Shown: piece by piece, positions 1-44,458 of the stretch
How the letters are laid out: every line of letters starts with the position of its first letter
Numbering within the stretch: position 1 is the first letter of the stretch
Source: a virus
Direction: 5' to 3' (one strand)
IMG/VR virus record: IMGVR_UViG_3300010299_000011
Span: 1 to 44,458 of that record
DNA: 44,458 nucleotides
The notes under the pieces: generated by a model
The model's database searches: none
Told to the model about the DNA's origin: nothing
The model's input: only the letters and a program-made list of their open reading frames with translations
Made by a program: the position numbers and the translations under genes

Positions 1-106
1 CATCTGGCGAGAAATCCACGGGGAAAGCGTGATCAACCAGGAACACCTGACGGAGATCGTCCACCGTCTCACTGACCAACAAATCCGGGCGGTCGTCTTC
101 ACACAT
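1..106 (-). CDS. Partial hypothetical protein, runs off the left edge
   Basis: An open frame begins at ATG (104-106) and continues leftward out of the window; 35 residues are visible, acidic, beginning MCEDDRPDLL. A GGAGG ribosome-binding site lies about 9 bases upstream, and the gene follows the preceding minus-strand gene after a short gap, so it is the next gene of the replication/recombination operon. Too little is present to assign a family. Confidence 0.5.
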   Translation of the reverse strand, partial: MCEDDRPDLLVSETVDDLRQVFLVDHAFPVDFSPD

Positions 107-129
107 GCCTGTCGCCTCCATATTTGCGT

Positions 130-726
130 TTAAAAGGCCGTTTCCAAATCACCCCATTCGGTATCGACTTCCTCCGCTTCGGCCTCCTGCGGGGCTCCTG
201 TGGCCTCACAGAGCATGTCTGGCCATATACGCCGGGCCTCCTCCAATACATCCTGCTTCACGTGCTGCCCCAGTAGCGTGCGGCGCAACGCTTGGAGAGG
301 GACGAGTTGCCGATGGGCAAGGATGGTGCCAATCCTGTTGGCGATCATTGCGTCCAGGATGTCTTCGATGAGCTGCTCCACGGCCTCCACGGTATGTTCG
401 CAGTCTTGCATGAGGATGCGAATGTCCCGCAGGGTCTTGGCCTCCTCGGTCGGATCAACGCCCGGGGTGGGCTGAGGAGCCGGCTCTCTCCTGGGCGGCT
501 GCCAAGAGTCCGCGCTCATCCGCTTCTGCTTGTGGTAGCAGTTCAGGATTTCGCCCAACTCCGGCGTGTGAAACCGGGAGCTGATGCGGGCTTCCTTGAT
601 CGCCTCGCAAAGAACGTCCTGGTTCAGGCGTGACAGTCGCTCGGCAAACAGGTCGGCCATTGCTGGCTCAATGGCGGCTGTTGGCCACAGGCCACGGATC
701 AAATCCTTGTTGTCGTCGTACGTCAC
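130..726 (-). CDS. Hypothetical protein, possible helicase-loader/replisome-organiser type
   Basis: 198 residues. The start is GTG (724-726), with AAGGAGG upstream and a GTGA overlap with the stop of the preceding gene. The first 60 residues are helical, with a spaced pattern (LIRGLWPTA, then FAERLSRL, then AIKEAR) that resembles N-terminal helices of phage helicase-loader proteins; the C-terminal half is acidic. It follows a DUF1376 protein, a family usually encoded with phage replication genes, which supports a replication role. The fold assignment is inference from pattern and context only; it may be an unrelated replication accessory protein. Confidence 0.55.
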   Translation of the reverse strand: MTYDDNKDLIRGLWPTAAIEPAMADLFAERLSRLNQDVLCEAIKEARISSRFHTPELGEILNCYHKQKRMSADSWQPPRREPAPQPTPGVDPTEEAKTLRDIRILMQDCEHTVEAVEQLIEDILDAMIANRIGTILAHRQLVPLQALRRTLLGQHVKQDVLEEARRIWPDMLCEATGAPQEAEAEEVDTEWGDLETAF

Positions 727-1487
727 AGGCAGTTCCTCCTTGCTTGAGCAGGGCGGTACTGCGCGCCTTCCTGGCGACGGGAGAACCAGTCGTAAAGAAA
801 CTTCGGCCAGTTGCGTTTTTTCTGCTTGGATGGGTGAGCGACAAGGTACTCATGGATGCGTGGGATTAATCCGTCTGCATCCACGGCCGGGAAAGCCCGC
901 CTCCAGCGTTCCCTGTCTTCTGCGGTGATGCCGGAGAATCCCGTCTCCAAATTCCAGGTGATGTGATACACCGGAGGCGGGCGAGTCGAAGACGAAGAAC
1001 GCCTAGAATCTCCGGTAGGAGATTCATTATCCCCCTTTAGGGGATTTGGTTTTGGTTTTAGTTTTGGTTTTGGTTTTAGTTGTGGGGTTCCATCAAGCTG
1101 AGGCGCATCAGCTTGATGATCAACTTGATCATCAACTTGATCATCAACGGACTTGCGGGTGCGAGCCTTGGCCGCACCGGCCACCCTGGCCTCGTACGCT
1201 TTGCAGGCTCTCACCCGAACTTTCTCCATTCGGGGGTGGGAGAGCCGCTCCTCTGATGTCCCCGCATCAAAGACCTGAAGCCGCTTGCGGATTACCGCCC
1301 AGTCCTCTTTGGGGATTCCGCCGGCAATCCGGCTGCACGCCTCGTAGTCGTTGGGCAAGCCACCCTCAGACCAAGCGAAACAGAGCAGACGGATGTAGGC
1401 GCCCAGCTGAGACTGGGTGAGGGATTGTGTGCTGACGACAAAGTCAGACACGTACAAAGGCATGTATGCCTGTACCTGAGATGCCAT
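723..1487 (-). CDS. DUF1376-family phage replication-region protein
   Basis: 254 residues. The start at 1487 (MASQVQAYMPLYVSDF) is chosen because GGAGG lies just upstream and the family motif begins there; the open frame extends further but upstream of a terminator. Residues 9-60 carry the DUF1376 pattern: MPLYVSDF, then LTQSQLGAYIRLL, then W..GGLPND. The family occurs beside phage replication genes and often plays a DnaD/replisome-organiser-like role, but its biochemistry is uncertain. The middle is low complexity: VDDQ/VDHQ repeats, then alternating Lys-Pro. The C-terminal part (about residues 170-254) looks folded, with Trp-rich segments. Confidence 0.8.
   Translation of the reverse strand: MASQVQAYMPLYVSDFVVSTQSLTQSQLGAYIRLLCFAWSEGGLPNDYEACSRIAGGIPKEDWAVIRKRLQVFDAGTSEERLSHPRMEKVRVRACKAYEARVAGAAKARTRKSVDDQVDDQVDHQADAPQLDGTPQLKPKPKLKPKPNPLKGDNESPTGDSRRSSSSTRPPPVYHITWNLETGFSGITAEDRERWRRAFPAVDADGLIPRIHEYLVAHPSKQKKRNWPKFLYDWFSRRQEGAQYRPAQARRNCL
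1046..1148. repeat. Short in-frame tandem repeats inside the DUF1376 gene
   Basis: Two microrepeats lie side by side. At 1113-1148 a 12-bp unit (TTGATSATCAAC) is repeated three times, encoding VD(D/H)Q units. At 1046-1080 a TTGGTTTT-type run encodes alternating Lys and Pro. Both keep frame and form the linker between the N-terminal DUF1376 domain and the C-terminal part. Length variation by slippage is likely. Confidence 0.8.
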
Positions 1488-1504
1488 GTCATCCTCCGTG
1501 AAAA

Positions 1505-1537
1505 CCCCCGGGGAAAGAATCCGTTCCTCCCCCGGGG
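1505..1537 (-). terminator. Rho-independent terminator-like hairpin after ssb
   Basis: Two copies of CCCCCGGGG (1505-1513 and 1529-1537) pair over at least 8 GC pairs with a 15-base loop. On the minus strand the hairpin is followed directly by TTTT. It lies between the end of ssb (1547) and the ribosome-binding site of the DUF1376 gene (1487), so it probably limits read-through from the recombination genes. Confidence 0.75.
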
Positions 1538-1546
1538 CGTCCACAA

Positions 1547-1882
1547 TCAAAAAGGGCAGTCGTCCTCCGATTGTTTCTTCTCGCCGCCGCCCTGCAGCAC
1601 CAAGCTGCGGACGTTCATTTCGACGGCAGACTTTGTCTCGCCGTCTTTCTCCCACGTTGCCAAGCGAATGCTTCCGCTGACGCAAACGGACTTCCCCTTG
1701 GTCAGGTACGGCAGCACACCCTTTGGATTCCAATGACTGCATTGGACATACAGCACCTCCCCGTCTTTGCGTCCGTTAACAGCGACGGAATAGCGGGCAA
1801 CCTCGGTGCCGTTTACATCTTTGCTCGCTGCGTCACGGGTGAGGTTTCCCGAAAAAACGCAGCAGTTCATCCCTTCAGCCAT
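1547..1882 (-). CDS. ssb: Single-stranded DNA-binding protein (SSB)
   Basis: 111 residues. The start ATG (1880-1882) has AAGGAGA upstream and overlaps the stop of the ERF gene by 8 bases. The protein has the OB-fold pattern of SSB: FSGNLTRDA near the N-terminus, then VARYSVAVNGRKDG, then the YLTKGKSVCVSGSI strand. It ends in an acidic tip, EDDCPF, matching the DDxPF tail by which SSBs recruit host repair and replication proteins. Together with ERF and the exonuclease it forms a phage single-strand annealing recombination cassette. Confidence 0.93.
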   Translation of the reverse strand: MAEGMNCCVFSGNLTRDAASKDVNGTEVARYSVAVNGRKDGEVLYVQCSHWNPKGVLPYLTKGKSVCVSGSIRLATWEKDGETKSAVEMNVRSLVLQGGGEKKQSEDDCPF

Positions 1883-2558
1883 CTTCGATCTCCTTGGGAA
1901 AAGCTTTGTCAAACATCGACTGCGCCTTTGTGGCCGTGCCCTTCGGCAAGGCGTTCTCTGCTTCACGCAATCGAATGCGGGCCAGCACCTTGCGGGCCTC
2001 CTCCTCGTCCTTCTCGGCAGACAAGATTCCTAGAGCCTTCTCGGCTGCAGCAGTTTTGGACGCTTTCGCAACCGGCTTAGGCGCCTCGCCGGGATCACAA
2101 GCAGCATTGCCGTCGTCGTCATCTCCGCTGGCCGCACCAGTGAGCGCAATGGTCAACGTCCTCTGGGCGTACGTCATGGCGGACTTCATCGCCTGCATGT
2201 CACGCTTTGCCATCATCAGCGGGAGAAACCCGGCAATCCATTGCCCTGACTTGTGCCGGAGGACTCCACGCGCCACCCACTCCCCTTCCATGCGTATTGG
2301 CTGGATTGTCAGAGATAAATGGTTGTCGCCAAGCGGTTTGGACAATGCCTTTTTTACATCGTCCATGCCGCTGTAACTGCTGCGAAAGTGAGGGTTTGTC
2401 GAACCCTGCCGAATCACGGGAAACGACGCCTGCGCCACAGCAAGCGCAGCATGCAGCTGATCAACGTCATCACTCTCCAACCGATCACAGACGCTGGCCA
2501 CCTGGCACACCGCAGCGCTCGTCTCTTCCACCAACGAATCAAAGTCAGCCTTGTTCAT
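1875..2558 (-). CDS. erf: ERF-family single-strand annealing recombinase
   Basis: 227 residues. The start at 2558 (MNKADFD) follows GGAGGAG and overlaps the exonuclease stop by ATGA. ERF signatures are clear: the N-terminal VIRQGSTNPHFRSSYSGMDD strand, LSLTIQPI, a HKSGQWIAGFLPL segment and the MKSAMTYAQRTLTIALTG helix followed by a GDDDDGN acidic stretch. ERF proteins anneal complementary single strands during recombination-dependent replication and circularisation. The C-terminal third is an Ala/Lys-rich linker and a short helical tail. Confidence 0.92.
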   Translation of the reverse strand: MNKADFDSLVEETSAAVCQVASVCDRLESDDVDQLHAALAVAQASFPVIRQGSTNPHFRSSYSGMDDVKKALSKPLGDNHLSLTIQPIRMEGEWVARGVLRHKSGQWIAGFLPLMMAKRDMQAMKSAMTYAQRTLTIALTGAASGDDDDGNAACDPGEAPKPVAKASKTAAAEKALGILSAEKDEEEARKVLARIRLREAENALPKGTATKAQSMFDKAFPKEIEDG

Positions 2559-3436
2559 ACCGCTCCTCCATACACCTCGGTCTTCCACATCCACGCTGGG
2601 CAGGGGAGCTCTTTGATATCTCCGTAGTCCTCCGGCAGATACTCCCCTGTTTCTTTTCGTATTTCGATCACGGCAAGGGTGTTGGCTATCTCCTCACGCG
2701 CTGCCGCCACCATTTCGTCGGGACAGGTAAAGACCTGGCACTCGTACGGTGGCACGGTCTGGACGACAATGAACGGCATCCGGAACTCCGGATAGCCGAT
2801 CTCGTATGCGGCATCGGTGTACCAAGCCGCCTGCCAGAAATAGCCGTACTTTTGAAAGCTCTTGGCGAGATCGCTCCAAGTGCTGCTGGTTGTCTTAACG
2901 TCGTAGATCAAATCGCCGGCAACCGAACCATCGAACCGCGCCTTCAACTTGTGGCCATCCTTGTGGCGAAAGAAGACGCTCTGCTGCAGGTCGGTCGTCT
3001 TTTGCAGAAGCTCCATCGCAGATCGGTGCTCTGTCACCGCTTCAATCATGAGGTTGATCTGCGAGACAGTGTCTGCGTTGGCCTCCCTCTTGCCCTCGGC
3101 GCGTATCTGCTCCTTCCACGCCTCGTAGTCCTTGCCACGGCGGTGGCCGTTAGCAGTCAGCACCGAAGCGGGTGGCGTCAAAAGCCATTCGCCAATTGAC
3201 CTCCCCTCGCACAGGCAATCCCAAGCCTCGTCAAACAAGGAGCCAAGCTCCGTCCCCCTGTTTCCGCCGAACAGGGAGATGCCACGCTCCGCCAGCGATT
3301 GGCTCTTGCCGCCCATCGCAAAGACCCGATGCACTTGGCTGCGGGAGTAGAAGTTCCTCTCGCTGTGGTAGGCGTCGTTTGACAGGCGGTCTTTTCCCAG
3401 GACCGCAGGAAGCGTCGAAGTGTCCAACATGGTCAT
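2555..3436 (-). CDS. RecE-like PD-(D/E)XK exonuclease
   Basis: 293 residues. PD-(D/E)XK motifs are visible: LGSLFDE (residues 64-70), KARFDG with D169, the IYDVKT core with D179 and K181, and QAAWY with Q202 and Y206. This is the arrangement of phage RecE/YqaJ-like 5'-3' exonucleases that make single strands for an annealing protein. The next genes are ERF (ATGA overlap) and SSB, giving a complete Red-like module. Alternative starts ATG 3436 and ATG 3430 are both possible; GGAGG lies 10 bases before the first. Confidence 0.88.
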   Translation of the reverse strand: MTMLDTSTLPAVLGKDRLSNDAYHSERNFYSRSQVHRVFAMGGKSQSLAERGISLFGGNRGTELGSLFDEAWDCLCEGRSIGEWLLTPPASVLTANGHRRGKDYEAWKEQIRAEGKREANADTVSQINLMIEAVTEHRSAMELLQKTTDLQQSVFFRHKDGHKLKARFDGSVAGDLIYDVKTTSSTWSDLAKSFQKYGYFWQAAWYTDAAYEIGYPEFRMPFIVVQTVPPYECQVFTCPDEMVAAAREEIANTLAVIEIRKETGEYLPEDYGDIKELPCPAWMWKTEVYGGAV

Positions 3437-3570
3437 AGGTACACATCCTCCAAAAGAAATGCCTCATCCCTGAGGCGAAAAACCTCCATGCAATGAGCGA
3501 TGTGGCCACAGACGGCGAGCGTCAGCGCCAGTCCGATGCGGGTACTTGCTGCGACCAGGCAAGGGAGCAA
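3433..3570 (-). CDS. Possible small leader ORF coupled to the exonuclease
   Basis: A minus-strand frame ends at 3433 with an ATGA overlap onto the exonuclease start. From TTG (3570) it would give 45 residues with a hydrophobic middle (IGLALTLAVCGHIAH) and end LLEDVYL; from the only ATG (in MEVFRLR) it gives 18. Codon use resembles the neighbours, but no ribosome-binding site is evident. It lies downstream of the minus-strand -10 at 3623-3628, so it would be translated as a leader if real. Confidence 0.35.
   Translation of the reverse strand: MLPCLVAASTRIGLALTLAVCGHIAHCMEVFRLRDEAFLLEDVYL
3461..3476 (-). terminator. Leader hairpin before the exonuclease, attenuator-like
   Basis: GCCTCA (3461-3466) and TGAGGC (3471-3476) form a 6-bp stem with a 4-base loop. 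On the minus strand it is followed by ATTTCTTTTGG and then the exonuclease ribosome-binding site. The stem is short, so termination may be weak; it could modulate leader read-through or simply be chance. Confidence 0.35.
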
Positions 3571-3599
3571 GGATGAAGAAGAGCCGGTCCCCAAGACAG

Positions 3600-3628
3600 T
3601 TGAGCTAGGGGTGCTCCTAGTTATTATA
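3600..3628. promoter_or_regulatory. Overlapping divergent promoters with operator-like palindrome
   Basis: On the plus strand TTGAGC (3600-3605) and TATTAT (3622-3627), spaced 16, face the integrase. The same bases read on the minus strand as a perfect TATAAT (3623-3628) facing the exonuclease-ERF-SSB operon, though with no good -35. Between the plus-strand hexamers lies CTAGG-N6-CCTAG (3605-3620), a dyad placed where a repressor would block both directions. Confidence 0.55.
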
Positions 3629-3663
3629 GGTGGGCCGGCTGACTGATCTGGAGGGCCTACACC

Positions 3664-4491
3664 ATGATGCTCACTGAGTACGCCGACCGCTACTGCACTT
3701 CCGTGGGGGGCTCTCCGGGATACCGGGAGCAGCTCCGCGTACTTTGTCGCCGCCTTCCGTGGCACGTGCATGACCTTGCCCCTGAACGGATATCTGCGTA
3801 CCTGCAATCGGCGCTGCATCACCTAGCGCCGAGCACCGTCGCCAACCACCGACGCATGCTTTGCACACTGTACCGCAGTGCAGTTGCCGATGGATTGGCG
3901 AAAGAGTGTAGCGGCAAAATCTGCCGCGTCAAATATTTTTTCCCGCCGGTGCGAGCGTGGACTCTGGAGGAGCTGGGCAGACTGGTGTGCGAGGCAAAAA
4001 AGATGCCTGGGGGTACAAGAAAATATCCTTGCCCATATAGCGTACTCATGCCGGCATGGGTGCTAGTTGGCTATGCAACGGGACTTCGGCGAGGGGACAT
4101 GCTGAGGATTCGGTGGGACGAAATCCGTGGCGACCGCTTGGCCTTGGTGATGTCAAAGACAAACCGTCAGCATGTCTGCGTCTTGGACCAAGCGGCATTG
4201 GACTCTTTGGCGCAGCTGCCACGCTACGACAGAATCGTTTTTGGGACCATTGTCAGCCGTGACCAGATTAAGAAGGTGATGAGGCGTTTGGTGGACCGCA
4301 CGGGCTTACCGGGCTCCGGCAAGTATCTCCGACGCAGCTCAGCTACCTATGCCGAGATCAGCGGGCTTTCCGCTACGCTGCAGCTGGGCCACCAGACACC
4401 CGGTATGGCGTACAGGCACTACGTAGACCAAGTGATCTTGTCACAAGTCAGAAAGCCGGTGCCGGCGATTCCGATTCCTGCTGCTGGTTGA
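3664..4491 (+). CDS. int: Tyrosine recombinase / phage integrase
   Basis: 275 residues. GGAGG precedes the ATGATG start. The N-terminal ~95 residues form a SAM-like core-binding region; the catalytic domain shows R142 (TGLRRGDML), K165 (MSKTN), R223 (KYLRRSSAT), H243 (LGHQ) and nucleophile Y253 (YRHYVD). The usual first His of HxxR is Lys (K220). It is the only plus-strand gene in the left 40 kb, so it is expressed apart from the lytic genes, and it would catalyse site-specific integration and excision. It is short for an integrase and lacks an obvious arm-binding domain. Its 3' end overlaps the convergent ART gene by 44 bases. Confidence 0.93.
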   Translation: MMLTEYADRYCTSVGGSPGYREQLRVLCRRLPWHVHDLAPERISAYLQSALHHLAPSTVANHRRMLCTLYRSAVADGLAKECSGKICRVKYFFPPVRAWTLEELGRLVCEAKKMPGGTRKYPCPYSVLMPAWVLVGYATGLRRGDMLRIRWDEIRGDRLALVMSKTNRQHVCVLDQAALDSLAQLPRYDRIVFGTIVSRDQIKKVMRRLVDRTGLPGSGKYLRRSSATYAEISGLSATLQLGHQTPGMAYRHYVDQVILSQVRKPVPAIPIPAAG

Positions 4492-5506
4492 CTGCTCCTT
4501 CTGCGCCAAGCGTGGCGGGAAGCAGACCGTATTTGCGGAGTATGCGTATGGAGTCTTCAGTCCCGGGGAACATGACGTAGTTGCGTGTGCCCTCGCCGAC
4601 ACTGCGGGACTGTCCGTCAAAATATCGAACGCCAGGCACGCCTGCTTCCCTCAGGAACGCAGAGGCCCCAGGCGCACCTAGGGTCGACTCCAGATCGCCG
4701 TATAGAACTTTTCCCGGCTTCTCTGGTGCAAAATGCACTATGTGCGAAAGCCGATCACGCGGGGTCAGTTGCGGGCGAGTTCCCGAGGAAACCGCATCGT
4801 AGTAGGCGTCGCGCCTGGCGTGAAAATCAAAGGGCAATGCAGTGCTTTGCTCTCCGATTGGCGAATCCCAGTCCAGCAGCGAGTCTTCCGGATATTGAAT
4901 TTCTACTTCGTATTGCTTGCCAGGCTTAGACTCCGGCAGGAACTGCACTCTGTTTTTCCGGAGCAAATCGTAGGCTCCCGTTAACTCCATGAGACGATCT
5001 TGGAGCTTAAGCCCTTGGTAATCTTCGGCGTGCCCAACCTGCTGAACGTAGTCGTCGATATCTTTCTTCGCCTGCGTTATGTCACCGGGCAGTGTGTATC
5101 GCAGTTCCTCTAGTCGCTTGGCTGCGCCATCCGGAAACAGAAAGTGCGTGGCATTGCGCAGGTACAATGCGCCAACTTTTTCTGAAAGCGGCAAAGAACC
5201 GTAAAGGCTCTTAGAAAACACATCGGTCCCATCAACGGCAATGCTGGGCTCGCGCGGGGGGCCAGCCAGCCTCCTTCGATAGATGCCGGAAAGTGGTTCA
5301 TGCTGGGCGAAGTAAAGTCCGTGCGAGAAGGCCTGAGCGCCTTCGCCAGTTCCAATGTACTCAGGATCAAAGGCATCAAAGTCCGCCTTGCTCCCGTGGT
5401 AAGCACGGAACGAGCCTTGGCCGCGCTGCGTCTCTCTCGCAAGTTTCCGTACGCTATCTCCAGCAGCATCCACAAACCGCGAGATGTTGCCGAAAACATC
5501 GGCCAT
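4448..5506 (-). CDS. Polyvalent-type ADP-ribosyltransferase
   Basis: 352 residues from ATG 5506, sharing one base with the upstream stop (TGATG). Residues 34-68 hold AYHGS, FDAFDPEYIGTGEGAQAF and SHGLYFAQ, the signature of ART domains found in phage polyvalent proteins; H37 and Y65 fit the H-Y-E class. The C-terminal part has GVPGVRYFDGQSR and GTRNYVMF, which close the same domain. Such enzymes transfer ADP-ribose from NAD to host proteins and are commonly injected with phage DNA. As the last gene of the late operon, after the likely internal virion proteins, it is plausibly a packaged effector; that location is inference. Confidence 0.8.
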   Translation of the reverse strand: MADVFGNISRFVDAAGDSVRKLARETQRGQGSFRAYHGSKADFDAFDPEYIGTGEGAQAFSHGLYFAQHEPLSGIYRRRLAGPPREPSIAVDGTDVFSKSLYGSLPLSEKVGALYLRNATHFLFPDGAAKRLEELRYTLPGDITQAKKDIDDYVQQVGHAEDYQGLKLQDRLMELTGAYDLLRKNRVQFLPESKPGKQYEVEIQYPEDSLLDWDSPIGEQSTALPFDFHARRDAYYDAVSSGTRPQLTPRDRLSHIVHFAPEKPGKVLYGDLESTLGAPGASAFLREAGVPGVRYFDGQSRSVGEGTRNYVMFPGTEDSIRILRKYGLLPATLGAEGAVNQQQESESPAPAF

Positions 5507-8500
5507 CACACCACCCCCAGCAGTTGCATTGGGTCTTGCATCTGCTCCGCACGCTTCCGCTCCCGTGCGCGCTTCGATGCTTCAGACTGGATCACGCGGT
5601 AAAGCAGATACATCTCCTGCTCCTGCGGTCCCATCTTGGCCAACTCTTCGGCCGGGATGTTGATGTTCTCGTAGGTTCTCGCGCCCGAGGTTGTCTCCAG
5701 TAGCCGTGTCACTGTGTCTCGGGCGGCACGGTCCATCGCTTGCTGGCTGTTAACGTCGGCCAACTTCCCCAGTCCCGAGTTATTCAAAACGACTTTGGTT
5801 AGACGCTCCAATGGAGTCAGGCGGTCGTCAATGGCCGTCCTATAGGCCGGCAAGAGTTTGGAAGCACCCGGAACCAGGTTCATCACGGCCTGCTCCAAGT
5901 AAGCGCCGTCCTTGCCGAGACTCTGTTCGAATACGGAGTACAGATCGTTCAGGTCCCGCCCAGAGTACAGCTGCTTCCCAAAGAGCCCTTCGATAGCCAG
6001 CTTGGGTACGGGGTTTAGGTCGCCGGCCAAGTTGATCCCGGTCTTCTGAATTGTGTCCAGCAACACCTGCAGCGGAGTGTTGCCTGTCCCAGGCGTGAAG
6101 TAGTTGACTACACCTGTGAAAGGCAGATCGATGCCCGTCAGGTAACTCTGTAGCTCTTCGTTTTCACGCGGATACGGAAACGGTATCGACACCTGTTTCC
6201 GCAGGTGCTCCGGAACAAAGTAGTCCTCGCCGCTGCGGCTGCCGCTGTTGATTGCGCGGATGGTTTGCCCTTGTAGTCCGCCGGGTCGATAGATTGTATT
6301 GCTGGCGACAAGCGGCGTAATCCCTCGGGGGAAACTGTAGAATGGGACGAGCCGCTTTAGCGCGGCCTCGCCCGCCGTGAACGCCTCGGGCGAATAATCG
6401 ATCTGCGATTCAAAGACCAGCCGGGCAGCTTCATCTGGGCTTGCGCCGCGTTGCAGGGCAGACAGGTAGACGCCCATGCGATTTGCGTCTTCCACTCTGG
6501 CTGCGGTGCTCTCATGCAGTTGAAGCAGAGGATTGCGTGTGACCTGTGGGGCGCGGCGGTCGCTTGTCAAAGAGCCAGTAAAGTCCACGCCCCTCACGGT
6601 AAAGAAGTCACGGAGCTGCTCCCTGGTCTTGGGGATGTTGAAGACTCCGCCTTGCCCAAACCAGTTGGTCGGTTTGTATCCCGATCCTAAGTACAGGCCC
6701 GGCGCCTCCGCAGCGCCTTCGACGTCGCCAACAACCTGGCCCTGCCCGAGGCGGTTGCGGGCGTATTCGCCTTGGAACTGTGCCAGAATCTCCTTGTCCA
6801 CATCCGCCTGCGATGCGGACGGCATCAACTTGCGATAGGCAGCCGCCGCTCTTTGGTAGCGTGGGATGTTACGGATTTTGGTTAGCAACGCTTGCTCGTT
6901 TCCCATGCCGGCACGCAAGCCGGTAACGGCGTTAGACAAGATCGTCAGCGGATTGGCGATACCCTGCGATGCCGTGGCGTACTGGCCGCTGTATGCGTTG
7001 CGAACGTGGTACGCTGGGTTGGCGAGAGCGCCGATCTTAAACGCATTAGTGAAAGACCGGTACAAACGCCCAAGCGGGGAGTCTGATGCCGGCGGGCCAG
7101 GAGGCATCAGCTGCTTCAGGTCTTCAATCTGCCGCTCCGTGACCAGCATTTCGTCAGCGTCGATGCCGTGCCGCTGCAGCATGGCCTCCCTGAACTGCTT
7201 AGGGACAAACCCTAGCCGTTCGCCGGCCTGCGTCAGGGTGATGCCTCCGCCGCCAACTACGGCCTCGGCGTTACCTTGTGTGGAAATGCGTGCCAGGTTG
7301 TCAATGACTGCGTCCGCGTTCGCATTGACACGGGCACGCCCGAGGTCATAGCGAAGCATGTCTTGGAAGGCAGAGTTATCGAACAAGCCAAGACCCTGGT
7401 CGGCGAACTGGGTGTCAGCCATTCGGAGCTGGTCAACAAGTTTGACCTTGTAGCCGGCAAGCGTGTCTTGTTGCTGCTGCAGCTGCTTCTGCAGCTTCTT
7501 TAACTGCTTGGCAGCGGTGCGTCGGTCGCTTTTGACGGCATCAGCTAAGTCAACATCTGTCCCGCCTGACTGCAACTCTTTCTGCAGTTGCCGCAGTTTC
7601 CTTGTGACTTGGTTCCGCTGCTTTGACGAAAGGCCAGGACTGGCTTGCAGTTCAGCGATCCGTTGCTGGGTTTTCGCAATTGCGTCTTCGGCACCGCCAT
7701 ACATGCGGCCCATGAGTCCGCCGGTAGACTGGTTCAGCTTTTCCCACTGCTGCTCCAAGGCGGCGACTGCAGTTGCGTCGTCAGAGTTCAGGAGCGTCTG
7801 TTGCAGCGCTCGCCCTTCATCGCCACCCATCAGCTGGCGGAGTGCTTGGCGGCGCATCGGCAGATCGTATGCGGGGTCACGGGAGCGGCCCAGGTTGTCT
7901 TCCAGGTTCAGCGCCCGTTGACCGCTGGTGTATCGCCTCTCCCTTTTGCCCAAGCGGCCTTCGGGGATGTCAGGCCGGGCTTCCACTTCAAACGTCTTCC
8001 GTTGCGACGGGAAGAACCCAGAGGCCCCATCGAACTTGCGGAGTTTGACCCCACGCGCCTGTGCATCGGCGACGGCATCTGCGATGCGCTGAGTGAACGC
8101 ATCACGCACAGCCTGCCACTCGGGCACCATGGAGATCGCACGTGCCGCTTGCTGGTCTATCAGCTTGGAGATGTCGCCGTTCGCTTCCGCGTAGTCGGCC
8201 AGCGAGTTTTGAATACGCTGGCTATTGAAGGAGCGGAGATCGTCTCCAAACTCCGCCGGCAACGCAGAGACGTCTGCCGTGCTTGCCCGGTACTGCAGTT
8301 GGGTGTATTGCTCCTGAATGTCACGCCTGGCGTTGCGGGCCTGCGCAAACGCTTCTCGGTTGCGCCACTGGCTGTCGGGGTCCAGCGCTCCCATTACGCT
8401 TGTGTCGAAGAACCGCGTGGCCCGGTTGACGATTGGCGCCACGCCCGGAATGCGCTTTGATGCTTCGCCGGCAGTGTCAAAGAACCTGGCAAGTGCGTCC

Positions 8501-9252
8501 CCGGCAATACCGCCAGTCAGTGAGATCGGAGTGCCTCGCTTAGCGAACGGCAGGCGGAACTCCATACTGCTCGCGGCCAGTTGTGAAAGAGAGTCGTTGG
8601 CGTCAATGCCAAGACTGGTGGCGGCGTCTTCAAACTCTGGCCGCAGATTGCGCCCGTACGCCTCTTGGTACTGTGAAAGGATGTCTCCTGCAGTCGATGA
8701 CCGCAGGTACTCACGGACTCCCTTGTTCTGTCTCCGGGCCAGCAGTGCTGCGTTTTCTAAAGCGCCAGAGCGAGCGAGCGCTTTTCCGGCGTTGGTGTAA
8801 GCGCCACGCCCCAAAAGGGAAAGGGGGTTCAAATAAGTGAACGGGTCCAGCCCCACCTCGGCCGCAAAGCCGGCGATCCAGTTCCCCCAATTGTCGTCTT
8901 CGCCAACGAGGTTGTATTGGCGAAGAAGCTCTCGGCCGGTGACACGTTCGTCCGAAGATTCCCACAGTGCGGAAAGCCCTTTCGCCGGCCCCCCGGACAA
9001 GGTTCCGCGTACGACAGAGCCTGGCGTGTCCAATAGCCAACCCAGCCCTGCGATTCCAGAAGAAGCACTGTTGGCGAGTTTGCTGAGAAGACTGCTCTTC
9101 TGGTCTTCGTCCATGAGGTCTGTCAAAGACTCACGGTACGGCCGGTTCTCCCCGAAAGCCCTGAGTTCAGCAAGACGACGCAGCTCTCCGTCTGGGTCGT
9201 AAATGTCGTAGAGAGGCGAACTCAGGTACCGGACCTCCACCACCTCGCCCAC
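5506..9252 (-). CDS. Large probable internal virion / DNA-ejection protein
   Basis: 1248 residues, the largest product of the window. The first start is GTG 9252, overlapping the upstream gene by 31 bases; in-frame GTGs at 9243 and 9240 are alternatives. Sequence features: GLDPFTYLNPLSLLGRGA (about residues 132-149), a long Gln/Lys coiled coil (near residues 540-620, KQLKKLQKQLQQQQ), and a C-terminal part with FYSFPRGITPL. No enzyme motif is recognised. Size, coiled coil and position after the nozzle genes match internal core proteins that podoviruses eject into the cell, but no specific homologue is recognised. Confidence 0.7.
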   Translation of the reverse strand: MGEVVEVRYLSSPLYDIYDPDGELRRLAELRAFGENRPYRESLTDLMDEDQKSSLLSKLANSASSGIAGLGWLLDTPGSVVRGTLSGGPAKGLSALWESSDERVTGRELLRQYNLVGEDDNWGNWIAGFAAEVGLDPFTYLNPLSLLGRGAYTNAGKALARSGALENAALLARRQNKGVREYLRSSTAGDILSQYQEAYGRNLRPEFEDAATSLGIDANDSLSQLAASSMEFRLPFAKRGTPISLTGGIAGDALARFFDTAGEASKRIPGVAPIVNRATRFFDTSVMGALDPDSQWRNREAFAQARNARRDIQEQYTQLQYRASTADVSALPAEFGDDLRSFNSQRIQNSLADYAEANGDISKLIDQQAARAISMVPEWQAVRDAFTQRIADAVADAQARGVKLRKFDGASGFFPSQRKTFEVEARPDIPEGRLGKRERRYTSGQRALNLEDNLGRSRDPAYDLPMRRQALRQLMGGDEGRALQQTLLNSDDATAVAALEQQWEKLNQSTGGLMGRMYGGAEDAIAKTQQRIAELQASPGLSSKQRNQVTRKLRQLQKELQSGGTDVDLADAVKSDRRTAAKQLKKLQKQLQQQQDTLAGYKVKLVDQLRMADTQFADQGLGLFDNSAFQDMLRYDLGRARVNANADAVIDNLARISTQGNAEAVVGGGGITLTQAGERLGFVPKQFREAMLQRHGIDADEMLVTERQIEDLKQLMPPGPPASDSPLGRLYRSFTNAFKIGALANPAYHVRNAYSGQYATASQGIANPLTILSNAVTGLRAGMGNEQALLTKIRNIPRYQRAAAAYRKLMPSASQADVDKEILAQFQGEYARNRLGQGQVVGDVEGAAEAPGLYLGSGYKPTNWFGQGGVFNIPKTREQLRDFFTVRGVDFTGSLTSDRRAPQVTRNPLLQLHESTAARVEDANRMGVYLSALQRGASPDEAARLVFESQIDYSPEAFTAGEAALKRLVPFYSFPRGITPLVASNTIYRPGGLQGQTIRAINSGSRSGEDYFVPEHLRKQVSIPFPYPRENEELQSYLTGIDLPFTGVVNYFTPGTGNTPLQVLLDTIQKTGINLAGDLNPVPKLAIEGLFGKQLYSGRDLNDLYSVFEQSLGKDGAYLEQAVMNLVPGASKLLPAYRTAIDDRLTPLERLTKVVLNNSGLGKLADVNSQQAMDRAARDTVTRLLETTSGARTYENINIPAEELAKMGPQEQEMYLLYRVIQSEASKRARERKRAEQMQDPMQLLGVV

Positions 9253-10808
9253 CCACGGGCAGCAGCGAGCTGCGCCTCCGCAGGGCTGTAGCCAAAATTA
9301 TTTACCAAGAAGTTGGCAAAATCTTGTTTGCTATTAAAGCCTCGGCTCATTTCGACCAGATACTCAATCCCCTCGGGAGTGTTCCAGCTACCGTTGGCGC
9401 CGTTTTCAACATCCACTCGCCCCTGCGGAGGTGGTGTCCGGGTTTCCGGGTTAAGGCCTTGCATGATTGCTGGCAAGAGCGCGTTCTGTAGCCCGCGTGA
9501 CGCCAGCCCTGCGGCTTCTTCCATGTTGCGCGCATCCACCTCTGCCGCCAGCCTGCCGCCAGGCATGGTGTACTCTAAAGCACGCCTCTGGTTTTCCGTC
9601 AGATCAAACTCGCCTTGGTCGCCAATGAGGTCGAATGCGTTGCCCAAGTTCTGGCTAGGATTTGGACCGGCAAGCATGTCGTCCATAGAGGCCCGGCGGC
9701 GACGGCCGGCTTGCTCCGTGGCTCGCCTAAAGGAGCCCTTATCCCTAAACAGCTGTTCCCAGGTGTCCGGATTGGCGCGGCGAATCTCTACGGCGTCCTC
9801 GTACGGAATACCAGCGCGGGTCGCTAGCCGAACGAATCGTTGATCTTCAGCACGCTGGTCCAATTGTTCCTGAAGGCCTTCACCGGGGCGATAAACAACC
9901 GCTTGGCCGTTGCGCCCAAAGCGACCGCCCTGTGCTCCAACGGGAGTATTCACCACGGTCGGCACCCACCCCTTTGCCTCAAGGTCCGGGCGCTCCCCGA
10001 GACGGCCCCTCGTTCCCTGGAGTTCCGGAAACCCACCAACTATGCCGTCGCCTTGGTTGGCAGCCGTAGGATTGAAGGCTCCGGCGGCAACAGAATAGCC
10101 GACCGTTCCGTCGTCGCTAAACACCGGGACCATTCCCCTCGGGTACATGTCACGGTCACGCTCTGAGGGGAGCACGCCTACGGTGGTGCCAGTGGCGTCC
10201 TGTATCGGCTTGCGTTCGTCGTATGCGAGGGATTCTTCGACGGTCCCGAATTCGCGCGGAGCGGCCGCGCTGTTATCGAACCCACGCGGACCTGGAGCTG
10301 TACTTCTGCTTGCGCCGGCGGCTGCAAACTCTGCGTCACTGCGGTCCTCGGCTGCAATTGCTTGCTCTTCTTGCCACTGCTCAAATCCCCGTGGGCCGTC
10401 ATATCCCAGTTCTTGGTACGGATGCATAACGCCATCGGCTTCCAGGCCACGCATCCGTCGACCTTCAGACCGCTTCCATCTTTCAAAGTCGTACTGCTCG
10501 TCTGTCATCCCGGGTTCGTATGCCAAGATGTCGTCGTCTTCAGTCCAACCGGGCTGGCCGGGCAGAGGGTTCGATGGGCCACCCATCTCCAGCTGGCGGC
10601 CTCTGCGCTTCAGCGTGTCGGTGTATGCTTGCGGCGTCAGGTCTGTCAGATCGACCTCAGGGGCGCCATCCATCCGGCTCTCAGCGGCCGGAGGTGGCTG
10701 AAGGGAAACGCGGGCTGCTTCTGCCGCAGCCTGCTCTTGAGTCATCGGGATGCCTCGGCTCGCAGCCTCCTCCATAATGGCTGCGGTCAGTTCAGCTACG
10801 GTGGCCAT
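9222..10808 (-). CDS. Hypothetical virion-associated protein
   Basis: 528 residues, start ATG 10808 coupled to the upstream stop by TGATG. The N-terminus has alternating Ala-rich helices; the centre contains Pro/Gly-rich and acidic segments with DERKPIQDATGTTVG and FSDDGTVGYSV-type strands; the C-terminal 60 residues (FNSKQDFANFLVNNFGYSPAEAQ) form a helical unit resembling short SLH- or EF-type helical pairs. No family is recognised. Its place among the late genes between the tail nozzle and the large ejection-like protein suggests an internal virion protein. Confidence 0.65.
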   Translation of the reverse strand: MATVAELTAAIMEEAASRGIPMTQEQAAAEAARVSLQPPPAAESRMDGAPEVDLTDLTPQAYTDTLKRRGRQLEMGGPSNPLPGQPGWTEDDDILAYEPGMTDEQYDFERWKRSEGRRMRGLEADGVMHPYQELGYDGPRGFEQWQEEQAIAAEDRSDAEFAAAGASRSTAPGPRGFDNSAAAPREFGTVEESLAYDERKPIQDATGTTVGVLPSERDRDMYPRGMVPVFSDDGTVGYSVAAGAFNPTAANQGDGIVGGFPELQGTRGRLGERPDLEAKGWVPTVVNTPVGAQGGRFGRNGQAVVYRPGEGLQEQLDQRAEDQRFVRLATRAGIPYEDAVEIRRANPDTWEQLFRDKGSFRRATEQAGRRRRASMDDMLAGPNPSQNLGNAFDLIGDQGEFDLTENQRRALEYTMPGGRLAAEVDARNMEEAAGLASRGLQNALLPAIMQGLNPETRTPPPQGRVDVENGANGSWNTPEGIEYLVEMSRGFNSKQDFANFLVNNFGYSPAEAQLAAARGWARWWRSGT

Positions 10809-11845
10809 CAGTAACCTCTCATTCTTCGGCGGTCTTGCATTTCACTGGAGGCTCGCTGGGCTCTCGCTGGGCCGTTTTCAATGACGGCACGGCGTTCCAT
10901 ATCCGTCATGCTGACGATGCCGCGTGCGATACCTTCGGCACGCTCTGGTTCGACGCCAGCATCCAGCAGTACATCTCTGGTGCGAGCCTGCGGCGTGCCC
11001 GGCCGCAGCTCGTAATCCATGGATCGTTCGCCCTGAGTGGCGTACAACTCGCCTTCTGGGCGAGGCGGCTTGCGTGCGCTCTGTGTACGGCCCATCATCT
11101 GGTCGACGATGGCTGCGGCTTGCGCTTGCACCTCTCGCATTGGCTGGTCAACAGGCGGTAGGGAGTCGTTCTCGCTTGTCTCCGGCGTAGCTTCCTCGGG
11201 CCGCACCTGCACCTCGTCGCCTTGCAAGGCGTCGTACAGAAGTTTTCCGCCGGCAGCGGCACCGACAGCACCGCCGACGAGGGGCCACTTACTGCCGCCA
11301 CGCCCTCCCGTGCGAGGCGTCTGCCGAACCGTAATAGTGCCTGGCTGCGGCACAGACAGGCCCATGGGGTCAAACTGCTGCGGCGGAACGCCGCCTCCCA
11401 TCTGAAACCCCGCCTCCGCCCCCGGATACCGCAAGACCTCGCGGCTCCCCGCAGGCATCAGTTCGCCGGCAGAGTCTGTAGGAACCCTGCCTCCGTACAT
11501 TCCCGTTTGAAATCCAGCTTCAGGGCCGGGAAAGTTGTTGCGAGCAAGTTGCCTGTCGCTTGGGATGCTGCGGGGAATCTTCCCTGACCGGGCGACATAG
11601 CTCATTCCCTCCAAGACTGCGGCAGGGTCGCCGAGCTTAATGCGCGCCGCCAAATCGCTTGGCAGCGCCGCAAGAACATCGGGCTGCATAAGGATGGGCG
11701 CGGCAGCGTCAAACATGGCGTTGCCCATTTCTTCGGCACGCCGAGCGGCGTTGCCGGTAGCCCTCGCACGGTTAGCGCCGGTTGCGGCATCCGCCCCTTT
11801 CATTATGTTGCCAACTTGCGTCAGGCCTTTGCCAAAGTCTGCCAT
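10808..11845 (-). CDS. Hypothetical virion-associated protein with glycine-rich hydrophobic segment
   Basis: 345 residues. The Ala-rich N-terminus (about 1-65) is helical. Around residues 185-205 WPLVGGAVGAAAGGKLLYDA forms one short GxxxG-like hydrophobic segment. The C-terminal half is charged and contains LDAGVEPERAEGIARGIV, a UBA-like helical stretch. A PGPEAGFQTG / PGAEAGFQMG repeat occurs near residues 107-153. The hydrophobic segment suggests a membrane-interacting ejection component, as in podovirus internal proteins; this is inference. The start follows the previous stop after a 3-base gap, with weak ribosome-binding sequence. Confidence 0.62.
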   Translation of the reverse strand: MADFGKGLTQVGNIMKGADAATGANRARATGNAARRAEEMGNAMFDAAAPILMQPDVLAALPSDLAARIKLGDPAAVLEGMSYVARSGKIPRSIPSDRQLARNNFPGPEAGFQTGMYGGRVPTDSAGELMPAGSREVLRYPGAEAGFQMGGGVPPQQFDPMGLSVPQPGTITVRQTPRTGGRGGSKWPLVGGAVGAAAGGKLLYDALQGDEVQVRPEEATPETSENDSLPPVDQPMREVQAQAAAIVDQMMGRTQSARKPPRPEGELYATQGERSMDYELRPGTPQARTRDVLLDAGVEPERAEGIARGIVSMTDMERRAVIENGPARAQRASSEMQDRRRMRGY

Positions 11846-11848
11846 AAG

Positions 11849-12424
11849 TTACATGCGCCTCTTGTTTGCGTTTCGCAAAAGCTCTAGTGTCTTTTGGTTG
11901 GGTTGGGATGTCGTCGAAGGGGGGGGCGGCGGCGGCTCTGTCGCCATTTCGTTTGGCTCTTGGCTGCGGCGGTACAACTCGTACAGCAGTCCGGTGCCGG
12001 CGATTCCAGCGCCGACCTCCCATGCACGCATATTCCGATCCCTGTCCCTAAGAATTGTCCGGATAGCGTCTCCGAGGGGCTCTTGCGGAGGAGGCGGGGA
12101 GCTTCCGCCAGCGTACCGATGTCTCCCTGTTCCCCGGACCCGAACGCCCCCGCTAGTAATCATGTCGCCGCCTTCCGGTGCTGTCGGAGCTAGCGCACCC
12201 TTGGAAGGAGGCGGGCGGCTTCCGCTTCCGCTGCCACCCGCTAGCGGCGTCCGCAGTTGCGGCGCAGCGGCGATCATCTCCTGAACCGCCTCGTCCATCT
12301 TGCCTGCAGCAATCAGTTGTTGGACCTGAGGCGGCAAATCCCTGGCACTGGCGATGTTAAAATTACGCGCAAACCGCTCCAAAAGGTCGTCAACAACACG
12401 GACGGCTTTTCTGGTCTTGGCCAT
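11849..12424 (-). CDS. Hypothetical protein, Pro/Gly-rich
   Basis: 191 residues, start ATG coupled to the previous stop by TAATG. A basic N-terminal helix is followed by a Gly/Ser/Pro linker, a short hydrophobic GAGIAGTGLLYELY segment (about residues 139-153) and a polyproline tail. The layout mirrors the next protein downstream (helical head, linker, one short hydrophobic stretch), suggesting both act in the same assembly. No family recognised. Confidence 0.6.
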   Translation of the reverse strand: MAKTRKAVRVVDDLLERFARNFNIASARDLPPQVQQLIAAGKMDEAVQEMIAAAPQLRTPLAGGSGSGSRPPPSKGALAPTAPEGGDMITSGGVRVRGTGRHRYAGGSSPPPPQEPLGDAIRTILRDRDRNMRAWEVGAGIAGTGLLYELYRRSQEPNEMATEPPPPPPSTTSQPNQKTLELLRNANKRRM

Positions 12425-12645
12425 TAGTCGTCAATCCCCTCTTCGTCTTCAACCTCGGGCGTCTCGGGCTTGCCGTGCATTTCCTCGTCCAAGTCAGCCA
12501 GATCGTTTTTTTCTGGCTTGCGCTTTTTCTGGTTCAGCTGATTCAATATCTTCTGCTCTTCTCCGTCATCGGCGGCGAGCAGCTGACCGACGAGCCGCTT
12601 CAGCGCGCCCTTGGTCAAATCGTCCAACGAAAAATCTGCCTTCAT
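12424..12645 (-). CDS. Small acidic hypothetical protein
   Basis: 73 residues, ATGA overlap with the upstream stop and TAATG with the downstream start. Charged throughout: an N-terminal helix (LDDLTKGALKRLVGQLL), a Gln/Lys middle and a strongly acidic tail ending EDEEGIDD. It could be a chaperone-like or scaffold-like accessory of the internal virion proteins; function unknown. Confidence 0.6.
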   Translation of the reverse strand: MKADFSLDDLTKGALKRLVGQLLAADDGEEQKILNQLNQKKRKPEKNDLADLDEEMHGKPETPEVEDEEGIDD

Positions 12646-13133
12646 TGCAGTAAAGCTCCGAGGAGTCCGCGTGAATTATCGGCTGCCTGCATGGCTGACA
12701 GCTGCTGTGCCGGGTTCGCTGCTTGGGGTGAGCGCCCAAAGGCACCCCCGAGCATCCCCGCCAACGCCTGCTGGTTTTGAAGCGCCCGCATTTGATCGGC
12801 GTACATCTGCTGCGCATTGAAGCCGGATAGTGCCAGGGCGTTTTGCTCTTGCGCCTGTCGACCGGCAAGTAAGGCGTTGGCGTTGTATTCGGCGTTGCCG
12901 GCGTCAGCGGAATAAGCCCTAGCAATGCCATCGGCCAGATTCGCCGCAGCGTCGATACCGGCTTGGTTCATCTGGGCGCCGCCGCGTGAAAGCCCTCCCC
13001 GGTCGTAGTCTTTCACCGTGTAGCGAGGATCACCAGCAGCAAGCGCGGCCGCGTATGCGTTGTTGAACTGAGCGTCCCGATGCTGTTGCGTGATGCCACT
13101 CGGAGGCTGTTGTCTTGTCTGGACGTAGTTCAA
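12642..13133 (-). CDS. Hypothetical virion protein, Ala/Gln-rich, TTG start
   Basis: 163 residues. The start is TTG (13131-13133): GGAGGG sits 5-6 bases upstream and the codon overlaps the preceding stop as TTGA, so no ATG downstream is favoured. Composition is Ala, Asn and Gln rich with helical heptads (GFNAQQMYADQMRALQNQQ). The composition matches the 556- and 107-residue proteins encoded just upstream, suggesting they are components of one structure. Function unknown. Confidence 0.65.
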   Translation of the reverse strand: MNYVQTRQQPPSGITQQHRDAQFNNAYAAALAAGDPRYTVKDYDRGGLSRGGAQMNQAGIDAAANLADGIARAYSADAGNAEYNANALLAGRQAQEQNALALSGFNAQQMYADQMRALQNQQALAGMLGGAFGRSPQAANPAQQLSAMQAADNSRGLLGALLQ

Positions 13134-13453
13134 AAAAGCCCTCCGATGATGTTGTTACGGAGTCCTCGCATTAGGTCCAAGCGACTCTGGTGAACGTCCT
13201 GCTGTTGGTCACGCTGGCCGGCGAGTGTGTTTAGTCCTTGGAGCACCAGCGCGTTTTGTGCGCGTTGGAAGTCCAAGCCGTAATCGGTGTTGCCCCTGTC
13301 CCTGGCCACGTTGTAATCCGCCGCCGCTTGGCCAGCGCGGGAATTGAAAGCATCGGTGTGCGATGCCGGATACTCTCCGTACGGACTCACAAGCCCGTCC
13401 AGTGGGCGGTACTTCGGCGGCGCGCTTTGTAACGATGACTGGTAGCTATACAT
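13130..13453 (-). CDS. Hypothetical virion protein, small
   Basis: 107 residues from ATG 13453 (MYSYQSS), overlapping the upstream stop by 8 bases. No clear ribosome-binding site; an in-frame ATG at 13510 would add 19 residues inside the neighbouring gene. It has a Tyr/Pro-rich N-terminus, a helical Ala/Arg/Gln centre and a C-terminal LRNNIIGGLF. It resembles the next protein in style (both end in short hydrophobic GG-containing tails: NNIIGGLF and RGLLGALLQ). Function unknown. Confidence 0.58.
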   Translation of the reverse strand: MYSYQSSLQSAPPKYRPLDGLVSPYGEYPASHTDAFNSRAGQAAADYNVARDRGNTDYGLDFQRAQNALVLQGLNTLAGQRDQQQDVHQSRLDLMRGLRNNIIGGLF

Positions 13454-15116
13454 TCTGATATGCGAACGTGGGGCGTTTAAGTGGAGCACCAGAGCGACGG
13501 GTCCGGCCATCCGGAGAAACCCAGTTACGGGTGTCGTAGTCGAATGTCCAACCGAGATCGGAATACCGCTGGGCGTCCTCCTGAAGTGGCAGGGTGCGGT
13601 CGAACCTGGGGATCAAGCCACCGAGCCGACCTTCGCTTTCGTAGTTGCCGCCCATCCAGCTGCCGATGGAGTCGTCATACAGTCCCTGGACGTCGCCGCG
13701 TGCCGTGCCGGCGCCGCGTGTGATGTCACCTCTCACATCACCAATGTTTCGATTTGTCTCGCCAAACCCGGACTGCATGTTCCCGGCCAAGCCGCCGAGG
13801 ATGTTGTTTGCGTCCCCATACCCCTGCGACAACAAGCCCATCGCCTGGGACTGCGGCGAGTTGGCGAGGGTGGAGCGGGCGTTGTTGTAGTATTGATTCA
13901 TTCCTCGGCCGGAGCTGTCGTACCCTTGCTGTCCTAGCGCCAGCAGCCCCATCAGCGCTTGGTTCGCCATCATTCCCGGAATGTCACGGCCACCGGCAAC
14001 GTACTGGTCCGTTGCTGGGTCGTAGTAACCCTCGTTAGCCCTGTTCAGCGCGCCCACGCCCGTGTTGTATCCGGCCATCAGAGCGTCACGGTCGCCGGTA
14101 TCCATTGCAGAGTTGCGTGCGTTGTCGATCCCGCCGAATCCGGTGTTGATGCCAGCCATGCCGGCGGCGAGCGCGGCGTTGAAGGCATCCATTTGTGGGC
14201 CGGTGTACTGGCTGGCACGGTCGGACTTCCCGGCTTCCGACTCGCTGGAGCCGCTGGAGACTGACGATCCATCCCGCCAGCCCCCCATACCGTATCCCCC
14301 GCCGCCATAGCCGCCGTAACTGCCAGAGGCAATAGCGCCCTCAGGGCCGGAAGCATTGAAGCCGCCGCCGCCGTATCCGCCGCCGCCATCGCCATACATG
14401 TTGGCGTAGTCAGAGGATGTGGCGTTGGTCTGCTGGCGGTTGCGAGCAAACTGGTCAGACGAGGTGTCGATCTGAGAGAACTGCGAAGCGCCCAGCCCGG
14501 CGCCGCCGAGTTGCGCTGCGGTCCCTCCAAGCGCAGCGTATGCGTTTCCGAGATTGGAAAGCGCGTTGTTGCGACTCTGGCCGAGCGCCGACAAAGCGCT
14601 CTGATTGCCGCCGATTGCCTGGCCCATCGCCAAGTTGTAGGCCTGTTGCTGCAAACCGTAGGCCCCAAGCGCGGAGTTCATTGCAGACCCGTAGGCGCCC
14701 AGCGCGCCAGAGCCGATGTTTCCGATAGCGACCTGCCGCGCGGCTTCTGCTGCGCTGTTTGCAGCATACGGGTCTTGGCCGGCAGCCAAGCCCTGGAGTC
14801 CTTGAGAATAGGAAGCGTAGTTGTTTGCCGCGTTGTTTCCAAGGCTGCCCATTCCGGCTTGGAAGTTGCCGTAGGTGTCGGCATAGTTGCCACCTTGCTG
14901 GCCAACGGTCCCAGCCATGTTGCCGTAGACGTTGCCCATGGTGTTGCCGAAGTTGGCTGGCTGGCTCCAGATCGTCCCGAGCACATTTCCGGCAGCGCCT
15001 GCATTGGCAGCGCCAACTTGCCCAGCGGCGCCTGCGTTGGCGGCGCGCACTTGGGCGTCGTTGTTAGCCTGGTTCATTCGCTCTTTGGAGCCGAGCACGT
15101 AGTTGATCGAAACCAT
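13446..15116 (-). CDS. Large Gly/Ala/Asn-rich virion protein
   Basis: 556 residues with a strong ribosome-binding site, AAGGAGA, before ATG 15116. Most of it is low-complexity helical sequence rich in Ala, Gly, Asn and Gln, with repeated GNMAG/GNVYG and NAGAAG units; a Gly/Tyr-rich hinge (about residues 243-282) divides it. Only the C-terminal 60 residues look globular: YSDLGWTFDYDTRNWVSPDGRTRR. Its position right after the nozzle and collagen-like genes suggests an internal or tail-associated structural protein. No family recognised. Confidence 0.68.
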   Translation of the reverse strand: MVSINYVLGSKERMNQANNDAQVRAANAGAAGQVGAANAGAAGNVLGTIWSQPANFGNTMGNVYGNMAGTVGQQGGNYADTYGNFQAGMGSLGNNAANNYASYSQGLQGLAAGQDPYAANSAAEAARQVAIGNIGSGALGAYGSAMNSALGAYGLQQQAYNLAMGQAIGGNQSALSALGQSRNNALSNLGNAYAALGGTAAQLGGAGLGASQFSQIDTSSDQFARNRQQTNATSSDYANMYGDGGGGYGGGGFNASGPEGAIASGSYGGYGGGGYGMGGWRDGSSVSSGSSESEAGKSDRASQYTGPQMDAFNAALAAGMAGINTGFGGIDNARNSAMDTGDRDALMAGYNTGVGALNRANEGYYDPATDQYVAGGRDIPGMMANQALMGLLALGQQGYDSSGRGMNQYYNNARSTLANSPQSQAMGLLSQGYGDANNILGGLAGNMQSGFGETNRNIGDVRGDITRGAGTARGDVQGLYDDSIGSWMGGNYESEGRLGGLIPRFDRTLPLQEDAQRYSDLGWTFDYDTRNWVSPDGRTRRSGAPLKRPTFAYQNV

Positions 15117-15155
15117 GGAAATCTCCTTATTTGGTAAGTGTCCGGGTCGGCGGCA

Positions 15156-16067
15156 TTACGCGCGGCGGCGAGGCACAAAAGCATCTCCAATTTGGAAGCC
15201 CTGCAGTGGCAATTGCTTAGCCGGTATTTCGATGGAAACAGGGTTAGTTGTTTCGGTCAGTGTGCATGTAGAAGGGTCGAATGTGTACGACTTCACATTG
15301 ACCGTAGTGGATAGTCCAGGGAAATCGACATACGGCCGTGTGCCAGAAATAAACGACCCCGTTGGCGGGTCCGGTGGCGGAGGAGCATTCGGCGGTGGGA
15401 ATGGCACAGAGATGAAACCACCTCCGCCAGGCGCGCCAGAAGAACCGGGTGCGCCGGGAGCACCGTCCCGGCCGTCCGAGCCAGAGTCGCCAGGCGGACC
15501 AGGCGGACCTTGGATTGGCCGACCATTGATATTGGTAACGCTTAGGTTCGTAGTGACACTGTTGTCTGTGTACGAGTTTCTGGTGATGCTGTTTTCGATG
15601 GTGGTGTTGCCACCGATGTAGTTGTTTGTGTCGCCGCCAAAGCTGTTGAATGTCAGGCTTGTTGGGAAGGAAAAGCTGGTGGGGTACAGATTGTTGTTGA
15701 TGGTTGTGTTTCCCCCGCCGCCGCCGCCGTCTACGAAACCGCTGCCTGGCGAAAGGTTCGGGGGCAATATTGGGTTGGGCTGGTAGGGGCCAGGGAAGAT
15801 GGGATTGAAATCGCCAAACACGGGCTGGAATAAGTTCAAATAGGCCGGGTCGTACGGCCCGAACTCCCGGAGAGTGACGGCGCGGTCCCCGCTTGCGTCG
15901 TACTCGCCCTGCCGGATAAAGGCACTTTGCGGCTGCACGCTGATGTCACCACGGTGCTCTAGCGGTTGGTTACAGTTGCCCAACGCCTGAGAGAATGACT
16001 TCAGCGTCTGCGCATCCATAGACTTCTGCAGCGCTCGCATCACCGAAGGCATGGTGCGTGTGAGCAT
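15156..16067 (-). CDS. Collagen-like structural protein
   Basis: 303 residues, TAATG-coupled to the nozzle gene. Residues 1-35 form a helix with NCNQPLEHRG; the middle has Pro/Phe-rich and Asn/Thr-rich repeats (NTTINNN, GGNTTIENSIT) typical of beta-helical fibre shafts; residues about 187-214 are an uninterrupted Gly-X-Y run (GPPGPPGDSGSDGRDG); the rest is a short C-terminal beta domain. Collagen-like runs trimerise phage fibres and appendages, so this is probably a trimeric tail or head appendage. Confidence 0.7.
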   Translation of the reverse strand: MLTRTMPSVMRALQKSMDAQTLKSFSQALGNCNQPLEHRGDISVQPQSAFIRQGEYDASGDRAVTLREFGPYDPAYLNLFQPVFGDFNPIFPGPYQPNPILPPNLSPGSGFVDGGGGGGNTTINNNLYPTSFSFPTSLTFNSFGGDTNNYIGGNTTIENSITRNSYTDNSVTTNLSVTNINGRPIQGPPGPPGDSGSDGRDGAPGAPGSSGAPGGGGFISVPFPPPNAPPPPDPPTGSFISGTRPYVDFPGLSTTVNVKSYTFDPSTCTLTETTNPVSIEIPAKQLPLQGFQIGDAFVPRRRA

Positions 16068-19000
16068 TAGCTGACCCCCTCCACGGCCACGCCAAAGATT
16101 TTTACGGCGCTGCCCGTGGTCCCGGCTTGGGTTCCGGCGAGTTCGACAGCGATGTGCCGGTCGCCGCCTGCGGAGCGGGTGTCGTTTCGTCCCGAGAAGT
16201 ACGCGCGGCCGAGCCCATTAGCGTCCCCAAGCGCGGAGCGGGACAACTGCATGTTCAGAGTGGATTCCGAGGTGCCGCTGGCGACAAACCCGTCTCCCCT
16301 GTCAGAGGAGATGACACTATTGCGAGGAGTGTCGGCGTTGTTGTAGTACAGACGCAGCTTCAGATTGCTTTCCTCTGCTGTCGGCTTGTAGACAAGCTGA
16401 ACGGAGCGGCTCTGCTGCTTGTCGTCTGTCAGCGACATGTTGCCGGTTTTGAATCTGTAGGCCACGCCGGCACCAGTCTGGTCGACAACTCCTTCCTCAC
16501 GGAGGAACAGGCCTCCAGCGGAAGTGACCGTGGTGTACTGGCCACCGATCACAGTGGAGGCTGACGCGGTTACCGGCTGGGGGTAGGTTTCCTCCCACCA
16601 CGCCTCTGTGACAACGCAGTAGCACAGCGCGCGTGCCGGCAATGTTTCTCCGACGCGGCAGTAGTAGAACCGAATGGTCTTTGTGGCGAAATCGGACGAC
16701 ATGTGAAACGAGTCTGAGGCGGACAGGTCGATAATCTGGTCACGCCAGTAGTTGTCGATCACAACCGAGACGGGCTGCTCCTGCGAACCGTCAAATGCGT
16801 ACACGCCGAATGAGTCGGCAAGGAATGCGACACCGCCCATCACGGTCCAGCAGCGGTCGTTCAAAATGCCTCTGTAGCCCACCAGCGTGATGGAGGCGTC
16901 AATCACCGGTTGGGCCACGTAGCTGAGCTTGTACAGGTGCGCGTCCTGAGCGATTAGCAAATCCGTTGACAGAGGAATCAACGCTTTGATCTGGTCGGGG
17001 GTGCCGGCGTTCTGCTGCACCACCAGCTCGTTGGATGCCGGAACCGACTCGGGCTCATCGACTTCGGAGTAAAGAAGGCTGTTGGGGCGGTCGCCAGTCG
17101 TATCCACCGCATACCACGCCCTGTCTTGGAAAACGACACCAACCGCAAAGTTGCCCGGTGGAACACCTTGCCGGCGCGCGTTGACCTGCCCGGAGGGAAG
17201 AATGATCGGGAGCAGCCCGTATCCCTGCCGCTTTACATCGATCAGCTCCGGGTCGCTCAGGTCGTCTTCGTAGCCGTTTGTCCACTCACTGTCAGTCTTT
17301 AGGATTGTCGCCACGCGGAACAGCACGGAGGCCTGGTCCGCTGTTGTTCGCCAAAGCTCCACGGCGTAAACGCGGTCGTCCACGGCTGTGTGCGTAAACG
17401 ACCAGTCGATGGCGCCGACACCCTCGGGGATGTCGATCTCGGTGATGTCGGAAATCGACGAGGTGATCGGCCCCTTGCGTGTGCGAGATGTGTCGTCAAT
17501 GTATCGCAAGGCGCACACGTACTTTCCTTTGATCGATGACGTCAGTTCAGCCGTAGCCTCGGCTGAAGTGTCTAAGATCAACGCTTCCGGGGTTTGTGCG
17601 TACTCACCGCCTGCGACGATGGTGACGCTAGTGATCTGACCGTCACTGTTGACTGCTGCCGTGGCTGCCGCACCTCGGCCGATGTCGTCTGTCTCGGCGG
17701 GCCTTATGGTGATGACAGGCGCCGCGTAGAAGCCGGTTCCGCTGGTCGCTGCGGTGATGGAGGCGACACGGTAACGCATTGCAGGCGTGACGGTCGCCCC
17801 AGTGCCGCCGCCTCCGATGATAGTGGCTGTGGAGTTGGTAGTGGCAGCAGTACCCCCGTAGACCACATTGATGCTGGAGACTTTCCCGTCCGATAGCGAA
17901 ACGAAGGCGTTGGGCGCCTGCGAGCCCGATGTCGTCAGGCCATACTGCGTGCCAAACTCCACGCGCGGTGGCGGGATTGTGGCGAGCCCGGTCACAATGT
18001 CCGATGTGAATGCGGTGGGTGTCGTTCCGGTGGCCGCAGCCAGCACTTTGAACCTGTTGGTTTCGACGCTTGCGGCGTAGTAGCGTACTCCCTCGGAAAG
18101 ACCGGTCCCACCGGAAAGTCCGGAGAACGTGACTGTGCTGCCGGCTAGGAGCCCGTGGTAAGGGATATTTATGTAAAGATGGCGAGCCGGATCGACCACA
18201 AACCCTTCCGTGATGGCGGCGGTGAGAGTGATGCCAGCTCCGCCGGTGGTGGTGGCAGCTTGGAACTGCGTGTCGTTCACGCTAACGGCGTAGTAGGTTG
18301 TATTGGCAGTTAGGTCTGTGCTGCCACTGATGGACGCAAAGTAAAAGGCATCGTCATTTGTAAAACCGTGGGTAGTTGACGAGATGTAGTTGCTGCTGGT
18401 GGCAGATGTAACCGCTATGGCGCCTGCACCGGTGATTGATTGGACGCGGCTGTAGCCTTCGCCGCCGGAGTTGATTGTTACACCAAACACCCGCCCACTC
18501 AGGCCGACGTTAAAATCCGGGGCCTCGCCGATGCCGCCGGAAAACGTAACCGTTGGCACCTCTTGGTATTTTCGCCCCCGGTCTGTCAGCCTGACGCCAA
18601 TTACTCTCCCGCCTTGGATGATCGCTCGCCCAGTTGCCTCTTCCTCGGCTGACCCTCCAGAGATCGTCACGGTCGGTTCCGACACATAGCCGCCGCCTTG
18701 TCGCACCAGGGTGATGTCTCTCACATACTTGCCGACCGTGGTCCCGGCAGTCACGGCAGGCGCAACGGCCGGCTTATTAATGCCGATTTGCTCAGCGGTA
18801 GTGGCAGCGTTGTCCCACCGGATACCGCGCCCCATGCCGTCAACACCGTAGACGTCCCCAAAGCGTCCCTGAAAGAACGTCATCGGCCGAAGGGCGCCGG
18901 AATAGACCTTTGCCTCCGCCTCTGCCCCGGAGCCGGTTGCGGCGTTCAGCGTGATGGTCGGTGCTGATGTGTATCCAGTACCCTGGTTGACGATGACAAC

Positions 19001-19153
19001 CGACTCCACGCGGGTGCCGGCCATATGGCAGATTGCTGTGGCGCCAGTGCCGCTGCCGCCAGAGATTGAAACGGTTGGAGCAGAGGCGTAGCCGGAGCCT
19101 CCGGTGACCAGATTGATGGCGACGAGGCCGCCTGTTGTACGAGCTGACAGCAT
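16067..19153 (-). CDS. Tail nozzle / DNA-stabilisation-like protein with inserted beta repeats
   Basis: 1028 residues. The C-terminal half (from about residue 540, YVCALRYIDDTSRTRKGP onward) carries strand patterns of P22 gp10-like stabilisation proteins and podovirus nozzle proteins: PPGNFAVGVVFQDRAWY, LLYSEVDEPESVP, LIAQDAHLYKLSY, GGVAFLADSFGVYAFDG, FHMSSDFATKTIRFYY. The N-terminal half contains many GxGYxxxPTVTIxGG repeats and two longer HGF/YYAV-type beta modules. It probably forms the tail tube below the adaptor. The gene lacks the N-terminal start normally seen in such proteins, which appears to be encoded separately at 19153-19422. Confidence 0.78.
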   Translation of the reverse strand: MLSARTTGGLVAINLVTGGSGYASAPTVSISGGSGTGATAICHMAGTRVESVVIVNQGTGYTSAPTITLNAATGSGAEAEAKVYSGALRPMTFFQGRFGDVYGVDGMGRGIRWDNAATTAEQIGINKPAVAPAVTAGTTVGKYVRDITLVRQGGGYVSEPTVTISGGSAEEEATGRAIIQGGRVIGVRLTDRGRKYQEVPTVTFSGGIGEAPDFNVGLSGRVFGVTINSGGEGYSRVQSITGAGAIAVTSATSSNYISSTTHGFTNDDAFYFASISGSTDLTANTTYYAVSVNDTQFQAATTTGGAGITLTAAITEGFVVDPARHLYINIPYHGLLAGSTVTFSGLSGGTGLSEGVRYYAASVETNRFKVLAAATGTTPTAFTSDIVTGLATIPPPRVEFGTQYGLTTSGSQAPNAFVSLSDGKVSSINVVYGGTAATTNSTATIIGGGGTGATVTPAMRYRVASITAATSGTGFYAAPVITIRPAETDDIGRGAAATAAVNSDGQITSVTIVAGGEYAQTPEALILDTSAEATAELTSSIKGKYVCALRYIDDTSRTRKGPITSSISDITEIDIPEGVGAIDWSFTHTAVDDRVYAVELWRTTADQASVLFRVATILKTDSEWTNGYEDDLSDPELIDVKRQGYGLLPIILPSGQVNARRQGVPPGNFAVGVVFQDRAWYAVDTTGDRPNSLLYSEVDEPESVPASNELVVQQNAGTPDQIKALIPLSTDLLIAQDAHLYKLSYVAQPVIDASITLVGYRGILNDRCWTVMGGVAFLADSFGVYAFDGSQEQPVSVVIDNYWRDQIIDLSASDSFHMSSDFATKTIRFYYCRVGETLPARALCYCVVTEAWWEETYPQPVTASASTVIGGQYTTVTSAGGLFLREEGVVDQTGAGVAYRFKTGNMSLTDDKQQSRSVQLVYKPTAEESNLKLRLYYNNADTPRNSVISSDRGDGFVASGTSESTLNMQLSRSALGDANGLGRAYFSGRNDTRSAGGDRHIAVELAGTQAGTTGSAVKIFGVAVEGVS

Positions 19154-19422
19154 TACGAGGGACCTTGGGCAACAAACACTTGGCCGGAGGAGTTTTGATA
19201 GATCACCTTTTCGACACCGCCGAACGGAGTCCGCATGGCCTTAACGACGGGGACCGTGGTGCCGGAGGTGGTGGCGAACGTGACGGTTGTCGCCCCCTTG
19301 CGGACGACAAGCTGCCCTGGATTGATCACCTGCAGGTTGACCTGCGTGACGGCAGCTCCAGGCGGGATGGCATACGGGCTGGCGTTTGTGGCCAAACCGG
19401 CCCATTTTTCAATGGTGATCAT
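19153..19422 (-). CDS. Small protein resembling the N-terminus of a stabilisation/nozzle protein
   Basis: 89 residues: MITIEKWAGLATNASPYAIP, then PPGAAVTQVNLQVINPGQL, then VKAMRTPFGGVEKVIYQ. I recognise this as the opening segment of longer tail stabilisation/nozzle proteins, where it is followed by beta-propeller-like repeats. Here it ends in TAA overlapping the ATG of the 1028-residue gene (TAATG). So the nozzle is either split into two subunits or made in two coupled parts. No clear ribosome-binding site precedes ATG 19422. Confidence 0.65.
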   Translation of the reverse strand: MITIEKWAGLATNASPYAIPPGAAVTQVNLQVINPGQLVVRKGATTVTFATTSGTTVPVVKAMRTPFGGVEKVIYQNSSGQVFVAQGPS

Positions 19423-19443
19423 TTGAGTTAATCATCAAAAATG

Positions 19444-20601
19444 TTAATTACCGAAATCAAAGTTGTCGGCCAGAAGCGGCGACCGCCAGCCACCATCATT
19501 CCATATACGCTTGGACCGGCCGGAGAGCGGGGCGAGTTGGTCGGCCTCCATGGCCAAACGCAAGTCACGCTGATACAGCTGGTACTTCTCTTCGACGTTG
19601 CTGGAGCGGATGCGAGCGAGCCAATACTCAGAGCCGGAAAGCATTACGTTATGCATGTGCTCCGGAAGATCGATGGGGTCGGTGATGAGGTACTTTACGT
19701 TTGATGTGTTACTGTCGTTACCTGTGTACTTCATCGACGTTGGCGAAAATACCGAGGCAATCGTAATCTCGTCTTCGTAGGGCGTGAACGAGGTGAGTGT
19801 GTTTGGCGTGTTATTGCTATCGCCAATGCGGAGGATAGCGCCGACCATGGACGATGAAAACTCTGTCGACACGCCAAGGACTTCCGCAAAGGCACCGCCT
19901 AGAGTAGAAACAGTGCCGGCACGCGCGGCAGGCTCGTGACCACTCCACCGGAGTGGTCGCGGTTCTCTTCGGTATGTGAAGTCAATCGTCTCCACTAATG
20001 TTGGGTAGCCAACCAGCTTCAGAACGTATTTGGGCGAGTTTGGTGATTTTATGACAGTCCAGTGGAGTGGCGTTCCAGTCTGAAAGTTCACTCGCTCCAT
20101 CTTCATCGCTTCGTCCGGGGTGACGTAAGCGCCGGACCACCAGTTGAACTCATCTGACGGCTCGTCTAGATTCCGGAAGTCTGCCGGCAGGTCATATAGG
20201 GTTTTGTAGAATGTCGCCGTGTCGCCGTTTACGACTGTGCCCGATGGGAAATTCACGGAACTGCTCAGCGTGATCGTTGTCCCACCGATGATGGAAATGC
20301 TCACCACCTCGGCTACGCGGTCGCCGATACGCACGTGCGAGTAGCCCTGCGCAACCCCACTGGATAACAGCAGCGTGGTGTCGGACAGGGATGACACGGT
20401 TGCCGTGGCAGGCGCAGCCGTGAAAATACGCCCGTGAGCGTGCTGCCAACTCCAGTCACGTATGTTGCCGATCTCGGCGTAGCACCGATGCACGGCGGTG
20501 CGGATGTCACGCTGCTCCGCGTCTTGCGGGCCACCAAACGACGAGGCGATGAGGTGTTCGACAACGTCGAAATACGTGAGGTATGCCACTACTTCAGCCA
20601 C
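19444..20601 (-). CDS. Head-tail adaptor / tail tubular protein-like
   Basis: 385 residues. The N-terminus (YLTYFDVVEHLIASSFGG, then AVHRCYAEIGNIRDWSWQH) is the helical pattern of head-tail connector and tail tubular A/gp4-type adaptors; a beta-rich insert (about residues 60-130) and an LYDLPADFRNLDEP loop follow, then YLITDPIDLPEHMHNVMLSGSEYWLARI near the end, also typical. The adaptor would bind the portal and the nozzle encoded next. The start is GTG, at 20601 or 20589; the former overlaps the thioredoxin-like gene by 13 bases. Confidence 0.75.
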   Translation of the reverse strand: MAEVVAYLTYFDVVEHLIASSFGGPQDAEQRDIRTAVHRCYAEIGNIRDWSWQHAHGRIFTAAPATATVSSLSDTTLLLSSGVAQGYSHVRIGDRVAEVVSISIIGGTTITLSSSVNFPSGTVVNGDTATFYKTLYDLPADFRNLDEPSDEFNWWSGAYVTPDEAMKMERVNFQTGTPLHWTVIKSPNSPKYVLKLVGYPTLVETIDFTYRREPRPLRWSGHEPAARAGTVSTLGGAFAEVLGVSTEFSSSMVGAILRIGDSNNTPNTLTSFTPYEDEITIASVFSPTSMKYTGNDSNTSNVKYLITDPIDLPEHMHNVMLSGSEYWLARIRSSNVEEKYQLYQRDLRLAMEADQLAPLSGRSKRIWNDGGWRSPLLADNFDFGN

Positions 20602-20870
20602 CCCTTTAGCGATTCTGGCCCGCCATATCCGGTTCTCCGCTCCAGCTCCGTGTAGTCTCGGATGAGAACAAATGTCGGGACTGCAGTGACTCCCTTCACT
20701 GGTTTTCCGTCAATGTTGACGAAATGCACCTCTCGCCCGCCAAAGAGCGACGGGTCTTTTTCGTAGTCCGTTTTCAGCCGGCGGCAGGGCGGGCAAGCCG
20801 CAGATGTGTAAACGATGACGGTTTCGTCTTCGACGGCAAACATTGCCGCCAAAAGGGCAAGTGCGAACAT
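20589..20870 (-). CDS. Thioredoxin-like protein with N-terminal signal/anchor
   Basis: 93 residues from ATG 20870, preceded by GGAGC. Residues 1-12 (MFALALLAAMFA) are hydrophobic like a signal peptide or membrane anchor. Then a single thioredoxin fold: VIVYTSAACPPCR with redox cysteines C26 and C29 (CPPC), VHFVNID, and the cis-proline loop AVPTFVLI (P65). It would act as a disulfide oxidoreductase outside the cytoplasm, or with an unexported hydrophobic tip. Its operon neighbours are the Cys-containing protease-like protein and the adaptor, so a role in disulfide formation during virion assembly or in the envelope is possible. Confidence 0.8.
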   Translation of the reverse strand: MFALALLAAMFAVEDETVIVYTSAACPPCRRLKTDYEKDPSLFGGREVHFVNIDGKPVKGVTAVPTFVLIRDYTELERRTGYGGPESLKGWLK

Positions 20871-20960
20871 AGCCAAGCTCCAGGGGCTTACTGGCTATTG
20901 TCCAATCCGTCGAAATCACGGAGCATGGAGACGACCTATTGTTGTTGCGGAGGTGCTCGT

Positions 20961-22241
20961 TCACAGAAATTGCACCTGGTTTTGCGTGACTTCACGGAGC
21001 CACTCGGTAATCCCGCCAGTGAAGACACCCATGCCACGGGAGTCGGCCAGCGCGTGCGCAACGACCAGGCGGTCGCCGATCACACAGCAGCACGGGGAGC
21101 CGGAGTCGCCGACACGGATGTCCACGGAATGAGCGGCACGCTTGGGATCAGCCGACTGCTTTATGTGCGACGTCGGCGGCATGCCGCGTGCGTACATTAG
21201 ATCGGCTACACCGATCTGCTGGTTGCGGTTTTTCCATACCACTGGCGGGCTTGTGCCAGCTGGATACTGCGATGGCGGCCCTGCAAGCAAGGGCATCTTC
21301 TCCTCCCAGTCAACGCCAAACACCAGGGCCGGCCGAATCGCCACAGGATCACGCAGCGTGGCCACGGCGACGTCCCAGTCTCCAGGGGTGCAGCTGGCGA
21401 CCACAGCTTTTTCGCCACCCCAAAACGTCACTGCTTGGCCTGGGCGCGGCTGGTAGTGACGCACGTACAGAACGTGCTGAGGAGAGATAAGAATGCCGTT
21501 GCGGGAGGACGTTGCCATCGGCGACAAATCGATGGTGCCAGGAAACTGCCCTGCCGTTAACCGGGAGTCAACGCTTCTGGACAGCTCTTTCTCTGTGGGG
21601 GAGAGATCGGCAGTGACCGGCCCGCCGTCCAAAATCTCCCAGCCGTAGTCCACCACGTACTTGCGCAGTGGAGCGACAACCGGCGAGTAGCGAGCGCTCC
21701 CGAAGTCCACGGCACGCATCGGCGTGGGCAGCGTGCCGGCCTTTGCTTGCGAGTACAGGTTTTCAATGAGGCTGTCGTAGTAGCGTGTCTGGAAGTTTGT
21801 GTTGCCGGCGAAGTTTCGCATGGAGTCTTCCGACGACAAGCCGGAAAAGTCCCACTCCTGCAGCCCGATGCCTGAGATGTTCTCGCACCCCCACAGGCAC
21901 TGCCGCATGTCCCTGACTTGGGCTGTGTGTCGGAAGTGGTACAAGTTGAATCTGGCGGATCGGCAGCTCTTCAAAAATGCAGCGAGGTTGATGCACTTAC
22001 TGACGTCAACCATCGGCTGGTTGACCAAGTACCGGCAACCAGAGAAAAGTCCAGCGTACGACACCGAATCGTTCTCGGTGGGCGTCACTGTGACGCGGCA
22101 GGTGACCAGGCTGTTTAGAAGGCAGTTGGTAAACCTTCTCGCCTGAGGGGCATCGATAATCAGCTCCTCGCAGGCCTCGGGCACAATCCACGCCTCTAAG
22201 GCGCGGCGCATGTCGGTTCCACCGTGAACGGTGATCTTCAA
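20961..22241 (-). CDS. Virion-type protein: leucine-rich-like surface repeats plus trypsin-like protease
   Basis: 426 residues, TTG start (22239-22241) chosen because GGGAGG lies 10 bases upstream and the codon overlaps the upstream stop as TTGA. Residues about 35-170 have repeats of the BspA/DUF285 type (CLWGCENISG, LQEWDFSGLS, SMRNFAGNTNF). Residues about 240-426 show a chymotrypsin-fold protease: LISPQHVLYVRHYQP with H262, GDWDVAVATL with D290, and VGDSGSP with S380, a complete catalytic triad. Plausibly a tail-associated receptor-binding or surface-digesting protein. Protease assignment is strong; virion location is inference. Confidence 0.8.
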   Translation of the reverse strand: MKITVHGGTDMRRALEAWIVPEACEELIIDAPQARRFTNCLLNSLVTCRVTVTPTENDSVSYAGLFSGCRYLVNQPMVDVSKCINLAAFLKSCRSARFNLYHFRHTAQVRDMRQCLWGCENISGIGLQEWDFSGLSSEDSMRNFAGNTNFQTRYYDSLIENLYSQAKAGTLPTPMRAVDFGSARYSPVVAPLRKYVVDYGWEILDGGPVTADLSPTEKELSRSVDSRLTAGQFPGTIDLSPMATSSRNGILISPQHVLYVRHYQPRPGQAVTFWGGEKAVVASCTPGDWDVAVATLRDPVAIRPALVFGVDWEEKMPLLAGPPSQYPAGTSPPVVWKNRNQQIGVADLMYARGMPPTSHIKQSADPKRAAHSVDIRVGDSGSPCCCVIGDRLVVAHALADSRGMGVFTGGITEWLREVTQNQVQFL

Positions 22242-22444
22242 TTGTAAAGCGCCTCCCAGATGATTGATCTGATGTCCTCGGCGAGTTGGACGGCGTCGTC
22301 GGAAGGGTTGTCCGCCCACTTAATCAGCGCCCTACATTTAGTGTCCACATCCTCCACGGCTTGCGCGTATTTGAATCCATCCATGTGGATGTGGTACTCC
22401 TCCTCTTCTTCCGGAAGCGAGTAGACAACAGACACTGTCGGCAT
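22238..22444 (-). CDS. Small conserved-type phage protein
   Basis: 68 residues, ATG 22444 with AGGAAA upstream. It opens with a strand (VSVVYSLPEEEEEYHIHMDG) and continues with two helices (AQAVEDVDTKCRALIKWADN, EDIRSIIWEAL). I recognise this fold pattern from small phage proteins of unknown function that begin with a PEE-type strand and end in a helix-rich half. It is the first gene after a noncoding interval that has a promoter-like sequence. Function unknown. Confidence 0.65.
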   Translation of the reverse strand: MPTVSVVYSLPEEEEEYHIHMDGFKYAQAVEDVDTKCRALIKWADNPSDDAVQLAEDIRSIIWEALYN

Positions 22445-22517
22445 GGCGTATTTCCTAAGAAAAAAGTGGTAGAGTTTCTTACATCCCGCTCAGGCAAAAT
22501 CCACTACGGAGTTGCGA

Positions 22518-22547
22518 TATATGCAGCAAAATATCCCGCACGGTCAA
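22518..22547 (-). promoter_or_regulatory. Candidate internal late-operon promoter
   Basis: On the minus strand TTGACC (22542-22547) and CATATA (22518-22523) are separated by 18 bases, about 75 bases before the start at 22444. The -35 is near consensus, the -10 fair (a TATATC at 20-base spacing is an alternative). It would give extra transcripts of the protease, thioredoxin and nozzle genes. Confidence 0.4.
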
Positions 22548-22734
22548 CTGTGCCACAGGGGCCGGTCCCCTCGTCGCCAAGCCATTGTCCGGCTGCGTTA
22601 CGCCTCGGCCCCTGCCGACTACCGGCTCGCTACTACGACGTAGGGCGCGTCGCTTCCGGTAGTAGGCTGTTGTGAATCGTTACTCATATCGTTACTTTCT
22701 GCGACACGTTCCGGCGTGATGTCTCTGCTGACAA

Positions 22735-22767
22735 CACAAAATGTTGCGGTTTTTGCGATGTTTTGTG
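22735..22767 (+). other. Hairpin fully paired only as plus-strand RNA
   Basis: CACAAAATGTTGC (22735-22747) and GCGATGTTTTGTG (22755-22767) pair over 13 positions with a 7-base loop if G-U pairs are allowed, which holds for the plus-strand RNA. The minus-strand RNA has three A-C mismatches. All flanking genes are on the minus strand, so the structure may belong to an antisense or small RNA. Confidence 0.4.
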
Positions 22768-22790
22768 CTGCTAAGCCGCAGTCTGGTTGT

Positions 22791-23030
22791 TTAGGGACAT
22801 GTCGGTGGCTCAGGTAGCGGCATCCAGTGTCTTACCATCGACGGGTGCAGTGTCGTTTTGCCAGGGGGCGAGACACTTTCCCATCGGTTGCCATGCCATT
22901 CGGAAAACGTAATCTCGTAGCCGTCCTTTGGTTCGCCGTCGATTACGCAGCGACCTGGAATCCTCATTGCGATTATGCACCGCACGCCATCGTCCGGCAG
23001 CCGCTCGCCTACTGGAATCCATTCGTTCAT
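22791..23030 (-). CDS. DUF551-domain protein
   Basis: 79 residues with a very strong ribosome-binding site (AAGGAGGTG) 4 bases before ATG 23030. It has the DUF551 pattern from end to end: an N-terminal EWIPVGERLPDDGVR and a C-terminal HWMPLPEPP. The family is small, widespread in phages and prophages, and of unknown function. Being located inside the tail gene cluster it is probably a moron-like or accessory gene. Confidence 0.85.
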   Translation of the reverse strand: MNEWIPVGERLPDDGVRCIIAMRIPGRCVIDGEPKDGYEITFSEWHGNRWESVSPPGKTTLHPSMVRHWMPLPEPPTCP

Positions 23031-23053
23031 ATCGCACCTCCTTCGGTGCGGCC

Positions 23054-23062
23054 ATTGTATCA
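23054..23062 (-). promoter_or_regulatory. Candidate extended -10 promoter before the DUF551 gene
   Basis: The minus strand reads TGATACAAT, an extended -10 (TGnTACAAT), some 24 bases before the ATG at 23030. No convincing -35 is present at the right distance. It sits in an 81-base gap free of genes. Confidence 0.35.
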
Positions 23063-23111
23063 GGCGACATGCTGGTTACTTGCGGGGCAGCCCCAGCCGG
23101 TCAATCTACGG

Positions 23112-23471
23112 TCACTCAGGCAGCGGGTCTGGCTGCGGCAGCAACGCAACGGCATCGGCCCACGGGACGAGTGCAATCTCGTCAAAGCGGCTGGCATCCA
23201 GACGGGCGAAGTTCCCGCCATACAATCCGTTCGGCACCTCACTGAGGATCGCTCCCCTAATCATAAATGTGCCGTCAGTGAGGGCCAGCGGCGTGACTCT
23301 GAACTGCTCAGGGTTCTCAGCCTGCACTTCTATTAAGCGGTCAGCCAACTCAGCCGAGAACACACACGCATACTGCTTGGCGTAGTCATACGGCACTGGC
23401 AAGTGCGGCAGCAGGTCTGCGACGCTGGCGGGGTTCTCTGGGAGTGGCAGTGGTTCGTCGATGTCTGGCAT
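23112..23471 (-). CDS. Hypothetical tail-fibre-accessory protein
   Basis: 119 residues, ATG coupled to the upstream stop by TAATG. An acidic Pro-rich N-terminus (MPDIDEPLPLPENP) precedes a folded part with FSAELADRLIEVQAENPEQF, then GGNFARLDASRFDEIALVPWADAVALL. No family recognised. It directly follows two fibre genes, which suggests a fibre assembly or accessory role. Confidence 0.6.
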   Translation of the reverse strand: MPDIDEPLPLPENPASVADLLPHLPVPYDYAKQYACVFSAELADRLIEVQAENPEQFRVTPLALTDGTFMIRGAILSEVPNGLYGGNFARLDASRFDEIALVPWADAVALLPQPDPLPE

Positions 23472-24292
23472 TACAGTGCGGCTCCTATTGCTGTGACGTA
23501 TGCAGAAACGTGCGTGTTTAGTTTGGACAGGTCCAGCGAAGTTCCAATACTGTAAAACGCAAATCTGTTTGCAGAGAAGTTGGTGGAACCAACACTCCCC
23601 TTAAAAACAAATGGATTTCCTGCGGCCTCGTTCACGGCCCCTCCGCTGTCGCTCTGCGTGCCATTCTCTCCGTACCCAAACCAAGAGAAAGATTCAATGG
23701 ATGAACGGCTGACTGCAACAAGTGATGGAACCGTATCACTTGTTCCTAGCGTGTAGATTGCTGACGATACAACTCTTGTCCGAAATCCAGTGGCCCCTGA
23801 TGAATCCAATATCGTCAGGTTGTTGTTGTCTTGCGAAATAAACCTATTTGCAGTGCCGCTGTCATACTTCTGTGTCATATACACAGAAAGATGAACGTCC
23901 GCATCATTCAAGTTTTCAGGCCCGTAATTCGTATCCAAAGACGTTGTGGCTCCGTCGCCCTTCAGTCCTTCTGATCGTAAATAATCGCCACTGGAAAACG
24001 AGTACGCCGTTGGCGCATCCCCTCGCAGCGGAACCAATGCCCCTGCCAGCGTTCTAGGTCCGCAGAGTAAACAACTAGAGCCAATCGCATCCCAGAGGCC
24101 ATCAGCCTTCAGGGCCGTAATGAACGCATCTACGGCTACCGCTACGCCCGTCTCAACGCCTGCACCGTCAGCGGCTGCCATCCGTGTCAGATAGTCGATG
24201 GCATCAGCGTCGGCGGGCAGGGGTTGCGAGCCGATGCCGGGATACCCGCCAGCGAAGGCATGGTCATACGGAAGGCGACTGGCGAGGCTCAT
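23471..24292 (-). CDS. Tail fibre-type protein with lectin-like C-terminus
   Basis: 273 residues from ATG 24292 (ATGA overlap). The segment AFITALKADGLWDAIG, then CGPRTLAGALVPLRG, then SGDYLRSEGLKGDG is a recurrent phage fibre motif that links a shaft to a concanavalin A/LamG-like beta sandwich. The rest has alternating strands and ends in a short helix (THVSAYVTAIGAAL). Its C-terminal design matches the fibre encoded just before it, suggesting duplicated receptor-binding subunits. Confidence 0.72.
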   Translation of the reverse strand: MSLASRLPYDHAFAGGYPGIGSQPLPADADAIDYLTRMAAADGAGVETGVAVAVDAFITALKADGLWDAIGSSCLLCGPRTLAGALVPLRGDAPTAYSFSSGDYLRSEGLKGDGATTSLDTNYGPENLNDADVHLSVYMTQKYDSGTANRFISQDNNNLTILDSSGATGFRTRVVSSAIYTLGTSDTVPSLVAVSRSSIESFSWFGYGENGTQSDSGGAVNEAAGNPFVFKGSVGSTNFSANRFAFYSIGTSLDLSKLNTHVSAYVTAIGAAL

Positions 24293-25131
24293 ACTGAATA
24301 CCCCCAAGCGATGAGTCCCTCAACCAACTCCCTTTGCGAGGTGAGGTCGGAGGCGTAGATGACAATCTCTTGCAGTTTCCCTGCATAGTGAGCATCTGGC
24401 GTAGACGAAGACCCACCAAAGCGACCTATACGGCAGACGGTGTCTACCGTGCTAATAGATGAAGTGGAGCCAGACGCAGGAAGAGCCGCACCATTAAGAA
24501 AGAACGAGTTGTCCGCAGGCGTACTCCCAGAGAAAACGTGAACAGCCAACTGCTGTTCTCCGACTACACCGCCGCCATACAGTTCGTTACCGCCCTGCAC
24601 CCTAATACCGTGCTCCGATGTGAGGTTCCAGTTCTGCGAAGAGCTGGTGGCAGAGTTGTCGCCAATGCCAAGATAGTAGTAACCCGTGACTAAGTTGCCT
24701 GGCTCAACGACCGAGAAGAAACTGCGATCCGACGTTCCAGAGATGCCCCATGTCGAAGCAGCGGCCAGAAAGTCTAGGGCGAATGACAGTGCTGGCTTTC
24801 CTTCGCTAATAATCAATGAGCCGCTGTCGCAAATCTGTGGCTGGCTACCACTGGATGATTGCGAGGCATGGTTGGCGTTTGGCGACTGATCCCACCACTG
24901 CTTAACAAATCCATCACCCGCACCACAGAAAGCCGCCAGCGTCCCGTCGGCCACCTCTGCCGCCGTGAAGTCTTCCTCCGCGTCGTCGCTGGATCGCCGC
25001 ACTGTGACAACAGGCCCGGCGTATGAGTTGCTCAGGCTGCGAAGCGAGTAGGCGGCTGCGGCTCCCGGCACAAGGTCTAAAAGACCCGGTGTCTTGCGGG
25101 GAACCAGCAGGCGGTTGTTCATCGGGCTCAT
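24289..25131 (-). CDS. Tail fibre with arabinofuranosidase/LamG-type lectin domain
   Basis: 280 residues from ATG 25131, or 277 from ATG 25122; the open frame reaches further upstream. Near the N-terminus: GLLDLVPGAAAAYSLRSLSNSY, VVTVRRSSDDAEEDF, AAFCGAGDGFVKQWWDQSPNANH. This matches the arabinofuranosidase-B-catalytic-like motif (AYSLR..VRRSSD..WxDQS) seen in phage fibres. A LamG-like sandwich follows and ends HYAGKLQEIVIYASDLTSQR. The protein probably binds or degrades a host-surface polysaccharide; activity cannot be inferred from sequence alone. Confidence 0.78.
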   Translation of the reverse strand: MSPMNNRLLVPRKTPGLLDLVPGAAAAYSLRSLSNSYAGPVVTVRRSSDDAEEDFTAAEVADGTLAAFCGAGDGFVKQWWDQSPNANHASQSSSGSQPQICDSGSLIISEGKPALSFALDFLAAASTWGISGTSDRSFFSVVEPGNLVTGYYYLGIGDNSATSSSQNWNLTSEHGIRVQGGNELYGGGVVGEQQLAVHVFSGSTPADNSFFLNGAALPASGSTSSISTVDTVCRIGRFGGSSSTPDAHYAGKLQEIVIYASDLTSQRELVEGLIAWGYSV

Positions 25132-25156
25132 CTGGAGCGTCCGTAGAGTAAGTGAT

Positions 25157-25537
25157 TTACGGCTGTGGTGGTTCGTCGTCTGGCGTCGTCGGCGGAAGAG
25201 GTGGTGCCGTAAATGACTCTGCTGCCGTGTGCTTCCCTCCAGCAGCATCAATGAGCCAGCAATCGACCTGCACTTCGTCTTCCGGTTGCCATTGAAGGCG
25301 ATACGATGCCAATGTGTCTTGGTCTGTCTTGCTGTACTTCACTCCATCGGGAGGCCAGGACTGACTTTCGGCCCGCTCTCCGTTAAGGGAAAGCGAGAAC
25401 CCAAACGAAACGCCTTTCAGACTGACGACGTTGCCGTGCCTGTTCAGTTTCGCGGAGAGGCTGTCTCCTGTTGGCAAAGAATCTTCCAGTTCAAGCGAAA
25501 GCGTGCGTGATAGTACGTCGAATGTTGCCTGCATCAT
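25157..25537 (-). CDS. Hypothetical fibre-accessory protein
   Basis: 126 residues starting ATGATG at 25537, overlapping the upstream stop by ATGA. The first half reads as beta strands (MMQATFDVLSRTLSLELEDS, VVSLKGVSFGFSLSLNGE), the second as a short beta domain with a Pro-rich tail (APPLPPTTPDDEPPQP). It lies between two fibre genes and could be a fibre connector or chaperone. No family recognised. Confidence 0.6.
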   Translation of the reverse strand: MMQATFDVLSRTLSLELEDSLPTGDSLSAKLNRHGNVVSLKGVSFGFSLSLNGERAESQSWPPDGVKYSKTDQDTLASYRLQWQPEDEVQVDCWLIDAAGGKHTAAESFTAPPLPPTTPDDEPPQP

Positions 25538-26418
25538 ACTGCATCGTACTCCGCTTCGGTGATCTCGTATCGAACGACAACAGTCCCTGAACCGCCAGAG
25601 CCTCCGTCTATGTAGGCAGGGTTGTTAAACCTTCCGCCACCACCACCGTCGCCTAGCCCGTCAACGCCGTCCGCTAATGGCACGGACCCAAACGAGCCGC
25701 CGTCCCCTCCAGAGGCGTACACCACATCAGCACCAGAGATTGCGGAAGTCACGCCGGCTCCTCCGGCGCGTTGTGGATTATCACTAACAGCGTTTCCAGG
25801 GCCACCGGCCCCACCGCCACCGCCCCCTCCGCTGGCTTGTTGCCCGCCTTGACCACCATCGTTGCCCTGAGCAGGAGATGTGGGAGGTACATTTCCGCTT
25901 CCCGCTACCGGAAACACGCCCGCCTGACCAGAGCTGCCGCCGCCTCCTCCAGAGCCTCCATCTCTGCCAGTGCCTCCTCCTTGAACGTATTGGCCACCGC
26001 CACCGCCGCCCGCTGAAACAACCCCATCAAAAGAGGATGCTTGCCCATCCGCACCAGGATTGTTGCCGATGCTTCCATTGCCGCCATTGCCAACAACGAC
26101 CTCTTTAGAGCCAGCCGAAATGACCTTCTGCCCAGTGCGAAAGCCGCCCGCGCCGCCGCCACCGCCAATAGCCCCACCGCCACCGCCTCCGGCCACAACC
26201 AAGTACTCCACGTCCCCGCCACGGCTAAACGCAAGCGTGCTTGTGCCAGTGCTAGTAAAGGTGTGAACCTTGTAGAACTTGCCTCCCTGCGAGATGACCG
26301 TCTCTGTGCCACCAGACGCAACGGGGCCAGCCGCAAACGCAGAGCCACGGTACATCTTTCGCACCTGAGATGATCCAACCTTTAGGTTGGCGACAACATC
26401 GCCAAGGGTCAGTCCCAT
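25534..26418 (-). CDS. Glycine-rich tail adhesin
   Basis: 294 residues. After an N-terminal ~75-residue anchor with strands (VHTFTSTGTSTLAFSRGGDVEYLVVAGGGG) the remaining ~200 residues are dominated by Gly runs and GG(G/A)GG motifs, closing with GSGGSGTVVVRYEI. VEYLVVAGGGGGG is the hallmark of phage glycine-rich adhesin domains, which often form exposed polyglycine-type surfaces that bind host receptors. Trinucleotide-like repeats in the DNA make the length likely to vary. Confidence 0.8.
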   Translation of the reverse strand: MGLTLGDVVANLKVGSSQVRKMYRGSAFAAGPVASGGTETVISQGGKFYKVHTFTSTGTSTLAFSRGGDVEYLVVAGGGGGGAIGGGGGAGGFRTGQKVISAGSKEVVVGNGGNGSIGNNPGADGQASSFDGVVSAGGGGGGQYVQGGGTGRDGGSGGGGGSSGQAGVFPVAGSGNVPPTSPAQGNDGGQGGQQASGGGGGGGAGGPGNAVSDNPQRAGGAGVTSAISGADVVYASGGDGGSFGSVPLADGVDGLGDGGGGGRFNNPAYIDGGSGGSGTVVVRYEITEAEYDAV

Positions 26419-26441
26419 AGCCGTAAAGCCTCTCTCTAGGG

Positions 26442-26711
26442 TCAGTCAGTGATGACGTAGAGCGTGTTGGCGTCAGGCGTCAGAGCGTCGTACGCCGCCT
26501 GCGTCAGGGCGACGATGTTGTCGATGCCTGTGCCGATAAGCGCGTAGTCGGTGTCGTTCCACGCCTTGCCCTCACCGATCTTCTTCCGGCCGGTGTCGGT
26601 TTCGTATCCAACCTCACCCTGAGCCAGCTGATAGTTGCCGGCCGTCCACTGGGCGGCAGTCTTCGACCGATTGATTTTGTCGACAGTTCGTAGCGGGTTC
26701 GGAAAACTCAT
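26442..26711 (-). CDS. Mtd-N-like fibre attachment protein
   Basis: 89 residues, GAGG upstream of the ATG 26711. NRSKTAAQWTAGNYQLAQGEVGYETDTGRKKIGEGKAWND matches the N-terminal domain of major tropism determinant proteins and related fibres; ALTQAAYDALTPDANTLYVITD is a frequent fibre C-terminal motif. The two are joined with no receptor domain between them, so it is probably a baseplate- or tail-attaching adaptor for the Gly-rich adhesin that follows. Confidence 0.75.
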   Translation of the reverse strand: MSFPNPLRTVDKINRSKTAAQWTAGNYQLAQGEVGYETDTGRKKIGEGKAWNDTDYALIGTGIDNIVALTQAAYDALTPDANTLYVITD

Positions 26712-26806
26712 TATCTCATCCTCATAAGGGCGACCAGTGACGCGGCGATTACAAAGCCAAACACCGCAAGGAGTGCGACGAATACGGCGATTGGGTCACG
26801 CTTCAT
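26711..26806 (-). CDS. 31-residue single-span membrane protein
   Basis: The gene is supported by an ATGA overlap at its start (26803-26806) and a TAATG overlap at its end (26709-26713). It encodes a basic N-terminus (MKRDP), one 22-residue hydrophobic helix (IAVFVALLAVFGFVIAASLV) and a basic end (ALMRMR). Small and positively flanked, it could be a holin-like or membrane-anchoring peptide, but nothing in its context proves a lysis role. Confidence 0.65.
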   Translation of the reverse strand: MKRDPIAVFVALLAVFGFVIAASLVALMRMR

Positions 26807-27132
26807 CCCTTAACCCCAACGGTCATCGCCATGGTCGTTGCGCCAGTAATCACGGGGCAGATGTAAGCAGCTGCAAAGCAGGCGTCCGGCACGGGGTGAG
26901 CACCGACCGTGACGTTGGTGACAACAGCGTTGCCGGAGTCGTAGACCTGCACGGGAGTGACTCCGTACGCTGGAGCTGCGTGCCAGTTGATCTGGGTAGC
27001 GCCGTTTGTGGCAGCAATGTAGACCATGCCGGCTGCCCAGCGGTCGTATGGGAAGCTGCCTGCAGTTGTTGCTGCAGAACTGTTGGCGGTGATCACGGAG
27101 TTGCCGCCCGAGCGGCGTTCAATGGCGTTCAT
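26803..27132 (-). CDS. Hypothetical virion protein
   Basis: 109 residues, ATGA-coupled to both neighbours. It begins MNAIERRSGGNSVITANSSA and has alternating strands (WAAGMVYIAATNGATQINWH, PVQVYDSGNAVVTNVTVG), ending with VITGATTMAMTVGVKG. The all-beta look suits a small decoration or tail-surface protein. No family recognised. Confidence 0.58.
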   Translation of the reverse strand: MNAIERRSGGNSVITANSSAATTAGSFPYDRWAAGMVYIAATNGATQINWHAAPAYGVTPVQVYDSGNAVVTNVTVGAHPVPDACFAAAYICPVITGATTMAMTVGVKG

Positions 27133-27653
27133 CGGCCCTTCCCTTTGAGTGCGTGCTTTTCGATGACCTTCTCTCGCAGCTCACCTGCGCTAGCCTTTTT
27201 GTTCGCAGTTCGCAAACGGCGAACTTCCTTCTGGATGATCTTCTCGTTCAATACGGATCGCTTCGGTTCGGCAGGGCCGGGGTCATAATTGTAAATGCCC
27301 TGAACGGCCAAACGTCGCTTCTGGGCGACACGCTTAATGTCGTCTACCCCGGACACCCATGCGTCCGGGTCTTTCCAGCCACGCTTGTCTGCGAGTCCTC
27401 CGACGTAGTATTTCCCTGAGATGTCTACGCCCGCCTCACGCGCCTCTTTGGCGACGTACCTCGCCTGCCGAGGCGGCATTTCGTCCAGCTGCTGGTTGTT
27501 GTACCGTCCCTCCATAAACGACCTGTCGGAGCCAAGCGACCCTGGGGCGGTCTGGTATGCGCACATTTCCGCCCACTTCTCGCCGTGCGGGAGCGCCTTT
27601 TGGTACGTTTCAACAGCCTCTAGGCCGAGGCGTTTAATGTGGTCAGGGATCAC
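27129..27653 (-). CDS. Conserved-type phage protein after the portal
   Basis: 174 residues. The start is GTG (27651-27653), GTGA-coupled to the portal stop with AGGAG upstream. The centre, DRSFMEGRYNNQQLDEMPPRQARYVAKEAREAGVDISGKYYVGGLADKRGWKDPDAWVS, is a pattern I have seen in other phage proteins of unknown function. The C-terminal third is a charged helix (NEKIIQKEVRRLRTANKK), which may bind nucleic acid. Function not assigned. Confidence 0.68.
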   Translation of the reverse strand: MIPDHIKRLGLEAVETYQKALPHGEKWAEMCAYQTAPGSLGSDRSFMEGRYNNQQLDEMPPRQARYVAKEAREAGVDISGKYYVGGLADKRGWKDPDAWVSGVDDIKRVAQKRRLAVQGIYNYDPGPAEPKRSVLNEKIIQKEVRRLRTANKKASAGELREKVIEKHALKGKGR

Positions 27654-29614
27654 TGCTGCTCCTGTGGCGGTTCGCCCGGAGGAGGTCCGGGCGGAGGTGG
27701 TGGTGGTACGAGGTAGCGGGACACATCGAAGTTCATAGTGTTCCCCCAGTCCTCCAGCATGGCATTGAACAGCTCTGGCCTGCCTGCCTGCAGAAGCCCC
27801 TGGGCGACGGGCATAATGATTTGCATAGCGTTGTTCAGGTTTTCCACCTTGGTGGCGATATTCGGCTTGCGGGCCGAGCCGGCTTCAACGCGGTAGCTGT
27901 ACTCCCGGACGATGGTGTCCGGGGCCTCGTTCAGCACGTGCATCTGCCACGCCTGAGCCGCCATGGGGCCGAGCAGCGGGGCGACGTCTTGCGGCGAGAT
28001 AAGCCACCTCGCCATCAACGCTTCCTTGCGGGCGACCTCCGAAAGGGCGTCCTCAAGCTGGTTGGCATAGTCGTCAGGGCGGACGGAGATTTGCTCCGCC
28101 TTCACCTGTGCTTCTGCAGCACTTCTGAATTGATTTCTGGAAAGCCCGTACAACAATTCTGTTAACCCAACCCGGCGGTCAAACAGAGCCGTTACCTCAG
28201 CGATGATCTGATACATGTCCTGGGTGACGCCAGGCATTTGAAAGACGCTGATCACATCGTTGACGCTGCGGCCAATAGCTTCGCTGATTTCAACGATCCT
28301 GAGTCCGCCTTCCGCCTTATCCAGAATCTTCGATTTGATGTCGGGGTCGGCAGCCTTTGCGACTCCAACAAGCGTCTGCGACGACGTCGCAATACGGGTT
28401 GCCAAAAACGACATAGCCCAGTTGATGAATCGCAACTCGCCGATGCCTGGCCGGATGAGGGAGACGGGCCAGCTGTATCCGGGCTTTCCATGCCACGCCA
28501 TCAGCGTAAACGGCCAGCCGTTTGGTTCTGCCCAGAATGGTATCGGCCACTGTGCGGACATAAACAGCGACTGTGGGATGCCCGTCTCGTCTACTTCCTC
28601 CTGCAGCATCTCCGGCGGCGCGTTTAACGGGAAGTCAACGCCTTCGGCTACGACGATGTAGCAGTTCGGCCCAAGGGAGTCGAACTTCCCGCGTAGCTCC
28701 TTGTCGCCGTCTTTCAAACGGTCGCCGAATCCAGTCTTGGAGTAGACTTCCCAGTACGTTAGCAGGTCGTTTGTTTTTCCGTTCTTGCGCTTTGTCTCGT
28801 AGCCACGCTCCCCAGCGTCTGCGCGTGAGTGGTAAGTCTCGCCGTTGGCCTTCAGGTCTTCACGCTTCAGGCCGAACTTGTTGGCCACGTAGTCAATTGG
28901 GTGGACCCGCTTGCGTGCGCACCAAAGGATGTCTTCAAACTCGTCAGCATCTGGATCCCAGACCAGGTTGTCGATGGAGTCGAAAAAGCTGCCGGCAAAC
29001 TTTGTTTCCGTGCCTGGTGGCTGGTACAGCTCATGCCACCAAACAGAGGCCCCCTTTATGAACGCCTCTTCGACGACCTTACGGGAGTGCTGCTTTAGGT
29101 TCAGCTCGTTCGGGGTGTAGTTCAGGTAGTCCTCCAGCAGTTTGCTGACGAGCTTGCGCCTCTCCAGCATCAACTGCTGCTGCTGGAGCATCTGCTGGTA
29201 CATCTGCACTCCAGGGTCTGGCATCATCACCGGCTGGCCGTCAGGGCCGATAACCGGCTGCCCGTCAGGCCCCATCTGTGGTGTCGGGGGCTGTGGGAAG
29301 ATGCCCAGCAGCTGCGGCCCGATGATCGGGTACTGCTTCGGGGTTACAGTGCGCGTCGGATTGCGGTGGTGGATGACGGCCGTAAAAAGACGCACAGCCT
29401 CCCAGACGCGGTTGACCTGCATCCGGAACTCGGGCGGGTCAATGCCGCGTGAGAAGTTTTTGAAATACTTGCTGCCCCACATCGCATCTGGATCGGAGCA
29501 GAAGAAGGACATAGCCTCCTCTGCGTCCTCGCTGAAGGGCTTCTTGTGCTTCTCAGCAAGGCGGATTTTCTCCAGCCACTGCTTACAGATGGGACGCAGA
29601 GGGTTATCTTCCAT
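27650..29614 (-). CDS. Portal protein
   Basis: 654 residues, size and order (after the large terminase, before tail genes) of a podovirus P22-like portal. Visible segments: PPEFRMQVNRVWEAVRLFTAVIHHRNPT, KVVEEAFIKGASVWWHELYQPPG, SFFDSIDNLVWDPDADEFEDILWCARKR, GIGELRFINWAMSFLATRIATSSQTL, and YANQLEDALSEVARKEALM. The portal dodecamer forms the packaging vertex and head-tail junction. A tandem GPDGQPVIG unit occurs near residues 119-136. The C-terminus is Pro-rich. Confidence 0.88.
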   Translation of the reverse strand: MEDNPLRPICKQWLEKIRLAEKHKKPFSEDAEEAMSFFCSDPDAMWGSKYFKNFSRGIDPPEFRMQVNRVWEAVRLFTAVIHHRNPTRTVTPKQYPIIGPQLLGIFPQPPTPQMGPDGQPVIGPDGQPVMMPDPGVQMYQQMLQQQQLMLERRKLVSKLLEDYLNYTPNELNLKQHSRKVVEEAFIKGASVWWHELYQPPGTETKFAGSFFDSIDNLVWDPDADEFEDILWCARKRVHPIDYVANKFGLKREDLKANGETYHSRADAGERGYETKRKNGKTNDLLTYWEVYSKTGFGDRLKDGDKELRGKFDSLGPNCYIVVAEGVDFPLNAPPEMLQEEVDETGIPQSLFMSAQWPIPFWAEPNGWPFTLMAWHGKPGYSWPVSLIRPGIGELRFINWAMSFLATRIATSSQTLVGVAKAADPDIKSKILDKAEGGLRIVEISEAIGRSVNDVISVFQMPGVTQDMYQIIAEVTALFDRRVGLTELLYGLSRNQFRSAAEAQVKAEQISVRPDDYANQLEDALSEVARKEALMARWLISPQDVAPLLGPMAAQAWQMHVLNEAPDTIVREYSYRVEAGSARKPNIATKVENLNNAMQIIMPVAQGLLQAGRPELFNAMLEDWGNTMNFDVSRYLVPPPPPPGPPPGEPPQEQQ

Positions 29615-29620
29615 GGAGGA

Positions 29621-29944
29621 CTATTGTCCCTTTTTGGGCTGCAGCGCGGCCATCTTCTTCTCCAGAAGAGCCACTTTCTCGCTGAGCACGGAAAGTTGTG
29701 GATCACGCGGCTTGTGCTCCCAGGTGCCGTAGCGCTTCCACTCGGGAAACTCCTCCAGCCCAGGGTCGTCTTTGTGGTGGACGCTGGGGCGTTCGGAGCC
29801 GCCGTACCCCGGTGACACCACCCAGAGGATCACGGCACGCTTCCCGACCTGGCTCACCAGGCCGATGGCCGGCTCCGCGTCGGCGTGTGCGTAAAAGTGA
29901 ACCCAGTCTCCGAGCTTTACTTCGGGCATATCGAATTCGGTCAT
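29621..29944 (-). CDS. Hypothetical protein between terminase and portal
   Basis: 107 residues from ATG 29944 (MTEFDMPEVKLGDWVHFYAH), ATGA-coupled to the terminase stop. It opens with an SH3-like beta barrel pattern (VKLGDWVHFYAHADAEPAIGLVSQVGKRAVILWVVSPGYGG), then a coiled-coil C-terminus (LSVLSEKVALLEKKMAALQ). It may assist packaging or portal assembly, but no family is recognised. Confidence 0.65.
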   Translation of the reverse strand: MTEFDMPEVKLGDWVHFYAHADAEPAIGLVSQVGKRAVILWVVSPGYGGSERPSVHHKDDPGLEEFPEWKRYGTWEHKPRDPQLSVLSEKVALLEKKMAALQPKKGQ

Positions 29945-31608
29945 TTCGTACTCACGGGTCCGAGGTTGACGCCTTTTTCTGTTTCCCGCTGGCGCCTTTT
30001 GCGGTCTTCCAACCATTTGACCCACCAAGGGTCCGGCCCCACCGATTTTGGCGGCGGGTAGTATTTGGGCTCGTATGCGCAGAGATACTCCAAGCACTGC
30101 ACAGCATGGACGTCGCCGCGTGTGTACGGGACGTCCGTCACGTAGGTCACGCCGTTGACGTTGGTCGTCTTCTTGCGATACCGCTTTAGCTCACGGAGGA
30201 GATTGGGGCAGCTGCTCTCCAGGATTTTTAGTCCCACAGAGCCGTCGCCACGGATATGCATCATCTGGCGCACCAGGTTGGTGCGGGCCATGATGTCATC
30301 CGAGCCGGGGACAAAGTTGTGGTTGGTGGCGATGCTGCGAATCTTTCGCTTCTTTAGTTCCTCTGAGTACAGCTCATGGGGCAACCGTCCTGAGCCGAGG
30401 TCACGCAGCGTGCCGCCGTGCATGTCCATCACAAAAGACCGAAAGACTTGGTTCTTCGCCTTCTTGGCAAACTCCTCTCCCCAGATAAGTGCGTTACAGT
30501 TGCGGATGTACAGCTCGTCGTAGATGAGCAGAAACGATTCGTCCGGTGGGACCGCCCCAAAGAGGCTCGCCATCACGGCGTGCCCGGGGTCGATAGAGAC
30601 GTAGCGTGTCCAGTTTTCGGGGACTTGCGGCATCTCCTCTCGCTTCAGGATATGGACGGCCTGGTTGAACGTCGGGTACATCAACGTCGATTCGGTGGTG
30701 AACTCGCCCTCCGCTCGCATGCGGACTTCGTCTGCACCCAAAGCGCTCCACCGTTCAATATTCTTACGCTTCTCCTCCTCATCGATAAAATTGTTATCTA
30801 GGAAGCGGAACGTGAATTTTTTGATAATAGGCTTTTCGACGCCCTCTTCAACGGCGCGGTCAGCGCGCTCGCACAGTCCGATAAGGGCGTCGTTCTTGGA
30901 GTGCGGCATGGCCGACCACACAAAGCGGCCTTTGCGGTCTGCCAGCCGCGCCTGGGATTCGCCAACGAAGTTCTCGTTGTTAACATCTTCGTCGATCCAA
31001 ATAAGGTCGGCTTGGTATCCCTGTGGCGGTTCGCCTTCAGAGGAGAAGCACCAGATCGTCCACCCGTTAACCAGCTCCATCTTGTTCAGGTAGCCAGCGT
31101 TCTTCAGAACCCAAGAGACTTCTTTGATCATCCTGGGTGGGATTAAGGGTGGAGCGGGTTTGCTTTTGGACTTGTCCTCGCCAGGGCGAAGAGATCGCCA
31201 GCCTCCCGTCTTCTCGTCTTTGACGATGCGAAACGCGCCAGCCTTCATAAGGATTGGGTAGATAACCAAACCAATGTGGGGCCAGTTCCTTCCGACAATC
31301 GCCAGGTTCCCGTCCTTCTCCGGGTACTTGCCATATGGATCGTTGCCCGTGGCAGCCCTCGCTGCTTCGACAGCAACCGCTAGGGTCTTGCCGCCTCGGT
31401 TGCCACCAAGCACTATCCTCTCCGAGGCTAGGCATGAGTGAAACTCCTCTTGGTGCGGCATGGGTTCGTACAGCCGGAGCGCCTCCAGTTTTCTGCCGTG
31501 GAGTTCGGCCTGCACTTCCCGCAGCTGCGAGAGTGCGTGTGTCGTCAAACCGAGATCAACTGGGGCGTCCGGTTTTTTTGGCGGCGGTACTGGAGGATGC
31601 TTTCTCAC
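29941..31608 (-). CDS. terL: Terminase large subunit
   Basis: 555 residues; start GTG 31608, GTGA-coupled to the zinc-finger gene with GGAG upstream. ATPase: Walker A GGNRGGKT (68-75), Walker B LIWIDED with D206/E207, C-motif-like FVWSAMP. Nuclease: YVSIDPG with D340, FVMDMHGG with D395, and RGDVHAVQCLEY with D499. The enzyme cuts DNA at the portal and pumps it into the head. The C-terminal ~55 residues are basic. The protein lies upstream of the portal rather than after it, unlike the T7 and cyanopodovirus order. Confidence 0.93.
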   Translation of the reverse strand: MRKHPPVPPPKKPDAPVDLGLTTHALSQLREVQAELHGRKLEALRLYEPMPHQEEFHSCLASERIVLGGNRGGKTLAVAVEAARAATGNDPYGKYPEKDGNLAIVGRNWPHIGLVIYPILMKAGAFRIVKDEKTGGWRSLRPGEDKSKSKPAPPLIPPRMIKEVSWVLKNAGYLNKMELVNGWTIWCFSSEGEPPQGYQADLIWIDEDVNNENFVGESQARLADRKGRFVWSAMPHSKNDALIGLCERADRAVEEGVEKPIIKKFTFRFLDNNFIDEEEKRKNIERWSALGADEVRMRAEGEFTTESTLMYPTFNQAVHILKREEMPQVPENWTRYVSIDPGHAVMASLFGAVPPDESFLLIYDELYIRNCNALIWGEEFAKKAKNQVFRSFVMDMHGGTLRDLGSGRLPHELYSEELKKRKIRSIATNHNFVPGSDDIMARTNLVRQMMHIRGDGSVGLKILESSCPNLLRELKRYRKKTTNVNGVTYVTDVPYTRGDVHAVQCLEYLCAYEPKYYPPPKSVGPDPWWVKWLEDRKRRQRETEKGVNLGPVSTK

Positions 31609-32231
31609 TCCACTCTCCGCACTTCGTTTTGTGTTCCGTCAGCGGGAACTTCCCGAGCCACTGGCCTGGATGCATTTGCGGGGGATACCTGTGGCATTCC
31701 CCCACCTGCGGATTCAGGGGCCGCCAGTGCCGGCAGTTTTCGCACATCCGTAGCATTGATGGTGATCGCCGCCTCCAGTAAGCGTTGCTTGAGTTCGTCT
31801 TCCAACTCTTCCTCGGACCACAACTCCAGAGGCTTCTTGGCACCACCCATGGCCGTGTTTGCACTTGTCAGCCGCACCATGGTGTCCAGCATCTTTGTTC
31901 GGAACGCCCCGCCTGGTGCAGCGTCGTAGAACTGCTTCATGTAGATGTTGGCGAAACCACGGACGCCGCCGCAGTATTCCATCAACACCTCCAATAGCTC
32001 CGATGAGTGCGGCACGTTTGCGCCGCCAATGCGAGCGGACGCAATGAACAAATCCACTGCGCCCTTTTCGATTTCCTTTAGACGGGCCTCTCGCTTCTTC
32101 TGCTTACGGCCGTTCTCATGCTTACGCCGGCAGGCTTTGCAGCGGGAGTGGAACCCATCCTTGGACTTGTGGAAATGCTCCGCAGTCTCAGGAAACGACT
32201 TCTTGCACTGTATGCAGGTTTTGTTCGACAT
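31605..32231 (-). CDS. Zinc-finger protein, candidate small terminase
   Basis: 208 residues. N-terminal zinc ribbon: C6-x2-C9 and C31-x2-C34 within KSFPETAEHFHKSKDGFHSRCKACRRK, like the CxxC...HSRCKAC families encoded near phage packaging genes. The centre is helical (LLEVLMEYCGGVRGFANIYMKQFYDAA, WSEEELEDELKQRLLEAAITI), the tail is disordered. Immediately upstream of terL, it is the best position-based candidate for the DNA-recognition subunit. The first 44 bases overlap the glycosyltransferase gene. Confidence 0.65.
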   Translation of the reverse strand: MSNKTCIQCKKSFPETAEHFHKSKDGFHSRCKACRRKHENGRKQKKREARLKEIEKGAVDLFIASARIGGANVPHSSELLEVLMEYCGGVRGFANIYMKQFYDAAPGGAFRTKMLDTMVRLTSANTAMGGAKKPLELWSEEELEDELKQRLLEAAITINATDVRKLPALAAPESAGGGMPQVSPANASRPVAREVPADGTQNEVRRVE

Positions 32232-33096
32232 ATCTCTTCAGGTCAGCCTCTGGCTTAACGTCGACAATCCGGCAACACCCGTTGTGCTTTGATCCCCAAG
32301 CCATCTGCAGTTTCTGGCCGACGTCCGCCGCATTCATCACTACCGGCTTGCCGACGCACTTGGGCTTCCAGTGGCCCGCCCAGGCATCCCAGTTACACAG
32401 TACCGGGTTGTAGCCGAGGGTAGTGGTGCCTGTGAGCGACAAGTCCCGCGTCATCGTTACGTCCTCGGTGGACGCCTTGTCGGCCGCATACTGATCCTTC
32501 CACTCGTAGTAGAACCAAGGATTGTCGGCTGCCCCCTTAGGCTCCGTGATGTCAAAGCACCGCATGTCATAGATGATCAAGCCCGTGGGGAGTGCCGCGC
32601 ACTCTTGGATGCCGCTCATCTTTACTGCGGTGTGTCGGTCGTACATCTCCAGCTGGAAGTCCGGGTTGGGATTTTCGTTCTGCTGGTTTTGCCAGCGGAA
32701 CACATAAACGCATTCGTTGGGCGGCGGGCCACAGTAGGGCGCACCGATGCACACCGGACCCTTGCTGTAGTGGTCGACGATGTAGTCGAAAGATGATTGG
32801 AAGAACGGCTTGGCGTCAGGGTGGCCGGCGTTGATGTCTGGCTTCATGTCGCTGTCGATCATCACCAGGACGTCCACGCCGAACTCCCGCGCCATCAGAA
32901 CGGCGCGGTTGCGAGTCATAGTGATCGGTGTGTCAGCGAGGTTCCAGACGCGGATGTTATCGACACGGGGGTCTTTGGAGATGTCCGCAATGAGCGGCAC
33001 CATCCACTCCCGGATGTCCGGGACTTCGGAAGATATCCCTCCGTTACCACCGTACGAGAAGGTGCAGAAGCCGATATTGAACTTTGGTTGCTGCAT
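32188..33096 (-). CDS. GT-A type glycosyltransferase-like protein
   Basis: 302 residues from ATG 33096 (AGGTG 7 bases upstream; GTG 33105 is an alternative). ITMTRNRAVLMAREFGVDVLVMIDSDMKPD (about 58-87) is the nucleotide-sugar binding strand-helix and DSD metal site of GT-A glycosyltransferases. Nearby HWKPKCVGKPVVMN and CAALPTGLIIYDMRCFD look like acceptor-side loops. It may glycosylate DNA bases or capsid/surface targets; the position between capsid and terminase genes favours a virion or DNA target, but the substrate cannot be deduced. Confidence 0.72.
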   Translation of the reverse strand: MQQPKFNIGFCTFSYGGNGGISSEVPDIREWMVPLIADISKDPRVDNIRVWNLADTPITMTRNRAVLMAREFGVDVLVMIDSDMKPDINAGHPDAKPFFQSSFDYIVDHYSKGPVCIGAPYCGPPPNECVYVFRWQNQQNENPNPDFQLEMYDRHTAVKMSGIQECAALPTGLIIYDMRCFDITEPKGAADNPWFYYEWKDQYAADKASTEDVTMTRDLSLTGTTTLGYNPVLCNWDAWAGHWKPKCVGKPVVMNAADVGQKLQMAWGSKHNGCCRIVDVKPEADLKRYVEQNLHTVQEVVS

Positions 33097-33137
33097 TAAG
33101 TTCACCTGTTGGGGGGCTTGGTGAACCAGTGTATAGA

Positions 33138-33722
33138 CTACCGGAAGAGCCCCGCAAGCGGGTTGCGCCAGCCATCCGCCGCCATCTGCTGGGCGTTGTT
33201 GTATAGAGACTGGAAGTCAAACTGGGGTGGTCTGGGGGCCTGCGTGCCGAGGCCTTCGGCCTGTTGTCGCATAAGCGAATTATTAATGTTGTAGATAAAG
33301 GCATCCCGCGTGTTTGTGTCCATCTGTGGCATGGTGAATTGGCGGGCCGGCGCCTGGGCAGTGCGTGTGGGCGGAACTGCTGGTAGGCCGCCCGGCTGCT
33401 GGTAAGCGCCGAACGCTGGGCTCGCCTGTCCCTGCCGCCGCTCGCCAGTGTTTTGCTTGGGCCTGGGAGGGCTGTACGCACCCAAAGACGTCTGCTGCTG
33501 GCTGCGAGGCAAACGAGCAAAAGCAGTTGTTGGGCCGTAGTTCTTAAACAGGTCAAACGGATTCTCGTCGTCTCGCCATCCCTGGAGGCTCACCTTCTGT
33601 CCGCCAGTTGGCTTCTGACCTGTCCCTTTGTCGTCCCGCCATCCTTGGATGTTCATTCCTTGGCCGGAGGAAGGCTTTTTGCCTGTGCCCTCGTCGTCTC
33701 GCCACCCTTGGAGCGTGATCAT
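33138..33722 (-). CDS. Hypothetical protein with GWRDD repeats
   Basis: 194 residues; AGGAGGACAG precedes ATG 33722. The first 55 residues are three tandem units of 21 residues, each built on LQGWRDDxGTG.KP.GGQ (W7, W28, W49); the third is partial and runs into NPFDLFKNYGP. The rest is a Pro/Gln-rich linker and a helical C-terminus (TRDAFIYNINNSLMRQQAEG, FDFQSLYNNAQQMAADGWRN). The repeats may be short peptide ligands for a multivalent partner. Function unknown; position suggests head maturation. Confidence 0.65.
   Translation of the reverse strand: MITLQGWRDDEGTGKKPSSGQGMNIQGWRDDKGTGQKPTGGQKVSLQGWRDDENPFDLFKNYGPTTAFARLPRSQQQTSLGAYSPPRPKQNTGERRQGQASPAFGAYQQPGGLPAVPPTRTAQAPARQFTMPQMDTNTRDAFIYNINNSLMRQQAEGLGTQAPRPPQFDFQSLYNNAQQMAADGWRNPLAGLFR
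33567..33716. repeat. 63-bp tandem repeat array inside the GWRDD gene
   Basis: About two and a half copies of a 63-bp (21-codon) unit in frame, recognisable on the DNA by recurring CGTCCCGCCATCCTTGG and CGTCTCGCCATCCCTGG-type blocks. Copies differ mainly at third positions, so the peptide is more conserved than the DNA, which suggests selection on the encoded motif. Confidence 0.8.
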
Positions 33723-33865
33723 CTGTCCTCCTGCTGGTCTGCGACTGTGTCCGTGCCGGTGCCTGTGCCGTAAATCATCCGAAGGCGTTCCATGTCAGCC
33801 ATGGTTTCGTACGCCCGGACGGCTTCAATCAGTTGGCGTATGTAGTCCAGATTCTGTATTGCCAT
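33719..33865 (-). CDS. 48-residue small protein
   Basis: ATG 33865 to TGA 33719, whose stop overlaps the start of the GWRDD gene (ATGA). The N-terminal 30 residues form a helix (IQNLDYIRQLIEAVRAYETM); the tail is Gly/Thr-rich. There is no good ribosome-binding site, and the terminator hairpin lies only 8 bases upstream, so the gene may be expressed only by read-through. Function unknown. Confidence 0.6.
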   Translation of the reverse strand: MAIQNLDYIRQLIEAVRAYETMADMERLRMIYGTGTGTDTVADQQEDR

Positions 33866-33872
33866 AACGAAA

Positions 33873-33918
33873 GAGCCCCGGCTAGTTTCCCAGCCGGGGC
33901 TCCCCCCGTAAGCCCCGG
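33873..33918 (-). terminator. Terminator with competing antiterminator hairpin
   Basis: GAGCCCCGGCT (33873-33883) and AGCCGGGGCTC (33892-33902) make an 11-bp GC-rich stem with an 8-base loop; on the minus strand it is followed by TTTCGTT. A third element AGCCCCGG (33911-33918), transcribed first, can pair instead with CCGGGGCT (33894-33901). The two pairings exclude each other. The element follows the two head genes and precedes the terminase/portal genes. Confidence 0.75.
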
Positions 33919-33931
33919 TTGAGGGCAGTTT

Positions 33932-34492
33932 TTAACGACCCAGTTTGACGATGGCGAGAACGTCGTCGTCGGCGGCGGCGGCAGACGAAACAGCCACAGC
34001 GACCAAGCCAAGGGCGGCTGCAGCTTCGGTGCCGGTGGCTGTCACGGCCTTACCACCAGTGGAAGAGTCCGTTGCCCCGCCAGCCACTGCCGTGTTGGCA
34101 ACGAGCAGGTCGCCTACAGCGACAGCCTCGTCCACGGTCAGTTCACTTGGCCCGTCGACAGTCACCCAGAACACATCATTGGCCACCACGCCCGCAGACG
34201 ACAGGTGCTCGTCCGTGATACCGGCAGGCCGGTCGTTGGTAAGCCGGGTGTATTCGTCGACGGCGGTGTAGCTGCCGGTAACGAACTTCACCATACGCTT
34301 GCCATACAGTGTGACCCCCGAGCTGTTCCGCACGGCGATGCAGGTCTTCACCCGGTTGCTGCGAACCTGACCCGTTGTTGGATCGACGTCAGGAAACTGC
34401 TTTACCGTGCCGACCCAGCCAGTGCCGTCGTCGGTAGACGACACGCCAAGAGTCTGCCCAAGCCCAAAGGGCGGATCATTCACAAAGCTCAT
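33932..34492 (-). CDS. Head decoration-like protein
   Basis: 186 residues, AAGGGGAAAG region before ATG 34492. Mostly beta strands with alternating Thr/Val; features include GWVGTVKQFPDVDPTTGQVRSNR, CIAVRNSSGVTLYGKR, and VAVGDLLVAN, reminiscent of phage capsid decoration or vertex-stabilising proteins encoded right next to the major capsid gene. Ends AAADDDVLAIVKLGR. Confidence 0.68.
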   Translation of the reverse strand: MSFVNDPPFGLGQTLGVSSTDDGTGWVGTVKQFPDVDPTTGQVRSNRVKTCIAVRNSSGVTLYGKRMVKFVTGSYTAVDEYTRLTNDRPAGITDEHLSSAGVVANDVFWVTVDGPSELTVDEAVAVGDLLVANTAVAGGATDSSTGGKAVTATGTEAAAALGLVAVAVSSAAAADDDVLAIVKLGR

Positions 34493-34510
34493 TTCTTACT
34501 TTCCCCTTTA

Positions 34511-35620
34511 TTAGGCAAGGCTGGTGAGTTTGAAGAAGTTACGCGGACTCTTAAATTTCAGGTTGCCGAGATGGCTGACGACATACCTATAGGCTTGCGT
34601 CACCTCGTCGTAGAACGGCCCCTCCGACGTCAGGAGGTTGCCCTCCATGCAGAGGAGTTCGATGTTGCCGACCGCAAGGCCGTAGCCGGTGTTCGCCGGC
34701 ACACTGCCTTCGGCCGAAATTTCCACACCGTCCAGCTCAAATACGTCTGTGAAGCCATAGCTCCGCAGACCGTTGGTGCGACTGACGATCACACGCTCCT
34801 TGGCGTCCAAGGCATTCAGCATGTCGATGAACAGCCGGCGAGCCAGGAGCACCATGTCGACCTGGTCCTCAGCGGAATCGTTTCGGCGAGTCTGATGAAT
34901 CGCCTCACGCACCGCCTTGGTGCAGTTAGCTGCCCAAGTGGTGTCACCAAAGTAGGACGAGGTGTAGTTGACGATGACCGGAGAGAAGAAGTCGAACTCC
35001 GGATCGGCTTCACCATTCGGCCACACGCCGCTCACCTGAGAGCCACCGTACGCACCGAGCGTGGTCGAAAGACCAGCATAGGTGTCATTCGGATAGCCGA
35101 ACGGGTCAGCTGCGTTTGCCGTCCGCTGGGCACCAGTGCCAACAGTGATCGTACCGTTGGTCCCCATAAACGATTCAATGCCGTGGAACTTCAGCTCGTT
35201 GCCGGCAGCGTAACCGTCCTGGACCCACTGCTTGGCGAGGTGCTGCTGCATGGAGGTGATGAGGCGGCTGGACATCTTGCCGGCCACGTTCACCAGCGCC
35301 TGGGCGCTACGATTTTCCAGCATCTCCTTCTTGTAGATGGCATCCGTCGCCTGGTAGCCCCGGTACTCCAGCTCTGCTTTCTTCCACAGGTTCTGGCGTG
35401 CAAAGGACCGTGGCGACTCGCCATTGTTGCCCTGCGGGCTGTGGTTGCGGTACTGGATTTCCCAGTCGAAACCTCGGCCTGCCATGTTCATCCGAACCTG
35501 GCCGGCACCCTCCAGCGCTGCAAAGAGCTTGTACTTCCGGAGGGAAGCGATCTCTTCCTCACGCAGGTGATTAACGATTGTGGTGGCGATTGACCTCGCC
35601 CAATCAGTCGAACTAGCCAT
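34511..35620 (-). CDS. Major capsid protein (HK97 fold)
   Basis: 369 residues. Length, position after a scaffold gene and sequence layout fit an HK97-fold capsid protein: helical N-arm (MASSTDWARSIATTIVNHLR), beta E-loop region (FDWEIQYRNHSP), the LEYRGYQATDAIYKKEMLENRS region, long spine helix (NVAGKMSSRLITSMQQHLAKQW), A-domain strands (VDMVLLARRLFIDMLNALDAKERV). ATG 35620 overlaps the scaffold stop by 8 bases. Confidence 0.88.
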   Translation of the reverse strand: MASSTDWARSIATTIVNHLREEEIASLRKYKLFAALEGAGQVRMNMAGRGFDWEIQYRNHSPQGNNGESPRSFARQNLWKKAELEYRGYQATDAIYKKEMLENRSAQALVNVAGKMSSRLITSMQQHLAKQWVQDGYAAGNELKFHGIESFMGTNGTITVGTGAQRTANAADPFGYPNDTYAGLSTTLGAYGGSQVSGVWPNGEADPEFDFFSPVIVNYTSSYFGDTTWAANCTKAVREAIHQTRRNDSAEDQVDMVLLARRLFIDMLNALDAKERVIVSRTNGLRSYGFTDVFELDGVEISAEGSVPANTGYGLAVGNIELLCMEGNLLTSEGPFYDEVTQAYRYVVSHLGNLKFKSPRNFFKLTSLA

Positions 35621-36599
35621 TTGCTAAAACTCCATCTTCAGAGAGTTGGTTGCGAAGTCGATCCTCAAACGTCAACCTCTGCTTGGGGGCACGCGGTTCA
35701 GCGGCACCCGCACTTCGGTTTGGCGCCCGTGTGGCTCTCTCACGGAGAAACGCCATGTTCTGCTGTTCAACCGGGGGCTGCTGGGGCGTTGGCTGTGGGG
35801 GTGGTTGCTGCGACATCTGCTGGTAGCGAAGGTTCAGTAGATCACGCTGCAGCATGCCGGTCGCAAACTTCCAGCGTGCCTCGGGAGACTGAATGCCCAT
35901 CTGCTGAGCTTGGGCGATATAAGCCTGGATCGCTTGCCCCTCACGGGTCACGTTGCCCTGCTGGTCGTACAGCCAGTCGGCATTCTGCTGCTCCAAGGAC
36001 TGAACATAGTTTTGGGCCTGATAGCCGCTCAAAGCGTTGTTGACTAGCTCTTCCGCCTTCTTCTGAGCTACCTGTTCGATAAATGGCGAAAGAGTCGCCT
36101 CTGGGTCGGTGACGAACCGCCGTGCAAAGTCGGCCGTGTAGGATTGGTACTCACGGAGGGCGGTTTGGGCTTCCAGAGGCGCGTCTGGACTGATCACCTC
36201 CCTTCCGGTTTCGGGATCACGGACGATGTAGCTCTTCCAGGTGTCTTTCACCTGGGGTGGGTTCCACCACTTTGGCGGCTCTTCAGGCTTAGGTCGGTTG
36301 GCTTCTGCCTGCTGCTGCTTCCATGCCTCGTACTCACGCTGATTGCGGAGGTACTCCTGGGCGTAAGGAACAACCTGTTGGTATTGCTGGAGCTGGCGCT
36401 GCGCTTCCTGCATGCCCGTGTAGGACTGGTACAGGTTGCGTGCAATGTCTACGTCGTCCTTGCCTTCAAAATCCGGCAAAGACTTAAAGGCGTCGTAGAT
36501 GGAGCCTTGCTGTTCCGGCGCAGCGGCCTCAGCGACAGGGGCCTCTTGGACCTCTGGAGCTTCAGGTGCGTCAACGATGTTTTCTTCTTCTTCAGCCAT
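35613..36599 (-). CDS. Scaffolding protein
   Basis: 328 residues, ATG 36599 with GGAGC upstream. Acidic Ala/Pro/Glu N-terminus (AEEEENIVDAPEAP), a long Gln-rich coiled-coil centre (MQEAQRQLQQYQQVVPYAQEYLRNQREYEAWKQQQ), and a basic C-terminus (RLTFEDRLRNQLSEDG) that typically binds the coat protein. It sits directly before the major capsid gene, as scaffold genes do, and would guide prohead assembly then leave. Confidence 0.85.
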   Translation of the reverse strand: MAEEEENIVDAPEAPEVQEAPVAEAAAPEQQGSIYDAFKSLPDFEGKDDVDIARNLYQSYTGMQEAQRQLQQYQQVVPYAQEYLRNQREYEAWKQQQAEANRPKPEEPPKWWNPPQVKDTWKSYIVRDPETGREVISPDAPLEAQTALREYQSYTADFARRFVTDPEATLSPFIEQVAQKKAEELVNNALSGYQAQNYVQSLEQQNADWLYDQQGNVTREGQAIQAYIAQAQQMGIQSPEARWKFATGMLQRDLLNLRYQQMSQQPPPQPTPQQPPVEQQNMAFLRERATRAPNRSAGAAEPRAPKQRLTFEDRLRNQLSEDGVLANG

Positions 36600-36668
36600 T
36601 TTGTTGCTCCGGGGTACGGGGTGTTAAGGGTTATATGTCCTACGTTTCCGATTTTGTTTCCATTTTTT

Positions 36669-37343
36669 TTATTGGGCGTTACGAAGGCGGCGGATAGCAT
36701 CACCTGCTTTGTCAACAAGTTCGGCCCTAACGGGAGTTCTCCACGCCGCGTCTGCCGCTCCGTAAAGGTTTTGGGCGCGGCGTGCGACCGACGATCCAAG
36801 CCGGCCGGCCACAGCTACGTCCAGTCCCGGCATTAAAGACTCGGCTGCTAGCCCCGCCACGGGACCAAGCTCCTCGTACATTCGCTCCCTGCCTGGTTCG
36901 ACTGGGTATCCTGCCGGCGGATAGAAGGAGCCTGGCACTGCCGCCGCAAGCCGCTGCGCTATTTCGCCGGGCGGCTTCTGGCCCGAAAGTGCTTCCTCCG
37001 CTTGGTATACGAAGTTCTCCGGGATTGACAGTATGTGCAGGGCGAGGTTGCGGCTCTCGGGGTTGCTTGTTGCCCACGCACTAAGCGACGTACCAGGCTT
37101 ACTTGGGGCCGGCATCCCAAAGTCTTCTACCGCCATGTTGTACGAGAGCTGTTGATCGACCTCCCCTTGCTGCCGCTGCATGCGGTCGTAACGCTTTTTG
37201 CGCTCCGCTATGAAAGCAAGCCGGAGGTTGTGTGCGGCAAACGCATCGCTACGCCTTCGGCCGTCCGCAGCCAAGGCCTCGTTGTGCTGCTGGCGAAACT
37301 TCTGAGCGTCCTCTGGATGCAGAGGCACGCGGCGGTGGCCCAC
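36669..37343 (-). CDS. Hypothetical protein, possible internal head protein
   Basis: 224 residues from GTG 37343. Coding looks continuous upstream to ATA 37373, whose ATAG overlap with the preceding stop and upstream AAAGG resemble real starts, giving 234 residues; which start is used is open. Helical throughout, Arg/Gln-rich first half (HPEDAQKFRQQHNEALAADGRRR, AERKKRYDRMQRQQGEVDQQ), second half with GPVAGLAAESLMPGLDVAVAG and a basic end. It lies between the polyvalent-domain protein and the scaffold. No family recognised. Confidence 0.62.
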   Translation of the reverse strand: MGHRRVPLHPEDAQKFRQQHNEALAADGRRRSDAFAAHNLRLAFIAERKKRYDRMQRQQGEVDQQLSYNMAVEDFGMPAPSKPGTSLSAWATSNPESRNLALHILSIPENFVYQAEEALSGQKPPGEIAQRLAAAVPGSFYPPAGYPVEPGRERMYEELGPVAGLAAESLMPGLDVAVAGRLGSSVARRAQNLYGAADAAWRTPVRAELVDKAGDAIRRLRNAQ

Positions 37344-37369
37344 AAAAGACGGGCCGGCGATGAGTGGTC

Positions 37370-38788
37370 CTATGGCTGCCTTTCTTTGCTAAGGGCTGCG
37401 GCTCCGAGGACGGATGCTGGGATGCCGTTGCGAAGGATGTTGCGGCGCATCTCGTCGGACATCAGGTAGCGGACGCCAGGCGGGTTTTCATAGCGGGGTT
37501 CCGATGGCGAAACCCAATTAGCAACCCTCAGCCTCCAGCTCGCACCCTGCGTTGCCTCCAGGTCCTCCAATCTCCTCATAATGCCGGGCATCGCCTGCAA
37601 AGCGTTCGCCTGGGCTTCGTCCACAGGAGAGCCCCGTATGACCGCATCGTTCACAAGGCTTTCGTACAGGTCATTTGCGGCAGGCACCGGATTCCCTTCG
37701 TTAATTTCATCGGTTAGCTCGTTAATGTAATGGCTGTAATCAATGCCGACATTTTCGGTCCGCCCGACGCTTCCGTCCGAACGCATGTTTACCAGGCGTC
37801 GAATTTCTTGAGCGAGGTCGTTCTCAATCGCCATCTCACGCATTTGCGAGTTTGCCATTGCCGTTCTATACCCAGGCGCTTTCTGCGAAACAGGTTGCTG
37901 GGTCAAACCACCCATCTTACGGCCAAGCCGCTCCAACGCACCTGGGACAACCTTGCCGTACAGATGCTCGTAGTTGTCGATGTTGCCGCCGACCTTGTCA
38001 GCGATGGACCTTGGAGAGGCGATCTCAATAGCGCGGTATCCGCCGCGAGCAGCCTCTAGCGCAAGTCGCTTAATCAGTAGGTCTAGCCAAGCGTCTTCCA
38101 GAGGAAACGGCTTTGACGGGTCCGGGGCGCTGTACTCAATGAAGTCGCTTTCGCCGATGGCGTCAGAAATCTCCGCCAGCTGCTCTCGCAACTGCCTATT
38201 TCTAATTCCCAGGTCGGACTGCAGCTCGTTGATCCGCAAAGCGTCTCCGTGCCTGTCGAACCTTGCGTGCGCCACGGCGTCCCGGTTGGCGTATGTGGAA
38301 TTCGTTGCAGCATTCGCCCAGTGATTCCCGTAGTCAAAGTTTCTCGCTCCAGGCTGAGTAAGAAGAATCTCCGTATAGTTTGCGCCTCCCTGCCCGTAAT
38401 TCTTGTACATTGGGTCGCCGTGCATAACGCCTTGCCCAATAGCCGATGCCGACTCTTGGTATGCTGGCATGCCGTCTACGATTGGGCCGTCCTCTGCGAG
38501 CACAACCTCGCCATGCGTGTACAGCGGGCTACGCTCCCTAACAGCCCTGAGAAGCTCTTCCCTCGGGACTGCGGATCGGCCTTCGTACAAAGAAGGCAGG
38601 TCAACGGCCTTCAGCTCCCAGCCTGGCACGCCTTCCTTATGGCGACGGATGAGCCCCGGAAGTTCTTCGGCCCGCACCATCTCCGGCATGGCCTCAACGG
38701 CTCTCTGCATCCGCGAGTAGATGCCTGGTGAGTATCCGATTAGACCAGCAATCCGCCGGCCTGCTGCTATTGCGTCGTCCGGATTCAC
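37370..38788 (-). CDS. Polyvalent-protein domain (LPD) protein
   Basis: 472 residues; GTG 38788 is preferred because it gives a GTGA overlap (GTG 38791 also possible). The core, NYTEILLTQPG, then GNHWANAATNSTYANRDAVAHARFDRHGDALRINELQSD, is the large-polyvalent-protein-associated domain found in phage polyvalent proteins; a later segment, PFPLEDAWLDLLIKRLALEAARGGYRAIEIA and YEHLYGKVVPGALERLG, belongs to the same unit. Such domains sit in proteins injected with the genome. Here it is a stand-alone gene in the head cluster, so packaging in the virion is plausible. Confidence 0.78.
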   Translation of the reverse strand: MNPDDAIAAGRRIAGLIGYSPGIYSRMQRAVEAMPEMVRAEELPGLIRRHKEGVPGWELKAVDLPSLYEGRSAVPREELLRAVRERSPLYTHGEVVLAEDGPIVDGMPAYQESASAIGQGVMHGDPMYKNYGQGGANYTEILLTQPGARNFDYGNHWANAATNSTYANRDAVAHARFDRHGDALRINELQSDLGIRNRQLREQLAEISDAIGESDFIEYSAPDPSKPFPLEDAWLDLLIKRLALEAARGGYRAIEIASPRSIADKVGGNIDNYEHLYGKVVPGALERLGRKMGGLTQQPVSQKAPGYRTAMANSQMREMAIENDLAQEIRRLVNMRSDGSVGRTENVGIDYSHYINELTDEINEGNPVPAANDLYESLVNDAVIRGSPVDEAQANALQAMPGIMRRLEDLEATQGASWRLRVANWVSPSEPRYENPPGVRYLMSDEMRRNILRNGIPASVLGAAALSKERQP

Positions 38789-39060
38789 CACTTCACCCTA
38801 TCTGCCCAGTAGGCCGCAGACATCTTTCCCTTTTTGATGTTCTGCGCGTGTCGGGCTTTGAAGGACTCTCGTCGCTTGCGGTAGGACTCCGACTCTCCGT
38901 CTTTCTTCGGAGAACCGGATACACCTTGCTGGCCAAAGCGAATGAGCTTTTCCTTGTCGCCCACCTTGGCGAGCACCATGTGGCTCTTCTTTGGGTGGTT
39001 AGGAGTCCGAACAGGCTTGTTCGGGATGAGTTTGCGAATCTTATCGCCCTCTCTGTCCAC
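38785..39060 (-). CDS. Conserved-type phage protein with KSHxVLAKVG motif
   Basis: 91 residues. The start GTG 39060 is chosen because GGAGG lies 7 bases upstream; longer frames read through the neighbour. The protein is basic and dense in conserved motifs: RTPNHPKKSHMVLAKVGDKEKLIRFGQQGV, then FKARHAQNIKKGKMSAAYWADRVKW. I recognise this end-to-end pattern from phage head/packaging regions; function unknown, possibly nucleic-acid binding given the Lys/Arg content. Confidence 0.72.
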   Translation of the reverse strand: MDREGDKIRKLIPNKPVRTPNHPKKSHMVLAKVGDKEKLIRFGQQGVSGSPKKDGESESYRKRRESFKARHAQNIKKGKMSAAYWADRVKW

Positions 39061-39196
39061 TGAGCTTCCTCCACTGCTTTGGATCGGGGTAGTCCTTGTC
39101 GCCTGGCTTTGCAGGAGGTTCGCCACGCTTGCGTTTGGCGTGGATGTTGTCCCAGAGGCCTTTGGCCTTGCGGACGCGGTCGCCGTCTTTATCCAT
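39041..39196 (-). CDS. 51-residue conserved-type mini-protein
   Basis: ATG 39196 to TAA 39041, overlapping the next start by 20 bases. The sequence contains AKGLWDNIHAKRKRGEPPAKPGDKDYPDPKQWRKL, a recurrent composition (GLWDNIHAKRKR, then a Lys/Pro segment) of phage small proteins encoded next to the KSHxVLAKVG gene. Basic and likely disordered. Function unknown. Confidence 0.68.
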   Translation of the reverse strand: MDKDGDRVRKAKGLWDNIHAKRKRGEPPAKPGDKDYPDPKQWRKLSGQRGR

Positions 39197-39251
39197 CACC
39201 GATAAAGTCCTCGTACTCGTCGTCGTCCCAGTCGATCTCCCACCAGCACAT
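39189..39251 (-). CDS. 20-residue acidic mini-ORF
   Basis: Starts at ATG 39251, sharing one base with the preceding stop (TGATG), and its TAA overlaps the start of the 51-residue gene by 8 bases. The peptide is acidic and Trp-rich, beginning MCWWEIDW and ending in a run of Asp/Glu. Being bracketed by two coupled genes supports it; a peptide this small could also be a translational coupler only. Confidence 0.45.
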   Translation of the reverse strand: MCWWEIDWDDDEYEDFIGDG

Positions 39252-39673
39252 CACATGTCCGCCAGGAGCTGTCGAATGAGCTGTGCTTCCGCATCCACGT
39301 TGGCACGGTAGTTCGCTCCCATTTGTCGGAGACGCTCTGTCTCGTAGTCAGCCCCAATGCGCCGCATCTCCCGACGCTGGGCGACTCGGGAATCGTTCTC
39401 ACGCTGAATGGCCTTCATTGCCATGCCGAGGTTGGTGCCTGCGATCTGTGCCTGTTCCGCCGGGCCAACGATTGGTACGAACATGCTTTGCGACTTTCCT
39501 TTCGGCGAGAGGTACGTGCGAGATTTGTTTTTCTCTGTGGCTTTGCCGCCCTCTCGTTCCTCACGGTCCAACTGAGCCTCACGGGCGTTATGCTGTACGT
39601 TGCGTTCTGTCTCTCCGGTTAAATCACCCCATCCCTCTGTCAGAATGGTGGCGTCACTGCGGGTCTGCCTCAT
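39251..39673 (-). CDS. Hypothetical helical protein
   Basis: 140 residues; perfect ribosome-binding site AAGGAGTGAGCA before ATG 39673. Charged and helical: TGETERNVQHNAREAQLDREEREGGKATEKNK, then RTYLSPKGKSQSMFVPIVGPAEQAQIAGTNLG, then a coiled-coil end (RREMRRIGADYETERLRQMG). The late-operon position with small accessory genes suggests a head or scaffold accessory. No family recognised. Confidence 0.65.
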   Translation of the reverse strand: MRQTRSDATILTEGWGDLTGETERNVQHNAREAQLDREEREGGKATEKNKSRTYLSPKGKSQSMFVPIVGPAEQAQIAGTNLGMAMKAIQRENDSRVAQRREMRRIGADYETERLRQMGANYRANVDAEAQLIRQLLADM

Positions 39674-39676
39674 TGC

Positions 39677-40342
39677 TCACTCCTTACTGGCCAATGCCCG
39701 TGCATTGTGGATTGCGCGCCTTACCATCAGCTTTGCTGCTGACCTGAGGAACAGTAGGCCACGCTTGTCCGCTTCTTCCTTCAGCCAATCACAGATGGTT
39801 TCGATGTTCTCCTCACACCAGTCGCAGCCACGTGCGTCCATGGCCTTGGCGCGTTGATTGCAGGTGCAGTTGGGTGTGGCCTTTATGCCGATGAGCATCA
39901 GAAGTTTCTTTAACTCTGTGCCGGGGCCAGACGGTGGATCGATCAGAACCGTGCCGTTGTCTAAGCGTGTATACGACGACCCGCCGTAGCTGTCGTCTTC
40001 GCACTTGCTGCAGGTCACGTTCCACAGATTCGGAAAGCCACTCGGTGTTGCTGCGCATCTCTCGTCGTCCGGACAGGCGCCGTCACAGGCTTCTTCCGCT
40101 GTGGCCCCCGGAAGCAGTGAGCCAATCTCCGAAGGGCGTGCCACACATGTGCAGCCTTCAGGGCAGGGCGGGTCTTCATCGCCTCCACACGGGCCTGAAC
40201 AGCCGCAGGGGTTGGGGATGCAGGTAGTCCCCTTGCCCTGGAAGGCTCCCAAGGACTCCAGGCAATCTGCCTCCGTGAGGACGACACAACTGCCGTCCGG
40301 ATAACAGCAGGCTCCACAGCAGCAGGTACAGGTACAGGCCAT
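39677..40342 (-). CDS. Cysteine-rich planctomycete-type protein
   Basis: 221 residues, first gene of the late operon. Residues 1-60 are packed with cysteines (TCTCCCGACCYPDGSCVVL, ADCLESLGAFQGKGTTCIPNPC), a motif of repeat modules in planctomycete surface/secreted proteins. The C-terminal ~75 residues, GTELKKLLMLIGIKATPNCTC, then DARGCDWCEENIETICDWL, are a block I know from planctomycete genomes. No signal peptide is visible. A virion or host-interaction role is likely; disulfide or metal binding is expected. No ribosome-binding site; a hairpin lies 10 bases before ATG. Confidence 0.75.
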   Translation of the reverse strand: MACTCTCCCGACCYPDGSCVVLTEADCLESLGAFQGKGTTCIPNPCGCSGPCGGDEDPPCPEGCTCVARPSEIGSLLPGATAEEACDGACPDDERCAATPSGFPNLWNVTCSKCEDDSYGGSSYTRLDNGTVLIDPPSGPGTELKKLLMLIGIKATPNCTCNQRAKAMDARGCDWCEENIETICDWLKEEADKRGLLFLRSAAKLMVRRAIHNARALASKE

Positions 40343-40351
40343 AGGGGTGAA

Positions 40352-40710
40352 TGTCCCGGAAACAGGAAACCGGGCTCCGGGACACTGACTGGTGGAAGGC
40401 TCTGGTTGCCGGAACGGTCTTTAGGTGTCCCTCACCGACTGGCTCCTGCGGGGTGCGACAAGAAGGGACAGCCCGTGATGCCCCGCCGCTCAGAGAGCGG
40501 CAAGCTAACGGATTGTGGTGCCTGTCGGTTGACGACTGTACGGACAGGGTTCTGCTTCTGCTCGCCACACGCAGTGCCAGGGAGTTCTTTGGCCTCAGCT
40601 GCGAAATCAAAATCAGAGGCCCTTCGCTGAGCCGGCTCCACTCTGGCTGGTATTGCGACTCCCCTGCTTCGGCAGGGAGTCGCTGCGCACTCACCACTCA
40701 GACTGGTGAG
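40352..40710. other. Structured noncoding region upstream of the late operon
   Basis: Seven stem-forming pairs: 40352-40360/40376-40384 (9 bp, TGTCCCGGA/TCCGGGACA), 40485-40490/40496-40501, 40521-40526/40543-40548, 40591-40596/40616-40621, 40656-40667/40672-40682 (one bulge, loop UUCG closed by C-G on the plus strand) and 40690-40696/40704-40710. Frames crossing it lack convincing protein features. It could be a long 5' leader of the late operon or a plus-strand structured RNA; the UUCG loop favours the plus strand. Not covariation-tested. Confidence 0.5.
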
Positions 40711-40714
40711 GGGG

Positions 40715-40773
40715 TAGTAGGGGTATCTAATAAGAAGAGACTATAAGAATAACTATTAAATAACGTACCCGGT
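40715..40773. promoter_or_regulatory. AT-rich stretch next to the 21-bp repeats
   Basis: The most AT-rich block of the intergenic region (TAATAAG, CTATAAGAATAACTATTAAATAAC). It may be the late promoter zone or a duplex-unwinding element; no -35/-10 pair at a good spacing was found, though TATAAG and TAAATA occur. Confidence 0.35.
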
Positions 40774-40836
40774 TCGTCATATCTGACGACCTAATCGTCA
40801 AATATGATGACCTAATCGTCATATGTGATGACCTTT
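40774..40836. repeat. Three tandem 21-bp palindromic repeats (iteron/operator array)
   Basis: Units at 40774-40794, 40795-40815 and 40816-40836 share a core TCGTCA-N4-TGAYGA-CCTAA (last unit ends CCTTT). The first core is a perfect dyad (TCGTCATATCTGACGA); the others have one or two changes. A 21-bp period (two helical turns) puts all sites on one DNA face. Compatible with iterons of a replication origin or a cooperative repressor operator. Confidence 0.85.
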
Positions 40837-41151
40837 GGGGGTCCAAAGGGGTGAAAAAATCCAGGAGCGGGATTGACGAAATAGACGCTTCGGCTTGGGG
40901 GGCCACCCGGGGGCGGCTGTGCCTGGTTGTGTACGCTTGTGCATTGGTGTACGGGCGTTCCGCTTGTGACGTAACCCTAGTGCTGGCAAGGGGTTAGGGG
41001 TATTCGAATCCTTGCCGCAGTATAGGCCGTCCCTCCCGGGAGGGGTATTTTGCGGGGAAACAGCGATCTGCCGCCGCAGATTGTGCGACGCGGGCTCAGT
41101 GTGCATGCATCGCCTAGCCCCCTACTCCTGCCCCCCGACGCGCAAAAGAAA
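40837..41151. other. Gene-poor interval with inverted repeats
   Basis: No credible gene. Contains the inverted pair GGCAAGG (40985-40991)/CCTTGCC (41010-41016), palindrome CCCTCCCGGGAGGG (41031-41044), hairpin ATCTGC-CGCC-GCAGAT (41066-41081) and a duplicated GTGTACG. An open frame of 95 codons on the minus strand crosses the repeats but looks non-coding. Confidence 0.6.
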
Positions 41152-41179
41152 ACCCCCGGAGGACCGCTCCCCCGGGGGT
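41152..41179 (-). terminator. Rho-independent terminator for the 41.2-42.0 kb gene
   Basis: ACCCCCGG (41152-41159) pairs with CCGGGGGT (41172-41179). On the minus strand the hairpin is followed by TTTTCTTTTG, just past the stop at 41191. Good stem and U-tract, so it is a strong terminator. Confidence 0.82.
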
Positions 41180-41190
41180 AGGTCGGCAGA

Positions 41191-41952
41191 CTACTCCGCC
41201 GACTCTGTGCTCGCCGACTCTTTGACGGTGATCGCCCGGTAGACTATCTCCGGAAGCGTACCATCCGGATCGGGTCGGAGAATCCACCCGTGCCGGGCAT
41301 CAACACTGGTCATCGGCTGCTTGGCGGGTGGAAACGGGTCAGGCAGGGGGGCGGGAATCGGCCCCCGCACAATCCGCGCCCGGGTCACGGTTTCATTGAT
41401 GCCAGCCGCGTATGAGGCCAGCCTGTCCCGCGTAGTCCCGATACCCTTTGCCACTCGGTCTGCCGCCTTTCTGTGACAATGGGCCTCCAATCGTTCCGAC
41501 CATCCGGCGACGGCGGACGGGTCAGGCAGATTCCGCTGCTTGAGACGCGCCTCAGCCGCCAACCGTTCAGCCGTCGCAGCACGGTAGGATTCTCGGCGAG
41601 CATCTACTCTAGTTTGCCACCGCCGACGACGCAGCGTTGTCACCACCGACCACACTGCCGCCGCATGATCGCCCCGGGCAATCGCCTCCGATCCGGACAG
41701 CGACAGCCACTCGGCATAGGCCGTCGATGCGGCCTCCTCCGCCCGATCACGCAGCCCTCGCCGCTGTGCGGCCGTCCGGATCGGCTCCACGCCTTTTTCG
41801 GGAATATCGTAGGCCAATCGGGAGAAGGTACGGTAGGCCAAGCGGAAGAGCAGTTGCCACAACTCCGAGTGATACTCCGCCGGTAGGTCTGCCGCAGAGT
41901 AGGCTTGGCGGGGGAACGCGCAGCATGCGCCCGTATAACGTGCATCAAACAT
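41191..41952 (-). CDS. Hypothetical Arg-rich helical protein, divergently controlled
   Basis: 253 residues from ATG 41952 (GGAGGG 6 bases upstream). Helical and basic: ADLPAEYHSELWQLLFRLAYRTFSRLAYD, RDRAEEAASTAYAEWLSLSG, VVTTLRRRRWQTRVDARRESYR. The N-terminal YTGACCAF has a cysteine pair. Some resemblance to sigma-factor region 2-like helices is only impressionistic. It faces away from the early operon with its own promoter, palindromic operator and terminator, which fits a regulator. No family recognised. Confidence 0.6.
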   Translation of the reverse strand: MFDARYTGACCAFPRQAYSAADLPAEYHSELWQLLFRLAYRTFSRLAYDIPEKGVEPIRTAAQRRGLRDRAEEAASTAYAEWLSLSGSEAIARGDHAAAVWSVVTTLRRRRWQTRVDARRESYRAATAERLAAEARLKQRNLPDPSAVAGWSERLEAHCHRKAADRVAKGIGTTRDRLASYAAGINETVTRARIVRGPIPAPLPDPFPPAKQPMTSVDARHGWILRPDPDGTLPEIVYRAITVKESASTESAE

Positions 41953-41974
41953 TTCATACCCTCCAGAGTGAAAC

Positions 41975-41992
41975 AGTGAGCACGCGCTCACT
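41975..41992. promoter_or_regulatory. 18-bp palindrome, operator-like
   Basis: AGTGAGC-ACGC-GCTCACT is a perfect 7-bp dyad with a 4-base spacer, just after the predicted transcription start of the 41191-41952 gene and before its ribosome-binding site. Immediately right lies CGATATATCG (41995-42004), another perfect palindrome overlapping the -10. Placement suits repressor binding. Confidence 0.6.
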
Positions 41993-41997
41993 TTCGA

Positions 41998-42264
41998 TAT
42001 ATCGTATGCGGCAGGTCTGGTACTTGCAAGTTTATTTTCGGAAAAATCTTTCCGGCCAACTGTCCACTATATAACGTATGCCGTTTGCACTATTCCGAAC
42101 GGTACGACACTACCCCACACTCTGTGGTGTAGTTTGCATTCGCTCTGCAGTTTGCTCCCAAACGTGGGTCAAACTACAGCTGCATGCTGTCAGTAAACTT
42201 TTTTCAGAAAAAGTTTTCCGTCATCTGTCCACTATATAACGTATGCCACTCCGCATACGTTATA
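41998..42264. repeat. Repeated 12-bp motif TATAWCGTATGC and 23-bp direct repeat
   Basis: Motif copies: 41998-42009 (TATATCGTATGC), 42070-42081 and 42235-42246 (TATAACGTATGC), and 42253-42264 inverted. The last two form a perfect 12-bp inverted repeat with a 6-bp spacer. Copies two and three lie in identical 23-bp repeats (42060-42082 and 42225-42247, starting CTGTCCACTATATAACG), preceded by similar poly-A/T dyads. A 9-bp inverted repeat TGTAGTTTG/CAAACTACA spans 42128-42178 between them. Divergent regulatory region without a gene. Confidence 0.8.
42001..42029 (-). promoter_or_regulatory. Promoter for the 41191-41952 gene
   Basis: On the minus strand TTGCAA (42024-42029), exactly 17 bases, TACGAT (42001-42006). 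Both are close to sigma-70 consensus. The predicted start is a few bases into the flanking palindrome. The -10 overlaps the leftmost copy of the TATAWCGTATGC motif (41998-42009). Confidence 0.6.
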
Positions 42265-42320
42265 CACCACCAACCCCACTATTTACTATCTGCGCATGCA
42301 GGCAGTGAAAGGAGTGTGTT

Positions 42321-42671
42321 ATCAACAAGCAAGAGGCTGCCGCCCAGGCTGTCTTCGACGCTGTCGTTGGCAACCTGCAGCGGCTACGCATTGCCGGCAA
42401 GGTGAGCGTCCCTAGTGACGAACTGGCCATGCAGGCAGTCAGGGGCTGCATCAACAGCCGAACCGGGCAGTGGCGTCGTAGCAAGCCTGCTGACGACGAT
42501 GCCGCCCTTCTATGGCAACTGGTGAAGTTTCACCGTGGTAACGGCAGCCTGTGGGGTTTCCCATGGTTTGCCAACGAACAGCTGCGAGACGAACTGGACA
42601 CGCTCGCGGTGGTGCTACTTGGCTGCCAGTCTTCCGCCGCTGATGCGTGGAAGCGTGCCGTCTACGGTTAA
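42321..42671 (+). CDS. Hypothetical early protein with apparent ATC start
   Basis: The frame is closed by TGA at 42306-42308 upstream and contains no ATG; the only canonical start is GTG 42402. But AAAGGAG (42308-42314) is perfectly placed 6 bases before ATC 42321, and the codons between look coding (NKQEAAAQAVFDAVVGNLQR). ATC gives 116 residues, GTG only 89. C-terminal half: ALLWQLVKFHRGNGSLWGFPWF, then LDTLAVVLLGCQSSAADAWKRA. First gene of the rightward operon; function unknown. Confidence 0.6.
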   Translation: MNKQEAAAQAVFDAVVGNLQRLRIAGKVSVPSDELAMQAVRGCINSRTGQWRRSKPADDDAALLWQLVKFHRGNGSLWGFPWFANEQLRDELDTLAVVLLGCQSSAADAWKRAVYG

Positions 42672-42788
42672 CGACCTCCGAAGGCGGGCAGTGGGATGCG
42701 GCAACGGGCGAACGCCCAATAAGTCCGAATGCCTGCTGTCCGCTCTCGGCTGCCGTTAGCAGTCGGTTTCTCTTCTCAGGAGGTGCGT

Positions 42789-43541
42789 ATGCGTTTAGCG
42801 TATGCACCGGCCAACGCCAAGTTAGTCAAACTGGCTACGCGCTTAGGCGTCAAAGTCTACTCCTTTGACATGCTGTCAGGAGTGACCTGCCCTGCCGCCA
42901 AGGATTGCAAGTCCTGGGCGGAAGAGTATGGACGCGGCAAGCGTCGTATCCGGGATGGCAAGCATACGGTGTTCCGGTGCTTCTCAGCCTCTCAGGAGGC
43001 CCTGTTCACAAACGTGTACAGGTTCCGCAAGGCGAACATGGAAGCAGCCCTTGGGCTTGCGGCCAAGTCGCCAATGCAGTGTGCGACGGCTCTGGTGAAT
43101 GCGATTCCCGCAGACGCTGGGGCCATCCGCATCCATGTAGCTGGGGACTTTAAAATCCTCAACTACTTCGATGCCTGGCTGGAGGTGTGTGATCGCAGGC
43201 CCGACCTGCGGTTCTACGCTTACACCAAAATGTTGTCGTTCTGGCAGAAACGCAGGGACGTTATCCCCGCCAATCTCGCCCTGACTGCAAGCCGTGGTGG
43301 CCGGTTCGATCATCTGATCGACAGTGAAGGCTTCCGTGAGTCTGTAGTGGTCTACAGCAAGGCCAAGGCGCGTCGCCTTGGGCTGCCTATCGACAGTGAC
43401 GACTACCACGCCTATCGGCTGCGTGGTGGTTCGTTTGCGTTGCTCATCCATGGCGCCCAGCCTGCTGGCAGTGAAGCCGGCAAGGCGGTTCGCAAGTTGC
43501 GGGGTGCCGGTTCCTACAGCCGTAAGAAAGTGACGGTGTGA
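42789..43541 (+). CDS. Gp88-like protein
   Basis: 250 residues from ATG 42789 with AGGAGG upstream; an earlier in-frame start exists but lacks a site. The pattern fits the Gene product 88 family of phages and plasmids: KVYSFDMLSGVTCPAAKDCKSWAEEY with C34 and C40, a third Cys (FRCFSAS, C64), then AIRIHVAGDFKILNYFDAWLEVCDRRPDLRFYAYTK and LALTASRGGRFDHLID. The conserved Cys motif may coordinate a metal or iron-sulfur cluster. Function unproven; location suggests an early role. Confidence 0.75.
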   Translation: MRLAYAPANAKLVKLATRLGVKVYSFDMLSGVTCPAAKDCKSWAEEYGRGKRRIRDGKHTVFRCFSASQEALFTNVYRFRKANMEAALGLAAKSPMQCATALVNAIPADAGAIRIHVAGDFKILNYFDAWLEVCDRRPDLRFYAYTKMLSFWQKRRDVIPANLALTASRGGRFDHLIDSEGFRESVVVYSKAKARRLGLPIDSDDYHAYRLRGGSFALLIHGAQPAGSEAGKAVRKLRGAGSYSRKKVTV

Positions 43542-43542
43542 G

Positions 43543-43722
43543 GTGATTGATTACGACTGGCTTCCCTACGGGGCTCTGCTGCTGCGGTTCGACAACGGGA
43601 CCGTGTTCCTGCAGGGCGAGGAGGCGTCTGAACTGTACGACCAGTGTGAGGCGTGTGAAACCAGCGAGCAGTTGGAACTGCTGCTGTATGAATACGCAGA
43701 CCTAGCAGAGGAGGAGGTGTGA
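43543..43722 (+). CDS. 59-residue hypothetical protein
   Basis: Frame ends TGA 43720-43722; start probably GTG 43543, one base after the preceding stop. Sequence VIDYDWLPYGALLLRFDNGTVFLQGEEASELYDQCEACETSEQL; the first half looks like a beta hairpin, the second acidic helix. Ends EEEV because the next ribosome-binding site forms the last codons. Function unknown. Confidence 0.55.
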   Translation: MIDYDWLPYGALLLRFDNGTVFLQGEEASELYDQCEACETSEQLELLLYEYADLAEEEV

Positions 43723-43723
43723 T

Positions 43724-43909
43724 ATGGAAACGATTGATGCTGTGGATGCCGGGAAGAGGGCGTGCGTGCCTGGTCTGCCAGGGATGAGTGACCTGGAGCT
43801 GCTCTCAGAGATCAAACGTCTGGAGAGTTCTGTGGCTAGTTGGGGTGCGGCGATGCTTTTGTCTGCCTACAAGGCGGAGGCTGTGCGGCGCGGTTTTAAG
43901 GAGGTGTGA
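43724..43909 (+). CDS. 61-residue hypothetical protein
   Basis: ATG 43724 after GAGGAGGTGTGAT. CVPGLPGMSDLELLSEIKRLESSVASWGAAMLLSAYKAEAVRRGFKEV: a helical bundle-like fold with hydrophobic heptads. The C-terminal EV codons form the next site. No family recognised. Confidence 0.6.
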   Translation: METIDAVDAGKRACVPGLPGMSDLELLSEIKRLESSVASWGAAMLLSAYKAEAVRRGFKEV

Positions 43910-43910
43910 C

Positions 43911-44183
43911 ATGGTGGCGATTGTGACCAGGTATCACGGGCCAACGAACACCCGTGGTGCAAGGTATTCGGCCAGGGCTGACGGGAGGGTGGTCTATGTC
44001 GGTATTGACCACGCATTGGATGAAGAAGGCAACCACAGGCGGGCTGCCGTGAAGCTGTGCAGGCTGAATGTGTGGGATGAGGACCGCTTCTTCGGCGGTT
44101 CTGTGCGTGGCGTGGAGTGGGCGTGGGTGCCCGTGTTCACCTACGACTGGGAGCAGCGGCAACAAAAGAAAGAGGAGGTGTGA
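43911..44183 (+). CDS. 90-residue hypothetical protein
   Basis: ATG 43911 after AAGGAGGTGTGAC. Beta-rich: MVAIVTRYHGPTNTRGARYSARADGRVVYVGIDHALDEEGNHRRAAVKLC, then WDEDRFFGGSVRGVEWAWVPVF. Contains YHGPTNTRGARYSA, a motif seen in several small phage proteins of unknown role. Ends KKEEV with the next site embedded. Confidence 0.65.
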   Translation: MVAIVTRYHGPTNTRGARYSARADGRVVYVGIDHALDEEGNHRRAAVKLCRLNVWDEDRFFGGSVRGVEWAWVPVFTYDWEQRQQKKEEV

Positions 44184-44184
44184 C

Positions 44185-44394
44185 ATGGAATACCAACTGA
44201 CAGACAAGAAGTTGCGGCAACTGAAGGCAGCTGTGACGCGGGCCAGAAACAAGAAGGACTGGCAGGAGGTGATCTACAAGTGTGACCAAGCACTGAACAC
44301 GTTCAATGTGCTGGGCTACCCGGACTGCTGGTCAGACTTTGAACGCCACCGTTACGATGCACAAATGGCAATCCTTTACAAAAGGGAGGTGTGA
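44185..44394 (+). CDS. 69-residue hypothetical protein
   Basis: ATG 44185 after GGAGGTGTGAC. Helical and basic: LTDKKLRQLKAAVTRARNKKDWQEVIYKCDQALNTFNVLGYPDCWSDFERHRYDAQMAILYKREV. Helix-pair features and Lys/Arg content could suit nucleic-acid binding; unproven. Ends REV with embedded site. Confidence 0.62.
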   Translation: MEYQLTDKKLRQLKAAVTRARNKKDWQEVIYKCDQALNTFNVLGYPDCWSDFERHRYDAQMAILYKREV

Positions 44395-44395
44395 C

Positions 44396-44458
44396 ATGTT
44401 GCGTGAACAGTGCAAGGTCGGCATGCACGTTGTGTTTGGCCGACTGTCAGGTGAGAAG
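44396..44458 (+). CDS. Partial hypothetical protein at the right edge
   Basis: ATG 44396 after GGAGGTGTGAC; 21 codons visible (MLREQCKVGMHVVFGRLSG) before the window ends. The segment looks like an N-terminal strand of an SH3/KOW-type domain, but too little remains to judge. Same operon and spacing as its four left neighbours. Confidence 0.5.
   Translation, partial: MLREQCKVGMHVVFGRLSGEK

Follow-up and report, generated by a model that had tools for sequence, protein, structure and literature searches.

A leucine-rich-repeat/trypsin-like protease fusion in the adhesin gene block of a probable Planctomycetota phage

Tailspike depolymerases of phages attach to the host surface and open a path enzymatically; their substrates are glycans and their folds mostly beta-helices, and most of the enzymes known from phage tails in general act on sugars or peptidoglycan. 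Tail adhesins with serine peptidase activity are known, namely the Peptidase_S74 tail-fibre auto-chaperones, which cleave themselves. Trypsin-like domains are very widespread, and planctomycete phages and their receptors are little studied. No precedent for a trypsin-like protease in phage tails or adhesin blocks was found in the literature searched, the coverage of which was partial, making this weak evidence of absence. DUF285-type leucine-rich repeats (LRR) have been described in phages: a protein of this type is known in Vibrio phage pir03 (PMC7765460), and gp103 of Sphingomonas phage PAU (1857 aa) contains 16 DUF285 stretches.

The window analysed here (the whole stretch of DNA, a viral record of 44,458 bp from IMG/VR) encodes a protein that a sequence-only reading had described as BspA/DUF285-like repeats joined to a chymotrypsin-fold protease, a combination held to be unusual for phages. 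That judgement stands for the fused trypsin-like domain, which is the unusual part, but not for the DUF285-type repeats, which were already known in phages. PAU gp103 shares the DUF285-type LRR with the window protein and aligns to its LRR half, but is a giant LRR protein in which Pfam recognises no trypsin domain. UOF78081.1 of the complete genome MW202510 (Podoviridae sp. ct3Et533) resembles the window protein in its H/D/S trypsin-like domain and in its position in a structural/fibre block; it differs in having no LRR half and another N-terminus, and is not annotated as a protease. The Peptidase_S74 auto-chaperones are a different family, and the window protein has no S74 match in Pfam.

Gene start and neighbourhood

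The features of the fusion gene and of its surroundings are summarized in Table 1. The orthologs in two relatives, L085 and L097, carry ATG at the residue that matches the TTG at 22241, and GGGAGG lies 10 nt upstream of this TTG; it is therefore taken as the right start. No apparent signal peptide was seen on inspection of the sequence. Scanned as a single sequence, the protein gave no Pfam match at E<=1 and weak, non-significant PHROG matches, and the case for its domains therefore rests on relatives. With the window protein alone as query, no relative was found among viral contigs; relatives were reached via the terminase, a neighbouring gene and alignments, using syntenic contigs of terminase relatives (79 loci) and of relatives of a conserved structural-module gene (the anchor gene), for which Pfam and PHROG gave no family match.

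The genes follow each other on the same strand in the order portal, Mtd_N/Phage_tail_C adapter, adhesin-like genes, fusion, thioredoxin-like gene, anchor gene and structural proteins, and the content of the stretch from portal to anchor varies strongly across relatives. The fusion is thus placed in a tail/adhesin gene block on one strand, in agreement with the tail-module position proposed from the sequence alone. Pfam and PHROG recognised no virion-attachment domain in the fusion protein; Mtd_N and Phage_tail_C belong to another gene of the block, the product of which (89 aa) consists solely of these two domains and represents a stand-alone adapter that is conserved in L015. The thioredoxin-like protein, which has a hydrophobic N-terminus, adjoins the fusion in L085 and is present in L086; it occurs with or without the protease. 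Elsewhere in the window, a 353-aa protein (4448-5509, minus strand) matches phage endolysin (phrog_873) and ART-PolyVal ADP-ribosyltransferase, both weakly.

Table 1. Positions of the fusion gene, its parts and neighbouring features in the window
Feature	Position	Strand	Basis or remark
Portal	27650-29614	-	Within one-strand structural block
Mtd_N + Phage_tail_C adapter, head of adhesin block	26442-26711	-	Window and L015 each exceed the cut-offs of both Pfam models
Adhesin-like gene run	23471-26418	-	phrog_17104, phrog_10356 with arabinofuranosidase match, Gly_rich_2
Upstream adhesin-like gene	24289-25251	-	phrog_10356 virion structural protein, E 5e-22
DUF551 protein in structural block	22791-23030	-	
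Shine-Dalgarno-like GGGAGG	22252-22257	-	Sequence
LRR-protease fusion gene, 426 aa	20961-22241	-	Open reading frame with TTG start; start set by L085, L097
LRR (BspA/DUF285-type) half, residues 1-208	21618-22241	-	DUF285 matches of L097, L085; profile vs PAU gp103
Variable linker, residues 209-235	21537-21617	-	Window-L085 identity drops from 75% to 38% here
Trypsin/chymotrypsin-fold protease domain (predicted), residues 236-426	20964-21536	-	Profiles, fold search, alignments, invariant columns
Predicted catalytic His262 codon	21456-21458	-	Invariant in 8 phage homologs; gap-free vs canonical HVLTAAH
Predicted catalytic Asp290 codon	21372-21374	-	Invariant in 8 phage homologs; alignment to canonical trypsins
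Predicted catalytic Ser380 codon (GDSGSP)	21102-21104	-	Invariant in 8 phage homologs; alignment to canonical trypsins
Thioredoxin-like, exported-looking, CPPC	20589-20876	-	Pfam Thioredoxin_2, E 8e-7
Conserved 385-aa structural-module gene (synteny anchor)	19444-20601	-	Relatives L085-L095
Virion structural / baseplate-like protein	16067-19153	-	PHROG structural families, E 6e-27 to 1e-5
Putative fibre protein with collagen-like GPP repeats	15156-16067	-	Also in G036 (L083:1872-2900)

The two halves of the protein

Residues 1-208 were confirmed, at the level of sequence comparison, as a BspA/DUF285-type leucine-rich half. The L097 ortholog, which is 64% identical to the window fusion and was found via an LRR-profile scan in an unrelated phage type, exceeds the Pfam cut-off for DUF285 (25.8 vs 25 bits), and the L085 ortholog scores 19.4 bits against the same cut-off of 25; a profile of the LRR half aligns to PAU gp103.

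Residues 236-426 were likewise confirmed, from alignments and profiles, as a trypsin/chymotrypsin-fold domain with an apparently intact triad, for which catalytic activity is predicted. The triad residues stand in the contexts LISPQHVLYVRHY (H262), DWDVAVATL (D290) and GDSGSP (S380), and the order H-D-S in HVLxxxH, D[IV]A and GDSG contexts is that of the PA clan. In an alignment of eight phage protease domains, 10 of 133 ungapped columns are invariant, H262, D290 and S380 among them, and the triad is unchanged in every copy, down to 20-25% identity; by random draw, three preset columns would all be invariant in about 3 in 10,000 cases, a figure that serves as a guide only, columns not being independent. 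A profile of five protease domains matched solved trypsin-family PDB chains (factor Xa, E 0.004), a profile of six matched canonical secreted Pirellulaceae trypsins (E 1e-11), and the homolog in L111 exceeds the Pfam Trypsin cut-off (27.8 vs 20.6 bits). In the comparison of the window protein with the Pirellulaceae trypsins, LISPQHVLYVRH aligns gap-free to LISPTHVLTAAH, DVAVATL pairs with DIAIIEL, and GDSG with GDSG. The earlier description of repeats and protease in one protein was thus borne out through the Pfam matches and profiles of homologs, and its numbering of the triad proved exact.

Another histidine, H256, is likewise invariant among the eight phage homologs and matches the common H of 'ISPxHVLTAAH' ahead of the catalytic His. 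It was rejected as the catalytic residue: one factor Xa profile alignment sets H256 on TAAH, but it is H262 on which the alignments to Rv3671c and to the planctomycete trypsins run without a gap. A GDSG motif was not counted as a protease candidate if no H and D preceded it. D374, six residues before S380 and by simple counting what we take to be the trypsin S1-pocket position, varies among the eight homologs, a variation that would fit differing specificities.

Structure prediction supported the trypsin fold for the first barrel, as modelled, and did not settle it for the second. AlphaFold reached a pLDDT of 37 from the single sequence and a mean of 62.6 with six sequences, in which the LRR half was good (residues 1-208 mostly 64-93), the first barrel of the protease was at 60-79 and the second barrel, which carries S380, was below 50. 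The first barrel superposes on trypsin-like chains (VIA-align; best Z 8.7, 1.8 A over 71 residues); the VIA-align matches listed are trypsin-fold proteases, which align over the full domain (about 140 residues) at near 4 A, and the top PDB matches in Foldseek are of the trypsin fold, too. The fold search of the whole protein was dominated by the protease half.

The two halves group differently among the orthologs. In the LRR half, the window protein pairs with L085 (75% identity, and 68% with L097), and in the protease half with L097 (62%, and 38% with L085); the switch falls at the linker and reflects either a domain exchange or an accelerated change of the protease in L085, judging from these identities. 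pN was well below pS in both halves (dS near saturation), and purifying selection on both halves is evident in these comparisons. That divergence can be faster in the protease than in the LRR half (identities of 38% vs 75% between window and L085) would be compatible with an inactive scaffold, in which the trypsin fold is merely a second binding domain; we consider this very unlikely, in view of the purifying selection and of the H, D and S retained in 8/8 phage copies among only 10/133 invariant columns.

Recurrence in phages, host and cellular homologs

Judging from these homologies, several unrelated phages have the protease. L085, of the same phage type as the window, has the complete fusion, followed by the thioredoxin-like and anchor genes as in the window; in L015, the LRR half runs to the contig end and overlaps the Mtd_N/Phage_tail_C gene. 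The terminase and portal of L097 look HK97-like (type judged from the sequence alone). In G036 (L083), a 214-aa protease without LRR is encoded directly upstream of the anchor gene, near an adhesin-like gene, and in L004 a 461-aa protein with a different N-terminus and the protease is encoded downstream of an Mtd_N-domain protein. Both lie in the adhesin-block slot that the fusion fills in the window. Proteins of the L004 type were also found in L111, a phage-like contig of a Pirellulaceae metagenome-assembled genome (MAG), and in G066, another Pirellulaceae genome, in a provirus-like region beside an Mtd_N gene. The trypsin-like 'hypothetical' protein of the published phage MW202510 lies beside beta-helix and fn3 genes and is homologous to that of L004 over about 300 aa. 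Across these proteins, the N-terminus appears swapped modularly around the protease, as their domain comparison shows. A tblastn search of cultured phages with the L004 and G036 proteins gave no match, and neither did a scan of genome contigs with the fusion alignment. Weak tblastn matches in the Streptomyces phages JackieB and Araceli were rejected; in gp25 of JackieB, the one protein of these that was read, a carbohydrate-binding domain is present and a triad was not seen.

Among 47 related records searched whole, many of them fragments, three hold the protease, and its gene is therefore considered accessory. A capsid-maturation (prohead) protease was rejected, with no profile match, the gene in the adhesin block and most relatives without it. 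The protease might alternatively serve self-processing, i.e. cleave itself or neighbouring adhesins in tail maturation, like the intramolecular chaperone domains, without attacking the host; the gene does lie among adhesin-like genes, conservation within the protein is lowest in the linker, and the protease-only copy of G036 is found near an adhesin-like gene. Nevertheless, Pfam gives no match to any auto-chaperone family, Peptidase_S74 included, most relatives manage adhesin assembly without the protease, and the cellular homologs (see below) are secreted proteins; we regard self-processing as unlikely.

The host is probably a Pirellulaceae-type member of the Planctomycetota, as indicated by terminase relatedness and by binning, which can be wrong. 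Contigs L104 and L105 carry terminase relatives at 76-78% identity and were binned in a Pirellulaceae MAG that also contains the L111 protease contig; this MAG (M30B19) holds several contigs of the window phage type (L105, L104, L111), and in L105 the anchor gene is split into two frames, perhaps by an assembly error. For the L097 phage type, terminase relatives at 53-54% identity lie inside multi-megabase Pirellulaceae contigs and are therefore taken to be prophages; one such region that was read has the order HNH-TerS-TerL, as in the L097 type. The planctomycete host suggested for the window phage in the sequence-only reading thus gained support that is good, if indirect, but its argument that a proteinaceous envelope could be the substrate is outdated, because planctomycetes possess a peptidoglycan wall (PMC4432640). 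Surface proteins are still a possible substrate.

Proteases homologous to the phage proteins are also encoded in planctomycete chromosomes (BLASTP against L004, E 5e-22 over 300 aa), with apparent signal peptides and among cellular genes. Two of these (L143:1423-2643 and L144:1426-2754) share with the L004-type phage protein the pre-domain, the protease and the C-tail, LTEFDLGAF, and differ from it in the apparent signal peptide, the cellular neighbourhood and the lack of an LRR; the C-tail motif recurs in phages as LTEVDLSEF. As the cellular homologs are secreted, the domain is extracellular in cells; since the phage copy has no apparent signal peptide, it would exit most simply as part of the virion. 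The apparent lack of a signal peptide could also point to an intracellular protease that acts on defence, host-takeover or head-maturation targets picked by the LRR half, and the head-module open reading frames scanned yielded no other recognisable protease. Against this stand the secreted homologs, the position of the gene in the adhesin block outside the head module, the recurrent Mtd_N/tail-tip neighbours, and its absence from most close relatives, which makes a head protease unlikely; an intracellular role is, in our view, distinctly improbable.

Proposed role and significance

We propose that the encoded protein is a virion accessory and that it both binds and cuts a protein of the host surface, a reading to which we give an even chance and in which we infer activity, virion location and substrate. 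The protein would be an accessory of the tail/adhesin module of a phage of Pirellulaceae-type Planctomycetota: its LRR half would anchor on a host-surface protein or glycoprotein, its C-terminal trypsin-like protease, kept active, would cut the bound target or the surrounding protein coat, and this cleavage would give the virion access to the DNA entry site. The proposed logic of binding and clearing is that of the tailspike polysaccharide depolymerases, with protein in place of polysaccharide and a protease, not a glycan enzyme, in the window. A wider proposal, which we hold tentatively and somewhat short of even, is that Planctomycetota phages carry a portable 'protein depolymerase': a trypsin-like domain, akin to proteases that the hosts secrete, which in the adhesin blocks of unrelated phages is joined anew to varied binding or linker domains and cleaves host-surface proteins during entry.

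The interest of the protein lies in its recurrence across phage types and in the H-D-S triad, which makes the role directly testable. Given the recurrence of the protease, some phages may cleave proteins of the host surface as others cleave host sugars. If this is true, host-surface proteins, too, can be enzymatically cleared during entry, and the protein would open a way to study the infection of planctomycetes by phages.

What the first reader, a model, noticed from the sequence alone, without database searches (positions are those of the whole stretch)
40352..40710. Candidate structured RNA upstream of the late operon
At least six stems, some GC-perfect, fill a 360-bp span without a plausible gene; the 11-bp stem with C(UUCG)G loop is the classical stable form only in plus-strand RNA. 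This could be a new phage ncRNA or an unusually long regulated leader.
Basis: partly seen in the sequence, partly recalled or inferred. Interest (0 to 1): 0.7.

Follow-up and report, generated by a model that had tools for sequence, protein, structure and literature searches.

The report
New structured RNA in uncultured phages
The stretch encodes a real, previously uncatalogued folded RNA of about 330-360 nucleotides that a whole family of uncultured bacteriophages carries; its base pairs are preserved by matching double mutations, but what it does for the phage is not known.

Summary
Folding energy alone is not convincing (z -1.7). Comparison is: one close relative (L006) aligns at about 69% identity with paired changes. 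A covariance model of the 5' core finds the RNA in 20 of 45 related phage records; pattern searches bring about 33 members. In the core, 11 of 14 pairs show changes on both sides (0/500 shuffles). Pseudoknot stem P7 and helices P4 and P5 are also preserved by compensatory change; P8 is weaker.

It is not a leader of the late operon: it lies on the opposite strand, and nearly all relatives carry it elsewhere, between early genes and an HNH/endonuclease VII cassette, in their direction. Only the window and L006 were found to have it beside the late operon.

No Rfam family, cultured phage or plasmid matches. Unexpectedly, a 9-14 nt segment (X1) before the UUCG hairpin is repeated (X2) just after it. 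X varies between members but X1 matches X2 within each (permutation 0/20,000), differing mostly as G in X1, A in X2.

I judge it a new phage ncRNA family acting as a folded RNA, not an mRNA leader; its mechanism is inferred, not shown.

The parts
40344..40707 (+). whole RNA element as far as comparison defines it (5' hairpin to direct repeat X2)
   Evidence: alignment to L006:1643-1985(-), about 69% identity; family members. True transcript ends unknown.
40352..40384 (+). 5' hairpin UGUCCCGG/CCGGGACA, seen in window and L006 only
   Evidence: sequence; L006 keeps a shorter form
40395..40472 (+). 5' core: hairpin P1 (40398-40400/40408-40410), helix S2 (40427-40432/40464-40469, likely part of a pseudoknot), hairpin P3 (40442-40446/40450-40454)
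   Evidence: covariance models R1, R2; pair counts
40514..40569 (+). helix P4 (40514-40520/40563-40569) enclosing hairpin P5 (40521-40526/40543-40548) whose loop shows ACGACU
   Evidence: own pairing better than between-member pairing, 0/20000 permutations for P4 and P5
40570..40621 (+). H-type pseudoknot: P7 40570-40574/40599-40603 (CGCAG/CUGCG) and P8 40591-40596/40616-40621 (GGCCUC/GAGGCC), A-rich linker AAAUCAAAAUCA
   Evidence: P7 0/20000; P8 230/20000
40630..40648 (+). hairpin P9: Y (AGCC 40630-40633) pairs with part of X1 (GGCU 40645-40648); GGCUCC in the loop
   Evidence: Y:X1 own -12.0 vs between-member -8.5 kcal/mol, 0/5000
40638..40650 (+). X1, left copy of the direct repeat (CCACTCTGGCTGG)
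40655..40683 (+). hairpin P10 with C(UUCG)G loop
   Evidence: an equivalent hairpin in the other members
40694..40706 (+). X2, right copy of the direct repeat (CCACTCAGACTGG)
39677..40342 (-). first gene of the late operon, Cys-rich 221 aa protein, start codon next to the RNA element
40774..40836 (.). three 21-bp repeats with palindromic core like TCGTCATATGTGATGA, operator-like, between RNA and the conserved element
40830..40902 (-). conserved 73-bp element upstream of the late operon, core GTCATATCCACCCCTGGATTTTTTCACCCC in relatives

Best explanation
An autonomous structured noncoding RNA of about 330-360 nt, transcribed from the + strand, belonging to a new RNA family of a clade of uncultured phages with genomes of about 60 kb. 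SHOWN by comparison: a conserved 5' core, a helix enclosing a hairpin with a near-invariant GACUCC-type loop, an H-type pseudoknot with an A-rich linker, a hairpin P9 containing X1, a hairpin P10, and a nearby copy X2 of X1. INFERRED: it works as the folded RNA itself, probably with a protein or as an oligomer, not by being translated or by controlling a downstream gene in cis, since the window and L006 copies keep these elements with no gene directly downstream on their strand. INFERRED, about 20-25% likely as the specific mechanism: X1 acts as a short guide for its own 3' flank, pairing with the DNA strand opposite X2 (the G-in-X1/A-in-X2 differences would be tolerated as G.T wobbles).
For: Covariation in the 5' core: 97.5% paired, 11/14 pairs with two-sided changes, 0/500 shuffles, collapse when partners are slid by 1-3 columns (six-sequence set). 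P4, P5, P7 pair better within members than between, 0/20000 each. Present in 20 of 45 relatives' records at E<1e-6, 11 more contigs, and two genomes the models missed (G007, G029). Syntenic slot between p77mem / ferredoxin-like / HExxH-like genes and the HNH gene, RNA in the direction of its neighbours. + strand: 10 G.U cells against 1 A.C cell in the core; UUCG loops on + in window and L006. Not coding: single-base indels. X1/X2 match within members: 9.7 of 11 vs 6.8 between, 0/20000; 24 of 29 differences are G>A; no third copy or complement of X in the nine genomes scanned.
Against: No transcript data. In most relatives a gene starts 10-90 nt 3' of the RNA, as a cis leader would have. No promoter match near the RNA. 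No protein family clearly tracks the RNA across RNA+ and RNA- genomes, though two of the RNA- genomes later proved to carry it. The A4 alignment was fitted to the modelled structure, and the P4-P8 stems were first chosen by hand. P8 is only weakly supported (230/20000).
Confidence: 0.62

Rival explanations
1. Cis-acting leader or attenuator of the nuclease cassette: the RNA is the 5' UTR of the HNH, endonuclease VII or small p82-type gene behind it and switches between folds, with X2 next to the ribosome-binding site.
For: In most relatives a gene begins 10-90 nt after X2, sometimes with a G-rich Shine-Dalgarno directly after X2. The P5 loop and the 5' side of P10 can compete for the same GGAGUC strand.
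Against: The downstream genes belong to different families (HNH, endonuclease VII, p82 type). The window and L006 copies have no gene directly behind them yet keep helices and the X1/X2 match. Y pairs with X1, but Y:X2 is no better than chance (518/5000).
Confidence: 0.2
2. Catalytic or mobile RNA (intron-like, or the RNA end of a transposon such as IS200/IS605 or IS110), with X1/X2 as recognition of the flank by the element.
For: Starts at the upstream stop codon in many members, sits beside nuclease genes, carries a copy of its own flank; found at a second location in window and L006.
Against: No Rfam match to group I or II introns or HEARO even at permissive thresholds. Location is mostly conserved, and X1 is identical, not complementary, to the flank, unlike intron exon-binding sites. 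No transposase, TnpB or IS110 recombinase seen beside it; those families were not searched genome-wide.
Confidence: 0.12
3. Reverse reading: a - strand structured 5' leader of the late operon.
For: The - strand folds slightly better against shuffles in the window (z -2.47); GGUGAGUG/CAUUCACC can close it with a G.U on that strand.
Against: G.U cells favour + (10 to 1); relatives lack the RNA before the late operon and carry it with + matching their gene direction.
Confidence: 0.04

Closest known systems
ROOL and GOLLD RNAs (PMC12286853)
   Same: Phage-borne, pseudoknotted, structured RNA of unknown function with no known protein partner
   Different: Those are about 600-800 nt and often near tRNA islands; this is about 330-360 nt, near nuclease genes, no tRNAs found, no Rfam match
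HEARO / omega RNA of IscB/IsrB (a 343-nt HEARO is described in PMC12286853; Rfam RF02033 from memory)
   Same: Similar length, HNH gene often next to it
   Different: No match even at permissive thresholds; the neighbours tested are small (132 aa HNH only; 140 aa endonuclease VII)
IS110 bridge RNA (from memory)
   Same: Loops that match DNA at the element's own flank
   Different: No adjacent recombinase of that type seen; fixed location in most relatives; not tested with a model

Membership tests
Any Rfam 15 family | covariance-model score at or above gathering threshold | tested here: not met
   none in the window or in 14 member loci; at E<=10 and E<=5 only weak, unrelated hits far below gathering scores
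ROOL / GOLLD | match to the family model | tested here: not met
ROOL / GOLLD | phage-encoded, with pseudoknot | tested here: met
HEARO / IscB omega RNA | match to the HEARO model | tested here: not met
HEARO / IscB omega RNA | adjacent IscB/IsrB with RuvC (plus HNH) domains | tested here: not met
   in the relatives sampled, neighbours are a 132 aa HNH protein and a 140 aa endonuclease VII; the window copy has no gene directly behind it
Group I / group II intron | match to the intron models | tested here: not met
Group I / group II intron | splicing of the flanking exons | not testable with these tools
   needs RNA
tmRNA / tRNA | ARAGORN detection | tested here: not met
IS110 bridge RNA | IS110-type recombinase next to the RNA | tested here: inconclusive
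   not seen among neighbours read; a serine recombinase lies about 5.7 kb away in L162; no genome-wide family search run

The most novel reading that the evidence does not exclude
A self-addressed guide RNA: a phage RNA whose P9 segment X1 targets the DNA just 3' of its own gene (X2, usually preceded by CACC, while X1 is preceded by CUCC), with a phage or host protein, to repress, nick or mark its own locus. It would be an RNA-guided system unrelated to CRISPR, IscB/TnpB or bridge RNAs.
Probability: 0.2. Interest if true: 0.92.

Novelty: new variant of a known kind. Interest (0 to 1): 0.72.

Why it matters
A family-wide, covariation-supported phage RNA with no catalogued relative adds a class to the few large structured phage RNAs. 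The X1/X2 match (different in sequence between members, kept within each, with one-way G-to-A differences) gives a testable handle on mechanism.

Tried and rejected
Single-sequence folding gives no clear signal. Exact-pattern scan of bacterial genomes gave five chance hits, so the host is unknown. A third segment complementary to X2 inside the RNA: no consistent position; elsewhere in nine genomes: none. Y:X2 as alternative pairing: not better than chance. Proteins tracking RNA presence: none clear, weakened because R2 missed G007 and G029. Rfam on the different sequences in the same slot of G015 and G032: nothing. Literature searches found no description, in open-access papers only. A whole-RNA covariance model was not attempted; I judged it too long for the calibration limit.

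Full report
Setting. The window is a 44,458-base virus record from IMG/VR. Most genes on the - strand form a late operon (major head protein 34511-35620, portal 27650-29614; baseplate-type proteins, Erf and exonuclease further on). Head and portal proteins have no relative among 50,697 cultured phage records, while 80 related loci were kept from IMG/VR; several contigs are about 60 kb.

Observation. The stems exist but minimum free energy is not decisive (z -1.67 on +, -2.47 on -). Overlapping ORFs are not kept: the alignment to L006 has single-base gaps, and is about 69% identical over 40346-40695. Changes such as CCUGUC/GACAGG to CCAGCC/GGCUGG are compensatory.

Family. A DNA search of relatives' whole records found the RNA at other places in two of them (read), and a pattern from the conserved motif found more. 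Model R1 (80 positions) then found it in 20 of 45 records at E<1e-6, and later scans added L154, L156, L158, L159, L164, L169, L171, L174, L175, L176 and L177 (some of these are near-copies of each other). Two genomes the models missed, G007 and G029, carry it in the same slot. In all, about 33 members.

Structure. The 5' core on A4 has 97.5% standard pairs, 11 of 14 pairs with two-sided changes, 0/500 shuffles; sliding partners by one column drops pairing to 58%. This alignment leans to the model, but the six-sequence MAFFT set gives the same picture. For the rest I placed P4, P5, P7, P8 by hand in 18 members and tested 17 against partners swapped between members: own strands pair better, 0/20000 for P4, P5, P7 and 230/20000 for P8. 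The windows for P4 and P5 were centred on the chosen stems, so that test is not fully independent of the choice. P9 (Y with X1) is supported, 0/5000.

Strand. In the core 10 cells are G.U on + and 1 is A.C. UUCG loops read correctly on +. In relatives the RNA runs in the direction of its neighbours. In window and L006 it runs against the late operon.

Location. The usual slot lies between p77mem, ferredoxin-like or HExxH-like genes and an HNH gene with a small conserved partner, about 5 kb beyond SSB. SSB lies at about 1730 in the window, so the usual slot would be off its left end, and a second copy cannot be excluded. Late operons of other relatives start about 130 nt after a conserved 73-bp element without the RNA; in the window the distance is about 490.

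Direct repeat. In nearly all members a segment X1, 3' of GGCUCC, recurs as X2 after P10 and a CACC-like motif. For 12 dissimilar representatives the within-member match is 9.7 of 11 against 6.8 between members, 0/20000. Of 29 differences in a hand-made list, 24 are G in X1, A in X2. X occurs nowhere else in nine genomes on either strand, apart from one near match in the window. X2 does not pair well with Y. I read this as X1 and X2 being matched to each other, through a strand complementary to X2, or by repeated conversion between the two copies. Which of these holds is open; the guide reading is inference.

Known families. Rfam gave nothing at gathering thresholds in window or members and nothing relevant at permissive ones. 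ROOL, GOLLD and HEARO are compared from PMC12286853. Searches of cultured phages with the window copy and two other members, and of plasmids with one member, gave nothing.

Verdict. A real, new phage ncRNA family; mechanism unproven.

Noticed in passing
window 40830-40902: A 73-bp element with core GTCATATCCACCCCTGGATTTTTTCACCCC is conserved upstream of the late operon in most relatives; contigs L047, L074 and L077 end at it, which may mean a genome end (cos-like) or an assembly break.
   Followed up: partly
window 40774-40836: Three 21-bp repeats with a palindromic core like TCGTCATATGTGATGA, resembling operators of a repressor.
   Followed up: no
relatives, e.g. L007, L009, L024, L054, just before the first late start codon: Recurrent motif GG(A/G)CACTTGNCTAGTAGGAGG, promoter plus Shine-Dalgarno-like; the window keeps GGACATTCACC there.
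   Followed up: no
L200 about 3900-4700 (G015) and L211 about 7600-8100 (G032): The same slot holds other sequences that look structured (in G015 a 9-bp stem GCCGAAGAG/CUCUUCGGC around CCUAAUGAUAAGG), unlike this RNA and without Rfam match.
   Followed up: partly
G018 44400-45020: The slot has an HNH gene in place of the RNA and keeps what may be a relic of its 5' end (TTTCCAAACGGT after the stop codon).
   Followed up: no
RNA members, P5 loop and P10: The P5 loop GACUCC and the 5' side of P10 are both complementary to the same GGAGUC strand, so the two pairings exclude each other (108/5000).
   Followed up: partly
L162:12499-13272(-): Serine recombinase (Resolvase domain) about 5.7 kb from the RNA; the phage may be temperate.
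   Followed up: no

Follow-up and report, generated by a model that had tools for sequence, protein, structure and literature searches.

Tandem repeats that serve phage replication, regulation and packaging have been described in several forms. In the lambda-type origin, tandem imperfect palindromes lie beside an AT-rich block; lambda O binds iterons that are imperfect inverted repeats of 19 bp, and an AT-rich tract adjoins them within the O gene (PMC7466680). In cooperative phage operators (lambda OR and the activator arrays of late promoters), several dimer sites are placed about two helical turns apart, next to a promoter-like AT block. Lambda cosB carries three R sites as repeats beside the packaging site. 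The sub-sites of resolvase res sites are unequal in length and spacing, and parS-like partition sites are 16-bp palindromes. Finally, phages carry structured RNAs that are hundreds of nucleotides long, such as GOLLD, ROOL and the HNH-associated HEARO.

Here we consider a locus in a virus record of 44,458 bp (hereafter the window, meaning the whole stretch analyzed) that recalls several of these systems without coinciding with any of them. Its three-unit array shares tandem imperfect palindromes and an adjoining AT-rich block with the lambda-type origin, but it lies outside the O-like gene, has three units with a 16-bp dyad and a 21-bp period, and the O-like gene of this phage holds another such structure. 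It resembles cooperative operators in the number and spacing of its potential dimer sites and in its promoter-like AT block, although the site sequence was not matched to a known family and is not conserved in relatives. Like the R sites of cosB, it consists of three repeats beside a candidate packaging site; unlike them, the repeats are palindromic, evenly spaced, and absent in relatives that keep that site.

The repeat array and its surroundings

The array occupies positions 40774-40836 on the minus strand, as three direct repeats (40774-40794, 40795-40815 and 40816-40836) with an exact period of 21 bp and identities to unit 1 of 100%, 86% and 81%. Every unit, reading RGGTCRTCA..TGACGATTA in the late sense, contains the 16-bp dyad TCRTCA-N4-TGAYGA; all six half-sites are retained, and the central bases differ between units. 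The array has the highest TRF score of the 27 rows in the window (94, with the runner-up at 75). Its self-match of 83% is the best for any three-copy tandem in the window, and all of 100 random sequences generated by a Markov-1 model with the dinucleotide make-up of the window scored lower (maximum 68%). The exact 16-mer dyad occurs three times in the window, each time within the array. By the TRF result, the random-sequence control and the dyad count, the three exact-period palindromic units reported by a first-pass annotation of this DNA are confirmed as a real feature.

The same annotation placed the most AT-rich block next to the repeats, and this holds: no other 40 bp in the window are as AT-rich as positions 40724-40763 (17.5% GC), which adjoin the array. 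Based on composition and hexamers, we propose that 40724-40773 (minus strand) is the promoter region of a leader RNA and the late operon. There are TATAAT-like hexamers on the minus strand (TTTAAT at 40760 and TATAGT at 40745), and a search of the block for a sigma70 two-hexamer promoter gave no match. The motif ATAACGTA is found five times in the window, against 0.32 expected, with four of the five copies in the control region at 40.7-42.3 kb. One copy is in the AT block, at 40760, and because the early divergent promoters also carry this motif, we link the two. A promoter-like 40-bp block with ATAACGTATGC is duplicated at 42043-42082 and 42208-42247 (also 42256-42263), and its second copy forms a perfect 12-bp inverted repeat.

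The flanking genes are separated by 848 bp (40343-41190), so the 850-bp gene-free region described earlier is right as to length, but it is not empty, as two features lie inside it, a structured RNA and an element conserved in relatives. In the late sense, the order is the gene for a 253-aa protein, its terminator, the conserved element, the array, the AT block, the structured RNA and the late operon. The first gene of that operon (39677-40342, minus strand) encodes a Cys-rich N-terminus and has a start that is conserved in relatives. The 253-aa gene (41191-41952) was said to be divergently regulated; it is not divergent, because it shares the minus strand with the late operon, and a terminator search places an intrinsic terminator just after it (41179-41152, minus strand). 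The true divergent promoter region is at ~41990-42320.

The 253-aa protein, proposed earlier as the factor that binds the repeats, belongs to a divergent family with members in ~20 relatives. One member matches Sigma70_r2 with an E-value of 0.2. For the model of a relative's protein, Foldseek ranks a gp79-dependent RNA polymerase promoter complex first among PDB entries (E 0.22, TM 0.24). An hhalign comparison of the family with sigma factors of a Pirellulaceae MAG scores 24.4 at a probability of 5.9%, whereas 40 column shuffles reach no more than 13.1. The sigma-region-2-like signals are weak and suggestive only, and they are not the signature of a dimeric repressor.

The array as a probable operator

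In the reading we favor, which is somewhat more probable than not, the array is an operator specific to this lineage, at which a dimeric DNA-binding protein would control a promoter in AT-rich DNA pointing leftward into the leader RNA and late operon. The array has the repeated dyads at helical-phase spacing expected of an operator: a dyad suits a dimer, and a period of two turns suits dimers that sit side by side. From this we infer three dimer sites on one helix face (21 bp being two turns), which a phage or host regulator would bind cooperatively. The bound dimers would control a putative promoter in the abutting AT block, and the putative transcript, running leftward, would cover the structured RNA (40700-40345) before entering the late operon. 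The terminator of the upstream gene, the downstream RNA with its compensatory changes and the late operon that follows support this arrangement. Because the AT block has no -35-like hexamer, an activator is mildly favored over a repressor. A Pfam scan of part of the ORFs of the window, which represents about three-quarters of the genome, detected no helix-turn-helix repressor. Counting against an operator is the geometry itself, given that imperfect-palindrome iterons with an AT-rich block fit a lambda-type origin too.

Comparison with relatives

A search with the major capsid protein (MCP) identified 148 relatives, many of them ~60 kb in length, and four relatives of about this size are closed by overlaps of 124-127 bp. 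Thus, the record studied here lacks roughly a quarter of the genome, an arm of ~16 kb when set against these relatives. Of 50,697 phage records, none matched the MCP.

The array is missing in L008 (MCP 92%), the closest relative that spans the site, and was not found in the syntenic region of ~50 relatives. Among 15 long relatives none has the array, and isolated, scattered 16-mers occur in 3 of the 15. No viral or genome contig contains a tandem pair of the array motif (searched as an exact pattern, in a comparison that may have left out records very close to the window). Given its absence from L008, the ~50 relatives and the contig collections, the array is unlikely to be a central origin or master operator of a conserved kind. 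The first-pass annotation, which had proposed a central control element of this phage and a search of relatives as the check, is contradicted at this point, since close relatives lack the repeats and a conserved role is not borne out. For the same reason, purifying selection on the array is not demonstrable. The same intergenic region carries unrelated repeats in other genomes (GTGGACAA nine times in L008, and GCGTACAC-type repeats in L024, L026 and L058), as expected for fast-changing operators. The nine GTGGACAA repeats of L008 (~1155-1245) form three groups of three, immediately behind the upstream gene's terminator-like stretch. Repeats of GTGTAC, considered as a family-wide feature, are not general.

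What the family does conserve is a single-copy noncoding element at 40837-40912 (minus strand), which directly abuts the array at the early/late junction and has C-runs on both sides of its core, GTCAWWYCCNCYCCTGGATTTTTTC (40877-40853). It is present in ~50 relatives, none of which has the array. In 14 of 15 long relatives it occurs once and in the late sense, as judged against the MCP strand. A gene of the HNH/endonuclease VII type overlaps TerL, and arrangements of this sort are linked to cos. Four contigs start 22-32 bp before the element core, within a poly-C tract; circular assemblies also exist. A gene of this type beside TerL is a reported setting of phage packaging machines (Kala 2014, listed in PMC9611059). 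Our guess for the element is a packaging site of the cos or pac type, favored because of its single copy at the early/late junction, the endonuclease gene overlapping TerL and the clustered contig ends, although it may instead be a promoter or an origin.

If the array is an operator, it would be a phage switch of an ordinary kind that evolves fast. It marks where early and late genes meet in a large family of uncultured, freshwater-type phages, and the conserved single-copy element and the neighboring RNA, which has no match in Rfam, can now be tested and are better targets than the repeats.

A structured RNA ahead of the late operon

In this phage, the late operon has as its leader a structured RNA (~40345-40700, minus strand) with homologs in 17 other records. 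Window positions 40345-40720 (minus strand) align to L008 at 69% identity, the counterpart being L008:1642-1987. Their consensus fold has 77 pairs, 12 of which are changed on both sides compared with 5.9 expected (0 of 500 shuffles), with the caveat that the fold was derived from the same two sequences on which it was scored, which favors it. The alifold z-score for this pair is -4.2. A coding leader was considered and rejected, as L008 has in-frame stops and the substitutions are spread evenly over codon phase (27/33/34).

A profile search brought together 18 sequences, including the window and L194, L205, L218, L222 and L137. In the 13 records for which the position was computed, the RNA is 40-46 kb downstream of the conserved element and on the opposite strand; the three flanks inspected, read by eye, each show it next to small HNH- or endonuclease VII-like ORFs. 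Nearly all of the 18 sequences fold the 5' hairpin, and the distal stems are changed. A segment of ~12 nt occurs twice in the 5' part of the RNA, ~45-74 nt apart (e.g., within ~40700-40600 of the window). Its copies match at 7.1 of 12 positions within genomes and at 4.1 between genomes (0 of 10,000 permutations, uncorrected for kinship). The fold of the whole alignment of 18 RNAs is poor (-10 kcal/mol) and the single-RNA folding z-scores average -1.0, so the fold is supported for the window/L008 pair and for the 5' hairpin alone.

The RNA resembles GOLLD, ROOL and HEARO in being structured and phage-borne, and its place beside small HNH/endonuclease VII-type ORFs in the relatives examined recalls HEARO in particular. 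It differs from all three in that neither the window nor the segments of seven relatives match Rfam at the gathering score. Rfam scans by E-value with the RNAs of two relatives returned nothing convincing, and a tRNA/tmRNA scan found none. Tentatively, this could be a new family of phage noncoding RNAs of ~350-400 nt that, in this phage and L008, heads the late operon rather than occupying its usual place, and that here would be controlled from a private operator of three sites, with the RNA and the structural genes co-regulated as a result.

Alternative explanations for the array

The first-pass annotation left the choice between origin and operator open. The dyad, spacing and AT block fit the operator half, whereas the origin half is weakened by the comparisons that follow. 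As an origin, the array would be three iterons for an initiator beside an AT-rich unwinding block. Its 3 x 21 bp fall in the 18-22 bp range of iterons, the 17.5% GC block adjoins them, and the geometry is like that of the lambda O iterons (PMC7466680). In several complete relatives, the cumulative GC skew has its minimum near the control region. However, the array is neither in nor beside an initiator gene, and the window has no match to the DnaA box consensus TTWTNCACA. GC skew had been suggested as a check, but in the window it tracks gene strand alone, and we rejected it as origin evidence because of this confounding. A rival candidate lies at 1045-1148 (minus strand). Here, within the O-like gene for a DUF1376 protein (723-1742 of the linear record), 12-bp palindromic tandem repeats (1106-1148) accompany an AT-rich tract (1045-1085). 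DUF1376 genes of other phages adjoin DnaB or DnaA-like genes, and in two of the four examined the domain is closely followed by short tandem repeats. The repeats, the AT tract, these gene neighbors and the lambda geometry together favor 1045-1148 over 40774 as a lambda-type origin, without proving it. No DUF1376 relatives were found in viral contigs, and a search of 18 relatives gave no detection, as did its control. With relatives also lacking the array, we regard an origin at the array as unlikely.

Terminase-binding sites of the cosB kind, flanking a cos formed by the abutting element, are somewhat less probable still. The single-copy, late-sense element, the endonuclease gene adjoining TerL and the contig ends clustered just upstream would all suit them, but repeats of this kind should persist in every genome that retains the packaging site, and L008 and other relatives retain the element and lack the array. 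Moreover, circular assemblies with 124-127-bp overlaps exist, and poly-C tracts can break assemblies. To a recent neutral tandem duplication we give a similarly small chance: the array is lineage-specific, as a functionless duplication would be, but all six half-sites have been kept while the unit centers vary. A resolvase res site or parS-like partition site seems very improbable. The genome arm lacking here encodes a resolvase-like serine recombinase in two relatives (identified by eye), and the array has the 16-bp palindromic form of parS; against this, it does not vary in unit length and spacing as res sub-sites do, it is not conserved in the recombinase-bearing relatives, and no partition gene was noticed among the ORFs read.

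As to the host, MCP matches in the genome collection are one contig from a Pirellulaceae MAG and one from an Ignavibacteriales MAG, which is not decisive. L163 (JAGYIQ010000016.1; MCP 81%), a contig assigned by binning to a Pirellulaceae MAG, is a possible hint of the host.
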